This document shows positions 1 through 64,000 of a DNA stretch of 64,000 bases, in pieces. Below the pieces are notes generated by a model. It searched no databases and was not told the DNA's origin. It worked only from the letters and a program-made list of their open reading frames with translations. The DNA is from a virus. The DNA lies in IMG/VR virus record IMGVR_UViG_3300036791_000400, positions 1 to 64,000 of that record; one strand, 5' to 3'. The position numbers were made by a program, and so were the translations under genes. The number at the start of each line of letters is the position of its first letter. The first letter of the stretch is position 1.

Positions 1-93
1 TATCTGCGATCCTGCGCAGCCAACATTCTCACGTTCGGCCCGGTGGAATACTATTTCATTTGCCCACCTAAAAACGCTACGTTGCCTGAATAG
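1..93 (+). CDS. 3' end of an unidentified upstream gene
   Basis: Frame 1 is open from the first base to a TAG at 91-93 and encodes the last 30 residues of a protein ending in ATLPE. It lies 11 bases upstream of the next ATG on the same strand, so it is probably the preceding gene of the same operon. The fragment is too short to identify; its position before a tailspike-like gene suggests a structural or accessory phage gene, which is inference only. Confidence 0.5.
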   Translation, partial: YLRSCAANILTFGPVEYYFICPPKNATLPE

Positions 94-104
94 GGGGACT
101 CGCC

Positions 105-1172
105 ATGGTGGAGTTCGTTGCGAACGTTAACATCCAGGGCGAAGTGGAAAACGGGGACTACGTGCTCACGTTGACCCAGATTTCGAACGGGGGGACACCC
201 CCCGTTGACCCCCCGGAAACCCTGCCTCCCGAGGACAACTGGGTACAACCACCCCCGCCACCGCCTCCGACGGTGCAACCAGGGAGTAGCGGTCGGGTAC
301 TCAGGGCCAAGGACTTCGGCGGGATCGCCAAGGCGATGGACGCCGCCAACGACGGTGACACGATTACTGTGGCCGCTAACGCGGCACGGGAAGCGTTCAC
401 TATCACCAAGATCGTAGCGGTGCGTGCCGACAACGTGGTCTGGGACTTCAACGGCGTGCCGTCCGGCCAGCTGGCCGGCGGCGGCAAGGCGGCGATCGTG
501 CCGGCATCGGCCGCGTGCATCATCTCGGGCTTCGAGATATCCGGCTGTGGCCTGGACGCGCCGGACGGTGAGCTGACGGCGGCGCTGCGCAACGAGAGCG
601 CCGGCTGGTGCACCGTCGAGAACTGCCATTTTCATCACAACCAGAACGGCATCGCCTCGGGCTACTACAACGCGGTCATGGAGGTGAGGAACACCAAGCT
701 GATCGGCAACGGGCTGAACTCTCCTGGGCACGGCGGGCGCGGCAACACGCATAATCTGTATGTCAATCAGATCAACGAACTGACCCTGATCGATGTGGAA
801 AGCACCGGACCCATAGATGGTCATGCCCTTAAATTTCGCGGCTATCGCCTGATCATTGACGGTGGTTTCTATGAGAGTACCGTAGGTCGAAGTCTGGATA
901 TGCCCAATGGTGGTAAGTTCACCATTAAGAATGCTACTTTGAACAAGCCGTCCGATGCCTCCAACGGCACCATGCTTGGTTATATGTCCGAGTACCGCGA
1001 CAGCGGTGAAAGCAACGAGAATACCTTGGAGAGCTGCGTCATCAACGCCAACCGCCAGGGTTCCAACGAGATACACACCATGGGTGGAGTGATCACCTTC
1101 GCACCGGACAACACCTGGTCGGGCAGGCTCACCGTGACAGGGTCGGGCACGGTGGCGGGCCTGCCCGCGTGA
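105..1172 (+). CDS. tailspike-like right-handed beta-helix protein
   Basis: 355 residues. The N-terminal 45 residues look like a short attachment region. A proline-rich linker follows (about residues 32-57, with a run of Pro at 49-55), then a repetitive region of short beta-strands with N, G and C turns typical of pectate-lyase-like parallel beta-helices (about 65-350). Such proteins bind or depolymerise surface polysaccharide in phage tailspikes and cell-surface enzymes. No catalytic site is assigned. ATG at 105 follows a GGGGGAC purine tract. Its TGA overlaps the GTG of the next gene by 4 bases, so the two are probably co-translated. It is separated from the main fibre cluster by the terminase genes, so a non-virion role is possible. 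Confidence 0.6.
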   Translation: MVEFVANVNIQGEVENGDYVLTLTQISNGGTPPVDPPETLPPEDNWVQPPPPPPPTVQPGSSGRVLRAKDFGGIAKAMDAANDGDTITVAANAAREAFTITKIVAVRADNVVWDFNGVPSGQLAGGGKAAIVPASAACIISGFEISGCGLDAPDGELTAALRNESAGWCTVENCHFHHNQNGIASGYYNAVMEVRNTKLIGNGLNSPGHGGRGNTHNLYVNQINELTLIDVESTGPIDGHALKFRGYRLIIDGGFYESTVGRSLDMPNGGKFTIKNATLNKPSDASNGTMLGYMSEYRDSGESNENTLESCVINANRQGSNEIHTMGGVITFAPDNTWSGRLTVTGSGTVAGLPA

Positions 1173-1348
1173 CCACTTACTCACCCGCCGAGACCGCGCT
1201 GATCATCACGCTGCGGCGTCAGGTCGCCGACCTGGAGCGTCAGGTCGATGAATTGCGCGCAGCGGTTGCAGCCTTGCTGGCTCCGGATCACCCGGAACAG
1301 GTGCTCGTTGCGGACCCGTTGTGGCAAGTATCTGATATCACCCACTGA
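1169..1348 (+). CDS. small coiled-coil protein of unknown function
   Basis: 59 residues starting at a GTG that overlaps the TGA of the spike-like gene (GTGA). Residues 10-42 are a heptad-rich stretch of alternating Leu/Val with Arg, Glu, Asp and Gln, beginning LIITLRRQVADLERQV, strongly suggesting a coiled coil. There is no membrane segment or signal peptide. Tight coupling to the preceding gene suggests a trimerisation or assembly partner of the spike, but this is inference. The reading frame closes at TGA 1346-1348, and the next coding start is nearly 100 bases away. Confidence 0.55.
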   Translation: MTTYSPAETALIITLRRQVADLERQVDELRAAVAALLAPDHPEQVLVADPLWQVSDITH

Positions 1349-1403
1349 AATTTATTTTGCGTTGTCGGGAAACTTTACAGACGTAGCCGGAACAACCTTC
1401 TAG

Positions 1404-1436
1404 CCTTGCACGGTTACCCATTTTTCCCCTGCAAGG
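1404..1436 (+). promoter_or_regulatory. inverted repeat overlapping the RBS of the first PEP-CTERM gene
   Basis: CCTTGCA (1404-1410) and TGCAAGG (1430-1436) are perfect inverted repeats with a 19-base loop. The downstream arm overlaps the Shine-Dalgarno AAGGA (1433-1437), which lies 8 bases before the ATG at 1446. In RNA the stem would hide the ribosome site, suggesting translational control of the PEP-CTERM cassette. A T-run (TTTTT) lies in the loop. Structure is seen in sequence; function is inferred. Confidence 0.4.
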
Positions 1437-1445
1437 AACCCACTC

Positions 1446-2117
1446 ATGAAAACCCTTCTTCTCGCCAGCACAGTGATCGCTGTCGCTGGGCTCGCGTCGG
1501 CCGGCAGGGCCGACGCAACAATAATCGCGGCGTTTTCCCAGAACGGCGTCGCTGATACGGTCAGCGCGACCGAGAGCGGCACCACGGCCACCACCATCTC
1601 GGTGGTCAACGGTTCGGCCGATGTATCGGCGCTGCTCGGCAACCCGGCGGTGCCGAATGCCGTGTTCAATCTCAACGCCGGCTCGATCGACAGCGCCCAG
1701 CTCGTGGCGGGTCTCGTGGTGCAGCACTACGCTGGCTCGTTCAGCATTTGCAGCAACGCCGGCTGCGTCGGTGCGGGCAACGTGAACTACCTGTCCGGCA
1801 GCTTCAGCGACGCCGCTGTGGGCACCAACGGCGGACCCGGGCTCGACGTGAACGTGAATAATCCTCCGGACACGCTGAGCCTGACCTCCGACGTGATCGC
1901 GGCGAACCTGCTGGCCGCGCCCAACGACCTCCAGCTGACCTTCTCGGGCCTCGCCACCCCGCCCGGTATCCACATCGACGGCACCACCATCGCGGCGTTC
2001 ACCGCCGGGTTCTCGGGCACGGTGAGTTCCAGTGCGGCGGTACCTGAGCCTGCCAGCCTCGGTCTGCTCGGGCTCGGCCTGCTGGGGCTTGGCCTGGTAC
2101 GGAGGCGCCGGGCGTGA
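1446..2117 (+). CDS. secreted PEP-CTERM sorting-signal protein 1
   Basis: 223 residues. An N-terminal Sec signal peptide (MKTLLLAST followed by a hydrophobic stretch, probable cleavage near AGRADA, about residue 24) is followed by a Ser/Thr/Gly/Asn-rich beta-type body with one close Cys pair (SICSNAGC). The extreme C-terminus is a textbook PEP-CTERM tripartite signal: VPEPAS at residues 199-204, a Leu/Gly transmembrane helix, then RRRRA. In bacteria this signal is cut and anchored by exosortase (EpsH/XrtA family) for surface or extracellular-matrix delivery. No exosortase is seen in the window, so host exosortase would be needed. The gene overlaps the next one by 4 bases. It is very unusual cargo between phage genes; acquisition from a host is likely but not proven. 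Confidence 0.85.
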   Translation: MKTLLLASTVIAVAGLASAGRADATIIAAFSQNGVADTVSATESGTTATTISVVNGSADVSALLGNPAVPNAVFNLNAGSIDSAQLVAGLVVQHYAGSFSICSNAGCVGAGNVNYLSGSFSDAAVGTNGGPGLDVNVNNPPDTLSLTSDVIAANLLAAPNDLQLTFSGLATPPGIHIDGTTIAAFTAGFSGTVSSSAAVPEPASLGLLGLGLLGLGLVRRRRA

Positions 2118-2971
2118 AGAAGCTCCTGCTCGCGGGGGTTATGGGAGTGGCGACGTTCGCCGCCCCCGAGATCATGCCCGCCATGGCCGGCACCGTCATC
2201 GGCTCACAATGCGGTGGTGCCGCCGACTGCACCTATGACCCGGTCAACGACATCACCTACTTCGACCCGGCCGTGCTGCACGTCACAGCCACGGGTGCCA
2301 CCGGTCAGGGTCCGGTGCTGCTCAACAACAACACCACGTTCTCGATCCAGGACGTGTCGGGTCAGAACGTCGACCAGCCGCTGACGGTGTATATCGGCAC
2401 CCTGGTGGGTCAGCCGGCGCCGACCATCACCTCAGCCAGCTACACCAACCCGGCCGATGTCACCCAGGCGATCCTGGGGTCCATCACGCAACCGTCGCCG
2501 ATCAACGGGGTCAATCTTCCGGCCACGATCACGGTGGGCAACGGTGCCGGTCAGGACATCTACAGCCTGCTCGGCTGCATGGGGTGTGACGCCAGCCTGA
2601 ACCTGACCAACCTCCAGGCGGGTGAGGCAGCGGACGGCCACGCCGGGGTGACCCAGCTGAAGGTCTACGGGTTCCAGATACCGCAGGACATGGTAGGCGG
2701 TGACGAGATCAACGTCGTCGGTTCGTTCGCCGACGGCTCGATCGTGTTCCCGTTCGGCGAGGCGGTGGACCCGAAGAACCCGAACAAGGTCACCATCTTC
2801 GACACCAGCTGGACCAACACCGGCTTCGTGGACTGTGCGGGGCCGCCGTGCACGATGAACCCACCCCCGCCACCCCCGCCGCCGCCACCCCCAGTGCCGG
2901 AGCCGGGGTCCCTAGCGCTCCTGGGAGCCGGTCTGGGCTTCCTGGGGTTCCTGAGGCTGCGGCGGCGCTAA
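2114..2971 (+). CDS. secreted PEP-CTERM sorting-signal protein 2
   Basis: 285 residues, GTG start overlapping the preceding TGA (GTGA). A signal peptide (MKKLLLAGVMGVATFAAP, probable cleavage near AMAG at about 26) leads a beta-rich body with several Cys pairs (CGGAADC, CMGC, DCAGPPC). A run of about eleven prolines is followed by the PEP-CTERM signal VPEPGS at 261-266, a hydrophobic Leu/Gly/Phe helix and a terminal RLRRR. The body differs from protein 1, so this is not a simple duplication. Translational coupling implies fixed stoichiometry and a joint surface role after host exosortase processing. A strong hairpin terminator follows, so the pair forms its own cassette. Confidence 0.85.
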   Translation: MKKLLLAGVMGVATFAAPEIMPAMAGTVIGSQCGGAADCTYDPVNDITYFDPAVLHVTATGATGQGPVLLNNNTTFSIQDVSGQNVDQPLTVYIGTLVGQPAPTITSASYTNPADVTQAILGSITQPSPINGVNLPATITVGNGAGQDIYSLLGCMGCDASLNLTNLQAGEAADGHAGVTQLKVYGFQIPQDMVGGDEINVVGSFADGSIVFPFGEAVDPKNPNKVTIFDTSWTNTGFVDCAGPPCTMNPPPPPPPPPPPVPEPGSLALLGAGLGFLGFLRLRRR

Positions 2972-3024
2972 GACCGCTGTAGCGCCTTCCTGGGCCGATT
3001 GAGAGGCCGGTCTGGGAGACGAGG

Positions 3025-3056
3025 CAGGGCGCCAGTGCCAGACTGGCGCCCTGTTT
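3025..3056 (+). terminator. hairpin terminator after the PEP-CTERM pair
   Basis: Perfect 12-base stem CAGGGCGCCAGT (3025-3036) / ACTGGCGCCCTG (3042-3053) with a 5-base loop, followed by TTTCACT. The stem is strong and the T-tract short. It ends the PEP-CTERM cassette 54 bases after its stop codon. Confidence 0.75.
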
Positions 3057-3067
3057 CACTCACACTA

Positions 3068-3134
3068 CCTCGCGCCTGACGACGCTCGACCAACTACGGT
3101 AGTAAGTCTGGCGACCGCCGCAGGCGGCGCCGAA
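3068..3134. promoter_or_regulatory. composite element: GC hairpin, palindromic operator, GC hairpin
   Basis: Order: a CTCGCGCCTGACGACGCTCGAC segment in two parts (CTCGCGCCTGA then CGACGCTCGAC, 3068 on); the operator core ACTACGGTAGT (3093-3103); and a hairpin CCGCC-GCA-GGCGG within CCGCCGCAGGCGGCGCCGAA (3115-3134). It sits between a terminator and the RBS of the gene at 3155. The same 20-base hairpin block with an operator occurs at 58178-58216 in the opposite orientation, also directly before a gene, and a covarying version occurs at 58651-58711. It is interpreted as a repeated leader cassette that binds a regulator. Confidence 0.6.
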
Positions 3135-3154
3135 GGGTGAGAGGTGAGGAACCC

Positions 3155-3478
3155 ATGTCCGAGAACGTCTCAAAACTGGTCCCGCGTATCCCCCGGGTGA
3201 CCCAGGCCCAGCTCGACGCGGCGGGCGCCAACACGATCGCCGAGCTGGCGCTGCACCGCGCGCTCTACCAGGTCGAGGGCGGGCACCAGTCCGAGTTCAG
3301 GTCCATCGACCGGTTCCCGGTGCTCGTCGTGGCGTGGAACCGCTGCACCGAGATCGAGCGCGCCCGGTTCGTCAGGCTGCTGGGTGACACGATCGAGGAA
3401 TATCTGATCGAACGTAGCGAACAGGCCCGGCGCATCGCCAAGGGCGTCAGCGTCCGGCGTACCCGGCCCACGTGCTAG
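3155..3478 (+). CDS. hypothetical protein
   Basis: 107 residues from the ATG at 3155, chosen because a GAGGTGAGGAA purine tract (3141-3151) stands just upstream; an in-frame GTG at 3137 is less well placed. The protein is soluble, with an N-terminal Lys/Pro/Arg-rich segment, a helical centre (ELALHRALYQVEGG) and a basic C-terminus ending RRTRPTC. No family is recognised. It is the first gene after the composite operator/hairpin element, so it is likely under control of that site, and it overlaps the following small gene by 7 bases. Confidence 0.6.
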   Translation: MSENVSKLVPRIPRVTQAQLDAAGANTIAELALHRALYQVEGGHQSEFRSIDRFPVLVVAWNRCTEIERARFVRLLGDTIEEYLIERSEQARRIAKGVSVRRTRPTC

Positions 3479-3669
3479 ACTGGCTGTTCAGCTGGCAGCA
3501 CCGGCTCCGGCGCAGGATCGACCTGGATATCCTGTGGCCGGAGTGCAAAGCCAACGCCCCGGATATCACGCTCGCCAAGGTGGCGTTCGCCATGCACGCG
3601 TTTCATGACCGGGCGTGGCTGGTGCTCGGCGAGGATGAGATCAGGCGCCAGATCGACGAGCTTAAATGA
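3472..3669 (+). CDS. small hypothetical protein
   Basis: 65 residues, GTG start inside the end of the preceding gene. The N-terminus is aromatic and basic (MLDWLFSWQHRLRRR) and could be amphipathic; the rest is helical with acidic residues near the end (GEDEIRRQIDELK). Its TGA overlaps the ATG of the next gene. The family is unknown. Together with its neighbours it forms a three-gene operon of small proteins that runs into the convergent terminase gene. Confidence 0.5.
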   Translation: MLDWLFSWQHRLRRRIDLDILWPECKANAPDITLAKVAFAMHAFHDRAWLVLGEDEIRRQIDELK

Positions 3670-3761
3670 GCACGTTCTGGTTCTGGGCCGGCCTCGCCGC
3701 CATGCTGTGGATCGTCAGCGCGATCGTACTGATCGTGCTGGTCCTGAAATCAGATAGCTAG
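3666..3761 (+). CDS. 31-residue single-span membrane protein
   Basis: The ATG at 3666 overlaps the preceding TGA (ATGA). The product starts MSTFWFWAGLAAML and continues as one hydrophobic span of Ile, Val and Leu, ending LKSDS, so a lone transmembrane helix with a short polar tail. It is the last rightward gene before the convergent terminase operon. Tiny membrane proteins of this sort can be holin-like or host-membrane modifiers, but length alone does not support a specific function. Confidence 0.45.
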   Translation: MSTFWFWAGLAAMLWIVSAIVLIVLVLKSDS

Positions 3762-3769
3762 GACCCATA

Positions 3770-3833
3770 CTGCCTCGCGCCTGTCGGCGCTCGATCCTTT
3801 GATGGGTTCGAGCCGCGTGATGCGGCGAGGTAG
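3770..3833. terminator. long imperfect inverted repeat between convergent genes
   Basis: CTGCCTCGC (3770-3778) pairs with GCGAGGTAG (3825-3833) with one G-T pair, and an inner pairing GGCGCTCGA / TCGAGCC closes a loop around TCCTTTGATGGG. It sits exactly between the end of the rightward small-gene operon (3761) and the end of the leftward terminase gene (3835), the position expected for a bidirectional terminator. The arms resemble hairpins found beside operators elsewhere in this genome: TCGAGCCGCG, then C or T, then GATGCGGCGAGG recurs near 58650. Confidence 0.55.
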
Positions 3834-3834
3834 T

Positions 3835-5235
3835 TTAAGTCCAGGCGGCGCTCGTGAATTTCTTCACCACGGGCTTGGGCCGCATGCGGGCCAGCACCCG
3901 TGAGGTCACGTCAGCGTTCACCGCCAGCGCCATATACTGCCCCGCGTCGGCCACGTCCGACCAGGGGTGTAATTTCTCGGGCTTATCCTCCAGCTGGCCG
4001 TCGCGCTTCTTGCGGTAGCGGTACTGGCTCGCCAACGCTCGCACCAAAGTAGGACATCCTTGTCGCGAGATTTGGATGGCGGGTTCGCCGCCCGGAAACG
4101 CTGACAGCAGCTTCTCGAACGCGAGCAGCCTGGGCGGGATATCGTTGGTCACCGCCGGGTACGCGGCGAACCCGGCACTCTTGAGTACGTCGAACGCGTT
4201 CTCCTCGGCGAGCTGGGATTTATAGGCGCCCGCCGGGTCGCCGACCACGAACGAGCGCTTGCCCAGATAGGGCTCGACGAACAGCCGGGGCTTGAGCTGC
4301 TCGTTCACGAACTGACGCAAACCCATGTCCTCGGAAGTGACCTCCTCGAACACCAGCAGGCGCCCCAGGAAGTCCACCTGACCGATGAGCGCGCAGGGCG
4401 TGCGGCCGAAATCCATGCCGATCATGACTGGTCTATGCGGGTTGATCACCGTGACCATGTCGCGCACATGCACATCAGGGCGGAACGAAGACCTGAATAC
4501 CGCCTGGCCCGCGTTCGAGGTTCCCCACTCAGACCTGATCTGGGTGGCGATCCGGTCCTCGGACGCGCCCGACATCGCGTTTTCGTAGTAGTTCGCGGGC
4601 AGGTTTTCCAGGTTTTCGGCGTAGGGTGAGAGCCCGCTGGGTTGCTGGAAGATTTCCCAGCCGGGCACCGGGTTCAGTATAAAATGCTCGTAGTAGGGGC
4701 TGTCCGTGGTGCCCGGGTTGCTGTCCGCGATCAGCCCGTGCCAGGTGGGTCCGCCGTTGATCTTGGATGGGTACCGCCCGATGCGCTCCATCAGGCCGGA
4801 GACCACCTCGTATTCGATCTCGCGCAGCTCGTTTAACCAAGCTCCCGTCAACTGCATAGACAGCAATCTTCGTATGTCTTCTCTGGTCTCTAAGGGTATC
4901 ATGATCCAGTCCGAGTTAATTGTAGTATTATCCTCCAGGGGCGCCCTGACCTGGATCGTGGCATCGGTCACGAAATAGCGCACCATGGGATTGAGGTACT
5001 GCTGCACGTCCGGCAATACCGTGGTGCGCAGCTGTGCCAGCGTGTTGCGTACCAGAGCAAACCGGGTATTACGCACACCATTGCTGTCAGGACGCTGCTG
5101 GCGGGCGCGGCGCAGGAGTTCCATGATCATGCCCATGGACTTGCCCGAGCCCACCGGACCGGTAATAAACCTGAACCGCGCGTCCGAGAGCATGAAGCGT
5201 TCCACCGTGGGCGGTGGCTGATAAATCAAGCTCAT
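3835..5235 (-). CDS. terL: large terminase subunit (DNA packaging ATPase/nuclease)
   Basis: 466 residues. It drives genome packaging at the portal: an N-terminal ATPase pumps DNA and a C-terminal RNase H-fold nuclease cuts it. Walker A is GPVGSGKS at 26-33. The Walker B/acidic region fits GAWLNELREI at 131-140, a form common in phage terminases. The nuclease domain shows candidate metal ligands in MIGMDFG (Asp 275) and VVGDPAGAY (Asp 333). Length is normal for the family. The ATG overlaps the stop of the upstream small gene by 4 bases. The gene runs opposite to portal and capsid, so packaging genes are divergent from the head operon. Confidence 0.92.
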   Translation of the reverse strand: MSLIYQPPPTVERFMLSDARFRFITGPVGSGKSMGMIMELLRRARQQRPDSNGVRNTRFALVRNTLAQLRTTVLPDVQQYLNPMVRYFVTDATIQVRAPLEDNTTINSDWIMIPLETREDIRRLLSMQLTGAWLNELREIEYEVVSGLMERIGRYPSKINGGPTWHGLIADSNPGTTDSPYYEHFILNPVPGWEIFQQPSGLSPYAENLENLPANYYENAMSGASEDRIATQIRSEWGTSNAGQAVFRSSFRPDVHVRDMVTVINPHRPVMIGMDFGRTPCALIGQVDFLGRLLVFEEVTSEDMGLRQFVNEQLKPRLFVEPYLGKRSFVVGDPAGAYKSQLAEENAFDVLKSAGFAAYPAVTNDIPPRLLAFEKLLSAFPGGEPAIQISRQGCPTLVRALASQYRYRKKRDGQLEDKPEKLHPWSDVADAGQYMALAVNADVTSRVLARMRPKPVVKKFTSAAWT

Positions 5236-5540
5236 CAGGCGCGGTCGTTCGGTGGATCAAAGATCGCACCGCCGGGTGCCTGATCCCAGCTGGCGAACAC
5301 CTTGTAGCTGAGCAAACCCACCGCAGCACATAACTTGGCCGCCTCCGAGGTGCCAATCTCCCAGCCGGTGTTGGTGAACCCGCCACCGTCCACGTAGGCA
5401 TAGGCGAAGCCCACGACTTCGCCGCGTTCTGCACGCCCCAGTAACACCCGCAGTTCGGTTACCACGTTCTCGATGGGTGCGCCGTTGAGATCAGCCACGC
5501 GACCTAACGCATATACATTATTTTCCCGTTCCTCCTTCAT
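5235..5540 (-). CDS. hypothetical protein between terminase subunits
   Basis: 101 residues with no membrane segment. A central pattern (VVGFAYAYVDGGGFTNTGWEIG) alternates hydrophobic and glycine residues and suggests a small beta-sheet fold; residues 1-40 are helical and charged. It is coupled by 4-base overlaps to the small-terminase-like gene upstream and the large terminase downstream. That position suggests a packaging-associated role, but no family is recognised. Confidence 0.55.
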   Translation of the reverse strand: MKEERENNVYALGRVADLNGAPIENVVTELRVLLGRAERGEVVGFAYAYVDGGGFTNTGWEIGTSEAAKLCAAVGLLSYKVFASWDQAPGGAIFDPPNDRA

Positions 5541-6121
5541 TGCTCCTCCCCTTCAATGGTTGGCACGGTGGAGAAGTTCTCCACTGTGCCGGTGGATGCA
5601 AAAACGATCTGGACTGAGAACTTGTTGGCGGCTCCACCCATGGGTACACCATCGCGACCTACCGCTGGCAAGCCGTCCACGCCCGCGATGCGCGCATGGT
5701 GCTTGAGCGCTTCCAGTTGCTGCGGTTTGGCGCCCTCGTCCAGCATGATACGCGCGGTGACCGGGATCGCGTTCTCCAGCGCGTGCCCCGCCAGTGTACG
5801 CAACCGCACCTGGAGGTTCTCGTTGGACTGAAAATTCGCCCGGAGTTCTTTGATCCGCCGGCGTATCTCCGGATGGGTCTTGAGGAAGTCCGTCATTACC
5901 CAGCCGTTCTCGAACCCGTAGCGGGTCGCGATGGTTTCATAGTCGTGTATGTTCTGTGCCACGTCGACCATGAAGTTCCACAGTGCCAGCGAGGTAAGCT
6001 CGGGCACCTGTGCGAACACGGGTGTGGCGTCTACCAGGGCGTTGATCACTTCCTCAGTCTCGGGCTCTTCGAAGCCCTCGTCACTCGTGGTGAGATCGCT
6101 CTGGGCCATGGTATGCGCCAT
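5537..6121 (-). CDS. probable small terminase subunit
   Basis: 194 residues. Small terminase subunits recognise the packaging site and regulate the large subunit. Support is positional (same leftward operon, just before terL) plus a central helical region (about 60-100, YETIATRYGFENGWVMTDFLKTH in two parts) compatible with a helix-turn-helix, followed by a long helical segment. The N-terminus is acidic. Two in-frame ATGs exist (6121 and 6109), and neither has a strong RBS. The start lies 36 bases from a 19-base palindromic operator shared with the divergent portal gene. Confidence 0.5.
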   Translation of the reverse strand: MAHTMAQSDLTTSDEGFEEPETEEVINALVDATPVFAQVPELTSLALWNFMVDVAQNIHDYETIATRYGFENGWVMTDFLKTHPEIRRRIKELRANFQSNENLQVRLRTLAGHALENAIPVTARIMLDEGAKPQQLEALKHHARIAGVDGLPAVGRDGVPMGGAANKFSVQIVFASTGTVENFSTVPTIEGEEQ

Positions 6122-6156
6122 AAGGTTGCGTGTTCAGGGGGTTATACGCTAGATGT

Positions 6157-6175
6157 GTTCCCTACGGTAGTGAAC
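6157..6175. promoter_or_regulatory. 19-base palindromic operator in the terminase/portal divergent region
   Basis: GTTCCCTACGGTAGTGAAC is symmetric except at one pair and the central base. It is the reverse complement, with 18 of 19 bases matching, of the site at 8635-8653. It lies between the leftward small terminase start (6121) and the likely portal start. It is among the best-preserved copies of the dispersed motif. Confidence 0.7.
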
Positions 6176-6195
6176 CACAGGGGGGCAACCGGCCG

Positions 6196-8415
6196 TTGCC
6201 ACTGGCGCAAGCAGGACTATCGGTCTCCACCCCACCCGCACAATCACGTGCCTCGGGGGGCTTCCTGCGCGTGGTGTCGCCGGCCCAGCTGGACGATCAG
6301 GACCGGGCCAATCTGGCCCGCCGTTCGGCGGCCGCCCGGCCCGAACCCGAGCAGGAAGATATCGGCGCGTTCATCCGCCAGCAGTGGTACATCTTCAGGA
6401 ACCACCGCAACCTGGGCAACAACCCGCTGAACCAGCGCCTGCTGCGTTCGCAGCGCATGTTCGATGGCAAATACGACCCGGAGAAACTCGCCCAGATCAA
6501 CGCGTTCGGCGGCTCCGAGGTATACTCGCGCCTGGTCGCGATCAAGTGCCGGGGTGCTACCAGCCTGATGCGCGACGTGTACCTCGGCCCGGACCGGCCG
6601 TGGGACATCGAGCCTCAGCCGGACCCGCCCATTCCACCCGAAATCCAGGCGAACATCGTCACACTCGTGTCCACCGAGATGCAGACCATGCAGGCCGCCG
6701 GCCAGCCGGTCACCTCGGATCAGGCACACATGCGCTACATCAGCCTGCTGCACGGAGCGCAGCAGGCGGCCAGACGCAATGCCATGATGCAGGCCGAGGC
6801 GGCGGCTGACAAGATCGATGACATCCTCCAGGCGGGTTTGTTCTACGACGCGCTGGGGGAGTTCCTGCTCGATCTGCCGCTGTTCCCCTACGCGGTGCTC
6901 AAGGGGCCGGTGGTGCGCATGGTGCCCAAGCTGAGCTGGGTGCAGGGCAAGCCCAGCCTGCTCAACAAGCCGCAGATGTTCTGGGAGCGGGTGAACCCGT
7001 TCCAGATTTACTGGTCACCCGGTGCGTCGCGCATCGAGGACGCGGATGTCATCGAGCGCAAGCGCTACACGCGTTCCGATCTCAACGACCTGATCGGGTT
7101 ACCCGGTTATGACGAACAGGCGGTGCGCAATGCGCTGGAGGATTACGGCCGGGGCCTGCGCGAGTGGCTGGACGCGCCCGATCCCGAGCAGGCGATCAAC
7201 GAGGGTCGCGAGGACCCGTCGCTCAACCGCTCCCAGTACATCGAAGGGATCGAGTATCACGGGCGCCTCCAGGGGAGTTTATTGCTCGACCAGGGCGTCA
7301 ATAAGAAACTTGTTCCCGATCCGGACCGGGATTACCAGGTGCAGTCCTGGGTGGTGGGGCGCTGGACCCTGAAGACCCAGATCAACCCGAGCCCGCGCCA
7401 GCGCCACCCATACTTCCTCACTTCGTTCGAAAAAATACCTGGGACTGTGGCAGGGCATGCCCTGCCCGATTTGTTAGAGGACATCCAGGAAGTTGCAAAT
7501 GCAACTTTGCGCAGCATGGTGAACAACTTATCGATCAGCTCGGGACCTCAGGTAGTTGTCAACGACGAGATGGTCTCGTCGACCGAGAACGGCGATGAAT
7601 TATACCCGTGGAAACGTTGGCACGTGCAGGGCGATCCCTTAGGTAATCAACGCGAGCCGATCACGTTCTTCCAGCCCCAGAGCAACGCGCAGGAATTACT
7701 CCAGGTCTATCAGGCCATGAACGTCATGGCAGATGAGATCAGTGCTATTCCCAGGTATTTGACGGGCGAAAGTTTGTCTGGCGGCGCGGGACGCACCGCA
7801 TCGGGCCTGAGCATGCTGATGTCCAACGCCTCGAAGGTGCTCCAGACCGTGGCCGCGAACGTGGACGGCGACGTGCTGGACCCGTTACTTAGTCATCTTT
7901 ACGAAATGATCATGCTGACCGACACCTCGGGGATACTTACCGGCGAGGAACAGGTCACCGTCAAGGGCTCCTCGGTGGCGATCCAGAAAGAGAACGCCCG
8001 CACCAAGCAATTACAGTTCCTTCAGATCACCGCCAACCCGATCGACGCACCCATTATCGGCGAGATGGGTCGCGCCCGGGTATTACGCGCCGTGGCGCAG
8101 GGCCTGGACCTGCCCGACGACGTGGTGCCCGACGATCAGACGCTGCAATCTCAAATCCAGGCACAGAAAGAAGCCCAGCAGGCATCGCAGGCGGTACTCG
8201 CCCACGCCCAGGCCCACGGCGCGGCACCCGGACATCCCGGTTCCGGCCCGCCCGGGCAGTCACCCGGCGGTGGGGCCAAGCCGCCGGGTGGCGCCGGTTC
8301 ACCACCCGGCCCGCAGGCGCAGGGCAGTCCGGGACCTTCGCCCGGTGCCGGCGGTGTCGCCTCCAACACACCACCCGTGAACAACTTCCAGCAGGGGATA
8401 TCAACCAATGGCTAG
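6196..8415 (+). CDS. portal (head-tail connector) protein
   Basis: About 740 residues; forms the dodecameric vertex through which DNA is packaged. The N-terminal third (starting LARRSAAARP) contains conserved-looking podoviral portal features such as a FRNHRNLGNN segment and SEVYSRLVAIKCRGATSLMR. The C-terminal 90 residues are a Gly/Pro/Gln/Ala-rich disordered tail. The open frame extends back to GTG 6130, but that would place the operator inside the gene and leave only 8 bases between divergent starts. A TTG at 6196 preceded by AGGGGGG is preferred, and GTG at 6271 or 6274 is an alternative. Position before scaffold and capsid supports the call. Confidence 0.8.
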   Translation: MPLAQAGLSVSTPPAQSRASGGFLRVVSPAQLDDQDRANLARRSAAARPEPEQEDIGAFIRQQWYIFRNHRNLGNNPLNQRLLRSQRMFDGKYDPEKLAQINAFGGSEVYSRLVAIKCRGATSLMRDVYLGPDRPWDIEPQPDPPIPPEIQANIVTLVSTEMQTMQAAGQPVTSDQAHMRYISLLHGAQQAARRNAMMQAEAAADKIDDILQAGLFYDALGEFLLDLPLFPYAVLKGPVVRMVPKLSWVQGKPSLLNKPQMFWERVNPFQIYWSPGASRIEDADVIERKRYTRSDLNDLIGLPGYDEQAVRNALEDYGRGLREWLDAPDPEQAINEGREDPSLNRSQYIEGIEYHGRLQGSLLLDQGVNKKLVPDPDRDYQVQSWVVGRWTLKTQINPSPRQRHPYFLTSFEKIPGTVAGHALPDLLEDIQEVANATLRSMVNNLSISSGPQVVVNDEMVSSTENGDELYPWKRWHVQGDPLGNQREPITFFQPQSNAQELLQVYQAMNVMADEISAIPRYLTGESLSGGAGRTASGLSMLMSNASKVLQTVAANVDGDVLDPLLSHLYEMIMLTDTSGILTGEEQVTVKGSSVAIQKENARTKQLQFLQITANPIDAPIIGEMGRARVLRAVAQGLDLPDDVVPDDQTLQSQIQAQKEAQQASQAVLAHAQAHGAAPGHPGSGPPGQSPGGGAKPPGGAGSPPGPQAQGSPGPSPGAGGVASNTPPVNNFQQGISTNG

Positions 8416-8635
8416 CGACGATCAGGACTACGGCAAGAAGGGCGACACCAAGCACATGGGCACCGAGAAGCTGGAGATGATCTCGGCCGGCGGCTCGGGG
8501 TCCAGCGGCGGCACCGGCCCCACCGGTTCCAAGCGCGACTATCCCAAGGGCAAAGGGGTCAAGCACGACACTGACTGGAACCCGCAGAAGATGCCGGCGA
8601 GCACCTACGGCATCAACGGCGTGAAGTGTGATTAG
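8408..8635 (+). CDS. small hydrophilic virion-operon protein
   Basis: 75 residues, ATG overlapping the end of the portal gene by 8 bases. It is Lys/Asp/Gly-rich with a low-complexity GGSGSSGGTGPTGS stretch and no hydrophobic core, so probably disordered. Lying between portal and scaffold suggests a minor head component or assembly factor. No family is recognised. The palindromic operator begins at its last base. Confidence 0.55.
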   Translation: MASDDQDYGKKGDTKHMGTEKLEMISAGGSGSSGGTGPTGSKRDYPKGKGVKHDTDWNPQKMPASTYGINGVKCD

Positions 8636-8653
8636 TTCACTACCGTAGGGAAT
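8635..8653. promoter_or_regulatory. 19-base palindromic operator overlapping a ribosome-binding region
   Basis: GTTCACTACCGTAGGGAAT, the mirror of the 6157 site. Its right arm supplies the purine run AGGGAA, which serves as the only visible Shine-Dalgarno sequence for the ATG at 8659. Binding here could block transcription or translation entry. Confidence 0.65.
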
Positions 8654-8658
8654 ATTCC

Positions 8659-9054
8659 ATGGCGATCACACCGATGCCCGGCGTGGGCGGCACTCTGTTC
8701 GGCGCCGGTGGCGGCATGCCAGCGCCGCAGGCGCCGGGCGGCGTGGCGGGTCCCGCCGGCGGCAAGAACCACACCATCCAGAACCTGGAGAGCCCGCACT
8801 CGGGGCTGCGTTCGACCATCACCAAGGGCGACCCGATGAGCCGGCTGATGGGCCAGTACGGCAAGGGTCACAGCCTGATGGGCGGTGGCGGCGCGATGGG
8901 TGGCCCGTCCAGGGCGCCGTCCGGGCTGGGCCAGCTGCGCGGCGGCGGGGGCGTGATGAAGCGCAATATCCGCCAGGGTGGTCTGGGGCCGGGCAAGATG
9001 TCCACGCCCGGGGGCTCTGGCGATTACTCGATGACTTCGTCGGACCTCTCATGA
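8659..9054 (+). CDS. glycine-rich head-operon protein
   Basis: 131 residues, dominated by Gly, Met, Pro and Ser (GGGAMGGPSRAPSG, GGGGVMKRNIRQGG). The central part (HTIQNLESPHSGLRSTITKG) is less repetitive. It is probably an extended or flexible structural protein. It overlaps the next gene by ATGA. Proteins like this occur between portal and scaffold genes of podoviruses, but I recognise no named family. Confidence 0.5.
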   Translation: MAITPMPGVGGTLFGAGGGMPAPQAPGGVAGPAGGKNHTIQNLESPHSGLRSTITKGDPMSRLMGQYGKGHSLMGGGGAMGGPSRAPSGLGQLRGGGGVMKRNIRQGGLGPGKMSTPGGSGDYSMTSSDLS

Positions 9055-9335
9055 GCGTCAACATCGGCACCGCAGGCGTCGAGGCGGCGCAGGAGCTGCG
9101 CGGCAACCGCGACTTCGAGCGGCTGCTGGAGGCGCTGGAGGTCGTGGTGGAGAAGTTCCATCTGTCCGCGATCGACAGTCCGCCGGAGTTCCGGGTCGAT
9201 CAGACCGCGTATGCGCGCGGCATGATCGATCTGTGGCAGGCGCTGCGTGCCGCGCATGACGGCACCAAGCCTAACCTGGTGAAGCCGTCGGTGCGCAAGG
9301 CCACCGCTGCGGGCGAGGCGCGCGTCAATGGCTGA
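9051..9335 (+). CDS. small helical protein before the scaffold gene
   Basis: 94 residues, mainly alpha-helical (VEAAQELRGNRDFERLLEAL), with the conserved-looking sequence RVDQTAYARGMIDLWQALRAAH in the second half and a basic tail. It overlaps both neighbours (ATGA upstream, 8 bases downstream). By position it may be a head assembly or portal-associated factor. The function is not known. Confidence 0.5.
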   Translation: MSVNIGTAGVEAAQELRGNRDFERLLEALEVVVEKFHLSAIDSPPEFRVDQTAYARGMIDLWQALRAAHDGTKPNLVKPSVRKATAAGEARVNG

Positions 9336-10374
9336 CGATCAGTCCAACGTCGCGTTCGCGCCGCACATCCCCGAGGCGGTGCGCCGGGCCGCCGCCGAGG
9401 CTGACCGGCTGGCCCGCGAGGCCAACATTGCCAACGTCGACGCTGGCGGCCCTGAGGAGGGCGCACAGCCGGGGGATAACTCTGGGGGTGGTGAACCACC
9501 TGCCGAGCCGCAGACCCCGGTACCGCCGCTCCAGGAGCCGATCCAGCTGCCGGTTGAGCCGCCGGCGCCGCCGGTGGACGAGTGGCAGCAGCGCTACGCC
9601 ACGCTCCAGGGCAAGTACAACACCGAGGTGCCCGAACTGCGGGGCCAGATCGCGTCGCTGCGTGACCTGATCGCCACCATGCAGCAGGCCCCCAAACGCG
9701 AGCCCGAGCCGACGGTCCGGCCACCGCCGAACCATGAGACGATCCCGCCGGAGGATGTCGAAGCCTACGGCCAGGACCTGATCACCGCCGCCCAGCGCTG
9801 GGCCGAGGCGCGGGTGCGCCCCATGCTCAACGACATCGAGCGCCGCCTGGTGTCGGTCGAGGGTGGCACCCAGCGGATCGAGACCCGCAGCGCGACGCAG
9901 AACGTCGAGACCGCACTGGACCGTTCCATCGAGGGCTGGCGCGAGATCAACGTCGATCCGAATTTCATCGGCTGGCTCGGCCAGCCGGACCCGTTCAGTG
10001 GCATCTCCCGCAAGGAGCTGATCACTAACGCCCACGTGTCGGGCGATGCCGCCCGCACGATTGCTTTCTTCCGAGCGTACATCAACGAGCACACCACGGT
10101 GAGCCAGCCTCAGCCGGGGATACAGCCACCCCAGACGCCAACCATACCAGGTGGCGCGGAGCGGCTACCCCTCGCGGACCTGGCGGTACCAGGGCGCGGC
10201 CAGACCGCCCCCCTGACACCGGGCGCTCCCGAGCGACGCATCTGGACGACGGCGCAGATCGCAGCGTTCTACCGCGAAAAGCAGCGTGGTCTCTGGATCA
10301 ACCGGGAAGCGGAAGCCGACCGGATCGAACGGGACATTGTCGCTGCCGGAACGGAGGGACGCGTTCGTCAATGA
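9328..10374 (+). CDS. capsid assembly scaffolding protein
   Basis: 348 residues immediately before the major capsid gene, the usual place of scaffold. The layout is typical: an N-terminal charged helix, a long Pro/Glu/Gln-rich disordered linker (about 45-90), a coiled-coil segment (WQQRYATLQGKY onward), a central helical domain and a basic, helical C-terminus (YREKQRGLWINREAEADR) that in other phages contacts coat protein. There is no protease motif, so scaffold removal would rely on exit rather than cleavage, which is inference. Confidence 0.7.
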   Translation: MADDQSNVAFAPHIPEAVRRAAAEADRLAREANIANVDAGGPEEGAQPGDNSGGGEPPAEPQTPVPPLQEPIQLPVEPPAPPVDEWQQRYATLQGKYNTEVPELRGQIASLRDLIATMQQAPKREPEPTVRPPPNHETIPPEDVEAYGQDLITAAQRWAEARVRPMLNDIERRLVSVEGGTQRIETRSATQNVETALDRSIEGWREINVDPNFIGWLGQPDPFSGISRKELITNAHVSGDAARTIAFFRAYINEHTTVSQPQPGIQPPQTPTIPGGAERLPLADLAVPGRGQTAPLTPGAPERRIWTTAQIAAFYREKQRGLWINREAEADRIERDIVAAGTEGRVRQ

Positions 10375-10396
10375 CGCATCCTAACGGAGCAATGAC

Positions 10397-11335
10397 ATGG
10401 CTATCACTCCCGGTACACCATGGGCCGGATCAACCCCGGCCCCGCCGTATTCCGGCACGTTCATCCCTCAAATCTGGTCCGGAAAGCTGATCGAGAAGTT
10501 CTACGCCGCGACGGTCCTCTCGGCGATCGCCAACACCGACTACCAGGGCGAGATCAAGAACCAGGGCGACACGGTCATCATCCGGACCAAGCCGACCATC
10601 ACGATCCATGACTACACCACCGACCAGGACCTGCTGATCGAGCGCCCGTCCAGCAACGTGGTGGACTTCCCGATCAGCTTCGCTAAGTACTTCAACGAAG
10701 CCCTCGACGACGTGATGGAGCTGCAAGCCGACATCAACATGCTCAGCATGTGGGCTGACGATGCCGCCGAGCAGATGAAGATCACGATCGATACCAGTTG
10801 CCTCAGCCTGATCGACCCTGGCGTCGTGGCCGTCAATAAGGGGAACACCGCCGGGAAAATCTCCGGCAACATCGTGCTCGGCGCTACCGGCTCACCGGTG
10901 GCGCTCACGCCGCTGAACATCCTCGACAGCATCGTTGATCTGGGTACCGTGCTCGACGAGCAGAACATCCCGGAGACCGGACGCTGGCTGGTGATCCCAC
11001 CGTGGGTGGCGGCGCGGATCAAGAAGTCCGATCTGCGCAACGCGTCCATCTCGGGTGATGGCGTGTCGCTGATGCGCAACGGGCGGCTCGGTATGATCGA
11101 CCGGTTCACGATGTATTCGTCGAACCTGCTGCCGACCGCGACCGAGGGGTCCTCGACCGCGTTCCGCATCTTCGCGGGGCACCCGCACGGGGCCACCTTC
11201 GCCAGCCAGATCACCAAGATGGAGACCATGCGCTCGGAGCGTTCGTTCAGCACCTTGCTGCGCGGGCTCCAGGTGTATGGTTTCATGATCCTGGACGGCA
11301 TCGCGATCACCGAACTCTATGCGATTGCCGGCTAG
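10397..11335 (+). CDS. major capsid protein
   Basis: 312 residues. It forms the icosahedral shell and very likely has the HK97 fold common to tailed phages. Features include a long N-arm (first 35 residues, Pro/Gly-rich), a spine-helix-like segment (SFAKYFNEALDDVMELQAD) and a C-terminal part around RTKPTITIHDYTTD and LVIPPWVAARIKKSDLR resembling podoviral coat proteins. The gene follows the scaffold by 22 bases and is followed by a perfect operator palindrome, which may mark the end of the high-level head transcription unit. Confidence 0.85.
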   Translation: MAITPGTPWAGSTPAPPYSGTFIPQIWSGKLIEKFYAATVLSAIANTDYQGEIKNQGDTVIIRTKPTITIHDYTTDQDLLIERPSSNVVDFPISFAKYFNEALDDVMELQADINMLSMWADDAAEQMKITIDTSCLSLIDPGVVAVNKGNTAGKISGNIVLGATGSPVALTPLNILDSIVDLGTVLDEQNIPETGRWLVIPPWVAARIKKSDLRNASISGDGVSLMRNGRLGMIDRFTMYSSNLLPTATEGSSTAFRIFAGHPHGATFASQITKMETMRSERSFSTLLRGLQVYGFMILDGIAITELYAIAG

Positions 11336-11353
11336 TTCACTACCGTAGTGAAG
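11335..11353. promoter_or_regulatory. near-perfect palindromic operator after the capsid gene
   Basis: GTTCACTACCGTAGTGAAG; the inner 17 bases TTCACTACCGTAGTGAA are perfectly symmetric about the central C. It starts at the last base of the capsid stop codon, upstream of the RBS of the next small gene. Confidence 0.7.
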
Positions 11354-11391
11354 CGCGCCGGTAACGCCCGGCGTGTTTTCAGGAGGACACC

Positions 11392-11550
11392 ATGGCCCGC
11401 AAGTTCGAGGGCTCCCCCAAGGACCTCCGTCAGGACGCCAAGGGTGCCAGGAAGCTTGGCATCTCGGCCAAAGCATACGAACGTACCGCGCGCGACAAGG
11501 CCGAGGACCGCGCCGGGCAGAAAATCATGCAACGAAAGGGTAAGCGCTGA
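11392..11550 (+). CDS. 52-residue basic protein
   Basis: The ATG at 11392 follows a perfect AGGAGG (11381-11386). The product is strongly basic and helical (MARKFEGSPKDLRQDAKGAR at the start, QKIMQRKGKR at the end). The stop codon TGA overlaps the next ATG. Small basic proteins in this position may bind DNA in the head or act in assembly, but no family is recognised. The excellent RBS and tight spacing make it a convincing gene despite its size. Confidence 0.7.
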   Translation: MARKFEGSPKDLRQDAKGARKLGISAKAYERTARDKAEDRAGQKIMQRKGKR

Positions 11551-11756
11551 TGGCCAGACCACCGCCTGCGTTCATGAGTGGCGCGAAGAAGAAAGCCGCT
11601 GCGCCGCCACGCCGACCTGCTGCGCCACCACCCGGCCCACCCGGTCCAGCAGCGGCACCTCCGGGTCCGCCTGGGCCGGGTGGCGGGGGTTTGCCCACCG
11701 GCGGTATGGGTGGCTTCCGCAAGGGCGGCAAGGTGGGGGGTAAGAAGCGCAAGTGA
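11550..11756 (+). CDS. proline/glycine/lysine-rich small protein
   Basis: 68 residues; Pro-Ala-Gly repeats (PPPGPPGPAAAPPGPPG) with a basic tail (FRKGGKVGGKKRK). It shares the pattern GxxKGGKVGG with the neighbouring 11753 product (LYKKGGKITR), hinting at a common short motif. It overlaps both neighbours by one to four bases. It is likely disordered; function unknown. Confidence 0.5.
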   Translation: MARPPPAFMSGAKKKAAAPPRRPAAPPPGPPGPAAAPPGPPGPGGGGLPTGGMGGFRKGGKVGGKKRK

Positions 11757-12178
11757 AGAAGCCCGCGCGCCGGATCAAACGCTACGACGCGGGCGGCCCG
11801 GTGTATGGCACCGGCAGCGAGCAGGACCCCGGGCCGGTCAAGCCCGGCGGCGGGGGCGGTTCGGTGATGGATCGCACCATGAGCGCGGTGAAAACGGGCA
11901 TGATGGCGAGCAAGCTGGCCAGCCAGTACGGCGGTGGCCTGGGCGGTTCCAGCTCGTCGGGGTCACAGTCACCCACCGAGGGCACCGATCTGGGGGGTTT
12001 GTACAAAAAGGGTGGCAAAATCACCCGTGTGGCCGGCAAGCCAATCGGTAAAGAGGACGGCCTGATCGCCGCCCAGAAGGGCGAGTATGTGATCAGGAAA
12101 TCCGCTGCGAAGAAGCTGGGCACCGGTGTGCTGAACACCATCAACCGGGGCAAGCTCCCGAAGGCCAAGGGCCGGTGA
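11753..12178 (+). CDS. virion-operon protein with GEYVI-type C-terminal motif
   Basis: 141 residues, GTG start overlapping the previous TGA (GTGA). The first two-thirds are Gly/Ser-rich. The C-terminus carries DGLIAAQKGEYVIRKSAAKK and then a Leu-Asn-x-Ile-Asn-x-Gly pattern, which resembles a short motif widespread in phage structural and tape-measure-like proteins (Gly-Glu-[FY]-Val-[IV]-x-[KR]). That supports a virion role near the head-tail joint. Exact function is not known. Confidence 0.5.
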   Translation: MKKPARRIKRYDAGGPVYGTGSEQDPGPVKPGGGGGSVMDRTMSAVKTGMMASKLASQYGGGLGGSSSSGSQSPTEGTDLGGLYKKGGKITRVAGKPIGKEDGLIAAQKGEYVIRKSAAKKLGTGVLNTINRGKLPKAKGR

Positions 12179-12179
12179 C

Positions 12180-12545
12180 ATGCCTACCTTCGGTGACCTG
12201 ATTGGCGAGGCGCGCACCGTGTTGCAGGACAAGCAGCCCACGTCCGACAACCAGCTGCGCTACTCGGACGATGAGCTGTTCGAGGGGATCAACCGGTTCA
12301 TGGTCGAGGTGCGCACCAAGCGCCCGGACATCTTCCTGCCGTTAGGGCTGCGCGTGCCGGTGCCCAGCTACACCGCCGGGAACAACATGACCACGGCGTT
12401 CCCGCTGGATATGAGCGTCTATACCGCGTTTGTCTACTATCTGGTCGGCATATCGGAACTCCGCGAGGACACGTTCAGCGACGACAGCCGCGCGGTGGCG
12501 ATGCTGAATAAGGCGGTGACCCAGCTGTTGTCGGTGCAAAGTTAA
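12180..12545 (+). CDS. putative head-tail adaptor protein
   Basis: 121 residues. The N-terminal helix FGDLIGEARTVLQD and the segment RYSDDELFEGINRFMVEV resemble small adaptor proteins that sit under the portal in podoviruses (phage adaptor families such as DUF6682). The second half is hydrophobic/helical (YTAFVYYLVGISELREDTFS) and ends in a helix. Placement between capsid and tail genes fits. Family assignment is by pattern memory and should be confirmed by profile search. Confidence 0.5.
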   Translation: MPTFGDLIGEARTVLQDKQPTSDNQLRYSDDELFEGINRFMVEVRTKRPDIFLPLGLRVPVPSYTAGNNMTTAFPLDMSVYTAFVYYLVGISELREDTFSDDSRAVAMLNKAVTQLLSVQS

Positions 12546-12560
12546 TCAGGGGATGCCAGC

Positions 12561-14933
12561 ATGAGCGCGCAGCTATCAATCAAGCGTCCCACGCCGATGC
12601 TGCGCAGCAGCCAGCAATCCGTCGAGGTGGGCACCGAGCCCAACTGGCCGCCCGGTTATGTGCCCTCGGCGACCGAGTGGAACGCCTGGTGGGCGCTCAA
12701 ACTTGACGCCAGCAATCCCGACATCCAGGGCGGTCCCTTTGTATCGCTGAACGGTGGCACCATGACGGGTGCCCTGATACTGGCGTCCGACCCGTCACAG
12801 CCTACGGGCGCGGCGACCAAACAATACGTGGACAGCAAGATCGCCGGCGGGGCGCCGGTGCTGAGCGTCGCCGGGCGCACCGGCAACGTGGTGCTGAACC
12901 ACGTGGATATCGCTGACTGGGTGACGGCTACCAACGCTTTCATCAGCACCCTGCCGCTGGCGTCCACTACCGTAGTGGGTGGTGTGAAAGTCGACGGCAC
13001 CACGATCCACATCGACGGGACCGGGGTGATATCGTCGAGCGGGACTTCTGGCGTATCCAGTTTCAACACCCGTACCGGTCCGGTGGTGCTGACCTCGGGT
13101 GATGTCACCACGGCGCTGACCTTCACACCCTATAACGCGACCAACCCGACCGGGTTCCAGACCGCCGCCCAGGTCACCACGGCGATCGCCGGCACTGCGT
13201 CCAATACGCTGCCGATCGTGGCTGGAACTGCGACTGCTGGCACCCTGGGGACGTTCGCACGTGGTGATCATGCTCACCCGGTGGACACTTCGCGCTACGC
13301 GGCCAGCAATCCGTCAGGGTTCCAGACCGCCGCGCAGGTCACTGCGACACTCAACAGCACCTCGGTATTACTGAGTTCGGTCGGAAACGCCAACGGCGTC
13401 GCGGGCCTGGACGCGACCGGGCATGTTCCTGCGGCCCAGCTGCCGCCGAGCGGGACCCTGCCGGTTGCTTCGACCACTGTGCTGGGTGGCGTGAAGATCG
13501 ACGGCACCACGGTGACGATCAATGGCTCGGGAGTGATCTCGGCGACCGGCGCCGGCGGCGGGTCTGGCTACCTTCCGCTGGGTGGCGGCGCGCTGACCGG
13601 TGCGCTGTCGATCACCAACACGGTGACGCCGCAGCTGAGCCTGATCGGGTCCGGCGCCGGTGCGGTGCTGAACCTGGCAGGCCCGGCCGGCAACCTGCGT
13701 GCCGAGCAGTATTATACCGGCACCGTCGCGACGGCCAATCTGCGCTGGACGATCGGCGCCGATACCGGCGCCGAGAGCGGTTCCAACAACGGCTCGTCGT
13801 TCATACTCGCTGCGTACACCGACGGCGGCGCCCCACTCGCCACGGTGCTGAGTGCCAACCGCAACGCCCTTGCCGTCACGATGGGTTGGCAGCTGATCCT
13901 GCCGGGCAACCCGACTTCGGCACTCGGTGCGGCGCCTCGGCAATACGTGGTGCCGCTGGCCGGTGGCACGATGACCGGGATACTCACGCTGAGCGGCAAC
14001 CCGGTGGGTAATCTGGACGCCGCCACCAAACAGTACGTGGACGGTAAGACCTATCCCTATGTGGCGCTGGCGGGTAGCACCATGACTGGTGCGCTCGTCC
14101 TTAATGCTGATCCCGCCGTGGCCTTAGGGGCAGCGACCAAGCAATACGTTGACAACGCGATCAGCGGTGCCGGCACGGGGGTGTTCCTGTTGCTGAGCGG
14201 CGGCACGCTGACCGGCGCGCTCACTCTCAACGCTGACCCGACGCTCGCGCTGCACGCGGCGACCAAGCGCTATGTGGATAACAAGACCTATCCGTATCTC
14301 CTGCTCATCGGCGGCACGCTGACCGGGGACTTAGTACTGTTTCGTGATCCTTCGCTGGCACTTGGTGCGGCCACCAAGCAGTACGTGGACGCCAAGGTAG
14401 GCAGCATCAACGCGGTGCTGATCACCGGCAGCACGATGACCGGTGCGCTGACGCTCGCGAGCGATCCGGGAGCACCCTTGCAGGCAACGACCAAGCAATA
14501 CACCGACCGGCTGCGGGTGGGCACCCCGACCAATGACAACGCCGCAGCTGGCATGATCGGTGAGTTCCTGAGCGCCTCGTTTACCGCGATAACGCTTACC
14601 ACCGCCACAGTCACGAACATCGGCACGCTGACGCTGACCGCCGGTGACTGGGATGTCGAAGGCAACGTCCAGTTCATCATTACCGGGAACGGCACCGGCG
14701 GGCTGAACAGCTGGGTGTCGCAGACTTCGACGACGCTGCCGGCTACACCGGCCGGTTTCGCATCGATGGTGATTGATGGGACCCGAGGCAGCATAACCGG
14801 CTCGGCGATGCCGACCGGCGCGCTGCGGGTGTCATTGGCGGCGTCGGCGATAATTTATCTGGAAACGCAAGCGTACTTCAACGCTGGCACGGTCAGTGCC
14901 GGAGGCTACCTACGGGCGCGACGCGCGCGGTAA
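12561..14933 (+). CDS. tail fibre protein with repeated GGTxTGxL...AATKQYVD modules
   Basis: 790 residues. The N-terminus (about 1-60) is a likely attachment region. At least six copies of a roughly 30-residue module follow, e.g. GGTMTGALILASDP...AATKQYVD at 66-91, separated by beta-rich blocks containing ARGDHAHPVDTSRYA-type sequences. The C-terminus (GYLRARRAR) closes a beta-sandwich-like tip. Such fibres trimerise and bind host receptors. One copy of the dispersed operator core (12967-12975) lies in the coding region, inside a repeated STTV peptide whose paralogue 500 bases on lacks it. Confidence 0.75.
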   Translation: MSAQLSIKRPTPMLRSSQQSVEVGTEPNWPPGYVPSATEWNAWWALKLDASNPDIQGGPFVSLNGGTMTGALILASDPSQPTGAATKQYVDSKIAGGAPVLSVAGRTGNVVLNHVDIADWVTATNAFISTLPLASTTVVGGVKVDGTTIHIDGTGVISSSGTSGVSSFNTRTGPVVLTSGDVTTALTFTPYNATNPTGFQTAAQVTTAIAGTASNTLPIVAGTATAGTLGTFARGDHAHPVDTSRYAASNPSGFQTAAQVTATLNSTSVLLSSVGNANGVAGLDATGHVPAAQLPPSGTLPVASTTVLGGVKIDGTTVTINGSGVISATGAGGGSGYLPLGGGALTGALSITNTVTPQLSLIGSGAGAVLNLAGPAGNLRAEQYYTGTVATANLRWTIGADTGAESGSNNGSSFILAAYTDGGAPLATVLSANRNALAVTMGWQLILPGNPTSALGAAPRQYVVPLAGGTMTGILTLSGNPVGNLDAATKQYVDGKTYPYVALAGSTMTGALVLNADPAVALGAATKQYVDNAISGAGTGVFLLLSGGTLTGALTLNADPTLALHAATKRYVDNKTYPYLLLIGGTLTGDLVLFRDPSLALGAATKQYVDAKVGSINAVLITGSTMTGALTLASDPGAPLQATTKQYTDRLRVGTPTNDNAAAGMIGEFLSASFTAITLTTATVTNIGTLTLTAGDWDVEGNVQFIITGNGTGGLNSWVSQTSTTLPATPAGFASMVIDGTRGSITGSAMPTGALRVSLAASAIIYLETQAYFNAGTVSAGGYLRARRAR
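12967..12975. promoter_or_regulatory. operator core inside the first fibre gene
   Basis: CTACCGTAG within CCACTACCGTAGTGGG, encoding Thr-Thr-Val-Val. The same peptide context at about 13473-13484 is encoded with different synonymous codons and has no motif, so coding constraint alone does not explain the site. Confidence 0.5.
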
Positions 14934-14947
14934 CAGAGGAGATTACT

Positions 14948-15181
14948 ATGCACAACCCGACCGACATGCTGAGCATCAACCTGCAAGCGCAGGAATGGAA
15001 CGTGGTGCTGGCGGCGCTGATGGAGGCGCCGTATCGGATATCCAACCCGCTGATTGAGAAGATCACCGGCCAGGCACGCGAACTGGCGAGTGAAGCATCT
15101 ACTACCGTAGTGACGCCGCCGTCACGGTCCAACGGTAGCGGGCGGCTGCACGAGATCATCGACGAGCTGCCTCGCCGATGA
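14948..15181 (+). CDS. small hypothetical protein downstream of fibre gene
   Basis: 77 residues, helical (LSINLQAQEWNVVLAALMEA) with a Ser/Thr/Pro-rich part and an acidic-basic C-terminal helix (LHEIIDELPRR). The ATG follows an AGAGGAG tract. It contains an in-gene operator core at 15102-15110, encoding Thr-Thr-Val-Val. It overlaps the following tail gene by 4 bases. No family is recognised. Confidence 0.55.
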   Translation: MHNPTDMLSINLQAQEWNVVLAALMEAPYRISNPLIEKITGQARELASEASTTVVTPPSRSNGSGRLHEIIDELPRR

Positions 15182-15843
15182 GCTACAGCTCCGCAATCGG
15201 CACGTTCTCGATCGGTAACAGCCCGATCGAGGGCGTGCCCTTGGCACCGTCGGCTCTTGGAGCCGCCGCACTGGAGCGGCTGTACGACCAGGTGCAGACC
15301 ACATTGCCATCGATCACGCTGCCGATCATCGACATGATGTTGTGGAACGCGGTCGAGGAGTTCTGCATCCGGGGTTTGTATCTGCGGGCGAACGTCTACT
15401 GGCAGATGGCGCAGGGCGTGAACTCAGTGGACTTCAACCCGTTCAGCGCCACCATGGTGGTGGTCTGGGTGATTGATTTCTCCGGGCTGAACCAGTGGGA
15501 GATTAACCCGCCGGCACAGGTGGTTGACCTGCTGCAACCGAATACCGGGCGCAACGGGTCGGCGGTCCTGGTGCTCAAGCCGGTATCGCTGGAGGTGGTC
15601 AAGGAGGGCTTCACCCCGGAGCTGTTCACCACCTGGTACGAGACCATGGTGGACGGCACGCTGTTCCGGCTCTACGGCATCCCGGCCCGGCCGTGGTCCA
15701 GCCCGCAGCTGGCGCAGTATCACGGCACGCGCTACCGCCAGGGCATCATGCGCGCCCGCGACATCGCCGAGCGCCTGCATTCGCAGCAGCAGTCACCCCG
15801 GCGGACGTATCCCTATTACGCACGCGGAAGGCGCAAGAATTAA
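15178..15843 (+). CDS. tail tube/neck protein (gp11-like position)
   Basis: 221 residues. It has a helical N-terminal half (LERLYDQVQTTLPSITLPII; NAVEEFCIRG), a beta-rich middle and a basic Tyr-rich end (YPYYARGRRKN). Size and helical/beta composition resemble tail tubular protein A or neck proteins of podoviruses, but the sequence is not diagnostic. It sits between fibre genes and is followed by a fibre with no gap. A role in the tail tube or fibre attachment is inferred. Confidence 0.4.
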   Translation: MSYSSAIGTFSIGNSPIEGVPLAPSALGAAALERLYDQVQTTLPSITLPIIDMMLWNAVEEFCIRGLYLRANVYWQMAQGVNSVDFNPFSATMVVVWVIDFSGLNQWEINPPAQVVDLLQPNTGRNGSAVLVLKPVSLEVVKEGFTPELFTTWYETMVDGTLFRLYGIPARPWSSPQLAQYHGTRYRQGIMRARDIAERLHSQQQSPRRTYPYYARGRRKN

Positions 15844-18024
15844 ATGCTGGTCGATCGCATCTCCAAGGAGACTACCGACCGCTCCCGCGTGATCGTGGAC
15901 ATGACGTGGTGGCTGGACCAGGGCGAGGTGATCACCGACATCGTGTCCAGCAAGATCGTGCTGGGCACCACCGGGTGGTCAGAGGCGCCCTATGGTCCGC
16001 CGGGATCGCCGCTTCCGTTTGATCCGACGCCGCTGGAGTTCGCGTTCACCGGGGTGCTGGTCGGCGGCACCAGCTTCGAGACCTTCGTCGACTACGGCAC
16101 GCCGGGAAATGTATATACCTGCCAGTTCGTGCTGGATGGCACGTCCGAGCGTCGCGTCACACTCGAAGTCGGTGTGCAGATAGCGGGCCAGCCACCGGCC
16201 GCGCCACCCTATATCCCGATCTCGTCGCAGCCCCCGGGTGCATTGCCCATCACGGGCGGCACGCTGACCGGGCCGTTGTATCTGTACCAGGACCCGCTGT
16301 TCGCCACCGAGGCGGCGACCAAGCACTACGTGGACGCAGGGGATGCCGCAGCGACCGCTGTGGCGAACGCGGCGGTGAAGCGCGCCGGCGACACTATGAG
16401 CGGGCTGTTGCTCCTGAGCGGCGATCCGGTGGCGCCCCTGGGTGCTGCGACCAAAGCATACGTGGATAGTAACCTGACGCTGGCGGTGGCGAACAAATTC
16501 TTGCCTCTGACCGGTGGGACGCTATCGGGTAACCTGGTCGTCGCATCGACCACGATCGCGTTCGGTAATCCTCCCGGACCCCAGCTATACGCCGATGGGG
16601 TCGGCGCTGCGCTGGTGTTCTCGGCTGATCATTTCGAGTGGTATTTCAACCGGGGCAGTCTGCGGCTGAGCTATTTCAACAACGCCAGTACCGAGTTGGT
16701 GGGGATTGATCACGCGGGCAGTATGGTGGTCGCAGGGCAGCTGAACGCCGCGCAGGGCGTCGCATACAGCAGCCTGAACAATTATATCTGGCGCTCGTTC
16801 GCCGATGCGTCGGGCAATTTGGTCACCGAGTATACCGGCAATGGCTGGTATGATGTGTGGGAAGCTTCGGACGGTAAGCGCATCTGGCACGGTCCTCCGA
16901 ACGCCAATCTGATGACGCTGGACGGCGCCGGCAACTTAATTGCAAATGCAACTATCACGTCGCAGAACGGTCGGATCATCGCGGAGCGCTCAGACGGCAA
17001 CGCACCGACGATCACCTCGTGGGATACGCAACACAACGTCGCGGCCGGGATGTTTGTGAACTCCGCTGGGGGCCTGTGCTTCGGTCCGATGGACGGTAGC
17101 GGCAACCCTGGGGCTGCCAGTGCCCTGTTTGCCGTGATGGACACTGACGGACACATGTTGGTGCCCGGGGGGGTTTCGTTCACGTCCAACGGCAGCTACG
17201 AGTTCACTGCCTACGACGATAGTTCGAACAATCATATCATCCAGTACCGGGGCGGCGGCTGGTTTGACCGCTGGCGCAGCGCTGACGGCACGCGTGAGTG
17301 GTCGACCAACAACGGCGTCATGATGACGCTGGACGGCAATGGTTCGCTGGTCGTGCAGGGCATCGTCGTCAATAATCAGCTTAGTGCGACCAATCTGGTC
17401 GCCAGCGCCACGGTGACCGGTGCTACGGTGCACTCGACGGGCGATGTGGTTGCCGATGGCGCGGTGCATTCCGCCGGGCCGGTGTCAGCCGGGAACGATC
17501 CTAATTTCGCGCTGTTCATGGATGGCGGCGGCAATCGCTATGTGCAGTTTCAGGGCAACTATTTTTTCCAGTTCAACACCTCGAACGGCCAGCTGGTCTG
17601 GAACAACGGTGGTAGTTTCGGGTTTCAGTACACCGCCAGCAACGATACGTTCGAAGTTCATGGCACCTACGCCCTCAAGCCGGGCGGCGGTCCCTGGGCG
17701 GCCAGCTCGGACGCACGCATCAAGACGGTGCACGGGGATTACCCGGTGGGGCTGGCCGAGCTGCTGCGTCTGAACCCGTGCTACTACACCTACAATGCAG
17801 ATGCGCCGGGCAAAACATATGTCGGTCTGGTAGCGCAGGAGGTTGAGGCGGTGCTGCCTGATCTAGTGACGCAGGTGCCAGGACAGGTCGGCCATACGAT
17901 GGTGAACGACCTGCGCATACTTGATACCGGGCCGTTGTTGTTCGCGGTGCTCAACGCGCTCAAGGAACTCGACGACCGGTTACGAACACTGGAAACCAAC
18001 ACCACAGGAGATCAACATGGCTAA
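15844..18024 (+). CDS. tail fibre with C-terminal S74 intramolecular chaperone
   Basis: 726 residues. The N-terminal 130 residues form a beta-rich domain. Two fibre modules follow (GGTLTGPLYLYQDP...AATKHYVD and GDTMSGLLLLSGDP...AATKAYVD), then beta-strand repeats with Trp/Asn-rich motifs (GNGWYDVWEASDGKRIW repeated as GGGWFDRWRSADGTREW). The C-terminus matches a peptidase S74 intramolecular chaperone: SSDARIK at 621-627 with the Ser/Asp cleavage pair, then VGLVAQEVEAVLPD and a terminal coiled coil. In this family the domain assists trimer folding and then cuts itself off. This makes it a strong receptor-binding candidate. Confidence 0.85.
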   Translation: MLVDRISKETTDRSRVIVDMTWWLDQGEVITDIVSSKIVLGTTGWSEAPYGPPGSPLPFDPTPLEFAFTGVLVGGTSFETFVDYGTPGNVYTCQFVLDGTSERRVTLEVGVQIAGQPPAAPPYIPISSQPPGALPITGGTLTGPLYLYQDPLFATEAATKHYVDAGDAAATAVANAAVKRAGDTMSGLLLLSGDPVAPLGAATKAYVDSNLTLAVANKFLPLTGGTLSGNLVVASTTIAFGNPPGPQLYADGVGAALVFSADHFEWYFNRGSLRLSYFNNASTELVGIDHAGSMVVAGQLNAAQGVAYSSLNNYIWRSFADASGNLVTEYTGNGWYDVWEASDGKRIWHGPPNANLMTLDGAGNLIANATITSQNGRIIAERSDGNAPTITSWDTQHNVAAGMFVNSAGGLCFGPMDGSGNPGAASALFAVMDTDGHMLVPGGVSFTSNGSYEFTAYDDSSNNHIIQYRGGGWFDRWRSADGTREWSTNNGVMMTLDGNGSLVVQGIVVNNQLSATNLVASATVTGATVHSTGDVVADGAVHSAGPVSAGNDPNFALFMDGGGNRYVQFQGNYFFQFNTSNGQLVWNNGGSFGFQYTASNDTFEVHGTYALKPGGGPWAASSDARIKTVHGDYPVGLAELLRLNPCYYTYNADAPGKTYVGLVAQEVEAVLPDLVTQVPGQVGHTMVNDLRILDTGPLLFAVLNALKELDDRLRTLETNTTGDQHG

Positions 18025-18232
18025 GCCGAAATCCGGACCGAAGGACGTTGACGAAGCTTCGCGGGGTAGCTCGCCGTCGCGCAACGTACCCGGTGGCCCC
18101 GGGCATTCATTTGCGCAGATGCCGATCCCGGGACCCAGCTCGCCGGGCCAGCCGACCAGTATGAAGAAAGCGCTGGCCAAGAAGCGCGTGCCGGGTGGCG
18201 ACGTGACCGGCAACCCCGGTCTGGTGCGCTGA
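18017..18232 (+). CDS. small Pro/Gly/Ser-rich protein
   Basis: 71 residues from the ATG at 18017 preceded by AGGAG (18006-18010); the longer open frame upstream lies inside the fibre gene and is not used. It is low-complexity, hydrophilic and basic (MKKALAKKRVPGGDVTGNPG). It overlaps the fibre stop by 8 bases. Similar Lys-rich small proteins occur repeatedly in this operon (8408, 11550). Function unknown. Confidence 0.5.
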   Translation: MAKPKSGPKDVDEASRGSSPSRNVPGGPGHSFAQMPIPGPSSPGQPTSMKKALAKKRVPGGDVTGNPGLVR

Positions 18233-18257
18233 TCCTTTCACTACAGGAGTAACCCTG

Positions 18258-18632
18258 ATGCCGTCTTATCTGTATGGTAACGGATCGTTCTTTCCGAACG
18301 GTTATCCGATCGTCCGGGCACCGACCACCGGCCAGACGATCTCACTGCCCAAGGGCACTGAGGATGTCTACCTCAACCCGGCCGGCACGCTGGCGACGCT
18401 GACGATCAATCTGCCGCCGCGCCCGCTGCCGGGTGTGACCATCTCGATCGCGTCGTCGCAGACCATCACCACACTGACTGTGCATAATGCAACGGGCGGT
18501 GTGGTGGCCGGCGCGCCGACCACGCTGGCGCCCAACACCAACATCTATTTTGTGTGGATCAACAACGCCTGGGTGACCATGGCCAACATCCAGTCAGCTC
18601 CGGTGGCAGCGGCGGCCACAGCACACGGCTGA
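18258..18632 (+). CDS. small beta-rich structural protein
   Basis: 124 residues. Alternating Thr/Ile/Leu and Gly/Pro strands (AGTLATLTINLPPRPLPG, then TISIASSQTITTLTVHN) predict an all-beta fold such as a decoration or fibre-tip protein; similar small domains cap phage fibres. There is no signal peptide. It follows an AGGAG RBS. It could be an accessory adhesin or head decoration protein, and sequence alone does not decide. Confidence 0.5.
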   Translation: MPSYLYGNGSFFPNGYPIVRAPTTGQTISLPKGTEDVYLNPAGTLATLTINLPPRPLPGVTISIASSQTITTLTVHNATGGVVAGAPTTLAPNTNIYFVWINNAWVTMANIQSAPVAAAATAHG

Positions 18633-18642
18633 GGGGGTGAGC

Positions 18643-18870
18643 ATGAGCCTGCATCCATCCACCTTCGAATACCTCAAGCCGACCGACACGCAGATGGACC
18701 TGATGGGCCGGGTGCGCATGCTGTTCGCGCAGTTCGTGACTAATCTGGATCACGAGCTGCCGGAGGGTCCGGACAAGACCTACGTCATGCGCCAGCTGCG
18801 TGACTGCGCGATGTGGGCCAACGTGAGCATCACGCGCACCGCCGACGGCACGCCCAGACGAGGGGAGTAA
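18643..18870 (+). CDS. Acb2/Tad1-hairpin-like protein, candidate anti-CBASS cyclic nucleotide sponge
   Basis: 75 residues, ATG 18643 after GAGGGGGTGAGC; an in-frame GTG 6 bases upstream is part of the RBS. The two-helix hairpin pattern fits the Acb2 family (T4 Vs.4 relatives): an N-terminal YLKPT..Q segment (10-17), a long helix, then a second helix ending in the conserved-looking CAMWANVSITR (55-65). Acb2 proteins assemble as hexamers that sequester the cyclic nucleotides used by CBASS (and related Thoeris) immune signalling. It is in a run of small accessory genes between fibre genes. The assignment is from motif memory; a profile or structure comparison is needed to be sure. Confidence 0.65.
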   Translation: MSLHPSTFEYLKPTDTQMDLMGRVRMLFAQFVTNLDHELPEGPDKTYVMRQLRDCAMWANVSITRTADGTPRRGE

Positions 18871-18875
18871 GTGCG

Positions 18876-19046
18876 ATGTCACCGCTCGCGCTCATCCTGA
18901 TCATCGTGCTGCTCGTCGTGGTGCTAGGCGGCGGGTACGGCTACCGCACCTATGGCGCGGTGTATCCCTATTACGGACCCGGGATGGGGATCATCGGCGT
19001 CGTACTCGTGGTGCTGATCGTGCTTCTGCTGATGGGGCGGTTGTGA
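18876..19046 (+). CDS. DUF3309-like two-span membrane protein
   Basis: 56 residues from ATG 18876, five bases after the preceding stop. It has a first hydrophobic span (LALILIIVLLVVVLGGG), a Tyr/Gly-rich hinge (YRTYGAVYPYYGPGMG), and a second span (IIGVVLVVLIVLLLMGRL). This matches the architecture of DUF3309 proteins, which are small inner-membrane proteins common in alphaproteobacteria. Function is unknown. A holin-like role cannot be excluded but has no specific support. It suggests host-derived DNA. Confidence 0.65.
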   Translation: MSPLALILIIVLLVVVLGGGYGYRTYGAVYPYYGPGMGIIGVVLVVLIVLLLMGRL

Positions 19047-19222
19047 TGCCGGCGGTTGGCACCCCCGATCAGAAGAAGAAACAAATCTTCGACGAGTTCA
19101 AGGCGGGCACGCTGCACTCGGGCCGTGGCGGCAAGACCAAACCGGCGCCTCTGGTGAAGAACAAACGTCAGGCGATTGCGATCGCGCTGAACACGGCGCG
19201 TGGAAGCAAGAGGAAATCATGA
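19046..19222 (+). CDS. DUF6496-like small basic protein
   Basis: 58 residues; the ATG overlaps the preceding TGA (TGATG). The sequence has the recognisable DUF6496 layout: a KKKQIFDEFKAGTLHSG core, then VKNKRQAIAIALNTARG and a Lys/Arg/Ser tail. These proteins are widespread in proteobacteria and their phages; their function is not known, and the strong positive charge would fit nucleic-acid binding. It overlaps the next gene by 4 bases. Confidence 0.65.
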   Translation: MPAVGTPDQKKKQIFDEFKAGTLHSGRGGKTKPAPLVKNKRQAIAIALNTARGSKRKS

Positions 19223-19455
19223 TCAGCTCACCTTGGTTCACTACGGTAGGGATTGCTATGGTGCTGGGCACCGCCCTCGGTGTGTGGCTGGCGATGGGGT
19301 TCGCGCTGGGCCAGGTGCCCCGCACCCCGCCCAAGACCGTAGTGGGTTACTACGTGGTGGCGGTGTGCGGCACGCTGCCGGCGCCCGCCTATGTGGCCGG
19401 CAGCTACGCGGCACCCACGATCGACGTGACCGGCAAGCTGTGTGTGAACCAGTAA
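19219..19455 (+). CDS. small membrane-anchored protein
   Basis: 78 residues. A hydrophobic N-terminal helix (TVGIAMVLGTALGVWLAMGFALG) acts as a membrane anchor or signal, followed by a small domain with two Cys (VAVCGTLPAP; GKLCVNQ) that could form a disulphide outside the cytoplasm. An operator copy GTTCACTACGGTAGGGATT (19236-19254) lies at codons 6-12. Function unknown; placement among accessory genes suggests a host-interaction role. Confidence 0.5.
   Translation: MISSPWFTTVGIAMVLGTALGVWLAMGFALGQVPRTPPKTVVGYYVVAVCGTLPAPAYVAGSYAAPTIDVTGKLCVNQ
19236..19254. promoter_or_regulatory. operator copy at the start of the 19219 gene
   Basis: GTTCACTACGGTAGGGATT, core CTACGGTAG at 19241-19249. It lies 17-35 bases inside the coding sequence, where a bound protein would block elongation rather than initiation. 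It encodes Phe-Thr-Thr-Val-Gly. Confidence 0.6.
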
Positions 19456-19458
19456 CCG

Positions 19459-19884
19459 ATGGCTGACGCGCGGAAAATCTTCATCCCGGCGGTGCTGGCT
19501 CCGACCGAGCCGAGCACGCGGTTCCGCGTGCAGCAGCCGGGCAGTCCGTTCGTCTACCAGACCTCGATGGAGACGTTCGCCGAGACCCTGCCACCGCCTG
19601 GCATTCCCGACGCACCGATCGACAAGGAAACCTATGGCCGCCAGGGGGGTAAGTGGAACGAGGTGCTGCCGGTTGACGGCGGCACGCTCACCGGGCCGCT
19701 GATACTGGACGGCGATCCGGTCGCCCCGCTGGAGGCCGCGACCAAGGAATACGTGGACAATCATAGCGGTTCCGGTGGCATTCCCGAAGCACCCATGGAT
19801 CATCTGAGCTACGGCCGGATGGATGCGGACTGGACGCGCGTGCTGGCGATCAACGGTGATTTGCTGGACGGGGGGAATTTTTAG
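19459..19884 (+). CDS. short fibre/spike accessory protein with one fibre module
   Basis: 141 residues. It carries one copy of the shared fibre repeat (GGTLTGPLILDGDP...AATKEYVDN) flanked by two related motifs, IPDAPIDKETYGRQGGKWNEVL and IPEAPMDHLSYGRMDADWTRVL, a clear internal duplication. It is directly followed, without a gap, by a full-length fibre gene. It may be a fibre base or connector, or a detached N-terminal part of a once longer fibre. Confidence 0.6.
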   Translation: MADARKIFIPAVLAPTEPSTRFRVQQPGSPFVYQTSMETFAETLPPPGIPDAPIDKETYGRQGGKWNEVLPVDGGTLTGPLILDGDPVAPLEAATKEYVDNHSGSGGIPEAPMDHLSYGRMDADWTRVLAINGDLLDGGNF

Positions 19885-21786
19885 ATGGCTGATGTCCTTC
19901 GGATCAAGCGCCGGCTGAGCGGTGCTCCCGGCGCACCGGCATCGCTGGCCAACGCCGAGCTTGCCTACAACGAAGTCGACCACACGCTCTATTACGGCGA
20001 AGGCACCGGTGGTTCGGGCGGCTCTGCGACCGTAGTCGTACCCATTGGCGGCAACGGCGTGTCGTCCAGCGCCCTGCCGGCGATGAACGGTGCGGCGGCG
20101 GCAGGCACCGCGACCGCATGGTCACGCGGTGATCACGTTCACCCGTCCGATACCTCGCGCGCACCGCTCGCGTCACCGGCGTTCACCGGCACACCCACGG
20201 CGCCGACCGCTTCCCCGGGCACGGTCAGCACCACGCAGATCGCCACCACTGCGTTCGTCCAGTCGGCGGTCGCTGCGGTCTCGGCCGGTGTCACCAATAT
20301 CACCGCCGGCACCGGCCTGACCGGCGGCGGCTCCGGTGCGGTCACCCTGAGTGTGCTGACTTCGGGCATCACCAACGCGCTGTTGGCGAACATGCCGTTG
20401 CAGACCATCAAGGGCAACAACACCGGCCTGGCCGGTGCCCCGGTGGACATGACGGTGGCGCAGACCATGACGCTGCTGGGTGCAGCGCCGCTGGCCAACC
20501 CGACGTTCACCGGCACGGTGACCATACCGGCGGGCGCGGTGATCTCGGGCTACGCGCCGCTGGCCTCGCCCACGTTCACTGGCACACCCACACTGCCCAC
20601 CGGCACGATCGGCGTCACCCAGACCTTCGGCACCAACACCACTGCGCTGGCCACCACAGCCTTCGTACAGGCCGCGCTGCCGATCGCCTCTGTGTCGGTG
20701 CCTCTCATGGACGGCACCGGTGCTGCGGGCTCTGCCACGGCCTGGGCGCGGGGTGATCACGTCCACCCGACCGACACGTCGCGCTACGCCGCGACCAACC
20801 CGAGCGGTTATCAGACCGCCGCGCAGGTAACCACGTCGCTTGGCCCCTATGCGCTGCTGGCCAGTCCGGTGTTCACCGGCACCCCGCAGGCGCCGACCGC
20901 CGCCAACGGCACCAACACCACGCAGCTCGCCACCACCGCCTATGTGCTGGCGACCCGGCTGGATCAGCTCACCCCGCCGGCCAGCGCGGTGAACCTCAAC
21001 AACGTCCGCATCCAGAACCTGGCCGACCCGGTGAACCCGCAGGACGCGTCCACCAAGAACTACGTGGACAATGTGGTTCAGGGTCTCGATGTCACCCTGC
21101 CGGTCAAGGTCGGCACCACCACCAACATCACGCTCTCCGGGCTCGCGACGATCGACGGCGTGTCCGTGATAGCGGGTGACCGCGTGCTGGTGATGAACCA
21201 GACCACGGCTGCCAATAACGGCATCTACGTGGTGGCGGCCGGTGCCTGGACCCGTTCGACCGATGCCGACACCTGGAACGAACTGGTCTCGTCATATTGC
21301 TTCGTCGAGATGGGCACGGCGAACGCTGATAACGGGTACGTCTGCACGGTCGATCCGGGCGGCACCCTGGGCACCACGCCGGTCACCTGGGTGCAATTCT
21401 CTGGCGCGGGTCAGATCACCGCCGGCAGCGGTCTGTCCAAGTCCGGCAATACGCTGTCGGTGGTCGGCACCGCCAACCGGATCGCGGTCGGCGCTGCGGT
21501 TGACATCGCCGCCACCTATGTCGGACAGACCTCGCTTACTACGGTAGGGACGATCGCGACCGGCACCTGGAACGGCACACCGGTCACGGTGGCGTTCGGC
21601 GGGTCCGGTGCGGCGACGCTTACCGGTTATCTCAAGGGTACCGGCACTACACCGTTCACCGCCAGCGCCACGATCCCCAACGCCGATATTGCCGGGCTTG
21701 GCTCGATGGCGTTGCAGGCTGCCACCGCCGTGGCGATCACCGGAGGGACCATCGACAACGTAGTTTTCGATATGGGAACATTTTAG
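19885..21786 (+). CDS. tail fibre/receptor-binding protein
   Basis: 633 residues. The first 40 residues (LRIKRRLSGAPGAPASLANA...YYGEG) are paralogous to the start of the spike at 22354 and look like a shared virion-attachment domain. The body contains two ARGDHVHPTDTSRYAA-type blocks and several FTGTP.AP...TTQ.ATTAFV repeats. A distal domain follows, with VSVIAGDRVLVMNQTTAANNG and WTRSTDADTWNELVSS, a type found in many phage fibres. An operator core sits near the 3' part (21539-21547). A homing-endonuclease-like gene follows immediately. Confidence 0.75.
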   Translation: MADVLRIKRRLSGAPGAPASLANAELAYNEVDHTLYYGEGTGGSGGSATVVVPIGGNGVSSSALPAMNGAAAAGTATAWSRGDHVHPSDTSRAPLASPAFTGTPTAPTASPGTVSTTQIATTAFVQSAVAAVSAGVTNITAGTGLTGGGSGAVTLSVLTSGITNALLANMPLQTIKGNNTGLAGAPVDMTVAQTMTLLGAAPLANPTFTGTVTIPAGAVISGYAPLASPTFTGTPTLPTGTIGVTQTFGTNTTALATTAFVQAALPIASVSVPLMDGTGAAGSATAWARGDHVHPTDTSRYAATNPSGYQTAAQVTTSLGPYALLASPVFTGTPQAPTAANGTNTTQLATTAYVLATRLDQLTPPASAVNLNNVRIQNLADPVNPQDASTKNYVDNVVQGLDVTLPVKVGTTTNITLSGLATIDGVSVIAGDRVLVMNQTTAANNGIYVVAAGAWTRSTDADTWNELVSSYCFVEMGTANADNGYVCTVDPGGTLGTTPVTWVQFSGAGQITAGSGLSKSGNTLSVVGTANRIAVGAAVDIAATYVGQTSLTTVGTIATGTWNGTPVTVAFGGSGAATLTGYLKGTGTTPFTASATIPNADIAGLGSMALQAATAVAITGGTIDNVVFDMGTF

Positions 21787-21829
21787 AATGTTCTTGGAGA
21801 ACGTAACACCCTATGGTAGGGGTTGGTGT

Positions 21830-22357
21830 ATGCCATACACTGATCCTGTGCTTCGTGCTGAAGCGGCTAAGGTCGCGCAGCGCCGTTACCGTGAACGACA
21901 CAACCGTGAACCAGTTTTCTTGTTCAAGGCGCATCAAGCGAACGCTCGCTCTCGCGGCATCCCGTTCCTACTGACCTTCGAGGAATGGTGGGGCCTCTGG
22001 CAAGCCAGTGGTAAGTGGGACCAACGCGGCAACACAAGCCAGCAATACTGCATGGCGCGTCGTGGCGATGTCGGTGGATATGAGATCGACAACGTCGAGA
22101 TCGTTACCAACTTCAAAAACCGTGGTGACCGTATCCGGAACAAACCAATCGTAGGTGAACGCAACGGAGCCTATGGCAAGAACTATTGGGCGTCGTCCAG
22201 TGCAAAGGAACGTAAGCTGCGAAAGGCAGCGATCAGCGCGAAGCTGAAAGGTAAACCGAAGGGCAAACAGATGAGCGAACGGCTGTCGAAGACTGCGACT
22301 GGGCGCAAGAAACTAGTTCTGCCTTCTGGTAAATGGACGTGGGTCTACCCTGAATGA
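21830..22357 (+). CDS. free-standing homing endonuclease-like protein
   Basis: 175 residues from ATG 21830, preferred over 21788 because AGGGG (21818-21822) sits 7 bases upstream. The core at about 47-97 (LLTFEEWWGLWQASGKW, QRGN, YCMARRGD..GGYEIDNVEIV) is shared with the leftward protein at 29685-30113 and resembles HNH/AP2-type phage homing nucleases. The C-terminal half has a NUMOD3-like DNA-binding pattern (GERNGAYGKNYW, then Lys-rich repeats). It is a selfish element lying between two paralogous fibre genes. Lower GC and many Lys/Arg codons set it apart from its neighbours. Confidence 0.7.
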   Translation: MPYTDPVLRAEAAKVAQRRYRERHNREPVFLFKAHQANARSRGIPFLLTFEEWWGLWQASGKWDQRGNTSQQYCMARRGDVGGYEIDNVEIVTNFKNRGDRIRNKPIVGERNGAYGKNYWASSSAKERKLRKAAISAKLKGKPKGKQMSERLSKTATGRKKLVLPSGKWTWVYPE

Positions 22358-25300
22358 CCGACACACTCCGCATCAAGCGCCGCACCAGCGGTGCTGTTGG
22401 TCCACCGTCCGCGCTCGGCAATGCCGAGATTGCGTTCAACGAGATGGACAACACGCTCTACTACGGCAAGGGCGGCACGCCGGCTGCGGCGTCATCGATC
22501 ATTCCGATTGCCGGCACGGGTGCGTATCTGCCCTTGACTGGGGGCGCACTAAGCGGCGGGCTTGGGTTTGGCAGCACTAACGCTGCATCAACGAGTGATC
22601 TGACCCGGCACATCGCCCTGTGGGCGGCGACGGTAGGTTTCAACGTCACCGCTAACCGCCTCAATATCATCACGGCATCCGTCACCAGCACGGTGTTCGT
22701 CAACAACGCCAACGATATTCTGACGCTGTCGCCCGCTGCGTTGTTCACCCTGGGTGGTCCGACACAGAACCGATTGATCATCACACCGCCCGCTGCCTCC
22801 ACCACCAACGTGGCGATTGCCACCTCTGGCACGGCAGGGATCACGGTCCAGACCTCGCTGACGATGCCGGTCAATCAGCCGATCCAGCTCGTCAATGCGT
22901 CGTCCCAGCTAATGGCCACCGGGAACGACGGCGTATCGATGACCACGACCAACACGATCCTGTCATCGTTCAACGGCCTCGGCTTTGCCAGCGGGATCAA
23001 CTCCGCTGGCGTGGCGGTTCCGCTCGGGTTGAATGCAATTTGGATGGGGCTGCGTGGCGGTAGCATATTCGGCCTGGGCAACGTCAATTTTTCCGGTGTT
23101 GCTAATAATGTCGTCAGCTCATTAGGTAACCTCTCGTTTCGCCGGTCGGGCACCGACCAGCAGATTTACCTCGACGTAAATACCAATGTGCCGTCGCTCA
23201 CGTCGAGCACGCCGGCAGCCGGCGGCACCGGTGTCGCTGTCAACGATCACTACTACGACGCCTACAACAACCTGTACGTGGTCACGGCGGTTGATGGAAC
23301 CACTGCCGCGACCACGATCTCCATGCTTTCAGCCGCCGCGCGCACGGGTGTGCCACCAGCCAATCCGATCGCGCTGACCGCATCGCCCTCTTACACAGGC
23401 ACCGGGATCACGGTGAACCTGACCTGGACCCCGCCGGCGCGATTGCTGATCCAGAACAACGTCGCAGCCGGCACGCTGGCACTCGGTGCCCCTGGCGGCA
23501 TCTCGATGCTCAACCCGGTCACGCTGGCCGCTGATCCAACGACCGCGCTCGGAGCCGCCACCAAGCAATACGCCGACAAAATGCTGCCATTGACGGGCGG
23601 CGCACTGAGCGGTGGGCTCAGCTTCGGCAGCACGGCGATAGGCACGACTACCGACCTGTCACGACACATCGCGCTATACGGCACCACCTACGGGTTCAAC
23701 GTCAGCTCCAGTCGGCTCAATTATGTCGGTCCAACCAACGCCACTCACCGCTTTGTAATCAACGCAGTCGACGTTGGCTGGTTCAGCAACACCGGGCTCA
23801 CGATGGGCGCCGGCACCGCGATCACCTTGGTTGCCGACCCCACCACCGCACTCCAGGCCGCGACCAAGCAATATGTGGATAACATGGTGCCGGTGACGAT
23901 CAGCGACACCGCGCCATCGGCGGGTGTGCTCGCGGGCGATCTCTGGTGGGACAGCGTCGGAACACAATTGTATATAAGGTTCAACGATGGCACCTCGACC
24001 CAATGGGTTGCCTCTACCAATGCACCGTCGAGCGGTACCACGTTCGCGGTTGCGTCGATTGCCGCGCTGCGGGCACTGACCGCCACATCCCTGCTATATC
24101 CCTCGGTGGTGACGGTCGAGGGCTATACCGGCATCAACACCAGGGGTGGCGGAAACTTCGTTTATGTGTCGAGCGATACCACGACGGCGGACGATGGCGG
24201 CACGGTGATCGTCGATGCCGCCAGCCGGCGATGGTGGCGGCAGAACTGGAACAGCGATGCCACCAATGTATGCTGGTTCGGTGCGGTCGGCGACAACACC
24301 GCCGACGACACAACCGCGTTCAACAACGCGTTGGCCTTCATTGCGACCCTGGGCGGGGGCAAGTTGTATATCCCAGGCGGAACTTACAAGACCACCGGCA
24401 CACTCAATTATTCCGCTGGCTTCCTGACAATCATGGGCGATGGCAAGCAGAGCGTCATCGCGATGACCAGCCTGACCCTGGATACGCTCGTGTTCACCGG
24501 TTCAGATATTACGCTGACCGACTTCAGGATTACCCATCCCTATAACACCGTCACCGCCGGTGTGGTGCTCAAGTTCCTGAATGCCAACAACGCCAAACTC
24601 ACCCGTCTCTGGGTCGATGGTGGCTATCACTGCGTGCAGTTCCTGGGAAGCACCACGACGACTACCTACCGGGCGACAATCCATGATTGCAATTTTGTTA
24701 ACATCATCTGTAACGGTGTTTTTTACGACCAATATTTCGGCGGCGTCGGCACCATTAGCAATCTTGAACTACTAGCCGCGCCCGGTCAGACATCGAGCGG
24801 GCCGCGTGCTGGTAATGGGATTATCGTTTATGCTGGCGACACCTTCACATGGACCAATATAAATGCTGCCGGTTTTTATATGGGGATCAATATCGTCTCC
24901 AAACCGGGCGGCATCGAGTATGCGGCCAATTTCCTTTGCACCAATGTCCTGGGCGACAGCAACGGCTACTCCGGTCTGGGTCACGGTTGGACGATGGACG
25001 GAACCGCTACCGCCAACAGCATCAAATCTGGTACTCCCGGTGTCACGCGTGTGTTCCTGTCGAGTTGCTGGTCCGGCGGAATGGACGCGAACGGTTTCAA
25101 CCTCGTCAATGTCACTCACGTTTCGCTGAATGGCTGCGTCGCAATTGCCAGCGGGTTGAATGGCGTCAACATCCAAAGTCCGTGCGCCGACATCACGCTC
25201 ACCGGGTGCCATATCTATTGGAGTTCGCGACTGACACCGAACACCTGGGGCGGTGTTCTGGTCACGAATGCGACTGACTTCAGCATCGTTGGCTGCTCCA

Positions 25301-25509
25301 TCAAACCGACCGGATACTGGCTGGGGGGAAATCCGATAGACGGGTCGCAGAACACGCAAAAATGGGCCGTTGAGATTTCTGGTGGGACCCCGAACTGCGA
25401 CCGCTACATCATCACGAATAACGACGTTTCCGGCAATCTCGGCGCGACCGCGATCGTTGATGGCGGCCTCGGGGTTGCGAAGCTGATCAACAACAACATG
25501 GGCGGATGA
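22354..25509 (+). CDS. large tailspike with pectate-lyase-type beta-helix
   Basis: 1051 residues. The N-terminus (LRIKRRTSGAVGPPSALGNA...YYGKG) is paralogous to the fibre at 19885. Two fibre modules follow (AADPTTALGAATKQYADK; VADPTTALQAATKQYVDN). From about residue 640, WFGAVGDNTADDTTAFNNAL begins a pectate_lyase_3-type right-handed beta-helix, continuing with GGGKLYIPGGTYKTTG and many short strands to the end. These domains usually degrade capsule or exopolysaccharide. The ATG overlaps the end of the endonuclease gene by 4 bases. Confidence 0.85.
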   Translation: MTDTLRIKRRTSGAVGPPSALGNAEIAFNEMDNTLYYGKGGTPAAASSIIPIAGTGAYLPLTGGALSGGLGFGSTNAASTSDLTRHIALWAATVGFNVTANRLNIITASVTSTVFVNNANDILTLSPAALFTLGGPTQNRLIITPPAASTTNVAIATSGTAGITVQTSLTMPVNQPIQLVNASSQLMATGNDGVSMTTTNTILSSFNGLGFASGINSAGVAVPLGLNAIWMGLRGGSIFGLGNVNFSGVANNVVSSLGNLSFRRSGTDQQIYLDVNTNVPSLTSSTPAAGGTGVAVNDHYYDAYNNLYVVTAVDGTTAATTISMLSAAARTGVPPANPIALTASPSYTGTGITVNLTWTPPARLLIQNNVAAGTLALGAPGGISMLNPVTLAADPTTALGAATKQYADKMLPLTGGALSGGLSFGSTAIGTTTDLSRHIALYGTTYGFNVSSSRLNYVGPTNATHRFVINAVDVGWFSNTGLTMGAGTAITLVADPTTALQAATKQYVDNMVPVTISDTAPSAGVLAGDLWWDSVGTQLYIRFNDGTSTQWVASTNAPSSGTTFAVASIAALRALTATSLLYPSVVTVEGYTGINTRGGGNFVYVSSDTTTADDGGTVIVDAASRRWWRQNWNSDATNVCWFGAVGDNTADDTTAFNNALAFIATLGGGKLYIPGGTYKTTGTLNYSAGFLTIMGDGKQSVIAMTSLTLDTLVFTGSDITLTDFRITHPYNTVTAGVVLKFLNANNAKLTRLWVDGGYHCVQFLGSTTTTTYRATIHDCNFVNIICNGVFYDQYFGGVGTISNLELLAAPGQTSSGPRAGNGIIVYAGDTFTWTNINAAGFYMGINIVSKPGGIEYAANFLCTNVLGDSNGYSGLGHGWTMDGTATANSIKSGTPGVTRVFLSSCWSGGMDANGFNLVNVTHVSLNGCVAIASGLNGVNIQSPCADITLTGCHIYWSSRLTPNTWGGVLVTNATDFSIVGCSIKPTGYWLGGNPIDGSQNTQKWAVEISGGTPNCDRYIITNNDVSGNLGATAIVDGGLGVAKLINNNMGG

Positions 25510-25766
25510 TGAGCGACTATACAGACCCGGCAACACTGCCGGTCATTCCCGTCCCTGACAGTGTAACGCCGGGCTGTCCGTTCATCCCGGCGGGAGAGAC
25601 GGAGTGCGGCGCAAAGATGCGCGAGCGGACCGAGCAGGACAATATCGTCATCCATATCTTCTCCTGCCATATCTGCGGTTATCAATGGGAGTCCAGGCAA
25701 GACCTGCTGCGGGCACGGTGGAGGACTAACGAGAAGGGCGAACTGATCGGGCGGTCCGATGTATAA
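25506..25766 (+). CDS. small zinc-ribbon-like protein
   Basis: 86 residues. Four cysteines in two clusters (PGCPFIPAGETECG and FSCHICGYQW) suggest a structural zinc site. It is followed by a basic helix (RQDLLRARWRTN). It overlaps both adjacent fibre genes by 4 and 8 bases. Zinc-ribbon proteins amid spikes are unusual. It could be a chaperone or attachment factor for the spike, or a regulatory protein; not decided by sequence. Confidence 0.55.
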   Translation: MMSDYTDPATLPVIPVPDSVTPGCPFIPAGETECGAKMRERTEQDNIVIHIFSCHICGYQWESRQDLLRARWRTNEKGELIGRSDV

Positions 25767-27225
25767 TTTCCCCGACGCGCCGACCACCAACCAGCAAGTC
25801 AACAATGGTGGCGCGAGCTACTATTACGATGGCGTTAAATGGGTGTCCGGCATGGCACCCGTCAACACCATCACTTCCTTCAATGGCAGGGTCGGCGCAG
25901 TTACCCTGACCCCGGCCGATCTCACCGGCGCGTCTGGTTTTCTCGCCACCGGCGGCACCATCAGTGGCACCACTACGATCACCGGCAATCTTACGGTTAG
26001 CACCTCCTTCACTCTGTCCGCCGCGCAGATCACCGGTCCGCAGTTCCAAACCGGCAACGTCACAGGTGCGGCGAATTACCTTCTGATTACCGGCGGGACC
26101 AGCACCAACCCCGCTACCCTCGCGGCGGCAGGATCAGCGGCCAACCTCAGTCTTCCGTTGACCCCGAAGGGCACCGGCAACGTCCAGGTGACCGCGAACC
26201 CGCTGCTATTGGCGGCGGACCCCACGGCGTTGCTTCATGCCGCGACTAAAAATTACGTAGACTCGCGACCAATCGCTGTCGCGACCGTGCCGACCTACAT
26301 CCAGAACGGTATGTTCTCCGTTGCCCAACGCGGCCAGGGACCGTGGACCACGAGCGTCACCACCATCGACCGCTGGCGCCTCAACGTCGTCACCGACACC
26401 GTGAGCGTGACCCAGTTCGCGCTGGCCGATGCCGACCGCACCGCAATCGGTGACGAGACCGCGCGCTACGGGTTCCAGAACGTGTTTACCGGCAACGCCG
26501 CAGCGGGCGCGTTTAACGAAGTGATGCAGCAGGTCGAGTTTGTGAACCGGCTCTCTGGCAAGACCGTCACGATTAGCTTCTGGGCCAGGAGAACCGCAGG
26601 CACAGCCGCCGCTGTTGGTGTCAATGCGAGCCAGAATTTCGGCACTGGCGGCTCGCCGTCGGCCACCGTCAATGTGCTGACGACCGGTATCAACATCCCG
26701 ATCACCGCTTCCTGGGCGCGCTACTCGGCGACCATCGCGTTGCCTACCATCTCCGGCAAAGTCCTCGGTACCAATCTTAACGACCATACCCAGATCAGGA
26801 TCGGCTTTTCCTCCGGTGCCACCTTCAATGCCTTCTTCGGCAACATTGGCGTGCAGAGCGGTACTGTGCAAATATGGGGCGTGCAAGTGCAGGACGGCGG
26901 CGCCGCCGGGCCGTTCTGGAAGGCCGACCCCTCGATAGATTTGCTGCAATGCCAACGTTACTACCAGACCGGCGTGGCCGGCTTGCTGGGGTATTTTGCT
27001 ACTACGTCAGGCTACGCGATGGGCGCCTATTTTTCGCTTCCCGTGCCGATGCGAACCACGCCAATTTATGTCTTTTTCCAGAATGCAGGATCGTCTGGCG
27101 GCAATGGTTCCATACTGTCATCGACGCCGTCGCCTCAGGCGGTTTTTCAGTTCCTTGTGGCAGCCACTGCGGTCGGCACCGGCAACGTGTATGGCACTTT
27201 CACCGCAACAGCGGACAACTTCTAA
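25759..27225 (+). CDS. tail fibre with carbohydrate-binding-type C-terminal domain
   Basis: 488 residues. The N-terminus MYNFPDAPTTNQQVNNGGASYY is a short phage-fibre start seen in many fibres (YNFPD...G..Y.Y). A beta-rich stalk follows, with one repeat (NPLLLAADPTALLHAATKNYVD). From about 175 there is a jelly-roll-like domain starting YIQNGMFSVAQRG..., including GKTVTISFWARRT and VQIWGVQVQDGG, a pattern of carbohydrate-binding modules in phage fibres. Likely a receptor-binding protein for a surface sugar. Confidence 0.75.
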   Translation: MYNFPDAPTTNQQVNNGGASYYYDGVKWVSGMAPVNTITSFNGRVGAVTLTPADLTGASGFLATGGTISGTTTITGNLTVSTSFTLSAAQITGPQFQTGNVTGAANYLLITGGTSTNPATLAAAGSAANLSLPLTPKGTGNVQVTANPLLLAADPTALLHAATKNYVDSRPIAVATVPTYIQNGMFSVAQRGQGPWTTSVTTIDRWRLNVVTDTVSVTQFALADADRTAIGDETARYGFQNVFTGNAAAGAFNEVMQQVEFVNRLSGKTVTISFWARRTAGTAAAVGVNASQNFGTGGSPSATVNVLTTGINIPITASWARYSATIALPTISGKVLGTNLNDHTQIRIGFSSGATFNAFFGNIGVQSGTVQIWGVQVQDGGAAGPFWKADPSIDLLQCQRYYQTGVAGLLGYFATTSGYAMGAYFSLPVPMRTTPIYVFFQNAGSSGGNGSILSSTPSPQAVFQFLVAATAVGTGNVYGTFTATADNF

Positions 27226-27235
27226 GGGTACTTAA

Positions 27236-29011
27236 ATGGCTGGCTGGGTCACCAAGGATTTCGGCGGCGAGATACCACGGCAGAACTCGCGCCTGCTGCC
27301 GCCCCAGATGGCTGAGGAGGCAGTCAACGTGGACCTCGGCTCGGGCATGCTGACCGGGTTGCCGCAGCCGCAGTTCGTGGTCGACCTGACCTCGGTGGCG
27401 AGCTACCCGGATGTGCGCAAGGCGTACCGGATACCGGGACCGACCCCGGACCAGCCCGACGTGTGGGCGCCCCTGCCCAGCGAATTCTCCTCGGTGTGCC
27501 GTTCGCCGTTGGCCAACGACACCATGCACCGGTTCTACTGGACCAACCCGCCGGGGTCTCCGTTGGCGGGGGCGTGGTGGAGCACCTATGAGTGGATCGC
27601 CGCCGGCAATACGCCGCCGCCCTACAATATCGGCTTCATCGCGCCCGACCCGCGCATCGAACTCTGGGTGACCACCAGCGGGGGCACCACCGACGGATCG
27701 CTGCCGTATGTGGCGCGCTCGTATTGTTTCACTTATATCGACATTTATGGTTCGGAGAGTTCACCCACGCTGCCGTCGGCGGTGATCGACGGACCACCGG
27801 ACGCGACCTGGACCCTGAACGGTCTGCAAACCACGCCGCCCGGATCACCCTCCGGCAAGAACTATCCCGCGATCGCCTCGATGCGGATATATCGTACTAT
27901 TACCGGGGCGAGCACCGGCGCACAGTTCTACATGATCCAGGATATCCCGTTCGGATCGAGCACGTTCGTGGACACGATACCTGATACCACGATCGTCAAC
28001 AATAATTTATTACAGAGCGCCAGCTGGGCGTCCCCGCCGGACGGGCTCGACGGTCTCGTATCCATGACCGGCGGGATGCTGATCGGGTTCACCGCCAACA
28101 CGGTGCATTTCTGTGAACCGGACCGGCCGCACGCATGGCCCGCCGGCTACGACCAGAGCCTGATGTATCCCATCGTGGGGTTCGCGATCTGGCAACAGGC
28201 GCTGATTGTATTAACCAAGGGCTTCCCGTCCTCGGGCACCGGCAACTCGCCGTCGCAGTTCACCTTCGCGCAGATACAAGTACCTGAGCCGTGCATCTCG
28301 CGCGGCTCGATCATCACCGATCTGTTCGGGGTGTATTACGCATCCCAGAACGGCCTGGTGATGTTGAATTATTTCGGCATGCAGAACCAGACGCTTTCCA
28401 ACATGACCAAGAACATCTGGCTGACCGAGTATCAGGCCGAGCACATCATCGCGTGTCGGCACCGTGCCCAGTATCTGGCGATCAACGGCACCGGGATGGG
28501 GTTCCTGATCGACTACACCGAGCAGCGCATGGGGATCATGCACGTCTCTCCGATGGTCGATACAGTGTCGGTGTGGAACGATATCTACACCGGCAACGCC
28601 TACATGATCGCCAACAACGTGGTGTATCTGTGGGACAGTCCCGACACCCCGCCGCTGAACTATCGCTGGCGCTCCAAGCAGTTCTATCTGCCGGCACCCG
28701 TATCATTGGGCGCGTGCCAGATATCGCTGGAGCCCAGTGTATCCTTTCCGGCGCCACCACCGTCGGCCCCGCCGCCGGAACATGGTGATCCCTCGGTCGA
28801 GCTGCCGCCCGGGGTGAACGCACTGTTCCGGCTGTTCGTGGGACCCGATGGCGAAAATCTGATCCTCACCCAGTACCTGACCCAGCCCCGGTGTATCTTC
28901 CGGCTGCCGTCGGGCCGCAAGGCGTTCAACTGGCAGTTCGAGATCGTCGCCAACTGTGCGGTGCACTCGGTCGAGCTGGCCTCCACCATGCGCGAACTGA
29001 AGGGCATCTGA
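27236..29011 (+). CDS. tail nozzle/tubular protein B-like protein
   Basis: 591 residues, rich in beta-strands and aromatic residues. The N-terminal GGEIPRQNSRLLPPQMAEEAVN and the later GGMLIGFTANTVHFCEPDRP and HAWPAGYDQ are patterns I associate with podoviral tail nozzle or stabilisation proteins (beta-propeller type, T7 gp12/P22 gp10 functional class). It probably forms the distal tail tube through which DNA passes and to which fibres attach. Position after the fibres and before internal virion proteins fits. Confidence 0.6.
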   Translation: MAGWVTKDFGGEIPRQNSRLLPPQMAEEAVNVDLGSGMLTGLPQPQFVVDLTSVASYPDVRKAYRIPGPTPDQPDVWAPLPSEFSSVCRSPLANDTMHRFYWTNPPGSPLAGAWWSTYEWIAAGNTPPPYNIGFIAPDPRIELWVTTSGGTTDGSLPYVARSYCFTYIDIYGSESSPTLPSAVIDGPPDATWTLNGLQTTPPGSPSGKNYPAIASMRIYRTITGASTGAQFYMIQDIPFGSSTFVDTIPDTTIVNNNLLQSASWASPPDGLDGLVSMTGGMLIGFTANTVHFCEPDRPHAWPAGYDQSLMYPIVGFAIWQQALIVLTKGFPSSGTGNSPSQFTFAQIQVPEPCISRGSIITDLFGVYYASQNGLVMLNYFGMQNQTLSNMTKNIWLTEYQAEHIIACRHRAQYLAINGTGMGFLIDYTEQRMGIMHVSPMVDTVSVWNDIYTGNAYMIANNVVYLWDSPDTPPLNYRWRSKQFYLPAPVSLGACQISLEPSVSFPAPPPSAPPPEHGDPSVELPPGVNALFRLFVGPDGENLILTQYLTQPRCIFRLPSGRKAFNWQFEIVANCAVHSVELASTMRELKGI

Positions 29012-29012
29012 C

Positions 29013-29231
29013 ATGCCGCAAACCACGTTCAGCAATCCCAACGTGCCGCACATCCAGCGGCCACTGGCTGAGCTGGGCTCGCTGGCCACGGTGACCGAGA
29101 GCCTGCGTCAGGGCGTCGAAAGCCTGGGTGGCCACCGTGGCGGACCCCTGGACCGCGCGGTGACGTTGCAGGACCTGGTGATACTCGGGCTGACCACCGA
29201 GGCACAGATCATGGCCGTGCTGAAGAACTGA
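29013..29231 (+). CDS. small hypothetical protein
   Basis: 72 residues starting one base after the preceding stop. A helical, hydrophilic N-terminal part is followed by GPLDRAVTLQDLVILGLTTEAQIM, resembling a short oligomerisation helix. Its TGA overlaps the next ATG. By position it is a minor virion or assembly protein. No family recognised. Confidence 0.5.
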   Translation: MPQTTFSNPNVPHIQRPLAELGSLATVTESLRQGVESLGGHRGGPLDRAVTLQDLVILGLTTEAQIMAVLKN

Positions 29232-29692
29232 TGGCCGCCACCATTCACATCAACGAGGAGCGCGACGGCGATTGGGTGATGACCCGCGTCGGCGGCGTGT
29301 TCAACGACAAGACCGACCACGTGATCGCGCTGCATCGCGACGGCCGCACCTGTGGCGGCGTGGTGTTCACCGGCTATCTGGGCGCGTCCATCATGCTCCA
29401 CATGGCGGGCAACGAGACCAACTGGGCGACACCCGATTTTCTCTGGATGGTGTTCGACTACGGGTTCAACCAGCTGGGCTGTCGCAAGCTGGTGGGCCTG
29501 GTGCCGGCGACCAACCACAGGGCACTCTCGGTGGATATCAGGCTGGGGTTCACCATCGAAGCCAGGCTCGCTGACATGATGACGGACGGGTCTGACCTGC
29601 TGATCCTCAGCATGACCAAGTCAGCGTGCAAGTGGCTGCGCTATGCCCCGCGTCACTACCGTAGTAATCTTGCGAACCTGGAGGTCAGATAA
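29231..29692 (+). CDS. GNAT-type acetyltransferase-like protein
   Basis: 153 residues. The fold pattern fits GNAT: N-terminal strands, FDYGFNQLGCRKLVGLVPATNHRAL (helix then the strand-turn usually binding acetyl-CoA, with Asn-x-Ala around NHRAL) and RLGFTIEARLAD as the typical Gly-Phe strand. Phage proteins of this type occur in podovirus internal-virion operons and may acylate a protein or small molecule. An operator core lies near its 3' end (29656-29664). It is followed by a methyltransferase and a PAPS-reductase-like gene, interrupted by an antisense homing-endonuclease-like gene. Confidence 0.6.
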   Translation: MAATIHINEERDGDWVMTRVGGVFNDKTDHVIALHRDGRTCGGVVFTGYLGASIMLHMAGNETNWATPDFLWMVFDYGFNQLGCRKLVGLVPATNHRALSVDIRLGFTIEARLADMMTDGSDLLILSMTKSACKWLRYAPRHYRSNLANLEVR

Positions 29693-30113
29693 AATGGGCA
29701 TGGTAGGCTTTAAGCGCATCAGACCGCTTCTTGCGGGTCTCCGCGCTCTGTGGCCGACTGTGCTGCTCCGCATTGTTGGTCGCCGCCCGGCAAATGCGCA
29801 CGTTGCCGACGGCGTATGGCCCGGTGTCGCCAAACCTGGCCATGACGTACTGGTTAGGGTTGCTGCCGCGCTGTGTCCATTTCCGGCTTCGTTGCCAAAG
29901 TCCCCACCACTCGTCGAACGTCAGCAAAAAATCGATACTCCGACGACGAGCGCGGTCTTGGTGGCGCATGTAAGCATTGCGCTCTGGGTTTTGCGCACGC
30001 CATTTCTGTACCGCTTTGTTGGTATGCTTTTGCCGCTCGCCGGGGTGGGCGTCATACCAAGCCTGTTTGCTCTCAGGGTGCGCCGCACGCCATTTTTCCC
30101 ATCCACTGGCCAT
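29685..30113 (-). CDS. antisense homing endonuclease-like protein (second copy)
   Basis: 142 residues, on the strand opposite to the surrounding operon. The core DFLLTFDEWWGLWQRS, QRGSNPNQYVMARFGD and GPYAVGNVRIC matches the element at 21830 over about 50 residues. The N-terminal part is basic and helical (EKWRAAHPESKQAWYDAHPG), resembling tandem DNA-binding helices. The ATG is at 30113; an upstream TTG extension is unlikely because it runs into the neighbour's RBS. It is a selfish element inserted between the GNAT and internal virion genes. Opposite reading frames here are shadows. Confidence 0.65.
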   Translation of the reverse strand: MASGWEKWRAAHPESKQAWYDAHPGERQKHTNKAVQKWRAQNPERNAYMRHQDRARRRSIDFLLTFDEWWGLWQRSRKWTQRGSNPNQYVMARFGDTGPYAVGNVRICRAATNNAEQHSRPQSAETRKKRSDALKAYHAHFI

Positions 30114-30135
30114 ACTCAACTTATAGGAGGATAGA

Positions 30136-30963
30136 TTGGGGGGTGGCAAGGGCGGGGCACCCGCAGCACCTAACTATGCACCGATCGCCGCATCTGACAT
30201 GCAGGCGGCGCAGCTGGACGCGCAGACCTCGAAGGACCAGCTCGACTGGGCGAAGCAGCAATACGCCGACCAGGCGCCCTATACCAAGGCGTTCATGCAG
30301 TCGGCCGCCGATGCGCAGGACGCAGAGACCCAGTCGGCCAAAGAGGCGCAGGATTACTACAAGAGCACCTACCAGCCGATCGAGACCCAGTTCGCTCAGC
30401 AGGCGCAGGGCTGGAACACCCCGGCGCGTGCCGCCTCGGAAGCAGGCCGGGCCGAGGCGGATGTGGCGTCTTCGTTCGACCAGCAGCGCACCGCCGCATT
30501 GTCGTCACTGGAGGGCTACGGCATCGACCCGAGCCAGACCCGCTACGGCGCGCTTGATCTGGGTACCAGGATATCCCAGGCCGCCGCCACGGCATCGGCG
30601 GGCACTCAGTCAAGGCTCAATACCGAGGCCACCGGGCTCGCCCTGGAGGGCGAGGCGATCAACACCGGCCGGGGCTACCCCAGTCAGGTGGCGCAGTCGT
30701 ACTCGACCGCCACCGGCTCTGGTTCGCAGGGCGTCACGGCGGGGCTGAACACCAGTTCAACCTATGGCAACATGATGGGCTCGCCGACCCAGTGGTCTGG
30801 GTTGGCGAACCAGTCGCTGGCCGGTGCCGCCAACACCATGAACATGGGCTTCAACAACCAGATGGCCGGATTTAATGCCAACGCCGGGATCGCGGCGAAC
30901 CAGTCCTCGGGCATCGGCGGGTTGGTCGGTGCCGGCATCGTAGCCGGGGGCATCGCGATATGA
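30136..30963 (+). CDS. internal virion/core protein (small)
   Basis: 275 residues, TTG start preceded by AGGAGG, giving a good spacing. It is Ala/Gln/Ser/Gly-rich and helical (AQLDAQTSKDQLDWAKQQYA), with a glycine-rich C-terminus (QSSGIGGLVGAGIVAGGIAI) able to insert into membrane. This composition is typical of small internal core or ejection proteins of podoviruses. It overlaps the methyltransferase gene by 4 bases. The assignment is by composition and position. Confidence 0.55.
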   Translation: MGGGKGGAPAAPNYAPIAASDMQAAQLDAQTSKDQLDWAKQQYADQAPYTKAFMQSAADAQDAETQSAKEAQDYYKSTYQPIETQFAQQAQGWNTPARAASEAGRAEADVASSFDQQRTAALSSLEGYGIDPSQTRYGALDLGTRISQAAATASAGTQSRLNTEATGLALEGEAINTGRGYPSQVAQSYSTATGSGSQGVTAGLNTSSTYGNMMGSPTQWSGLANQSLAGAANTMNMGFNNQMAGFNANAGIAANQSSGIGGLVGAGIVAGGIAI

Positions 30964-31625
30964 TCGATCAGACCCTGCTGACCCAGGTATCGCAGGTGGC
31001 GCTGGAGCGCGGCGTGCGGCTGTTGCAGGGCTATCGGCTGGCCGATACTGACTACGATCACATGATGGTCCTGCTGGGCATGCTGGGGCCGCAGCTGGGC
31101 GCACGCATCCTGGACGTGGGTTCCGGGTTCGGCGAAGCGGCGCACCTGCTGCGGGTCATGCGGCCCGATCTGAAATTCATGCTGCTCAACAACAATCGGT
31201 TCCAGCTCGCCCACACACCCGAGGACCTGTCCAGCTGGTACGGGGATATGCACGACGTGCCGTTCAGCAACGGCAGCTTCGACGTGGCGATGTTCCTGTA
31301 CTCGCTGTGTCATGCCGACGATCTGGGCCAGGTGCTGCGCGAGGCGGCGCGGGTGACGCGCCCCGGCGGCATGCTGTTCGTGTATGACTATGTGCGCGAC
31401 GCCGGCGATGATCTCCTGGCTGAACGGATGCTGTGTTCGCACTTCTTTACCGCGTCGGTGCTACGCATCGCGCTTGACGACGCGGGCTGGAACGCGCCGG
31501 TGTTCTATCGGTTGACCACCGGCAACGACGCGGTGTTCCGTCGCATGGTCGGCGACGATGTGGAGAACTACCAACGCATTATGCGCGACCTCACTCCGGT
31601 AGTGATCAAGGCGTGGCGGGAATGA
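30960..31625 (+). CDS. class I SAM-dependent methyltransferase
   Basis: 221 residues. Motif I ILDVGSGFGEA at about 50-60 is the SAM-binding loop; motif II region LKFMLLNNNR; a motif IV-like FDVAMFLYSLCHA; then the post-motif GGMLFVYDYV. The closest general class is small-molecule or natural-product-type methyltransferases rather than DNA methylases (no DPPY/NPPY catalytic motif). The substrate is unknown. It lies between an internal protein and a PAPS-reductase-like gene with 4-base overlaps, so they are co-expressed. Confidence 0.75.
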   Translation: MIDQTLLTQVSQVALERGVRLLQGYRLADTDYDHMMVLLGMLGPQLGARILDVGSGFGEAAHLLRVMRPDLKFMLLNNNRFQLAHTPEDLSSWYGDMHDVPFSNGSFDVAMFLYSLCHADDLGQVLREAARVTRPGGMLFVYDYVRDAGDDLLAERMLCSHFFTASVLRIALDDAGWNAPVFYRLTTGNDAVFRRMVGDDVENYQRIMRDLTPVVIKAWRE

Positions 31626-32356
31626 GTTTGTTCGAACCCCTGGAGCGTCATGACAAGATCGCGTTGAGCTTCAGCGGGGGTAAGGACAGCCTTGCCTGCG
31701 TGCATCTGTTCCGCGACCACCTCGATCGGATTACGATCTACCACAACGACACGGGTGACCTGCTCCCCGAGATGATGGAGAGCGTCGCGAGGGTAGAAGC
31801 CTTTGCGCCGCACTTTGTGCGCATCAACTCCAACGTCTCCGAGTTCATCGCCAAATGGGGCTTGCCCACTGACCTATTACCCTACAGCGCGCATCCGATC
31901 GGACGCGCGATGGGTGAGGGCAAGAACCCTCTGGTGTCGCGCTACGATTGCTGCTGGTCGAATTTGATGTTCCCGCTCTATGCCCGGGTGCTTGACGACA
32001 AGAACACCCTGCTCATACGGGGCACCAAGTCAGCCGACATGAACGTGCTGCCGATCACCTCAGGCGAGGTCACCGACGGGATCGAGATTTACTATCCGAT
32101 CCAGAGCTGGACCAACGACGACGTGATGATCTACCTGCGGCGCAACCAGATACCCATTCCCCGGCTCTACAAATACATGACCAACTCGCCCGAGTGCGCA
32201 CGCTGCTCGGCGTGGTGGGGCGAGGGTCGCGCCGCCTATCTCAGGCAGTTTCACCCGGACATCTGGGCCGACTACGACAAGCGCTTGCAGGTGGTGATCG
32301 ACGAGGTGGCGCTGCCGTTGGCCAATCTCCGTCGTGAGGCAGGAGTGACCGAATAA
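31622..32356 (+). CDS. PAPS reductase/PP-loop ATP-pyrophosphatase-like protein
   Basis: 244 residues from ATG 31622 overlapping the preceding TGA. The PP-loop SFSGGKDSL lies at 16-24. Later features include YDCCWSNLMFPLY and LIRGTKSADM, then the Cys pair ECARCSAWWGEG. The family uses ATP to activate substrates (PAPS reductases, tRNA thiolases, DndC-like proteins). In phages such genes may serve sulphur or nucleoside chemistry; no target can be named. It is translationally coupled to the methyltransferase, suggesting one pathway. Confidence 0.75.
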   Translation: MSLFEPLERHDKIALSFSGGKDSLACVHLFRDHLDRITIYHNDTGDLLPEMMESVARVEAFAPHFVRINSNVSEFIAKWGLPTDLLPYSAHPIGRAMGEGKNPLVSRYDCCWSNLMFPLYARVLDDKNTLLIRGTKSADMNVLPITSGEVTDGIEIYYPIQSWTNDDVMIYLRRNQIPIPRLYKYMTNSPECARCSAWWGEGRAAYLRQFHPDIWADYDKRLQVVIDEVALPLANLRREAGVTE

Positions 32357-35300
32357 TGTTCCTCTTGGGGTCGTTTACTTCGGGTCTGTTCAACGGCGCC
32401 TCGCAGGCTGCGTCGCTCTACAACATGTACCAGGGCATCGCGGCCGGTGCGGCGACCGAGGACGCGATGAAGCAGGACCAGCCGACGCCCAAGGTGACCA
32501 GCGAACCCGATGCAACCACACCTGATACGGGCGCGGACACACCTGGTGGCGGCGGTGCAGGCGGCGCGGGTGGTGGCGGGGGCACGGGTGCCGACGAGCG
32601 GTTCAATCCGGAACCGAGCAAGCGCACCGTGGTCAAACCGACCACAGGCGAAGACACCAGACGCAGCCCGGCGGACCCGAACTACAAACCGACCACCGAG
32701 GTAACGCCCCCGGGAGCATTACCCAGACCGGCGACCACCGATCCGTATCGCGTGCCGGCGGCGACCGGCGTGCCGGAGACAACACCCCCTCCAACCACAC
32801 CGCCAACCTCGGGCGTGCCAAGTGCGGAGGACCAGTCGGCCCAGACCGGGCTGCCGCTCCCCAGCTCGCCGGCACCCAGGGTCGGCGCGCTGCCGCTCTC
32901 CGGCGCGCCATTCAACGCGGCAGGTGTGTCAGGGCCTCCGGGCACGCCCTCCGGTCCGGCGCCCAACCCGCAGGCTGGCAGGAACTCGTTCACCGACGGG
33001 CTTGGTCAGCTCTGGCAGAAAGTCACCGGCCCGAGTGCCGGGTTCACCCAGCCGCCGGCCGCGCCCTACACCCCGCCGCCGCCCTCGAATACCGTACAAC
33101 CGGGCGGCTATTTCGGTGGTGGCGCCGGCGATGTGGGAGGCGGGGTTCGACGCCCCGTGGTAATACCGCCGCCCCAGCCACCAGCATCGGTTGGCGCACC
33201 GCCTGGTGGTGCGCCTGGTGTCGGTGGCGGCGTACCGGTGGCTCAGGACCAGCAGCCGGGCTGGGCGGGCCGCGCACTGGTTGCGCAGGCACAGGGTGCC
33301 GCGCCGTCCGCACCGGCGGGACCGACCGGACAGTTCGCCGGACCGGGCGCACCCCCGGCTCAGGACACGGGCACCAGCGCGGGCGATGTCATCCGGGGCG
33401 CGCTGGGGATTGGCTCGGCCCAGGCCAAAGAGCCGGGGATTACTACGGGAGAGACGGCACCAGCCACGGGTGTGTCGGACCGTACCGCGATCCCCACGTC
33501 CTATCCCACCGCAGGCGTGCAACCAGCCAAGCCCTCACCGACCGCGCCGCCCACCCAGGCGCCGGCACCGGTCGCCACCGAGGCCAAGGTCGCACCGGGC
33601 CAGACCACACCCTCGAAATCATCCGAGCCGGTCACCCCGGCGTATGCGCCGCACGTGGACCCGAGCGCGCTGGAGCATTTCAAGCAGACCAACCCGCAAC
33701 TGGCGCAGTGGATGGTCGACAGCGCGGCGAAGTCAGGCGGCACGGTTACCGCCGAACAGCTGGCTCAGACCAAACTGCGCGAGAGCGGCGATAAGATGGG
33801 CTATCCGATCGGCGATGGTGGTGCCTCCAAGGGCATCATGCAGATGGGCGATACCGAGGCGCGCACGGTCGACCCGCAGGGCAGGCTCGACCGGCATGAT
33901 CCCAGGCAGGCGATCGAATTATCCGCGCAGTATTATCGCTGGCTGGCCGAGGGTGATCGCACCCGTGGTGGGTTCGGCTCCAACAGCGTACTGACCAACT
34001 ACGCGTATATGCGCGGTGTCGGCGCGGCGAACGACGTGATGGCGGCCGAGCGGATGCACCCCGGCAGCGGCATGGACTGGATCAAGCGGGCCAACCCGCA
34101 GGCCGCCGGGTTCCTCGACAAGATGTATGGCGGTGATGGTTCGGGCAACAACAAGGTGGGATTGCACTTCCCACCGACCGGTCAGGGCAACGGCCAGTAC
34201 TCCATGTCCGCGATGGTGACCGCAGCACACACCGGCGGTCCCGATGCGTTGATGAAATACATCTTCACTTCGGGGCCGGTGACGGGCACCACCGACAAGT
34301 GGCGTTCCGCGCAGGCGCAGGTCATCTCACACATGATCTCGACCGGGAACTATGCCTCGATCGGCGCGGTGACCGACTGGTTCAGCCAGCAGGCGCACCA
34401 GGGCGCGCTGTCACACATGGCGGCGGGCTATGAGGCGCTGCAATCGGGCGACATGCAGACCGCGTCGCAGCAGCTGGCGATGGCGCACGCATTCTTCCCC
34501 GACGGCACGTTCGCCAAGTTCGGCGTCTCGGGCGACGGCAAAACTCTGATGGGCCAGCAGTTCGACGAGGGCACCATGCAGCCGATCGGGCAGCCGATGC
34601 GGATCACCCCCGATACGCTGGCGGCGCACATGATGCACCTGAATCACCCCGGCAACTTCATTGACGCGTTGCAGAAATTCCAGCTGACCAACTCTGAGCT
34701 GTCACTGAACAAGGCCAAGGAGACCTATTTCAGCGGGCGCAACGAGACTTCGTTGGAGAAGACCCAGTTAAGTCTCGCAGACAGGCAGCGTCATGACGAC
34801 GCAGTCGAGGCTGGGAAAGACGCTGATCGCAGGTCGCGCGAAGGGATCGCGGCGCAACGTCAGGAAGGCGCAGCGGACCGTACGGCACGTTCACATGACA
34901 TCAAGGACAACGAGGCGGACAAATACTACAGCGACCCGGACAACAAGCCGGCCAACCCCGACGGCTCGAAGATGAGCGACGACCGGTTCGCCACGCAGGG
35001 CCAGATCGAACACGAGCTGCGCCGCCAGCCACAGGCATCGGGCGAGCTGATGTCTACACCCCTGGCGCGCAACGCGGCGCAGGCGATCGTGCAGGGCCGC
35101 CTGTCGCCCAAGCAGCAGCTCGACCAGAACAACAAGCCCACGGGTTACACCGACTGGGTTGACAAGGACGGCGCCGCACGTGCCACCACCGACGACAAGA
35201 CCGCTAACTACTTCATGCATCTGGCGGGCGCCAACCCGAAACGCGCGCCGGGCCAGCAGGGCGCGCTGAATATCACCAGCCCGGTCGGTGCCGGCGGCGG

Positions 35301-35382
35301 ATCGCCAACTGCGGCGATGCAGGGCATGGGCATGAACATGACCGGGCAGCCGTCGCAGGCGCTGCAAACCGCAACGGCCTGA
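32356..35382 (+). CDS. internal virion protein with transglycosylase domain
   Basis: 1008 residues. The first 440 are a Pro/Gly/Thr-rich disordered region. From about residue 440, PSALEHFKQTNPQLAQWM leads into a lytic transglycosylase (SLT-like) domain: catalytic Glu 476 in RESGDKMGYP, then GGASKGIMQMGDTEAR, the family's glycine-rich ES...GLMQ pattern. The rest is helical. Such virion proteins cut peptidoglycan locally as DNA is ejected. The start overlaps the preceding stop, so it is expressed with the reductase-like gene. A GGGAG-type operator variant lies at 33443. Confidence 0.75.
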   Translation: MFLLGSFTSGLFNGASQAASLYNMYQGIAAGAATEDAMKQDQPTPKVTSEPDATTPDTGADTPGGGGAGGAGGGGGTGADERFNPEPSKRTVVKPTTGEDTRRSPADPNYKPTTEVTPPGALPRPATTDPYRVPAATGVPETTPPPTTPPTSGVPSAEDQSAQTGLPLPSSPAPRVGALPLSGAPFNAAGVSGPPGTPSGPAPNPQAGRNSFTDGLGQLWQKVTGPSAGFTQPPAAPYTPPPPSNTVQPGGYFGGGAGDVGGGVRRPVVIPPPQPPASVGAPPGGAPGVGGGVPVAQDQQPGWAGRALVAQAQGAAPSAPAGPTGQFAGPGAPPAQDTGTSAGDVIRGALGIGSAQAKEPGITTGETAPATGVSDRTAIPTSYPTAGVQPAKPSPTAPPTQAPAPVATEAKVAPGQTTPSKSSEPVTPAYAPHVDPSALEHFKQTNPQLAQWMVDSAAKSGGTVTAEQLAQTKLRESGDKMGYPIGDGGASKGIMQMGDTEARTVDPQGRLDRHDPRQAIELSAQYYRWLAEGDRTRGGFGSNSVLTNYAYMRGVGAANDVMAAERMHPGSGMDWIKRANPQAAGFLDKMYGGDGSGNNKVGLHFPPTGQGNGQYSMSAMVTAAHTGGPDALMKYIFTSGPVTGTTDKWRSAQAQVISHMISTGNYASIGAVTDWFSQQAHQGALSHMAAGYEALQSGDMQTASQQLAMAHAFFPDGTFAKFGVSGDGKTLMGQQFDEGTMQPIGQPMRITPDTLAAHMMHLNHPGNFIDALQKFQLTNSELSLNKAKETYFSGRNETSLEKTQLSLADRQRHDDAVEAGKDADRRSREGIAAQRQEGAADRTARSHDIKDNEADKYYSDPDNKPANPDGSKMSDDRFATQGQIEHELRRQPQASGELMSTPLARNAAQAIVQGRLSPKQQLDQNNKPTGYTDWVDKDGAARATTDDKTANYFMHLAGANPKRAPGQQGALNITSPVGAGGGSPTAAMQGMGMNMTGQPSQALQTATA

Positions 35383-35385
35383 GCG

Positions 35386-38300
35386 ATGCCGCTCGACATC
35401 AACGCCGACCCGAACGATCCCGATGTACTGACCAAGCAGCTCGACGACCAGCGTTCACAGGCGCTGCGCCCGTCGAGCCTGCCGTATGCCCAGACCGACA
35501 CGCCCTCCCCGCCGACCGGTCAGCCGACCGACGAGGTGCCGCCCACACCAACAGCAGCACCACCGGCTCAGGGCATTACGACCACCACGCCGGCAGCGCC
35601 GACAAGGCACGGGCGTCCGGCGCCACCAGCGCCGGGTAGTTATCATTACGCCGACGACGCACAAGGTGCGGGCACCGGCGGGACCACAGCCGGCTGGACT
35701 TTCCCGCCGGATATTCCCGACGCGCCGCCACCGTCCAAGTCCGGCCTGGGCCGCGACATGGTGCGTTCGTTCTGGCAAGGCGCGGTCGCGATGGGCGACG
35801 GTGCGGTGCAGGCCGCGCACGCAGTGACCAACCTGATCACGACCAACCCCGACGTGAACAAGGCGTTCCAGTCCGCGCATCAGTACATGACCAGCTCGAT
35901 CGAGAGCAGCGTCGATGCGATGTCGCCGGCCGACAGGCAGGCGATGCGGGCCAAGTTCACCGCACTCTGGTCAGGTGAGAAGGACCCCGAAGGCAACCTG
36001 ATCCCGAGCCCGTTCGAGGTCGGGTTCGGCCGCTACGTGGCGCTCAACGCGGCGAACATGCTGCCGTCCTGGGGGCCGATGCTGATCCCCGGCGGGGTGC
36101 TCGCCAAGGTGGCGATCTCGGGCATCACGATGGGCGCGCCGAGCGCGGGCGAGATGTACACCCGGCTCTACGACGGCGTGATGAAGGCGCCGCAGTCAGA
36201 GATGGAGCAGTCGCCGGCGTACACGGCGGCGATCAAGGCGGGCCAGTCCGACGAACAGGCGCGGCTGGAGGTGCTGCGCGGCGCGGCGATCCTCTCGGTC
36301 GGCACCGCCGGTGCGCTCGGTACTGCGGCCGGTGCCGGGGTAGGCGGCATCCTGGCCAGGGGTGCGCTGGGTGGTGGGGAGCGGATAGCATCCCGGATGG
36401 GCATCGGTGCTGCCGAGGCCGGTGCCACGATGGGGGTACAGGGCGCCGGCACCGAACTGGCGGGCCAGTACGGCGAGAAACGGGCGGGCATCCGGCAGAA
36501 CTACGATATCGGTCAGGTCATCGCCGAGGGCGTGTCGCAGGGTTTGACCGGCGCGGCACTCGGTGCCGTCGGCGGGGTGTTCCACAGGCCCACAGCAGCC
36601 GAGGTCAGAGAGGAAGAACGCCCGCCAGCGCCAGGAGTATCATCGGATACGTCGGCGGCGCTCACCGAGGCGCTGACACCCAGCACACCTGAACCGGGTG
36701 GTCCCACCACGACGGCTGATATGTCGGGCATCCCGGGTTATTCTCCCTCGGGCGTCGAGACCATCCCACGTCGGCCCATGCCAGCCCCACCAGCACCGCC
36801 GGTGGCGGCGGGCGAGCCCACGGGTATCCCAGGGTGGTCGCCAGAGGGACCGGCGCCTACAGGCTCCACAGCCGCTCCAGCCAGTGCGCCGCCCACGGCA
36901 CCAGAAACCACCCCAGGAGTACCCCCCACACCATCAGCAGCGCCGCGACCAACGCCCCAAGCAGCACCCCAAGCAGCACCGGAAGTACGACCCTCCGCAG
37001 GAATGAAGGCCGGCGAGCTGCGCGACGCGCTGACCCAGATGACGGGTCGGGCGCCGCCGGTGAAGACCAGCGTGGGCGATCTTCGCACGGCCTACGACCG
37101 CGAGGTGGCGCGTCAGGCATCATCCACGGTAGCATCGGACGTGACCGGCAGGCAGGTCGGGTCACAAGCACCCGGCGGTGACGGAGGTCCGGAACCCGAG
37201 GCCGTCGCCGGGAAGGCAGCCCCTTCGTCGGAGGTCGATCAACCGGTAGGCTCACTCCCGGTAGTGACGCCTTCGACGGAGGCGGCGAGGGTCGAGGCTG
37301 AGACCCAGGCCGAACCCGGCCCAGATATCACCGTTGCGCCCACCGAGGCAGTTTCCTCCCAGGTGGCGCAGGGGGAGACCGCGCCCGCAGGTCGGGAGGC
37401 AGCGCCCACTCCCAAGGGCGAAGCTGCTGAGGACGCGGTCGAACCCGCCAAGCCTAAGATTACACCCACCAAGGGCGACACCATCGCCGGCTACAACGTC
37501 GACCACGACAAGGTAACCGGGCAGGTCCACGCGGTTGCCAAAGACGGGGTCATCGCGGTTCGTGACAGCAACGGCGAACTGCACGCGGTCACGCCTGAAA
37601 ATGTCCTGGAGCACACGCCCAAGCCCCTCACCAAGGGCGAACAACTGCGGGCCGAGCGCGTCGCCAAGCGCGCCGCTGAGAAAGCCAAGCTCACAGGTGA
37701 GAAGATCGAACCCGCTACCGCCCACGTCGCCGGCGAGGAGCAGGAGGTCGAGACCAAGGCTCCCGAGCGCGAGCCGCGCAGCCTGCCCGAGGCGCGTCAG
37801 GACGTGCGTGACGCCCTGGAAATGGCGCAGCGGGACATCCAGCCGGTCAAGGGAGTGAAGGCATCCCAGGTAGCGCAGAAGGCGGCGCAGGAGCTGGGCG
37901 AGCGGTTCGCCAAGGCGAAGACCGAGGGCGACCTGCACGACGCGATCGCGCACTGGGGGTCGGATAACCCAAACCCATTACCCCTGAGTACCACGCGCCG
38001 CTCGGCGCTGGCCGACCGCATGCTCAAGCTGCTCACCGGCAAGGGTCTCGACGAATACCGTACCGGCGAGACCCCCGAGGCACGGGCTGCGCGGGTCGCG
38101 GCCGAGGCACGCGAGGAGATCGCGCGCCAGCCCAAGGCGGTCGAGGACGAGCGCACGCAGCGCAAGACGGCACTTGAGGAAGCGCACGCGCGTGACGCCG
38201 ATGTCGAGCGCGAGGTCGCGCATGAGGTCGGCGAAGCAGCGGCACCTGAAGCAGAGGCTGAAGTCACTCCGGTAGTAAAAGAGCCAGAGGCGGCGACTAA

Positions 38301-41300
38301 GGCCAAGACCACCAGCAAGGCACGCGAGGCCGAGCGGCTACTGAAGGATGTGCTGGACGGTAAGAAGACCCCGGTGCAGGCCAGCGAGGAATACGGCCTG
38401 CCGAAGAAGGGCGCCAAGCCACGCGGCGAGGGGCTGCGCACGTTCCTGGAATATCTGGTCAACGAGGCCAAGCGCGCCGAGAGCGAGGGTGAGCGCGAGC
38501 GCATCATCGCGAAGTCCGAGGCGCAGAACAAAGCCTCCGAGCGAGCGGGCGGCGAGCATCCCAACAAGAAGAAGGCGCGCACCGAGACCCTGCAACGGGA
38601 ACTACAGCGTGTCGGTCCCGAGTACGCCGAGAAGATACGCGGCTATGCGCGCGAGATCGCTGATCCGATCCGGAAGGCCGCTGATGAAGCGGCGGCAGTC
38701 AAGCAGGCAGCGGCCGAGAAGATCGCGGCGAAGCTGGGTAAGGGTCCGCAGGAAATGGCGGCGCCTGAGCGGGCGACACCGGATGGTATCGGTCCCAGCG
38801 CGTCACGCTTTGTACAAATGGCGCGCGATCCGCGCATCGGTGCCAATCTGGTGCGGCATCTGAAAGCTGCGGCGGCGGTCGGCCGGACACTCAGTCTCCA
38901 TGATGTGCTGCGGTTCGTGCGGGATGATCCGTTGGTGCGTGCCGAAGCCAGACCGCTGCACGCACTGGCGATGAGACTGCTGAGCAGTCGACTATTGCCT
39001 GATGTGCCAGTGCTGACCCCGGAGCAAGGGCGGGCGCGCGGCCTGGTTGATGACCAGCGCATGGCGCGTTTCCGATCCGGTAATCTATACGGATATTCGG
39101 CGATGGAACACTCCACGCCGCACATCGTACTCAACCCAGATACGTCGTTTGGCCATATCGAGACGGCGTTGCATGAGGCCATGCACGCGGTGACTTCGCG
39201 TTACATCGAACATCTGCGCGAGACCGCTCCCAACCACCCGGATTTACAGGTGCTGCGCGCGATCAAGCGTGAGCTGAATGATCAGAAAGACCTCGCTTAT
39301 ATGACCGGGCGGATCAGCGGGGACCAGCTCGACAGGATTAACTACGCGTTGAAGGATGAGCACGAGCTGCATACCGCGCTGATGACCAGCCCCGAGGTGC
39401 AAGCCTTCGCCGCTGGTGGGCAAGCTTCTGACGGATTACGGGCTGAGCTGTCCAGGCTGGGCTTCCCACCGCGTGAACAGGGTCGGTCTGTGTGGCGCTA
39501 CTTCACCGACTGGGTACGACGCGCGCTGGGAATGGACAAGCCAGCGACGGTTAGCGAGTACACGCTGCTCGACCATTTGCTGCGACCGATGCAGGAGATC
39601 ACCGAACGCGGCGGTGAATACGGTCGCTCGATGGATGAACTCAGACAATTCCAGCGCGAGTTCGAGCACGACGCACCAAGAGACCCCGAGCTGCGTGCCC
39701 AGGCCGAGCCCCTGTATCGCACCGCGACCTCCAGCATGGGCGATCGCGTGCGCGACACCGCCGATCGTGCCCTCGAACACCTCCCCGACGCGCACACCAT
39801 GGGCGACAAGGGGCAACAGTTCCTGTTGAACGGCGCCACCACCGACGGGATCGTGTCGCGCTATAAGCCTTTAATACCGTCGTTGGAAACCTGGCGGAAC
39901 GCCCGCGAGGCGATCGCCCGGGTGGGCAAGGTGTTCTCAGATAAGTTCGCCGACGCCACCTACAAGCTCACCAACGGCTACGCTCAGATCAAAGACCGCA
40001 ACGCGCTGGGCCAGCTGATGAACGACGCGACGATCGCCGAGGCCAAGTTGGGCTCGGGGGTGGCAGCCGACGCCAACGCGCACCTGACCACGCCGGCGCA
40101 GAAGGCAGCCCTCGCAGACCTACAGGCCCGCTACAACGGACTGTCCGACAAGGCCAAGGCGTTCTACGACAACGCGCGCGACATGTACCAGCAATGGCAC
40201 ACCACCAAGCGCGATGCCGAGAAGCGGTCACTGCTCAATACCTGGTGGCCGGACGCTAGCGACATCGACCGGAAGGCGTTTCTCAAAGCTGCTACGTCGA
40301 AGACCGCGATGGAGAAGTATATCGGGTCCGAAATCTCGCCCAAGTTGGGTCGCGCGATCGGTAAAATTTACAGCCAGGGCTTCGTTCGGGGAGACTATTT
40401 CCCGCTGCGCCGGCACGGCGATTATGTGGTGCGCTACGGCGACCGCGACGATCCCACCAAGTATGGCGTGGAGATGTTCGAGAAGCGCCGCGATGCCGAG
40501 GCGCGGCGCAAGGAGTTGCTGGCGCGCGGTGACGTAGACGACGTGTACCAGGTCTCCCAGCGTTCCCGCAGCTCGATCCGCGACATCGCACCCGACCATC
40601 CGGCGGTGGCTGAACTGACCGACGCCATGATCGCACGCGGCACGCCCACTGCCGAGGCGCACGCGGTGCGTGACCAGCTCCAGAGCATACTCCTGGATCA
40701 CGCGACGCGCTCCGAGGTTGCGCGCGCCAACATGCGGCGCAAGGGCGTGAAGGGTGCATCGATCGATCAGGGACGGGTACTGGCCGATGAGTTCCTCAAC
40801 ATGCAGGGCTCGCTCGGGCACCTCGAACACGGTGCTGCGGTGGCTCAGGCACGCAGTGCGATGCGCCGCGAGGTCGAGGACCTCGAAGGGCCGCGTGCGG
40901 TGCAGTCGGGCATGGCGGTCACCGGTCGCCAGGTACTGCGCGAAGCCGAGAAACGCGACGCCACGATCGCCGATCCGAACAGCCTGATGGCATCGCTGGC
41001 CCGCAAGGCCAACGTGTTCTCGTTCGCTCACGCCCTGATGTCGCCCTCGCACATGATCACGGCGAGCATGGAAGCGCACACAAACTCCATGGCGATCCTG
41101 GGGGCGCGGCATAACTGGGGCCGCGCGGGGCTGGCGCTCACCACCGCCATGAGACAAGCGGGTCCGACGATGTTCACTACCGGAGTGAGGAAGACCCTCG
41201 CAGCGGTCAGAGGCGAGCTGAAGGCGACCGACTGGAACATGTCGGACCTCCTGCGTGACCGGTTCATCAAGGCGGGTGCCAATCGTGCGGGCATGAACAT

Positions 41301-42600
41301 GTTGTTCAAGCGTCTGGAAGACGCCGGCCTGATCGACCACACCATGCTCAAGGACATGCACGATCAGGCGCTGGCCACCGGCGGCACGCGCACGGGCAAG
41401 ACCTGGAACTACTTCATGAACCTGTCGCAGGTATCTGCGCACTCGGTCGATGCGATGAACAAGGGGGTGATCGCCAAAGCCGCGTTCGATCTGGAGTTCC
41501 GCAAGACCGGAGATATCAACAAGGCGGTCGACTACGCGGTCGAGACTGCGCGCACCGCGATGCCCAACTATAATCTGGCGAACAAGCCGCGCATCGCCAC
41601 CGCTAACGGGTTCCTCGGTCAGCTTGGTTCGCCGCTGATGCAGTTCAAAATGTACGGCATGCACATGTACACCATCATGTCGAACATGGCGAAGGTGGGC
41701 ATGGGGTCCGGCGAGAAGGCAAGGGAAGCGCGCTACGCGTTCGCCGGGCTCTTGGCTACGCACGCCATGAGTGCCGGCGTGCTAACCCTGATCGCCGACC
41801 CGCTGCGCTATATCGGCGGCGCGTATGACGCGCTGACCGGCGCGACCAAGCCACACGATCGCGAGGCGGATGTCCGGGGCTGGCTGTCCGACGTGATGGG
41901 ACCCACCGCCGGCGAAGCGTTCGCGCGCGGCCTGCCCCACCTGCTCGGGTTCGATGTGCATTCGCGCGTCGGGCTGGGCAACCTGCTGGAAGTTCCCGAG
42001 CTGCCGTCGTTCGACAGCTCGGGCGTCGGCAAGCTGATGCTCGGGCTGACCACCGGGGCCACCGGCGAGGGCATCCAGAAGCTGGTCGACGGGTTCCACA
42101 AAGCGATGGCCGGCGACGTGATCGGCGGGGTGCAGGACGCGATCCCACGACCGATCCGCGATGCGATGAAGGCGGGCGATCTGGCCAGCAAGGGCGTGCA
42201 GACCCAGCAGGGACGCACGATCTTACCGGCGTCCAGGATATCGGGATGGGACGTGGCACTCCAGGCGGCAGGCTTCCAGCCGTCACGGGTAACCGAGGCG
42301 CGCGAGGGCAGCTACGCCGTGCAGCAGGCACGCGACGAGGCCAAGGCGCAGCATGACCAGCTGGTCAAAGCATGGGTCAGCGCCGACCCGGCGGACCGGC
42401 CCGCGATCATGTCGCAGATACGCGACTACACCAGCGACCCGCTGCACAAGGGTTTCCCGATCAACCATGACACCCTGCTCAAGGCGCTCCAGGCCAGGAC
42501 CAAGGCCGGCAGGATACCGCCCGAGGCGTTCGGGCTCACGCTGCCCAAGCGAGGCGCCGCTGCACTCGAACAGGCGGGAAGGTTCGCGAACTACCAATGA
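35386..42600 (+). CDS. giant internal virion protein with metallopeptidase-like HExxH and PLxRFG-type C-terminus
   Basis: 2404 residues, the largest protein here. Residues 1-400 include hydrophobic segments; 400-700 are Pro/Ala-rich; 700-1150 are charged coiled coil (Lys/Glu/Ala). Around residues 1263-1267, HEAMH in ALHEAMHAVTSRYIEH is a zinc-peptidase HExxH motif preceded by HIVLNP. The last third has QFKMYGMHMYTIMSNM and RYIGGAYDALTGA patterns of the PLxRFG family of phage-ejected giant proteins. It likely forms part of the DNA-ejection channel and may act inside the host cell. Operator variants occur at 37255, 38267 and 41177. It follows the transglycosylase gene by 3 bases. Confidence 0.7.
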   Translation: MPLDINADPNDPDVLTKQLDDQRSQALRPSSLPYAQTDTPSPPTGQPTDEVPPTPTAAPPAQGITTTTPAAPTRHGRPAPPAPGSYHYADDAQGAGTGGTTAGWTFPPDIPDAPPPSKSGLGRDMVRSFWQGAVAMGDGAVQAAHAVTNLITTNPDVNKAFQSAHQYMTSSIESSVDAMSPADRQAMRAKFTALWSGEKDPEGNLIPSPFEVGFGRYVALNAANMLPSWGPMLIPGGVLAKVAISGITMGAPSAGEMYTRLYDGVMKAPQSEMEQSPAYTAAIKAGQSDEQARLEVLRGAAILSVGTAGALGTAAGAGVGGILARGALGGGERIASRMGIGAAEAGATMGVQGAGTELAGQYGEKRAGIRQNYDIGQVIAEGVSQGLTGAALGAVGGVFHRPTAAEVREEERPPAPGVSSDTSAALTEALTPSTPEPGGPTTTADMSGIPGYSPSGVETIPRRPMPAPPAPPVAAGEPTGIPGWSPEGPAPTGSTAAPASAPPTAPETTPGVPPTPSAAPRPTPQAAPQAAPEVRPSAGMKAGELRDALTQMTGRAPPVKTSVGDLRTAYDREVARQASSTVASDVTGRQVGSQAPGGDGGPEPEAVAGKAAPSSEVDQPVGSLPVVTPSTEAARVEAETQAEPGPDITVAPTEAVSSQVAQGETAPAGREAAPTPKGEAAEDAVEPAKPKITPTKGDTIAGYNVDHDKVTGQVHAVAKDGVIAVRDSNGELHAVTPENVLEHTPKPLTKGEQLRAERVAKRAAEKAKLTGEKIEPATAHVAGEEQEVETKAPEREPRSLPEARQDVRDALEMAQRDIQPVKGVKASQVAQKAAQELGERFAKAKTEGDLHDAIAHWGSDNPNPLPLSTTRRSALADRMLKLLTGKGLDEYRTGETPEARAARVAAEAREEIARQPKAVEDERTQRKTALEEAHARDADVEREVAHEVGEAAAPEAEAEVTPVVKEPEAATKAKTTSKAREAERLLKDVLDGKKTPVQASEEYGLPKKGAKPRGEGLRTFLEYLVNEAKRAESEGERERIIAKSEAQNKASERAGGEHPNKKKARTETLQRELQRVGPEYAEKIRGYAREIADPIRKAADEAAAVKQAAAEKIAAKLGKGPQEMAAPERATPDGIGPSASRFVQMARDPRIGANLVRHLKAAAAVGRTLSLHDVLRFVRDDPLVRAEARPLHALAMRLLSSRLLPDVPVLTPEQGRARGLVDDQRMARFRSGNLYGYSAMEHSTPHIVLNPDTSFGHIETALHEAMHAVTSRYIEHLRETAPNHPDLQVLRAIKRELNDQKDLAYMTGRISGDQLDRINYALKDEHELHTALMTSPEVQAFAAGGQASDGLRAELSRLGFPPREQGRSVWRYFTDWVRRALGMDKPATVSEYTLLDHLLRPMQEITERGGEYGRSMDELRQFQREFEHDAPRDPELRAQAEPLYRTATSSMGDRVRDTADRALEHLPDAHTMGDKGQQFLLNGATTDGIVSRYKPLIPSLETWRNAREAIARVGKVFSDKFADATYKLTNGYAQIKDRNALGQLMNDATIAEAKLGSGVAADANAHLTTPAQKAALADLQARYNGLSDKAKAFYDNARDMYQQWHTTKRDAEKRSLLNTWWPDASDIDRKAFLKAATSKTAMEKYIGSEISPKLGRAIGKIYSQGFVRGDYFPLRRHGDYVVRYGDRDDPTKYGVEMFEKRRDAEARRKELLARGDVDDVYQVSQRSRSSIRDIAPDHPAVAELTDAMIARGTPTAEAHAVRDQLQSILLDHATRSEVARANMRRKGVKGASIDQGRVLADEFLNMQGSLGHLEHGAAVAQARSAMRREVEDLEGPRAVQSGMAVTGRQVLREAEKRDATIADPNSLMASLARKANVFSFAHALMSPSHMITASMEAHTNSMAILGARHNWGRAGLALTTAMRQAGPTMFTTGVRKTLAAVRGELKATDWNMSDLLRDRFIKAGANRAGMNMLFKRLEDAGLIDHTMLKDMHDQALATGGTRTGKTWNYFMNLSQVSAHSVDAMNKGVIAKAAFDLEFRKTGDINKAVDYAVETARTAMPNYNLANKPRIATANGFLGQLGSPLMQFKMYGMHMYTIMSNMAKVGMGSGEKAREARYAFAGLLATHAMSAGVLTLIADPLRYIGGAYDALTGATKPHDREADVRGWLSDVMGPTAGEAFARGLPHLLGFDVHSRVGLGNLLEVPELPSFDSSGVGKLMLGLTTGATGEGIQKLVDGFHKAMAGDVIGGVQDAIPRPIRDAMKAGDLASKGVQTQQGRTILPASRISGWDVALQAAGFQPSRVTEAREGSYAVQQARDEAKAQHDQLVKAWVSADPADRPAIMSQIRDYTSDPLHKGFPINHDTLLKALQARTKAGRIPPEAFGLTLPKRGAAALEQAGRFANYQ

Positions 42601-42854
42601 GCAAAGCATCGGACCCCGAGTACTGGCGCAACCGCGACTGGTATATCCGGCGGGAAACCTCGGAAGCAGGCAAGAAGAAGCGGGTCATACGCGACCAGGC
42701 GCGCACCGCCGAGATCAAGGCGGGCAAGCTCTCACCCGGTTCAAAGCTCACGGTGGATCATATCAAGCCGCTGTCCAAAGGGGGCACCGACGCGGCGAAG
42801 AACCTGCGGGTGATCAGTGGTAAAGCAAATCGATCCAAATTTAACAAGACCTAG
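42597..42854 (+). CDS. small HNH nuclease-like protein
   Basis: 85 residues. LTVDHIKPLSKGGTDAAKNL at 51-70 is a compact HNH beta-beta-alpha motif (Asp54, His55, Asn69); the N-terminus is basic and helical. The ATG overlaps the giant protein gene's stop by 4 bases, and the gene ends the rightward operon. Small HNH proteins often assist terminase or act as homing nucleases. Distance from terL argues for an autonomous or accessory role. Confidence 0.7.
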   Translation: MSKASDPEYWRNRDWYIRRETSEAGKKKRVIRDQARTAEIKAGKLSPGSKLTVDHIKPLSKGGTDAAKNLRVISGKANRSKFNKT

Positions 42855-42928
42855 CGCGGCTTCCAAATTAGCCAGAGCAGCACCGCCAACAGCGCCAGCA
42901 GCGGGTACCAGCTAGGGATGCTCGGCAT
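42851..42928 (-). CDS. possible 25-residue membrane peptide
   Basis: Reading leftward, ATG 42928 opens a short frame, MPSIPSWYPLLALLAVLLWL then three basic/aliphatic residues and TAG, i.e. a single transmembrane helix with a basic end. AAGGG lies nine bases upstream. It fills the gap between the convergent operons and overlaps the HNH stop. Too short for certainty; the composition is better than random. Confidence 0.3.
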   Translation of the reverse strand: MPSIPSWYPLLALLAVLLWLIWKPR

Positions 42929-42931
42929 CGT

Positions 42932-43240
42932 TCATGCCCTTCCCGCCGCCCGCCCGTATTTCAGGGTGAGCACCTTGCGGATTGGCTCTAGCTCGGTGTG
43001 CAGCGCGTCCATCCGTGATATGTCGGCTTCGGTTTCCTCGATGCCGGGATCGAGCATGTTAATTATGCTGGCGAACACGTGCTCGGCGCCCACGAGGTAT
43101 GCCTCCTTCAGATCGTCGCGCGGCTCATGGGGTGGCAGCTTCAGGAACAGCAACCGATAGGTCTGCCACCCCGCCTCGATCAGCAGCCCCTCGTCGGCCA
43201 AACGCCTGACCAGCCGCTCGGCGACTTCGCGTGTGTCCAT
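42932..43240 (-). CDS. hypothetical helical protein
   Basis: 102 residues with a good AGGAGAGG ribosome site before ATG 43240. A helical, acidic protein (REVAERLVRRLADEGLLIEA; EETEADISRMDALHTELE). It is the last substantial gene of the leftward operon. No known family. Its charge pattern suggests a protein-interaction role. Confidence 0.6.
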   Translation of the reverse strand: MDTREVAERLVRRLADEGLLIEAGWQTYRLLFLKLPPHEPRDDLKEAYLVGAEHVFASIINMLDPGIEETEADISRMDALHTELEPIRKVLTLKYGRAAGRA

Positions 43241-43270
43241 CGGCCTCTCCTACATTCGAACGTTTGCGCA

Positions 43271-43450
43271 TCATTCGTGAGTTTGTAAAAGCGGCACGCC
43301 CAGCCGCTCCCTCGCCGCGTCCTGGTGGCGCTTCGGCACACATCGCTTGATCCAGTCACAGGATGCGCACAGTGCAAGCTCTGGCGGCTCGTCGAAGATG
43401 AAGGAGAAGATGTGATGGCCGCAGTCGAGACAGGTGTATGCGATCGGCAT
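43271..43450 (-). CDS. 59-residue zinc-ribbon protein
   Basis: ATG 43450 preceded by AGGAGTGGCC; the longer frame upstream is not used because it lies inside the neighbour. Cys-x2-Cys (CLDCGHHI) and Cys-x2-Cys (CASCDWIKRC) form a typical zinc-ribbon pair. Small phage zinc-ribbon proteins bind nucleic acid or host proteins. Function unknown. Confidence 0.55.
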   Translation of the reverse strand: MPIAYTCLDCGHHIFSFIFDEPPELALCASCDWIKRCVPKRHQDAARERLGVPLLQTHE

Positions 43451-43461
43451 CGGCCACTCCT

Positions 43462-43683
43462 TCAAACGGTCTCGACTTGCTCCTGATCGGCGCCCAGCAA
43501 CCGCATGATCGCCCGGCGCTGCTCGTGGGTCTCGCATGCCAGGTAGAGCCCTGGCGCCGTATCCCGGTCTGGCTGGAAGGACCACGCCGGCAACTGCGCC
43601 GCGAAAACCTCCGCTTCCAACACGCGCAGTCGCTCGATTTCGATCCGTTGATTTTCCAGCCTCTCGTGTATGTCGTCAGGCAT
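43462..43683 (-). CDS. small hypothetical protein
   Basis: 73 residues, start ATG 43683 after GGGAGTGGCCG, the same RBS pattern as its neighbour. The N-terminus DIHERLENQRIEIERLRVLE is a coiled coil, and the C-terminus (HEQRRAIMRLLGADQEQVE) is another helix. Unknown family; probably co-regulated with the adjacent small genes. Confidence 0.55.
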   Translation of the reverse strand: MPDDIHERLENQRIEIERLRVLEAEVFAAQLPAWSFQPDRDTAPGLYLACETHEQRRAIMRLLGADQEQVETV

Positions 43684-43699
43684 CGGCCACTCCCTATGC

Positions 43700-43858
43700 T
43701 CACTCTCCCTTGGGTGGCAGGGTGCTGTTGTCGATCCGGCCCCAGCCCTCGGTGTACTCCCAGCGGCGCTTCTGGTACTCGACCTGCAAGCGTGCCGCGC
43801 GTTCCTGGAACGTCTCGATCTCTACCGTAGTAAGCCCCGGCTCGGGCGGGGCGCTCAT
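43700..43858 (-). CDS. 52-residue hypothetical protein
   Basis: The ATG at 43858 overlaps the stop of the primase-helicase gene (ATGA). A hydrophilic helical product (TVEIETFQERAARLQVEYQK) ends TLPPKGE. An operator core lies near its N-terminus (43822-43830). Translation coupled to the replicative primase suggests a replication accessory role, by position only. Confidence 0.5.
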   Translation of the reverse strand: MSAPPEPGLTTVEIETFQERAARLQVEYQKRRWEYTEGWGRIDNSTLPPKGE

Positions 43859-46833
43859 AGTTTCACCTGATTGCCTGGTGTGGGCACCGCCGGGCCAGCT
43901 GCTCGTGGCGGCGTGGGCACCAGCTGCAAGTTCTGCAACCCCTGCGACAGCGCACCCACCAGGGGGATGTGCAGCTGGGTGCTTTTCATCAACTGTTTGT
44001 AGTTGGTTCCCGCGCCCAGATAGCCCCGTGTCTCGACGGCGCCCCAGTTCATCTTGAGCTGGGCGACGATCGCGGAATTGGCGTGGTTGTGGTCCTGACA
44101 CCATAGCCTGAAACTCTCGGTGGTGAACCGCAACATAGGTGGCTGCTCGGAAATATGCACCCTGACCTCCTGTCCGCGTGGTTCCACCGTGGTGGGAACC
44201 TGCTTAGCGGAATGGCTGGCCGCACCCACGGTGTGCAGCTGGTAGTCGGACTGCGCTGCCAGGTACTGGCCCATCACCCGTTCGAGATCATACTCGCCGG
44301 TGGCCTCGACCATAACCTGGAGACCGCGCGCCACCCGCATGCGGGCGAAGCAGTCCTTGAGGTAGCCGAACACACCCGCGAGATCGAAGTCGAACAGCCT
44401 CAGTTTGCGCGCATATTTGGCGCCCAGGATGGCGCACACCATGCCGGTGAGGAAGAACCGTTCATCGTCCTGGGTGCCCAGCTCGCGGCGTAATAACTCC
44501 CGCGCCTTCTGAAGATCATCGCGCACCCGGTCGAGGTTGGCCGCCAGCCACTGCGCATAGACCGCGCCGGCGTGGCCGTAGTTCTTCTCGGTGGCCTTCA
44601 GTTTGAGCCCCACCCCCGGCATGTCGGGCCGGTCCTGCTTGAGCACCGGGCACTCGAACAGCCGGAGTATGGCCGCGTCGGTGCCCATGTTGATGTCGGT
44701 CAGGTAGTCCCAGTAGGAACGGTTCGACGACATCACCAGCATGGTTTCCCATGAACCCGCTTCGCGTAACTTGATATCGGAGGTGAGCCGGGTCTTCTCG
44801 CGACCCACCGGGAGCGAGAAAATCAGATCATAAAACTGCTGCTTCTCGTCCTTGGCGACCTGCATCTCGTCCCAGTAGCGGGTGAGTATCTTGGGCATGG
44901 TCAGCGCGTGCATGACCGAGTTGGGACTGTCCTTCATCGACTGGATCATGGTGAAGTCGGCCCAGACCGCCTGACCCACCTTGATCGCGCTGGTTTTGCC
45001 GGTGCCGCTGCTGCCATGAAAATTCCAGCTCATCCCACGCACGTCACCGAGCAGCGCCACCAAAGGCGCTGCGAAGCTAAGGGCTATGATCAGCTGGAGT
45101 GCCGGGTGCTCACCTTCAAACAGCGCCGCAGCGGTGCGCCAGTTATCCATCGTGCCCTTGGCGGTGTACAGGTGGTTCATGATCGGATCGCCGCCAGCCA
45201 CCAGCTGCATGGTGCCGTCACGACGGTAGTAATTTCCGGCGATCGCCAGCCCGGTCAGCTCGCCTTGCAGATTATAGTGCCACCCGTAGGGCTGCACGAC
45301 ATCGACGGTGACCGCGTGCTGCGCCCGCAGCTTGTTGATCCATGCCAAGATGAAGTCCCCCACTGGACCACAGGAGTGACGGTCAGTCGGCAGGTTCTGC
45401 TTGCGCAACAGGTTATGCTGCCCTGGTCCGCCTCCAAGGTCGAAGTCGTTGAGCACTGATAATTTGGCGACGCCGGCCATCTCATAGAGGAACACGATGC
45501 GCCGCCCGCCGCCGTCCAGCACGTGCAGCTCGGGTGACTTCACGTCACCCAGCATCAGCAGCTTCCACTGGCCGGTCTTGTTGTCGCCCTCGAAGTGCTC
45601 GATGCGCTGCGGGGTGTCCATACGACGGTAGTTGGGCGGCAGCTCGTCGGGATCGCTCGCGACCCCCAGGGTCAGCGGTGATTTGATCTGTCCCCAGAAC
45701 GGACACTGGTCGCAGATGCCCTTGCGGTAGGTGTCGTACGAGGCGCACAGCGGCGCACCCAGATGCGGCTTGGCCGCCAGCTCGGCTTTGATCGCTGCCT
45801 TGTGGTTGTCGACGTTCTGCGGATCGTAGCGCGGATCGCCATCCGAGATTGGGTGTACATAATCATCGCCGTCGACGCAGAAATCGAACAGCGTGAGGTG
45901 GCCACGGTACCAGAGCGGATACTGATCGCCGTTGCCGTGGTTGGCGAGCGAGCTGGCGACCTGCGCGCACCGTGTGGCGATCACCGAGACATTATATTCG
46001 CGCTTGGTTATGCCTACGCTGGCGTTAGCCCCCACGTTGACTGAAGCGCCCGCATGCGCGGGCTTGGGGCCTAAGTTTATCGGATGCACCGTCGCGCCAC
46101 CGGGGGTTCCCGAACGAGGTGCCGACACTCCTATGAATGGTTGGAGGGCCTGGGTGATCAGCGATACTGCGTAGTCGGGCGCGGTGAACCGGGGCAATAC
46201 CTCGACAGCCACGCCCACCGCGCCCTTCTGGTTCCAGGTCTCAGGCGGTCGAAGTATTCTTGCACTGTCCACCGTCGGCGACACATCGCCGACCCAGGCA
46301 TGCACCTGCATCGCAGCACGCAGCGCGTCAGCCAGAGGCTGCCACTGATCGCGTGTCAGCGCGGTATCGAGCACCCAGTAGAAGTGTAACCCATAGCCGC
46401 TGCTCACACACAGATTGGGACGTGGCAGGTTTATTGTCTGGCAGAAAGTGAGGCACCACGCGAGCGCGTCGTGCTTGGTAGCGAACACCATGTTCGCAGC
46501 TTTGCCATCGCCCACGCGAGATACATCCGCGTCGATCACCAGGGTCTGGATCAGGTGGACGTTCGCCTGTTCGCGACGCACGTCCATCCACTGCTGACCC
46601 TGTGCGTTGGTGCGCAGCGTGCCCGCCTTGAAGGCAGCGAGCGCGTGATACATCTCGAAGCCCTTCGCCGCGCCCCAACGAATGAACCCGGCGGCGTCGT
46701 TCAGCCTGGCTAGCGGGAACGACCGGTACGACCACGTCTTTTTGTTCCTGGTATGCGGCTCCTTGTTGTAGGTGACGTTGAGATAATTCCCCGCTGCCGG
46801 AACGACCCTGCGAAGGAAGTCTTCTATTTGCAT
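43855..46833 (-). CDS. fused primase-polymerase (AEP) and SF3/DUF927-type helicase
   Basis: 992 residues; replaces separate primase and helicase in phage replication. The N-terminal archaeo-eukaryotic primase domain shows all three motifs: DAD at 101-103, GYGLHFYW at 146-153 and DSARILRPPET at 189-199. A Cys-rich segment (CASYDTYRKGICDQCPFW, 363-380) may bind zinc. The C-terminal helicase domain has Walker A HGSSGTGKTS at 606-615 and a DUF927-like surround (ALSFAAPLVALLGDVRGMSW, then RYWDEM as Walker B). RBS AGAGG precedes ATG 46833. A terminator lies between it and the upstream gene. Confidence 0.85.
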   Translation of the reverse strand: MQIEDFLRRVVPAAGNYLNVTYNKEPHTRNKKTWSYRSFPLARLNDAAGFIRWGAAKGFEMYHALAAFKAGTLRTNAQGQQWMDVRREQANVHLIQTLVIDADVSRVGDGKAANMVFATKHDALAWCLTFCQTINLPRPNLCVSSGYGLHFYWVLDTALTRDQWQPLADALRAAMQVHAWVGDVSPTVDSARILRPPETWNQKGAVGVAVEVLPRFTAPDYAVSLITQALQPFIGVSAPRSGTPGGATVHPINLGPKPAHAGASVNVGANASVGITKREYNVSVIATRCAQVASSLANHGNGDQYPLWYRGHLTLFDFCVDGDDYVHPISDGDPRYDPQNVDNHKAAIKAELAAKPHLGAPLCASYDTYRKGICDQCPFWGQIKSPLTLGVASDPDELPPNYRRMDTPQRIEHFEGDNKTGQWKLLMLGDVKSPELHVLDGGGRRIVFLYEMAGVAKLSVLNDFDLGGGPGQHNLLRKQNLPTDRHSCGPVGDFILAWINKLRAQHAVTVDVVQPYGWHYNLQGELTGLAIAGNYYRRDGTMQLVAGGDPIMNHLYTAKGTMDNWRTAAALFEGEHPALQLIIALSFAAPLVALLGDVRGMSWNFHGSSGTGKTSAIKVGQAVWADFTMIQSMKDSPNSVMHALTMPKILTRYWDEMQVAKDEKQQFYDLIFSLPVGREKTRLTSDIKLREAGSWETMLVMSSNRSYWDYLTDINMGTDAAILRLFECPVLKQDRPDMPGVGLKLKATEKNYGHAGAVYAQWLAANLDRVRDDLQKARELLRRELGTQDDERFFLTGMVCAILGAKYARKLRLFDFDLAGVFGYLKDCFARMRVARGLQVMVEATGEYDLERVMGQYLAAQSDYQLHTVGAASHSAKQVPTTVEPRGQEVRVHISEQPPMLRFTTESFRLWCQDHNHANSAIVAQLKMNWGAVETRGYLGAGTNYKQLMKSTQLHIPLVGALSQGLQNLQLVPTPPRAAGPAVPTPGNQVKL

Positions 46834-46852
46834 TGGACGCTACCTCTGCCAG

Positions 46853-46885
46853 AACAAAAATGGGGCGAGGAATTATCCCCGCCCC
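46853..46885 (-). terminator. rho-independent terminator (leftward)
   Basis: Read on the minus strand: GGGGCGGGGA-TAAT-TCCTCGCCCC followed by ATTTTTG. The arms GGGGCG/CGCCCC (46880-46885/46862-46867) and the T-run (46853-46860) make a classic intrinsic terminator. It ends transcription after the 46903 gene, so the primase-helicase gene needs its own promoter or read-through. Confidence 0.85.
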
Positions 46886-46902
46886 TCTGAGGTAACTAAG
46901 GC

Positions 46903-48027
46903 TCAACAGTCCGACTGTAACAGGTTGTCGATGGTGTCTTCCAGGTCAGCCGGTGCGGCCTGCACGACGACTGTTGCACCCGCCGCTGGGGCCGCAACGG
47001 GGGCTGCCGCTGGGGCCTTCACTACGGGAGTGGTGGATGCTGCCACCGCCCTGGGCTTGGCCGGCGCGGGCGCGCCCCGGGCCGCCGCCATGAACGGCGA
47101 CTTCCTGGCGGTCGCCACCACGGGTACCGACACCGGCTCCGCGACCGGCTCAGCCTCAGCCTCGACCTGGGCCGGTGGCTGGGCAGCGGGCGGCGGCGTG
47201 CGCACATGGGCCGGGCGCTGCTCCAGCGGGTGTGCTTCCGTGGCGGCGATCGCGTCCATGTCGGTGGTCACCTCGACCGCTTCCTCCTGGAGCATGCCCG
47301 TCACGTCGTCGGAACGCGCCAGCTCCAGCGCCAGCTCATAGTCCGCCGGGTCCGGTATCCAGCCGCCGACGGTGAATACCAGCTCGTGGGCGACCTGCGG
47401 GTTCTTGCTCAGCACCGTGATCACCTGCGACAAATCCGCCCCGTGCGAGCGTACCATCCGGGCGTAGCGTTCCAGCGCCAGCATCGCGGTCGGCGGCAGG
47501 TCCAGCAGCATGGGTCCGCCGAACTCCTCGTTGGCGATGTCGGCGGCGGGCACCACCGCGATCTTGCGACGGTCCTGGCACGCCTTGATCTTGGTCCCCG
47601 CGTCGGTGACCTTCGACCCCCACTTGTTGTTGGGGCAGGTCACGCAGACCGGTGACTGCGGCACGCGTGCCCCGGCATCCGGCGCGGTGCCCTGGGTGCT
47701 GAAACAATCCGGCGCCTCGCCCTCACGCTTGGGGTCCCAGCCGGACAGGTAGAAGCGCTTCGAGATGTGCGGGGAAATCCCCACGATCACCACCTCGACC
47801 TGCGCCATTGGCACCGGTGCCAGCGGCTTGCCCGTGCGTGCGTCCAGACCAGGCGACGCGAGCAAGGGCGTGGTCTCGCCGCGCCAGCGGATCGAGAACG
47901 CGGGATGGAAGTTCATGCGCGGGAAGCTGGCACGCACGCCAGCCATCGCGTTGGCATTGAGGTCGACGCCCTGCGTCGCGCTGATGTGCGCCGGGACGGC
48001 CCCTACCAGTGGTGCGAGTTGGTTCAT
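46903..48027 (-). CDS. putative single-stranded DNA-binding protein
   Basis: 374 residues. The N-terminal part is a beta-rich domain with FPRMNFHPAFSIRW and a Cys cluster (PVCVTCPNNKWG, KIKACQDRRK) that may bind zinc. It is followed by a long Ala/Pro/Val-rich disordered region and an acidic end, DLEDTIDNLLQSDC. A globular core plus acidic tail is the layout of phage SSBs such as T7 gp2.5 and T4 gp32, and it sits next to the primase-helicase. No unique signature is visible, so this is a functional guess. A GGGAG operator variant is at 47022. Confidence 0.4.
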   Translation of the reverse strand: MNQLAPLVGAVPAHISATQGVDLNANAMAGVRASFPRMNFHPAFSIRWRGETTPLLASPGLDARTGKPLAPVPMAQVEVVIVGISPHISKRFYLSGWDPKREGEAPDCFSTQGTAPDAGARVPQSPVCVTCPNNKWGSKVTDAGTKIKACQDRRKIAVVPAADIANEEFGGPMLLDLPPTAMLALERYARMVRSHGADLSQVITVLSKNPQVAHELVFTVGGWIPDPADYELALELARSDDVTGMLQEEAVEVTTDMDAIAATEAHPLEQRPAHVRTPPPAAQPPAQVEAEAEPVAEPVSVPVVATARKSPFMAAARGAPAPAKPRAVAASTTPVVKAPAAAPVAAPAAGATVVVQAAPADLEDTIDNLLQSDC

Positions 48028-48058
48028 AGTTCACCTATATGTTGACGACAGTAGTGGA

Positions 48059-48481
48059 TCACTCGATGCCAGGCGCAGCGCGTCTGACATTAACGACGAT
48101 CTCCGTGGTCACGTCCACCCCGGGGATCGGTAGTTTCGTATCCTCTATTATTGCAACAGCGCCCGTCTTGGACACGCGGGCCTCCAGCAACTCCCACGCC
48201 TCGTTGTGCCGGATGAACTCCAGGGTCTGCGACCAGTCAGTCACGCGACACGAGGTGCGGTTATACTTGTAGGCAGTCCCATGGGCAGTCCTCATGCTCT
48301 CGGTCTTGTTGGCGTTGAGATGGTCGAGCAGCCAGTTCTCCAGCGTGGTCATGGCCTCAGTGTACTTCGCCAGTTCTCCTTCCATCTTTTTCTTGAGTTC
48401 GGACTTCCTGTCACGCAGCTGGACATACTTGTCGATCATCGCGTCGGGCGTCATTGCCGGACGGGTCCTGGTTTCAGACAT
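48059..48481 (-). CDS. coiled-coil hypothetical protein
   Basis: 140 residues from ATG 48481; AGGAG lies upstream and the in-frame ATG at 48499 is inside the next gene. It has a helical N-terminal coiled coil (KYVQLRDRKSELKKKMEGEL), a conserved-looking middle (NANKTESMRTAHGTAYKYNR, TSCRVTDW) and a beta-rich end. A Gam-like or recombination-mediator role is conceivable from size and layout, but no family signature is certain. Confidence 0.55.
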   Translation of the reverse strand: MSETRTRPAMTPDAMIDKYVQLRDRKSELKKKMEGELAKYTEAMTTLENWLLDHLNANKTESMRTAHGTAYKYNRTSCRVTDWSQTLEFIRHNEAWELLEARVSKTGAVAIIEDTKLPIPGVDVTTEIVVNVRRAAPGIE

Positions 48482-48701
48482 TGACTGCTCCTTTGGCATC
48501 CCTGGCGGTGACCTCGATGGTGTGGGTGATGTACATCACACCGTTCTTGAGAAACTGCGTGGGCGCCAGACGTTGGGTCACATGATGCTTGGCCGAGGCA
48601 GCGACCGCGCCGGGATCATGCACCACGAGGGAATTATGCTTGAGGCGCACCCGCAGGTACACCGTCAGTTCGTATTCGTCTTCAGAACTGTTATTCGCCA
48701 T
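48474..48701 (-). CDS. small hypothetical protein
   Basis: 75 residues from ATG 48701; the in-frame GTG six bases upstream is part of the RBS GGAGTGAGC. The product is beta-rich (ELTVYLRVRLKHNSLVVHDP, GVMYITHTIEVTARD). Upstream, CTCCCGTAG (48707-48715) is an operator variant whose reverse strand carries GGGAG as Shine-Dalgarno. Overlaps the following gene. Confidence 0.55.
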   Translation of the reverse strand: MANNSSEDEYELTVYLRVRLKHNSLVVHDPGAVAASAKHHVTQRLAPTQFLKNGVMYITHTIEVTARDAKGAVNV

Positions 48702-48881
48702 GCTCACTCCCGTAGTATCTACATGGGCGCGACCATCCTTACCCTCTTATAATTACGCTCGACCAGGTTTACCCACGCCTGCCGGTCATGTCATGAGTGT
48801 TGGGGTACCGGAAGGTTAGAGAGGATGGTCATGTAGCGTTGCGCGCCCGTCAACGGTAAAGTGTCGAGCAACCCCTAGCTC
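48702..48881. other. 180-base intergenic region with nested inverted repeats
   Basis: The gap between two leftward genes contains the operator variant at 48707-48715 and long inverted repeats: GACCATCCT (48731-48739) with AGGATGGTC (48822-48830), outer GGGCGCG (48725-48731) with CGCGCCC (48842-48848), and inner CCGGT/ACCGG near 48782-48811. A TATAAT-like hexamer occurs near 48749-48754. It may encode a structured leader or a control RNA. No coding frame is convincing here. Confidence 0.4.
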
Positions 48882-50441
48882 TCAGTATTTCACCTCCTGC
48901 TGGGCGAACAGGCCCAGCAAACAACCCTGCATGCGTGCCTTCGCGCGAAGGCGTGCATAGGTGGCACTCTCCACCGACGTGCCCGTCAGGTGCACGATCA
49001 GTGTCTTATGCGTCTGCCCTGGTCGTACGATCCGTGCGTTCGCCTGCTCGTAGATATCGAGCGAGGTCGTCGGCGAATACCATACGATGGTGTTGGCTCG
49101 CGTCAAGGTGAGACCATGCGCCAAAGTCTGCGGATGTGCAACTATAATCCGAGGCGAAGTTGTAGTTTGGAACTGGTTGAAAATCTTATCGCGCTGGCCC
49201 CTGGATGTGCCCCCATGCACCACGGATACATCATGATGCCTGGCCCTGAGATGGGTGGCTACGCCCGTCAGCGCGTGAAGAAAGGGCACCATGACCAGGA
49301 CCTTGCGATCGGTCTCCGCGAGGGCTTCCTCTAAAGCTCTCAACCTTCCTGTGCTGGGGAGTGCGTAGACCGTCTTACTGTCGGTGTAAATAAATCCGGC
49401 TGCGACCTGGAGCAGTTTGCTCTGCAAGATACCTTCGTTCACAGCAGTGATAGGTTCGCCCTTGGTCGAGAGCATGCGCGCCTTATTGTACAGTAGTTTG
49501 TAGGCTTTGGCGGCGTCGGCATCAAGCATCACTCCTCTGTCTACGTATGTCGTGTCAGGGAGTTCCATCACATCGTCCAGTGTGTAGCGCACGCTCGGGG
49601 ACATGGCGGCGCGCACGTGCTCGTTGGCGTCCAGCCGGGGTATCCAGCGGAACTGGGACACCTTGCGCATCGTGATGTCCTGGAAGTGCATGAAGGTACG
49701 CGTCGTGCGCTCGGGGGTGAGCAGGCGCACCTGCGCCCAGGCGTCGGTGGGTGCGTTGGGGGTGGGGGACCCAGTGAGGCCCCAGGCGTACTCGACCGAG
49801 GGCGCGGAGATCACGCGCTGCGCCGCCTTCCACAGCTCGGTGCCCCGATTGCGGAACACCGCCAGCTCGTCGAGCACCACGATGTCGAACGCCTTGTCGA
49901 TGAGGGCCTGACCCAGCACGTTCAACCCGTGGTGGTTGATGATGTAGATGTCCGCGTCTTCCGCGAGCAGGCTCAGGCGCTTATCCCGACTACCGTAGAG
50001 AACCTTGGTCTTCCGGCGCATCATGAGATTGAACAACTCACGTTCCCACACAGGAGTGAGGGTACTCAACGTGGCGGCAATCAGAACCCGCTTGAGCCCC
50101 TGGGTCTTCATCAGCCAGTCCGCAGCGTATAACACGCTCCGGGTTTTGCCAGTGCCCATCGAGCTGAGTACGTAGCAGCGGGGGCTCTCGGTCAGGAGTG
50201 CCGCAGTAGTGCGCTGGATATCCCAGGGCTTGGAACCTAACCAATCATACCGTGTCAGAATGGGCGTGGGGATCGCGATCCCCACGTTGCGCGCGACGCG
50301 CGCCTCGGCGGCGCCGTTGGGGATCAAGAGCATGCTCGCGCCCTGGTGGTCGAACTTGCGGGCATGCGGGATCAGCTGCGCGAGATCATGGCGCCAGGGG
50401 ACTACTACGTGGAGGGCATCTCGGGTCACAAAGGCGTTCAT
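48882..50441 (-). CDS. SNF2/DEAD-box-type helicase
   Basis: 519 residues from ATG 50441 (ATGA overlap with VRR-NUC). Superfamily 2 ATPase: Walker A SSMGTGKT at 93-100, DEAD-type box DELA at 191-194, motif III GLTGSPTPN, and a C-terminal motif VI EQANARIVRPGQT of the Q-x-x-(G/A)-R-x-x-R-x-G-Q type. Such phage helicases remodel DNA in replication or recombination. An operator core lies at 49990-49998. Pairing with VRR-NUC is common in mobile elements. Confidence 0.85.
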   Translation of the reverse strand: MNAFVTRDALHVVVPWRHDLAQLIPHARKFDHQGASMLLIPNGAAEARVARNVGIAIPTPILTRYDWLGSKPWDIQRTTAALLTESPRCYVLSSMGTGKTRSVLYAADWLMKTQGLKRVLIAATLSTLTPVWERELFNLMMRRKTKVLYGSRDKRLSLLAEDADIYIINHHGLNVLGQALIDKAFDIVVLDELAVFRNRGTELWKAAQRVISAPSVEYAWGLTGSPTPNAPTDAWAQVRLLTPERTTRTFMHFQDITMRKVSQFRWIPRLDANEHVRAAMSPSVRYTLDDVMELPDTTYVDRGVMLDADAAKAYKLLYNKARMLSTKGEPITAVNEGILQSKLLQVAAGFIYTDSKTVYALPSTGRLRALEEALAETDRKVLVMVPFLHALTGVATHLRARHHDVSVVHGGTSRGQRDKIFNQFQTTTSPRIIVAHPQTLAHGLTLTRANTIVWYSPTTSLDIYEQANARIVRPGQTHKTLIVHLTGTSVESATYARLRAKARMQGCLLGLFAQQEVKY

Positions 50442-50767
50442 GCGCGTTTCCTGATCGTGATTTTCACTTCGTCCAAGACAATCGCGTCCAGCCATGACTT
50501 GAGGTCAGCCAATGTATCATCATCATAGACCACAAAGGGAGCGCCGCCGGCGTTGAGGATGTCCACGATGGTTCCTGATTGCAGTGGGGTGGGCTTGGCA
50601 CCTGGACGCTTGGCTTCGATGGCGAAGAACTCACCGTGTGCGCACCCTAGATAGTCGAGCGTGCGCTTGCCGTAGCCGATGGGCACCGGCATGTAGTAGT
50701 AAAGTTTACTACCGTAGCTGTCAAGCAATGTTTTGATCTTGTTCTTAATTTTTCCTTCGGGGGTCAT
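50438..50767 (-). CDS. VRR-NUC domain nuclease
   Basis: 109 residues. The minimal VRR-NUC fold of the PD-(D/E)XK superfamily: basic helix at the start, Asp38 in TLDYLGCAHG, Glu51 and Lys53 in FFAIEAKRPG, and Gln63 in PTPLQSG. Stand-alone phage VRR-NUC proteins act with helicases in recombination, cleaving branched DNA. It is coupled to the SNF2-like gene by 4 bases and contains an operator core near its N-terminus (50709-50717). Confidence 0.85.
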   Translation of the reverse strand: MTPEGKIKNKIKTLLDSYGSKLYYYMPVPIGYGKRTLDYLGCAHGEFFAIEAKRPGAKPTPLQSGTIVDILNAGGAPFVVYDDDTLADLKSWLDAIVLDEVKITIRKRA

Positions 50768-50768
50768 G

Positions 50769-51089
50769 TCACACCATCAGGTTGAGATAAGCTATAAGCG
50801 TCGGATCAACCACGCCGCGCTCGATGATCCGGCTCCAGTAGCGATAGGGTTTATCTACCATCTCGCTGGTGCACAGCAACTGCGCCGGCCCGAGTTCAAC
50901 CAGACGGTACACGCGCACCTCGTCGCGATCGAACAGCATGAAGCCCACCTTGCGATGCAGGCTCTTGGGTATCTGACGCAGGCACATGAGGTTGAAGTCG
51001 GTCTGGTTCAGCTCGCTCACGTCGAGCCGGGTACCCGGCTTGACCACCTCGCGATACGCAAGCAGGCGTTCATACTGGCGTCGCTTCAT
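50769..51089 (-). CDS. hypothetical protein
   Basis: 106 residues, basic and helical at both ends with a beta-rich centre (SLHRKVGFMLFDRDEVRVYR). It contains two Cys (LMCLRQ; LLCTSE). No family recognised. It is in the replication/repair operon, overlapping the preceding gene by 4 bases and one base from VRR-NUC. Confidence 0.6.
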   Translation of the reverse strand: MKRRQYERLLAYREVVKPGTRLDVSELNQTDFNLMCLRQIPKSLHRKVGFMLFDRDEVRVYRLVELGPAQLLCTSEMVDKPYRYWSRIIERGVVDPTLIAYLNLMV

Positions 51090-51373
51090 AGCGTCACGTT
51101 GAGCAGTGCGATGAACTCCGGCGGCAGCGTAAGGCCATCATGCAGGTCGGTCTCGAAGATGCGGTCCTTGGTATCGATCATGACGATCCTGGGCGCCAAC
51201 ATGACCGCGTCACTGCGTACCCAGATGTTGAGGATGAGCTTCCGAAGTGCTGGCGGCAACTGAATGCGCACGTGCGCGACCAGCTCGCGATAGTCGTTCA
51301 CGCGACTCTCTGCCATGTCGGCCAGGTTCATATGATAGGCGGGCGCCGATGGGAGCAGACCGGTCGCCCCCAT
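51086..51373 (-). CDS. hypothetical protein
   Basis: 95 residues if started at ATG 51373, eight bases past the preceding stop; ATG 51331 (81 residues) is possible. The C-terminal part has helices and strands (YRELVAHVRIQLPPALRKLI; RIVMIDTKDRIFETDLHDG). No strong RBS for either start. Unknown function; operon member. Confidence 0.5.
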   Translation of the reverse strand: MGATGLLPSAPAYHMNLADMAESRVNDYRELVAHVRIQLPPALRKLILNIWVRSDAVMLAPRIVMIDTKDRIFETDLHDGLTLPPEFIALLNVTL

Positions 51374-51380
51374 CACCCGG

Positions 51381-52070
51381 TTACTTCCCGTGGTACGGAC
51401 ATGACACGACGGCGCAGTAGCGTTTGCAGAGCCCGGATGGCCTGGGCGGGTATTCCTGCGACTGGCGGGCATCGACCACCTTCCTGACACGGGGCAGCAG
51501 CTCGCCCCAGATTTCGGTGACATCACCGCGCACATACTCGGCCGGCTCGGTGTGGTTGTGGTTGATGAACAGCAGCGCCGCCTTGACCCGTACCAGCTTG
51601 GGGTCCTGAGCGAACATCACGGCCGACATGAGTTGGAGCTGGGTGGGATCGGGCGAGGGCTTGCCCGTTTTCCAGTCCAGCACCACGGCCACGCGCCCCT
51701 GGGTCTCGTCGCGCACCTTGCATGCATCTATGACCGTGCGACACCACACGCCCTTGCCGAAGAACGCCACCGGCTTGAAGTCAGAGGTGATCGCCAGCTT
51801 CTGCTCGGAATAGGTGCGCCCAGGTGCTGCCACGAACTTGGCGAGCATGTTCTCATACTGGCCCATTCCCAACGGTAGTGAAGTGCCCTTGGAGATGCGA
51901 TGATCGAACGCGGTGTGAAGTGCGTAACCCCCGCGCAGGGCTTCGGTCTCCGGTTCGGTCACGTCCTTGGCGACGTTGTAGTGGTAGTAGCGCTTGGGAC
52001 AGGTCTCGAAATTCTTGAGCTGCGAGTATGACCACGCGAAGCCCGGCTGGGTGGCGACGGTGAAGCTCAT
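51381..52070 (-). CDS. Cas4/RecB-like PD-(D/E)XK nuclease with Fe-S cysteines
   Basis: 229 residues. An N-terminal SYSQLKNFETCPKRYYH with Cys24 leads a RecB-type core: DWKTGK at 132-137 (catalytic Asp/Lys) with the preceding Glu89 region, and QLQLM. The C-terminus has Cys215, Cys219 and Cys224 in CKRYCAVVSC. A single N-terminal and three C-terminal cysteines is the iron-sulphur arrangement of Cas4/AddB exonucleases. It probably processes DNA ends in replication or recombination. No CRISPR genes are nearby. Confidence 0.8.
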   Translation of the reverse strand: MSFTVATQPGFAWSYSQLKNFETCPKRYYHYNVAKDVTEPETEALRGGYALHTAFDHRISKGTSLPLGMGQYENMLAKFVAAPGRTYSEQKLAITSDFKPVAFFGKGVWCRTVIDACKVRDETQGRVAVVLDWKTGKPSPDPTQLQLMSAVMFAQDPKLVRVKAALLFINHNHTEPAEYVRGDVTEIWGELLPRVRKVVDARQSQEYPPRPSGLCKRYCAVVSCPYHGK

Positions 52071-52426
52071 GGTGTGTTACCTTGTCCGTAGATCAAGCTT
52101 TCCCACACCGATCTGGGCGACGCGTGCAGCGTGGCGCGTTGAGAGTTCACCGGTGGCAGACTGGCTTTACGGCACACACCTGCTTTGGCAAGCCGCATCA
52201 TCACCGGCCCGAACGCACGTTGATCGTGGGTATTCGCTGTCAGACCGACTGCGTAGGCTCGGCGATACACGTCGTCAGAGGTGAAGTAACGCATGGCACG
52301 CGCGGTAGCCACGGCATGCGCCTCCATCTGCACCGACCAGCTCGTACTGGCCGCACCGGCGACCTGCGCCATCCCTGCGGCCTTCGCCGCGTTCGCAGCG
52401 GCGCGACTGAACATGGTACCGCTCAT
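52067..52426 (-). CDS. putative winged-helix-like small protein
   Basis: 119 residues. The Ala-rich helical start (AAANAAKAAGMAQVAGAAST) is followed by RYFTSDDVYRRAYAVGLTAN and AFGPVMMRLAKAGVCRKA, a pattern resembling phage winged-helix replication or regulatory proteins. RBS GAGGGAAAGC before ATG 52426. DNA binding is inferred; it is a possible binder of the dispersed operator, with no specific evidence. Confidence 0.45.
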   Translation of the reverse strand: MSGTMFSRAAANAAKAAGMAQVAGAASTSWSVQMEAHAVATARAMRYFTSDDVYRRAYAVGLTANTHDQRAFGPVMMRLAKAGVCRKASLPPVNSQRATLHASPRSVWESLIYGQGNTP

Positions 52427-52962
52427 GCAGCTTTCCCTCGTTTTGCCCCGACAACATGCAGTTTGTGACCCGCAATACCGGCATTGCGTGCCGCGATCCG
52501 ACGGATACGGGTGCTGGTAGTTTCCTTCTTCTTGTAGGTGGGGTCGGCCGCCTGGAGAGCAGCAACCTCAGCACGCCGGTTGGCCACTCTGGCCGCGACC
52601 TTGGCCTTCTGCGCGTCTGTCTTCTGGTTATACGCAGGTTCGTTGTCGATAAGTTTGAGCCGAAGGCGATGTGATTTTCCCTCCGGTAGTGTCAGCGTGC
52701 CGTCGTCATTCAACTCCTGGAGCGTGAGCGCAGTACGAGGTATCGCGTAGTGATGCACCCGGCCCTTCCAGGTGATGGTCACGACGTTGACATTGACCTT
52801 GAGCCAGGTCGGATCAGGGTCCTTGATGGTGCGGCGGATGCAGTTCGCAATCACGCATCTGGTAGGCGAGCCGCAGACCGCATCCAGCGTGTCAACGCGG
52901 ATCAGCAGCAAATCAAGTATCGCCGGCAGTGTGTTCAGTCTGACCTTATGCTGTTTTGCCAT
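52423..52962 (-). CDS. hypothetical basic protein
   Basis: 179 residues from ATG 52962 after AGGAGTAGTGAGC. The N-terminal part is globular with Cys (VCGSPTRCVIANCIRRTI). A central beta segment follows (VNVVTITWKGRVHHYAIP), then a charged, basic C-terminal helical tail. It may be nucleic-acid-binding. An operator variant lies at 52681-52689. Transcribed with DNA polymerase, the gene just upstream. Confidence 0.55.
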   Translation of the reverse strand: MAKQHKVRLNTLPAILDLLLIRVDTLDAVCGSPTRCVIANCIRRTIKDPDPTWLKVNVNVVTITWKGRVHHYAIPRTALTLQELNDDGTLTLPEGKSHRLRLKLIDNEPAYNQKTDAQKAKVAARVANRRAEVAALQAADPTYKKKETTSTRIRRIAARNAGIAGHKLHVVGAKRGKAA

Positions 52963-52973
52963 GCTCACTACTC

Positions 52974-54893
52974 CTACTGGTTCAGTCCCTGTTCGGCCTC
53001 CAAGAGTGTGTTCCCCCAACCTCCCTCGCTGGCCAAGGGCAGGCCCGTGGCCCAGTCGGACGGGGTCGCGAACTCGCGCGTGAGCATCTGATCGAAGCTC
53101 TCGGCCTCGGCCTCAGGCACACAATACTCGTGGCTATCATAAGTCGACATGAACGGATGGTATTTCGTGCGCTTGTGCACGCGCAACATGATATCGGTGA
53201 CCACGATGCGCGCCAGTGCCTGGCACATGTTCTCGATCACCTTGCACCCGTAGATTTTCTTCAGCCCGTAGGGACCCTCATAGTATACGTCGTTGCCCAG
53301 ACCGAGCCGGCGGCCGATGCCGGGATACTGGAGCGCCATCCCGTTGGGCAGCCACAGGGCTTCGTCGCCCTCGCGCACCACCGGCAACCTGGGCGGCAGC
53401 GGCTTTTTCCGCTCACCCAGCGGCTTCCTGGGCTCGTGGTCCGGTTCGCCGGCGGCGCGCAGGATCATTCGTTCGATCGCCGCGTCGGCGCGGCGCCACA
53501 GCCTGGACACCTCGGGATATTCACTCCGGTAGAGATCGACCAGCGTCTTCGAGCGCGTCTCGTCCAGCGTGACCGATACCCCGCCCTGGCCGATGAACAG
53601 CACGGTCTGGAACTTGGCGGCACCACAGCCGTAGCCCAGGCCCAGCACGCTGGTCTTGCCCACGAACCGCTCCAGGGCATTCGCCTTGGAGACAGGGTAG
53701 CCATAAAATTGCGTGGCGAACTCGGAGTACACGTCGCGGCCCTGCTCGAACGCCTCCAGCAGCTTGGTACATCCAGCCAGCCACGCCAGCATCCGGCACT
53801 CGATCTGCGAGCTGTCCCGGTGCACCAGGCGGTACCCAGGCGGTGCGGTGATCGCATCCCGGATGGGCGCGCCGCGCCGCAGGTTCGCGAAGTTGAACCC
53901 GCCGTCACCGGAAAATCTTCCGGTGTGTGCGCCGTAGTAGCGGTAGGGCACGGGCATCCAGCCGGTGGCCTGGGCCGATCCCCATTCCCGGAGTGACAGG
54001 CTCAGGAGCGTCTCGGTCCGGCTCTCGTCGATGGTGGACTTGACCCCCTTGCGGCATGCCAGGAGCGCCTGGACCTCTTGTGTCTGGGTATCATCCTCGC
54101 ATAGCTCTTTGAAATCGCGGTCGTTGCGTGCCAGCGCCGGGATCGTCTCACCCGTTGTGGGTGATACTTTGGTGGGAACTTCCACACCATGTTGTTCCAG
54201 TAAGGCTGCGAATTTCTGATTGGAACTGAACACGCTTTTGTCCAAATGTGCGAACTGCGCCAGCGCCTGCGCTTTGAGCGCGCGCACATGGTGTAATTGT
54301 TCTGCCAGCTTGTTCGCGTCCAGCCTGACCTGCGGCGCGATGAACATACGCAGCGCCAGGTCGATCACCCTTAGCTCGGATCGCGGGAAACCCGCGATCA
54401 TAAGTCGGTCAAAGATGTCCCGGCATAGGTCGGTATCATGAGCACAGTAGTCGCTGTAGATAGCCAGTTCGTCGAGGGTGAAGTGTTCGAGGCGCTTGCC
54501 CTTGGCGTGTATCACGGCGTCGCCCTTGGGACGCAGTTCGAAGAACTGCGCGACCGCCTTGAGTGCGGACGAACCCACCACAGCATGCGTGGTAGCTCTG
54601 GCCATTGAGACTGTATCGAGATACAGCTTGGGCGTGTGACCATAGCGCCACGCCAGGATCGCGCCGTCAAACCTGGTATTGTGCGACAGTAGTGCCACGT
54701 TATCCCAGGGCACGCGCGCCAGGGCGTCACGCACACACGCCTCGCCCACGGACACCTGCGTGGGCTCATTATCGCGCTTGATGCTCACCATGATGGTCTG
54801 AAACAAGGGCGAGAGAATGTACTCGACCTCGGACATTTTCGTCAGCGAGTAGTTCTGATCGTAGTACGTTTCAAAGTCCAGCGTGACTATCAT
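52974..54893 (-). CDS. family A DNA polymerase with 3'-5' exonuclease
   Basis: 639 residues from ATG 54893 (the GTG six bases upstream is within the RBS GAGGTGAGC). Replicative polymerase of the phage. Exonuclease motifs: DFET at 6-9, HNTRFDGA at 71-78, and YCAHDTD near 149-155. Polymerase motifs: TGRFSGDG at 324-331, motif A HRDSSQIECR at 358-367 (Asp360), motif B GKTSVLGLGYG around 412-422, and motif C STYDSHEYCV around 583-592, where the usual His-Asp-Glu order is altered. KVIENMCQALAR (551-562) is typical. Length normal for the family. Confidence 0.9.
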   Translation of the reverse strand: MIVTLDFETYYDQNYSLTKMSEVEYILSPLFQTIMVSIKRDNEPTQVSVGEACVRDALARVPWDNVALLSHNTRFDGAILAWRYGHTPKLYLDTVSMARATTHAVVGSSALKAVAQFFELRPKGDAVIHAKGKRLEHFTLDELAIYSDYCAHDTDLCRDIFDRLMIAGFPRSELRVIDLALRMFIAPQVRLDANKLAEQLHHVRALKAQALAQFAHLDKSVFSSNQKFAALLEQHGVEVPTKVSPTTGETIPALARNDRDFKELCEDDTQTQEVQALLACRKGVKSTIDESRTETLLSLSLREWGSAQATGWMPVPYRYYGAHTGRFSGDGGFNFANLRRGAPIRDAITAPPGYRLVHRDSSQIECRMLAWLAGCTKLLEAFEQGRDVYSEFATQFYGYPVSKANALERFVGKTSVLGLGYGCGAAKFQTVLFIGQGGVSVTLDETRSKTLVDLYRSEYPEVSRLWRRADAAIERMILRAAGEPDHEPRKPLGERKKPLPPRLPVVREGDEALWLPNGMALQYPGIGRRLGLGNDVYYEGPYGLKKIYGCKVIENMCQALARIVVTDIMLRVHKRTKYHPFMSTYDSHEYCVPEAEAESFDQMLTREFATPSDWATGLPLASEGGWGNTLLEAEQGLNQ

Positions 54894-54932
54894 GCTCACC
54901 TCATGGCTCCGAGTGTAGGGAATGCTCGCGCG

Positions 54933-55745
54933 TCAGTCCAGGTTTAAGTCGCCCTGGAGATGCTCCCAGGCATCACACGTCGCGCGGATTTCACGCTCGG
55001 GATGCTTGTATTCGTCCAGTACCGTACCCGCCGTGAGCACGATGTCGGCGACCTTGATTAACTTACCCCAGCGTTCGATGGTCTCTGGTGTGGGTTGATA
55101 GGCTTTGAGGGACCGTGTGGGATTGCGAAACCGGTCGCGCCACATGGTGTCGTTCGCCCACGTGCCTCTCTTGTGGTCGTATCTCTGCCCCATGCTTTCG
55201 GTCAGCGTGGTAAGCATGGGCCACAGCGCCAACAGGTGCGAGCTGGTCTTCACCAACTTCTCGCTGTTCATGATCTTCGCCGAAGCATGAACCGTGATCT
55301 CGACCATGCGCTTCTGCTGGATCACGCGAGTAATCCACTGGATCAAATCCCGGCGTTCCGCGTCGCTCAGTCCACTCAGATCGGGCACCAGATAGTGATC
55401 CTCGTTGGGATCGAAGTTCGTGGTGCGCATGCCGTACTGGGTGGCACGATCCACGAATATCTGCTCCGGCAGCACCAGGCTGATTACCACACCCCTGCGC
55501 AGACCCGGAACCTTTTCACGCAGGAACGCCAGCCGCACCTGGCTATGTCTGGCGATTGTTCTGATACCCTTGGCGGACAGATCGCGCATCGTTGCCAGTT
55601 GGTCCGCCGGCAGCACCGCGTTCTGGATTTGCTCGACGGTCATCGGGAAGTCGGCCAGCGCGTAGCTCAGCGTGCGCATAGCCAGTTGGTTGGCGCGGCC
55701 ACGCAGGTGATCGCGGATCGAACCAGACAGATGGTAATTTGGCAC
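54933..55745 (-). CDS. hypothetical protein upstream of DNA polymerase
   Basis: 270 residues, GTG start at 55745, well spaced from GGAG in CTACCGGAGTGAGC (operator 55756-55764 overlaps this RBS). It is helical with alternating basic and hydrophobic segments (RGRANQLAMRTLSYALADFP; LIQWITRVIQQKRMVEITVH). No signature of known families. The distance to polymerase suggests a replication-associated factor. Confidence 0.55.
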   Translation of the reverse strand: MPNYHLSGSIRDHLRGRANQLAMRTLSYALADFPMTVEQIQNAVLPADQLATMRDLSAKGIRTIARHSQVRLAFLREKVPGLRRGVVISLVLPEQIFVDRATQYGMRTTNFDPNEDHYLVPDLSGLSDAERRDLIQWITRVIQQKRMVEITVHASAKIMNSEKLVKTSSHLLALWPMLTTLTESMGQRYDHKRGTWANDTMWRDRFRNPTRSLKAYQPTPETIERWGKLIKVADIVLTAGTVLDEYKHPEREIRATCDAWEHLQGDLNLD

Positions 55746-55755
55746 GGTTTGCTCA

Positions 55756-55764
55756 CTCCGGTAG
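55756..55764. promoter_or_regulatory. operator variant forming the RBS of the 55745 gene
   Basis: Reverse strand CAACTACCGGAGTGAGC: the motif right arm is GGAG, the Shine-Dalgarno site. The same 17-base arrangement occurs before the genes starting at 57581 and 61304. Confidence 0.55.
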
Positions 55765-55769
55765 TTGGG

Positions 55770-55931
55770 TTATTCCAATTCGTCGAGTGCTTCTAGGACT
55801 TTCACGTAGGCGTCCCTGACGCCCCTTCGATACGCCAGGTTTTCCGCTGTCCCGCCACGTTCCGGCAGCGTTGGCGAGTGCAACGCGTCGATCGCTGCTT
55901 GCAGCTCCTCGATAAGCTCCTGCCTGGTCAT
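55770..55931 (-). CDS. 53-residue hypothetical protein
   Basis: Short leftward frame with ATG 55931, product MTRQELIEELQAAIDALHSP and then RRGVRDAYVKVLEALDELE; an acidic, helical protein. It is one base from the next gene upstream and lies between two clear genes, filling an otherwise empty 187-base gap. No family recognised. Confidence 0.55.
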   Translation of the reverse strand: MTRQELIEELQAAIDALHSPTLPERGGTAENLAYRRGVRDAYVKVLEALDELE

Positions 55932-55932
55932 C

Positions 55933-56208
55933 TCAGGGCGCCTGGAGGCAGAGCCAGGCGATCGCGTGTTCAGTCAGCCACCACTCCTCGGGCACGCGCA
56001 CGCGTTTCGGCGAGCCGCGATCATTCGTTATGAACGCGACCTCGATGTCCTTCCAGTATGCACGCTTGTAGGCCCACGCTACCTTGGATCGCAGTCCTTC
56101 GGGCAACGCGTGTATCAGCTCGTCTTCGAGCGCGCAGTTGCGATCCAGGTCGTGGTTGTATGCCTGGGCGTTGATGTGATCCACCACGTCCTCCAGTTCG
56201 TGTCCCAT
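55933..56208 (-). CDS. small hypothetical protein
   Basis: 91 residues from ATG 56208, which overlaps the VWA gene stop (ATGA). It is acidic at the start (HELEDVVDHINAQAYNHDLD), with a later basic/aromatic segment (KVAWAYKRAYWKDIEVAFIT) and WWLTEHAIAWLCLQ. Coupled to the metallopeptidase/VWA gene, so possibly a partner. Family unknown. Confidence 0.55.
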   Translation of the reverse strand: MGHELEDVVDHINAQAYNHDLDRNCALEDELIHALPEGLRSKVAWAYKRAYWKDIEVAFITNDRGSPKRVRVPEEWWLTEHAIAWLCLQAP

Positions 56209-57581
56209 CACTCCACCTTGATGCGAACGACCTCGCCCCACGGTGCGTCCACGTCCGTGGTCGCGGCCCAGATCACCGGATACGCGGGCGCAGCGTCGGG
56301 GAAGCTGCCGTACATGTCGGTCAGATAGACCAGGCACTCGGGTTTGAGATTATGTTCATCCACGTGGTCAAACACCGGCCGGAAGTCGGTACCGCCGCCG
56401 CCCATCACGCCCTTGGCACGCAGACCCTCGAACTCGTCCAGCGAGGCCACCTCATCCACCTGGGTCACCCGCATGTCGCAACCGATCACGGTGATCTGCC
56501 TGGGCTTGCAGTCGTTCAGTATCCCGCCCACTTCGGCCAGGAACGTATCCAGCTCCCTTGCTCCGATCGACCCTGACGTGTCGATGCCAACGACGACCAA
56601 TTCGCAGCCATAGCCCCGCCGGCCAGGCGCGATGACAAGGGGGTTCAGCGCGAGCCGGCGCCGGTTGGGCCGGGTCCAGGTCTCGCCACGCGAGCCGATC
56701 TTGCCGGTCATCAGGAGCCGGATGTGATCGCGCCAGTCGACCTGCGGGTCGAGAATGCTCTCGGCCAGCCGCTGGACCGAGCCGGGACAGTTGCCCATGG
56801 CCTTGGCGGCACCCAGCGCGCGCGCCACGGCTTCCTTGAACTCGTTGGCGTCGGGCAGGTCCACGGCGCCCGTGGCAGGGTCGACCGGGGGAGGCAGTAT
56901 CTCGTCGAACGTGCCCCCTTTGCCGCGCGCCGTGGGATCACCCCTGGCGCCCCTGGGCGCCTTGCCCGTTGATCCGGCTGTCGGTAACCCTTGCGGCGGC
57001 GCCCCTTGCTGCGGCCCCTGCGGGGCACCCTGGGCGGGTTGGTTACTACCGGAGGGAGGTTGACCCCCCTGGCCACCAGAGCTGCCCTGGCCCTGCCCCT
57101 GGCCCTGGCCGGGGGGTGGCTTCTGATACAGCCGCTCATAGATATCCTCCCAGAGTTCCGTGCCCTTGATCCGGGGATCAAACAGCCAGTCCGGGTTGAT
57201 CGCGCCGACGCCGGTCTCGACCAGATCGGCGTTGATCACGAAGTCCTCGCAGACGTTGGCGAACATGGACGAGTAGGGCAGGCCACGGATATCCCCCTCG
57301 CGGGTGTAGTAGGCGCCGCGCTGGCAGTGCCCGTTCACGATGTGGGACATCTCGTGGGCGAACACGAACACCTGCTCCTGGGTCTTCAGCGAACAGAAAT
57401 ACTCGGGGTTAATAAATATGTGCCGCCCATCGGTTGCGGCCGAGGGCACGTCCCTTGTGGGCACCTCCTTGGCGATCGAGTAGAACAGGTGGGAGTAGAA
57501 GGGTGTGGCGATCATGAACGCGACGCGCGCGGTCTGGACCTGACGCTCTTGTTCGGGTGATAGCTTGGCGCGGGTAAACAT
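56208..57581 (-). CDS. VWA-domain metallopeptidase-like protein (DUF2201-like)
   Basis: 457 residues from ATG 57581; an in-frame GTG six bases upstream is in the RBS. The N-terminal domain has a zinc HExxH, HEMSH at 76-80, followed by CEDFVINADL (111-120), the DUF2201-type predicted peptidase. A Gln/Gly/Pro-rich linker (156-220) separates it from a C-terminal VWA domain: DTSGS MIDAS motif at 334-338, then GGGGTDFRP and LTDMYG. Partner of the MoxR-type ATPase encoded at 59928: MoxR/VWA pairs act as chaperones or metal-insertion machines. Its start carries an operator-RBS. Confidence 0.8.
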   Translation of the reverse strand: MFTRAKLSPEQERQVQTARVAFMIATPFYSHLFYSIAKEVPTRDVPSAATDGRHIFINPEYFCSLKTQEQVFVFAHEMSHIVNGHCQRGAYYTREGDIRGLPYSSMFANVCEDFVINADLVETGVGAINPDWLFDPRIKGTELWEDIYERLYQKPPPGQGQGQGQGSSGGQGGQPPSGSNQPAQGAPQGPQQGAPPQGLPTAGSTGKAPRGARGDPTARGKGGTFDEILPPPVDPATGAVDLPDANEFKEAVARALGAAKAMGNCPGSVQRLAESILDPQVDWRDHIRLLMTGKIGSRGETWTRPNRRRLALNPLVIAPGRRGYGCELVVVGIDTSGSIGARELDTFLAEVGGILNDCKPRQITVIGCDMRVTQVDEVASLDEFEGLRAKGVMGGGGTDFRPVFDHVDEHNLKPECLVYLTDMYGSFPDAAPAYPVIWAATTDVDAPWGEVVRIKVE

Positions 57582-57586
57582 GCTCA

Positions 57587-57595
57587 CTCCGGTAG
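57587..57595. promoter_or_regulatory. operator variant forming the RBS of the VWA gene
   Basis: Reverse strand reads CCAACTACCGGAGTGAGCATG in two halves, CCAACTACCGG and AGTGAGCATG: operator left arm, then GGAG as Shine-Dalgarno five bases before ATG. Confidence 0.55.
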
Positions 57596-57607
57596 TTGGG
57601 TCAGGAT

Positions 57608-58159
57608 TTATCTCAGTCGGCTGGCGATCTTGGTCGCGATGTGTCTCCGATCGCGGCGATTGAGCTTGGGTAACTCTTCCTTCTCCGCTTTGACCGGCTC
57701 AGCTTTCACGCTGAGTGAATTATAGCGCAGCCAGTCGGGGCACTGGATCAGGATGGTTTTGTCGTTAGCGTCGTAGGTGAACTCGACATCCCCGAGTGGG
57801 GCGGGCACTTCGTTGATCGCGTAGTGCTTGAAGCGAACGAACGCGATGTTCATCGCAAATGTCAGCGCGCCCGCTTTGCTGACGGCGAGTACGTAGCCGC
57901 GCTGATCCCCTTCGGTGAGCATCAGGAAGCCGGCGTCCTCGCCGGTGCCCTCGTGGATGTCCACGTGCAGGCTCTTGCGACCGTTGGGATCGGTGTGCAA
58001 TTTCCAGCCCAGCGCGTCGATCAGCACCTGGTTGATGTAGAACGCCACGCTGCGCGGATGCTTGTCGTCCTGTAGGTAACACGACATGCGCACGTTGGGC
58101 TGGTCGGTGACGGTGCGCCAGCCGCCGGAGGCTGCCTTGTCGACTTTGGTAAAGGTCAT
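57608..58159 (-). CDS. hypothetical protein
   Basis: 183 residues. Beta-rich core with RSVAFYINQVLIDALGWK, HVDIHEGTGEDAGFLMLTEG and RFKHYAINEVPAPLGDVEFT, then a Lys/Glu-rich linker and a basic tail (KLNRRDRRHIATKIASR). There is no catalytic motif. Preceded by the composite operator/hairpin module (58178-58216) and an RBS with GAGAGAGTGAGC. Function unknown; promoter-proximal after a regulatory element. Confidence 0.6.
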   Translation of the reverse strand: MTFTKVDKAASGGWRTVTDQPNVRMSCYLQDDKHPRSVAFYINQVLIDALGWKLHTDPNGRKSLHVDIHEGTGEDAGFLMLTEGDQRGYVLAVSKAGALTFAMNIAFVRFKHYAINEVPAPLGDVEFTYDANDKTILIQCPDWLRYNSLSVKAEPVKAEKEELPKLNRRDRRHIATKIASRLR

Positions 58160-58177
58160 CTGCTCACTCTCTCATAT

Positions 58178-58216
58178 TTCGGCGCCGCCTGCGGCGGACG
58201 CGATTGACTACGGTAG
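58178..58216. promoter_or_regulatory. composite hairpin plus operator leader (minus orientation)
   Basis: In the leftward direction: operator GACTACCGTAGTC (core 58208-58216), seven-base gap, then the hairpin block CCGCCGCAGGCGGCGCCGAA (58197-58178), then GAGAGAGTGAGC and ATG 58159. This is the same order and the same 20-base hairpin block as 3093-3134 in front of the gene at 3155, 55 kb away. Confidence 0.65.
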
Positions 58217-58447
58217 TCAGTCAAGGTGAAGGTTGCGCCGGGTCTCGTACACCTTGCCCCATGAACGCTCGTGCCAGTTGAGCGCCTCGACAATCAAACG
58301 CACATCGTCGAGGTTATGGATGCTCGCCATCACACGCGGCGTGGCGCCTTCCTCGCGTTCGACGATGTGGTAGAGCGTGCGGAACGACGCAGGCTCGGTG
58401 GCGCCGACCTCGTAGCTATAGCGTGAAGTGTTGGTTTGCGCGATCAT
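58217..58447 (-). CDS. small hypothetical protein
   Basis: 76 residues; SD AGGAGGG upstream of ATG 58447. A small alpha/beta protein (SFRTLYHIVEREEGATPRVM, HNLDDVRLIVEALNWHERSW). Coupled to the gene upstream by 4 bases. No family recognised. The operator core follows the stop almost directly. Confidence 0.55.
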   Translation of the reverse strand: MIAQTNTSRYSYEVGATEPASFRTLYHIVEREEGATPRVMASIHNLDDVRLIVEALNWHERSWGKVYETRRNLHLD

Positions 58448-58632
58448 TCGTTGTTACCCTCCTGTATAACTTCGACACACACCTCCTGAAGCTCAGGCGT
58501 GCCGGCGATGTGCTCGTTCTCGCGGATGATGCTCTCGGCCACGATGCGTGCGTGGTCCTCGTCGCGCGCAGCGATCTCCAGGTGAAAGCCGCCGGCCCAG
58601 TAGACCGTGCCCTCGATCACATAGGTCTTCAT
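58444..58632 (-). CDS. small hypothetical alpha/beta protein
   Basis: 62 residues. MKTYVIEGTVYWAGGFHLEI then AARDEDHARIVAESIIREN; strands followed by a helix, an arrangement seen in many small phage early proteins. It shares this style (short strand, acidic helix) with the 61101 product. Translation starts at ATG 58632 downstream of a hairpin/operator module. Function unknown. Confidence 0.55.
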   Translation of the reverse strand: MKTYVIEGTVYWAGGFHLEIAARDEDHARIVAESIIRENEHIAGTPELQEVCVEVIQEGNNE

Positions 58633-58650
58633 TGCTCATGCCTCCTCGCC

Positions 58651-58711
58651 GCATCGCGCGGCTCGACTGACTACGGTAGTATGGTGGCGTCCGGCTGCGC
58701 CGGCGCCGATG
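58651..58711. promoter_or_regulatory. third composite operator/hairpin module
   Basis: CTCGCCGCATCGCGCGGCTCGAC precedes ACTACGGTAGT (58670-58680, core 58671-58679), then TCCGGCTGCGCCGGCGCCGA (58692-58711). The second hairpin stem is CCGGC-TGC-GCCGG, while the other two modules have CCGCC-GCA-GGCGG: a paired base change that keeps the stem. It sits upstream of the 58632 gene. Confidence 0.55.
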
Positions 58712-58720
58712 TATGGGTCT

Positions 58721-58936
58721 TCACTCGGTATGCTCCTTTGGGTTGGGTAAGCGTAGCGGTGGTGGTACGCCCAGCTCGTGCAGCCGCGACGTGGCCACGC
58801 TCAGTCGGGCGCAGTGGGGTACCAGGTCCCAGTTGCACTCGATCGCCAGTATGAGTGACCTCGCCGCGTTGATAGCTTCAGCGCGCAGCGTGCGTTCATG
58901 CAGTCTGCGCGCTGCCGCGCGCTGGTCTTCGTCCAT
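58721..58936 (-). CDS. small helical hypothetical protein
   Basis: 71 residues from ATG 58936, overlapping the previous gene's stop (ATGA). Ala/Arg-rich helices (QRAAARRLHERTLRAEAINA) and LSVATSRLHELGVPPPLRLP. No family. Part of the operon headed by the AAA/DUF3150-like genes. Confidence 0.55.
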   Translation of the reverse strand: MDEDQRAAARRLHERTLRAEAINAARSLILAIECNWDLVPHCARLSVATSRLHELGVPPPLRLPNPKEHTE

Positions 58937-59838
58937 CACAATCCCCACTGGTTCAGCTTGTCGGTGATCGTGCGTGCCTGGGACACAACATCGGCACGGA
59001 CGCGAGCGTCCGTGCGAAGGTCCTTCGCATCCACGCCGTCCAGCATGGCTTTGATGTCGGTTACTACGGTAGCGATCCGTGGGTCGCCAGCGCAGTTGAA
59101 CCCGGGCAAGAGCCCGATCAGATCGCGCACCCCCTCAATCGTGCCCGCTTTGAAGCGGGCATCAGGGTCAGACAGCCGCTGGATCATGGGCTCGATGGCA
59201 TGGCGCACGCGTTCCCACATCTCAGCCTGCGCGATCTGCGCGGCGGCCTCCTGCTTCTTCAGGAGCCCGGCCGACAACTTCTCGATGAACGCCTCGGGCA
59301 GGTTGGCAAAGGCGCTGGCGGCGGGGATCGGCGCGAAGTCGAAGCTTAGCCTGAAGGCGCGCCTGACTTCATCGGGTGTCGGGTAATCATCCGCGTTGGC
59401 GAGGCCCGCGAGATTGGCCTGGGCCTGGATCATCAGGTCCGGGTAATCATGCACGAACTTGTCGCGCTCGGTGAGCGCGAGTGCGCGAAGTTTCCCCATC
59501 TCCTTCATGTAGCGCTCGAACAACATCGTGGGCAGGAGCCTGGGTCCGGTCTGGCGTTCGGCGTGGGGGTTGCTCACCCACGGTAGTGTGAGAGAGTAAT
59601 GCGCCGCACGTGCTGCGGTGTAGGCAGCACGCGTGGCCTTGAGCTGTGTGTCACACCCAGACAGCAGGTTCTTGATCGCGCGGCCCACGTTACCCACAGC
59701 ATTGTGCTGCGCTTTGGCTTCGTCCATGATCTTCCGATCCGTCCTCTCTGCGCCCCACATGCTGATCGAGAGATCAGCCAGTAGTGCGGTGCTACGCACA
59801 GCGTCGGCCAGGTCGGTCTGTGTCACGTTCATATCCAT
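58936..59838 (-). CDS. DUF3150-like protein of the MoxR/VWA set
   Basis: 300 residues from ATG 59838 (GAGGG RBS); ATG 59853 is possible. Helical throughout (DAVRSTALLADLSISMWGAE), with AERTDRKIMDEAKAQHNAVG and GRAIKNLLSG, and later RRAFRLSFDFAPIPA. The pattern of an N-terminal TD..I..E...KH-type region and helical body resembles DUF3150 proteins encoded beside AAA ATPases and VWA proteins. With its neighbours it suggests a three-component machine. Confidence 0.5.
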   Translation of the reverse strand: MDMNVTQTDLADAVRSTALLADLSISMWGAERTDRKIMDEAKAQHNAVGNVGRAIKNLLSGCDTQLKATRAAYTAARAAHYSLTLPWVSNPHAERQTGPRLLPTMLFERYMKEMGKLRALALTERDKFVHDYPDLMIQAQANLAGLANADDYPTPDEVRRAFRLSFDFAPIPAASAFANLPEAFIEKLSAGLLKKQEAAAQIAQAEMWERVRHAIEPMIQRLSDPDARFKAGTIEGVRDLIGLLPGFNCAGDPRIATVVTDIKAMLDGVDAKDLRTDARVRADVVSQARTITDKLNQWGL

Positions 59839-59859
59839 AGTCGTGTCCCTCATTGTTCT

Positions 59860-59868
59860 CTACGGTAG
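59860..59868. promoter_or_regulatory. operator core upstream of the DUF3150-like gene
   Basis: CTACGGTAG, 22 bases before ATG 59838, in the 74-base gap between the AAA gene stop and this gene. Confidence 0.55.
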
Positions 59869-59918
59869 TGGAGGATAGCATAGGCTATCCCACACTGTCA
59901 CGCTTGATACCACGTCTG

Positions 59919-59940
59919 ATCGCGCGGCTAGCCGCGCGAT
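59919..59940 (-). terminator. perfect 22-base palindrome across the AAA gene stop codon
   Basis: ATCGCGCGGC-TA-GCCGCGCGAT, spanning the TAG of the AAA gene (59928-59930). Very stable stem; no T-tract. Possibly attenuates transcription at the gene end, or protects the RNA 3' end. Confidence 0.5.
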
Positions 59941-61094
59941 GCCTTCAGGATTTCCTGGTTCTTGAGCAACCAGTCCACGAACTGCTTGCTGTTCGCGACC
60001 GCCTTGGCCTTCTCCTGCTGGTTGGTGATCGTGCGCACCGCGAGCACCTGCATCTCGACGTTCATTCTGGTGATGTATTTAAGTACGTTGTCTGCGTTCT
60101 TGCCAGTGACATTGTGCGCCAGCATGAAGGCACATACCATCTGTGCATCACGCTGTTCAGGCAGCTTGGCGGTGGTGGGATTGCGCTCGATATCCGCCAT
60201 ATCAGGAAGCTGGTCTGCATAGCGCAGATGCACGAAGTACTGTGCGCTCTCACCACCACCGATCCACCCGGCGCATACCTCACGTGCCACTTGGTCAGTG
60301 GGCAGACGGCCGGCGAGCACGTCATCATTCGTTCTGAGCGCCTGTAGGTCGCGGTCCATCATGACCAGCGTCCTGGGCGTGCAAAAGGGATCATCGCCCG
60401 GTGGCACGGTGTCACGGAACACCAGATCGGGCTGGCGGTTGGCGAAGCTGATGGTGAGATGGTGCGGCCGATCGCCCTCCGGTAGTAAGTTCACCCAGTG
60501 GTTCCACGCTGGCAGCGACGGGTCCACGCGCAGGAGCATGCGCCGGTTGGTGATGAACGTGAGCGAGCGTAATACACCGGCGCGATCACTCATGCGGTTG
60601 GACGCGGCGATCACGCGCCATCCATCTGGAAGTCTGTCGTCTCCTACTTCACCATGAAGCAGCAGCTCCGCTGCGGCTTTCTTGGTGTCGTCCTCGGCCT
60701 GGCCGAACTCATCCAAAAAACAAACCCCTACCTTCGGTATGGGTTGATCCCATTCTCCTTTGCGCTTCACACTACCGTCGGGAAGAAAGACGGTGGTGTT
60801 TAAGATCACCGGGTACCAGGGAGGTGTACTAAACACCGTGCCCGGCTTCGGTATGGCTTTGGTGGGTAACATAAATCCACGCACGTCGACGGACTGGAGC
60901 GTGGCGAGCATGTGCACGCCCAACCCCACGGGCGCGCTTATTTCGCGCGCAAGCGCGGCGCAGTATTCTTGAACGACAGAGGATTTGCCCACCCCTGGCG
61001 GGCTCTCCAGGGCGATCGCGTTGGCGCGGTTTGGTTTACCCAGGCTCGCGACGTGCGTCCTGAGCATAACCTGCATTGCGGCTTGTAGGTCCAT
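59928..61094 (-). CDS. MoxR-type AAA+ ATPase
   Basis: 388 residues. Walker A SPPGVGKS at 31-38, Walker B VCFLDEF at 124-130, sensor 1-like VIAASNRMSD, and arginine-finger candidates in LTFITNRRM; the order and insertion pattern match the MoxR/CobS-like clade. These ATPases remodel a partner VWA protein; here the likely partner is encoded at 56208. The gene's start has AGGAGTGAGC. Phage-encoded MoxR/VWA systems are known but functionally obscure. Confidence 0.8.
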   Translation of the reverse strand: MDLQAAMQVMLRTHVASLGKPNRANAIALESPPGVGKSSVVQEYCAALAREISAPVGLGVHMLATLQSVDVRGFMLPTKAIPKPGTVFSTPPWYPVILNTTVFLPDGSVKRKGEWDQPIPKVGVCFLDEFGQAEDDTKKAAAELLLHGEVGDDRLPDGWRVIAASNRMSDRAGVLRSLTFITNRRMLLRVDPSLPAWNHWVNLLPEGDRPHHLTISFANRQPDLVFRDTVPPGDDPFCTPRTLVMMDRDLQALRTNDDVLAGRLPTDQVAREVCAGWIGGGESAQYFVHLRYADQLPDMADIERNPTTAKLPEQRDAQMVCAFMLAHNVTGKNADNVLKYITRMNVEMQVLAVRTITNQQEKAKAVANSKQFVDWLLKNQEILKASRG

Positions 61095-61100
61095 GTAAGC

Positions 61101-61304
61101 TCACTCCTGCTCAGTTATGTCCTTATACTCGGCGTCGCCGTGCCGGTCCCACCAGCCCAGGCCCACGTCAGGCTCGAACTCCAGGTCATAGTCCTCCTGC
61201 TCCAGCTTCTCGATCGCGGCCTCGTACGTGTCAGCCTCGATCTCGGTCGTCGCGATGATGTCGATGGTGGCGCGGTCGCGCACTTCGATGATGAACTTAG
61301 GCAT
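61101..61304 (-). CDS. small hypothetical protein
   Basis: 67 residues, beta-alpha-beta (KFIIEVRDRATIDIIATTEI, EAAIEKLEQEDYDLEF) and an acidic end. RBS is the operator variant at 61314-61322 (reverse strand ACTACCGGAGTGAG). Resembles the 58444 product in layout. No function known. Confidence 0.6.
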   Translation of the reverse strand: MPKFIIEVRDRATIDIIATTEIEADTYEAAIEKLEQEDYDLEFEPDVGLGWWDRHGDAEYKDITEQE

Positions 61305-61313
61305 GTGATCTCA

Positions 61314-61322
61314 CTCCGGTAG
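61314..61322. promoter_or_regulatory. operator variant forming the RBS of the 61304 gene
   Basis: CTCCGGTAG on the plus strand; the minus strand gives CCAACTACCGGAGTGAG before ATG 61304. Confidence 0.5.
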
Positions 61323-61334
61323 TTGGTTTGGTAA

Positions 61335-61637
61335 CTATCTGTCGTAGGCGTGACACGACGCAGGCTGATCGGCGGGTCGTTGGTCGCATGGATGGTCCGG
61401 GTCGTAGTGCTGCGCCCCTGTGGCGCCGTAAGAAGGCGCGTTGGTTCGCGGGTCCGGCAAGTACGGCTCGGCCATGCGAAGCCGGTATTGGTACAGTTCA
61501 AGCTGATCGTGCAAGCGATCCATCTCGACGAAGAACATATCCTCATCGAGGGGCGCAGCACGTGTGCTCACTGCCATCGCCGCACCAAGCGCGGCGCATA
61601 ACGTGATACGCGCGATCATTCGTTTTTGTTTATACAT
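61335..61637 (-). CDS. putative secreted protein with signal peptide
   Basis: 100 residues from ATG 61637; a second start at ATG 61619 is possible. KRMIARITLCAALGAAMAVS followed by TRAAP is a clear signal peptide, so the mature part (about 70 residues) is periplasmic. It contains a coiled-coil segment (FFVEMDRLHDQLELYQYRLR) and a Pro/His/Cys tail. Size and topology could fit an outer-membrane spanin, but no lipobox is visible (Ala-Ala-Pro). Confidence 0.5.
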   Translation of the reverse strand: MYKQKRMIARITLCAALGAAMAVSTRAAPLDEDMFFVEMDRLHDQLELYQYRLRMAEPYLPDPRTNAPSYGATGAQHYDPDHPCDQRPADQPASCHAYDR

Positions 61638-61824
61638 CGTCGCGCACCCTGGGCTTAGGCTGGCACGCACATGCTGCGTGCCAGCGCGCCGCGTCAAAGC
61701 GTGTGTTATCCTGTTTGAACAGTTCACCCAGGTCACACACGATGGCGGCCATCGCGCTGTCGTTGGACTGGCGACGCCAGCGGGAGATGATCGCGGCGAT
61801 CCTGGTATAATCTTTGCGGCTCAT
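61630..61824 (-). CDS. conserved-type small phage protein
   Basis: 64 residues from ATG 61824 with GAGGAG eight bases upstream; the longer GTG start is in the RBS. The motif KQDNTRFDAARWHAACACQP recalls small proteins common in podoviruses ending in DN.RFD..RF..AC. Basic helices precede it. Function unknown. Overlaps the secreted-protein gene by 8 bases. Confidence 0.55.
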   Translation of the reverse strand: MSRKDYTRIAAIISRWRRQSNDSAMAAIVCDLGELFKQDNTRFDAARWHAACACQPKPRVRDDV

Positions 61825-61856
61825 GTTGCTCACTCCTCTTGGTTTAGGCTGGCAGC

Positions 61857-62738
61857 TTACGCTGCCAGCAACTCGCTCACTTCATTCTCCTCGTCGTCGC
61901 TGTCGTTAAGCACGTCGTTAAGAAAGTCGCACGCGCCCTCGGCAGGTTCACTTACTACGGGCGTGATGTGGGTCGCTGTCACGGTCACAGGTATCGGCGC
62001 TTGCGCCGGCTCGCTACGCGCGAGCATCTCGTTACGCGAAGCTTTGAGAACTTCGGCCGTCGCGTCGGCGATGAAGTCAACCATTGTCTTGAAGTCATCG
62101 TATGCGAAGTCGTCATACATCGCCTGAAGCTGATCACGCATGGCCTTCAGACGACGCTCGATCCTCTCAGCATCATGATCTGGATCGTTAGCGATCGCGT
62201 AAGCGATCAGACCAGATGGGCTGATGTCGGTGAACTTGTCCGCGCGCACATCGCGTGCGATCTGCGAGATCAGGTGATACTTGCGCGTGCGCCACTTGCG
62301 CACCGGCATCGGAACGTTCTTCTTGTCCTCCTTCTCCGCGTTATCATAGTCATCCTGTTCCGCCTGCCACACGTCGTTGCAGACCCTGAGTATGTCCGCG
62401 AACTTGTCGCGAACTTTCGGGCTGGCGACGTTGCGCATCTCGCTGATGAACGTGGCCACGGTCTTTGCCGACCGATCCTCTGGCGCGGCGTTGGACATCT
62501 TGGCTGCGTGCTGACACGCTTTCTCGACCTCGCCACTTGTCCATGATCCCGCGCTGGACATACCAGCGACCTGCGACATGATATCTATGCGCGATACCTG
62601 TAGGTCAGCCGCAATACGATTTGCTTCGTCGCGGTGCTCGTTGGCCATGTCCACGTCGGGCGCGATGACCACGCACGCACCACGGATTTGCGCCGCGATG
62701 CTCGCGATGCGATCAGTAATCTGCTCACTCTTAGCCAT
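61857..62738 (-). CDS. hypothetical protein with acidic C-terminus
   Basis: 293 residues; RBS GGAGTGAGC. Helical (ITDRIASIAAQIRGACVVIA, SAKTVATFISEMRNVASPKV, ERIERRLKAMRDQLQAMYDD), ending with a strongly acidic segment (LNDVLNDSDDEENEVSELLA). Acidic tails often engage basic regions of partner proteins or mimic nucleic acid. An operator variant lies at 61955. No family recognised. Confidence 0.55.
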   Translation of the reverse strand: MAKSEQITDRIASIAAQIRGACVVIAPDVDMANEHRDEANRIAADLQVSRIDIMSQVAGMSSAGSWTSGEVEKACQHAAKMSNAAPEDRSAKTVATFISEMRNVASPKVRDKFADILRVCNDVWQAEQDDYDNAEKEDKKNVPMPVRKWRTRKYHLISQIARDVRADKFTDISPSGLIAYAIANDPDHDAERIERRLKAMRDQLQAMYDDFAYDDFKTMVDFIADATAEVLKASRNEMLARSEPAQAPIPVTVTATHITPVVSEPAEGACDFLNDVLNDSDDEENEVSELLAA

Positions 62739-62758
62739 TGCTCACTCCAATATGTTCG

Positions 62759-62778
62759 CTCGCGCCTGATGGCGCGAG
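62759..62778. promoter_or_regulatory. perfect GC hairpin (CTCGCGCC-TGAT-GGCGCGAG)
   Basis: Eight-base stem in the gap between the 61857 and 62793 genes. Same CTCGCGCCTG start as the hairpins at 3068 and 3775. It may attenuate or stabilise the leftward transcript. Confidence 0.5.
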
Positions 62779-62792
62779 ATAGGCTTTGGTAC

Positions 62793-62969
62793 TCAGGCGC
62801 GACGGTTGAACATGAAGGCTTCGAACGTGTCCAGGATCACGTCAGGATCATCGTCGAAGCCGGGCACGAACGGGTCGAAGCTGTCGTCCAGGTCTGAACA
62901 AGACTGGAACTCATCGTCCATATCGAGCCCAGGCAACACGCGAGACACGAGATAGCACACATCAGACAT
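62793..62969 (-). CDS. 58-residue acidic protein
   Basis: From ATG 62969 after operator-RBS CTACCGGAG (62981-62989), GGAG 11 bases before the start. Highly acidic (DMDDEFQSCSDLDDSFDPFV, FDDDPDVILDTFEAF), with three Cys. Acidic small phage proteins can mimic DNA to inhibit host enzymes, but this is only a composition-based suggestion. Confidence 0.55.
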   Translation of the reverse strand: MSDVCYLVSRVLPGLDMDDEFQSCSDLDDSFDPFVPGFDDDPDVILDTFEAFMFNRRA

Positions 62970-62980
62970 AGTGTTGTTTA

Positions 62981-62989
62981 CTCCGGTAG
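62981..62989. promoter_or_regulatory. operator variant forming the RBS of the 62969 gene
   Basis: CTCCGGTAG; reverse strand TACTACCGGAGTAAAC. The GGAG is the only visible Shine-Dalgarno site for that gene. Confidence 0.5.
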
Positions 62990-63004
62990 TAGTGGTGGGT
63001 GGTT

Positions 63005-63205
63005 TCAGATAAAGTGCAACAGCGTGGCAACGGAGATTGCGACCGCGCCCAGCAGGATCACGGCACACCAGGCATCGCGGCCCACGCGCCAGACTGGCGC
63101 ATGTAGTGGCGTGATTGTGGGTGTAATGCGCGCTTTCTGCCACGCCGCGTACTTGGCTTCCTGCTGGCGACGCCAGGCCGCGTCATATGGATCACTGTAT
63201 GCCAC
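63005..63205 (-). CDS. small membrane-anchored protein
   Basis: 66 residues from GTG 63205 with AAGGA upstream and the operator core (63222-63230) just before; ATG 63277 would give 90 residues with an extra N-terminal hydrophobic segment. The C-terminus is a transmembrane helix (WCAVILLGAVAISVATLLHF). The N-terminal part is charged (AAWRRQQEAKYAAWQKARIT). Function unknown; a tail-anchored protein. Confidence 0.45.
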   Translation of the reverse strand: MAYSDPYDAAWRRQQEAKYAAWQKARITPTITPLHAPVWRVGRDAWCAVILLGAVAISVATLLHFI

Positions 63206-63221
63206 GATAGGCTTTTCCTTT

Positions 63222-63230
63222 CTACGGTAG
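63222..63230. promoter_or_regulatory. operator core before the 63205 gene
   Basis: CTACGGTAG within TCTACGGTAGTGGTAG. In leftward reading the motif is followed by an AAAGGAAAAG ribosome site. Confidence 0.5.
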
Positions 63231-63286
63231 TGGTAGGCTAACACAAATCCACTAACAATCACAGTGGACACACTCATGGAAAACAG

Positions 63287-63312
63287 AAAAACGGTATCAA
63301 GTTACCGTTTTT
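63287..63312. terminator. bidirectional hairpin terminator
   Basis: AAAAACGGTA (63287-63296) pairs perfectly with TACCGTTTTT (63303-63312); A/T tails on both sides allow termination in both directions. It borders the origin-like region on its left. Confidence 0.65.
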
Positions 63313-63337
63313 GGCAGCGAGGGACAGGTTTGGGCCT

Positions 63338-63666
63338 GTCCTAGTGTAGATACATGTCCTAGTAAGTGTCCTAGTCCGCGTCCTAGTCAAGCTGTTGTAA
63401 TCGTTGGACAAACTTACTCGGATACCACATGGACTTGTAGAATGTTCGGAACATGAGGGAGACGCTCTAGGACGTTAGTTGACACAATGTGCCGTTTTTC
63501 ACTAACGGCGAGAGAGCCTCGCGGAAGAGACCTCAATCTCCAATTCTACAAGTCCAAGTGAAAGTTTAGTTAAGTAAAGTAAGTAAGATCAATAGGTTGA
63601 CTAGGACGCGCACTAGGACATCCACTAGGACACCACTGGGACAGGGGCGGTCGCTCGCGTCCTAGT
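63338..63666. other. origin-like region with mirrored iteron arrays
   Basis: Gene-free region. Left array: GTCCTAGT at 63338, 63356, 63368 and 63380. Right array in inverted orientation: ACTAGGAC at 63600, 63612, 63624 and a one-base variant at 63635, at 11-12-base steps; one further forward copy at 63659 and a variant TCTAGGAC at 63466. Between them an inverted repeat GGACTTGTAGAAT (63431-63443) / ATTCTACAAGTCC (63543-63555), an inner CGTTAGT/ACTAACG (63473-63479/63501-63507), and an AT-rich stretch near 63560-63600. This resembles an iteron-type replication origin, but a partition or transcription control site is possible. Confidence 0.6.
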
Positions 63667-63699
63667 GTGGCGCGCCTCTCACGCACAGTATTGGTAGGT

Positions 63700-63972
63700 T
63701 TAGAACGAGCGAAAGGCGTTGGAGACTGTGGGACACGACGTGATCGCGCCCGATAGTCCGCCCTTGTTCTTGCGTCGGGCGCTGCGCGCCCACGCCGCAG
63801 GTACGTGCGTGATCCTGATGTGCTCAGGATACACGGTAGGTTCGTTCTCGCTCATGGGTGCGCGATAGAACGCGCTCATAGAGCGTGTTTGCGTGGGTGG
63901 TTCTACTCGGTCAATCTTCATGAACCTCGGCGCCATGCTCGGGCGCGTTGGTTTGCTCACTCGGCGTGCCAT
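63700..63972 (-). CDS. hypothetical basic protein
   Basis: 90 residues, ATG 63972 with CGGAG eight bases upstream (from the operator variant at 63981-63989). Basic and Pro/Ser-rich (RRVSKPTRPSMAPRFMKIDR), with a Lys-rich middle (ARSARRKNKGGLSG). It lies right of the origin-like region and is read toward it. No family recognised. Confidence 0.5.
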   Translation of the reverse strand: MARRVSKPTRPSMAPRFMKIDRVEPPTQTRSMSAFYRAPMSENEPTVYPEHIRITHVPAAWARSARRKNKGGLSGAITSCPTVSNAFRSF

Positions 63973-63980
63973 TATAGTTA

Positions 63981-63989
63981 CTCCGGGAG
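63981..63989. promoter_or_regulatory. symmetric operator variant CTCCGGGAG
   Basis: ACTCCGGGAGT is a symmetric variant in which both arms carry the GGAG substitution. Upstream of the 63972 gene. Confidence 0.4.
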
Positions 63990-64000
63990 TATCTACGATT

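Follow-up and report, generated by a model that had tools for sequence, protein, structure and literature searches.

What does a phage gain when its host places a phage protein on the cell surface? The question is raised by two adjacent genes for PEP-CTERM proteins, which are normally chromosomal, in the window analysed here (64,000 nucleotides; positions 1-64,000 of the 66,649-bp IMG/VR record IMGVR_UViG_3300036791_000400). Sorting by exosortase has ties to exopolysaccharide, flocs and biofilms, and the roles of its many substrates are poorly known. The record was identified as a tailed phage based on genes for terminase, T7-type portal, MCP, tail fibres, an internal virion protein and DNA polymerase. 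As the first-pass annotation had claimed, the pair sits among phage genes: the large terminase TerL (phrog_2, E 8.5e-26) was mapped convergent with the pair at 3835..5235 on the minus strand, the T7-type portal (phrog_332) at 6130-8415 and the MCP at 10397-11335. Approximately 124 bp at the start of the record (1-124) recur at 66519-66642 (L003 6520-6643), and a short fold-back palindrome comes after the repeat; with about 66.5 kb the genome is therefore likely to be nearly closed, though IMG/VR calls the record linear. Possible auxiliary genes in the late region encode a PAPS-reductase-type protein (31613-32356), a methyltransferase (30960-31625) and an acyl-CoA N-acyltransferase-like protein (29231-29692), and an ORF of 2404 aa with an LPD39 polyvalent-protein domain extends over 35386-42600.

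Gene 1 (1446-2117, plus strand, ATG start) encodes a PEP-CTERM protein of 223 aa and is the founder of a family named F1. Gene 2 (2114-2971, plus strand, GTG start) encodes a PEP-CTERM protein of 285 aa with a 57% identical relative in L074. The two adjacent, coupled genes annotated at 1446-2971 were thus found as ORFs, and their GTGA overlap is consistent with translational coupling. Both proteins open with a lysine-led hydrophobic segment followed by an AxA-type site (..RADA/T.. and ..PAMA/G..), in agreement with the signal peptides assigned to both at first reading. The signal peptide of gene 1 (MKTLLLASTVIAVAGLASAGRADA, 1446..1517, plus strand), which has no lipobox, was predicted from sequence, hydropathy and a helix in the structural model; that of gene 2, whose hydropathy is below 1.6, was called by inspection alone from its AxA-type site. 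Beta-rich bodies had been described for the two proteins. This was confirmed for gene 1, the AlphaFold model of which has a confident beta-rich body and a C-terminal helix (pLDDT 86, pTM 0.75), while the model of gene 2 (pLDDT 46) was too poor for use. No fold match to the gene 1 model was obtained in PDB or BFVD at E<=1e-3, and the fold gave no clue to function.

At the extreme C-terminus both proteins carry a Gly/Leu-rich membrane helix and a basic tail. The PEP-CTERM tail of gene 1 (VPEPASLGLLGLGLLGLGLVRRRRA, 2037..2114, plus strand) scored 34.3 bits (E 2.7e-9) against PF07589 in the whole-record scan and 26.3 bits against TIGR02595, and that of gene 2 (VPEPGSLALLGAGLGFLGFLRLRRR, 2891..2968, plus strand) scored 30.2 bits (E 5.2e-8) and 25.3 bits, the TIGR02595 cut-off being 16. 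On the protein sequences PF07589 gave 30.0 bits for gene 1 and 25.6 bits for gene 2 (cut-off 20.7), and a PF07589 scan of 14 control genomes gave no match. The canonical PEP-CTERM C-termini recognized by eye are thereby borne out by both profiles, whose failure had been named as grounds for dropping the idea. A stalk of 11 prolines, visible in the sequence at 2861..2893 (plus strand) and kept in L074, precedes the tail of gene 2.

The pair is immediately preceded by a coiled-coil ORF of 59 aa (1169..1348, plus strand). L004 and L062 also have an ORF of this kind (..LRAAVxALL..) ahead of their PEP-CTERM genes; in L006 (12467-12845), a record with a TerL 78% identical to that of the window phage, such an ORF is followed by the start of a PEP-CTERM-like gene, which looks unlike F1 and is truncated where the contig stops. 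Neither the coiled-coil ORF nor the small one-helix and P/G-rich neighbours described below had a family match in our searches. The RBS hairpin of the first-pass annotation was found as a 7-bp stem, CCTTGCA/TGCAAGG (1404..1436, plus strand, -11.5 kcal/mol), which would hide the Shine-Dalgarno sequence of gene 1; it is weak when taken alone (z -1.2), but equivalents with changed bases occur in L004 and L130 (z -3.0 in L130). The "strong terminator" downstream was reduced to a terminator-like inverted repeat (3021..3057, no strand assigned), since its 16-bp stem (z -4.6) is without a proper T run and the terminator scan did not report it. A search for sigma-70-type promoters at the cassette gave none. 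TTTGCAC and TTTGCAAAGG were considered as a phage-wide promoter motif and rejected, not being enriched in the window.

The extent of the gene 1 family was determined by repeated scans of IMG/VR. Gene 1 alone returned one relative (L004, 69%), a two-member alignment returned 14 loci and a nine-member alignment 32, and a separate scan for VPEPA[S/T]LxLLG-type tails returned at least 119 stretches. Clustering of the PEP-CTERM proteins by body alone, with signal and tail removed, covered at least 160 proteins in at least 139 loci and placed F1 in at least 92 uncultivated-virus loci, some of them partly overlapping or near-identical, so that 92 loci are not 92 independent viruses. At least 12 smaller families and at least 17 singletons were also obtained. 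Among the matches listed, the same tail is carried by about 30 unrelated bodies, some in tandem. Gene 1 shares 33-69% identity with the rest of F1. A phrog_2-type terminase was present in 27 of 50 tail-pattern records tested, and therefore at least half of these are clearly phages. The search for the cassette in related phages, which had been proposed as a check, thus turned the initial picture of one odd phage into that of a widespread class.

Outside these viruses, F1 had no match among 50,697 phage records or 72,556 plasmids and no convincing match in PHROGs. Two narrow pattern scans of 84,980 prokaryote genomes for the F1 core subfamily gave no confirmed member; nearly the same patterns recovered just 32 of the at least 92 viral F1 loci, and the negative therefore excludes the core subfamily and not F1 as a whole. 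F1 is apparently an undescribed and widespread virus protein family, and it opens a first way into at least 92 uncultivated-virus loci.

The genes of the pair move between unrelated phages. In L004 (9 kb, including the end of a terminase gene and a portal gene) gene 1 is the sole detectable similarity to the window phage, and in L074, which belongs to a 111-kb record, the shared gene 2 is accompanied by no more than a weak helicase match; the moron-like character proposed for the cassette, that of an inserted, mobile gene, is borne out by these two loci. L062, from another metagenome, has the window order of F1, a second PEP-CTERM gene and convergent TerL (66% identical), and its second PEP-CTERM gene differs from gene 2. 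In L007, which comes from a related phage (TerL 60%), the PEP-CTERM gene is a different one: its body is unrelated, and it lies between the portal and MCP genes. Where terminase and portal are of another type, F1 takes several positions: it precedes TerS or TerL in L015, L022 and L161, lies between TerL and the portal gene in L151, L157 and L158, and follows the portal gene in L017. In other phages it shares its strand with TerS, TerL and portal. A small ORF at 3472-3669 of the window has a relative directly before TerL in L007; in the window phage it lies downstream of the 3' end of TerL on the opposite strand, a sign of local rearrangement.

Among the matches listed, two or three PEP-CTERM genes were found in 19 of 139 loci, and a P/G-rich repeat ORF was found near F1 in 36 of 91 F1 loci, 34 of these with both genes on one strand, at a median distance of 60 bp. 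That of the window phage is at 65429-66064 of the record (L003:5430-6065), upstream of the pair across the joined ends. P/G-rich repeat proteins with PDNSLP, PDQGLP, PSHPI and GIWPPP motifs adjoin many phage PEP-CTERM genes (L003, L065, L151, L158, L017, L004 and others). A one-helix protein of 60-75 aa (ALPPAFLLLVxLNIxFLG...), with no Pfam or PHROG match, is encoded immediately before several F1 genes or a short distance ahead of them (L131:4402-4611, L136:1114-1323, L155:3223-3450, L012:9603-9806, and also in L111, L101 and L062).

Conservation of the tail was examined in 24 distinct tails from loci chosen by body sequence. Glu-Pro is present in all 24 and Pro-Glu-Pro in 18, the first proline being replaced before EP by K, A, I, T, L or N in the other six; every tail holds a Gly/Leu-rich helix and basic residues. 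In an alignment of 37 diverse F1 members the tail Glu and Pro are among just seven invariant columns. When 28 F1 records were compared with PF07589, 25 matched at E<=0.01 and 21 passed the cut-off. Median dN/dS was 0.16 for the body and 0.14 for the tail (133 pairs, non-independent). Purifying selection acts on both body and tail of F1.

Compared with bacterial exosortase substrates, the phage proteins agree in having a signal peptide, unrelated bodies, Pro-Glu-Pro, a Gly/Leu-rich helix and a basic C-terminus and in passing the profiles; what sets them apart is that phages encode them on mobile cassettes, that the record yielded no exosortase and that the two narrow scans did not find the F1 body in bacterial genomes. 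The best full-length NCBIfam match was the floc protein PepA (NF033554; 47.1 bits, cut-off 80). It runs through the tail alone, F1 body-only sequences match no NCBIfam model, and homology to PepA was rejected. Unimolecular phage spanins have an N-terminal export signal, a periplasmic part and a C-terminal membrane helix. The pair resembles them in the export signal, the predicted periplasmic part and the helix and differs in the conserved Glu-Pro before the helix and in having no lipobox, for which reason spanin membership was rejected. T5 Llp is a small lipoprotein, made early, which jams FhuA and stops non-productive adsorption (PMC9586334). Like Llp and other exported superinfection-exclusion proteins, the pair is phage-encoded, would be exported to the envelope and has a similar proposed purpose; unlike Llp it has a larger body and a proposed exosortase route, and as far as tested it is no homologue of Llp. 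With no cysteine at the signal cleavage sites, and hence no lipobox, membership of the Llp-type exclusion lipoproteins was rejected.

The first-pass annotation knew of no described phage system of this kind. Text searches, with subscription journals mostly outside reach, found no paper describing phage-encoded PEP-CTERM proteins as a system, but exosortase-type C-termini (TIGR03118) on hot-spring virus contigs had been listed as cell-derived genes without further study (PMC11003980); these are likened to F1 by description and not by sequence. The exosortase substrate as a kind of protein and the moron as a kind of gene are both known; as far as testable, what is new is their combination as a widespread, mobile class of virus genes.

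No exosortase above the cut-off was found in 23 phage records and no tyrosine integrase in 21, many of the records being fragments; one sub-threshold exosortase match (15.5 bits) was seen in the record of L013. The host enzyme would therefore be needed, and F1-type phages look mostly virulent and dependent on host exosortase.

The explanation that we favour, with a probability of about 0.45, is that the pair are morons of mostly virulent phages whose products are exported by Sec, processed by host exosortase and active on the cell surface or within the exopolysaccharide. The proteins would be made during infection. Expression is probably late, as other phages carry F1 within their packaging operon; the cassette of the window phage is convergent with TerL, unlike that arrangement, and late timing rests on the other phages. 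Sec would export both proteins, the C-terminal helix would hold them in the membrane and host exosortase would process them at the Pro-Glu-Pro tail. The tail evidence supports this exosortase step, which we consider probable; the steps beyond it are conjectural. Counted against the explanation are the missing first proline in six of the 24 tails and the several F1 members below the PF07589 cut-off. Given exosortase processing, action at the surface or in the matrix is quite likely: processed proteins might sit on the infected cell or in its exopolysaccharide and alter what phages stick to, perhaps through a change in how exopolysaccharide is held. Progeny might thereby be kept from adsorbing uselessly to infected cells, debris or matrix, a job that Llp does by another route, but anti-adsorption in particular is doubtful as the purpose. 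Late expression would suit a change to the dying cell, its debris or matrix better than an early block of superinfection.

In bacteria, PEP-CTERM proteins attach exopolysaccharide to the cell and are linked to flocculation (PMC9850573, PMC12188702), which counts for the favoured explanation too. The phage proteins may instead bind or reorganise exopolysaccharide as floc proteins do, altering aggregation or virion release from biofilm with no block to adsorption. Overexpression of PepA moves exopolysaccharide from the soluble to the cell-bound state (PMC9850573), exosortases are tied to exopolysaccharide (PMC12188702), and the proline stalk of gene 2 and the common P/G-rich neighbours would suit such a role; the F1 body, however, is unrelated to PepA, and we regard this explanation as unlikely. 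Less probable still is a decoy, by which the phage would flood the host exosortase so that host PEP-CTERM proteins serving as receptors or matrix anchors go unsorted. The tail is indeed the sole part common to all families, and no exosortase above the cut-off was found in the phage records, but a pure decoy needs little beyond a signal peptide and a tail, whereas the F1 bodies are conserved under purifying selection.

A protein for lysis or envelope disruption, with spanin-like topology and the tail as a mere membrane anchor, would agree with the export signal and C-terminal helix, with the probable late expression in relatives and with the small one-helix ORFs beside some F1 genes. It is rather improbable, since there is no lipobox and a plain anchor need not keep the invariant Glu-Pro. 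The position of F1 between terminase and portal in several phages could indicate a component of the virion in which the export signals are incidental; an export signal and a membrane tail are ill-suited to cytoplasmic assembly, the position varies among related phages and the gene is swapped, all of which makes this very improbable. That PEP-CTERM proteins belong normally to chromosomes would speak for passing host genes, or for the contig misjoin of which the first-pass annotation had warned, with no phage function at all. This has almost no probability left: L062, from another metagenome, keeps the same gene order, and it, L151, L157 and others, with the same genes inside phage operons from many metagenomes, led us to reject misjoin and host contamination; in addition, none was confirmed in the 84,980 genomes (two narrow scans) and F1 is under purifying selection.

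Returning to exosortase-processed morons, the data suggest that many phages use the host surface-sorting machinery for their own proteins. Host exosortase use may, tentatively, be a general strategy of virulent environmental phages, in which an exchangeable pool of mobile PEP-CTERM genes, led by the virus-specific F1, would remodel the surface of the infected cell; the neighbour of such a gene often encodes a P/G-rich protein or another PEP-CTERM protein, in some cases with a proline stalk. F1 keeps its exosortase tag while its genome context changes, and its members thus provide small, testable substrates. Many of the PEP-CTERM-carrying records are 40-43 kb long (those behind L027, L029, L034, L040, L046, L071, L090, L095 and others), which points to at least one common type of phage genome in that size range.
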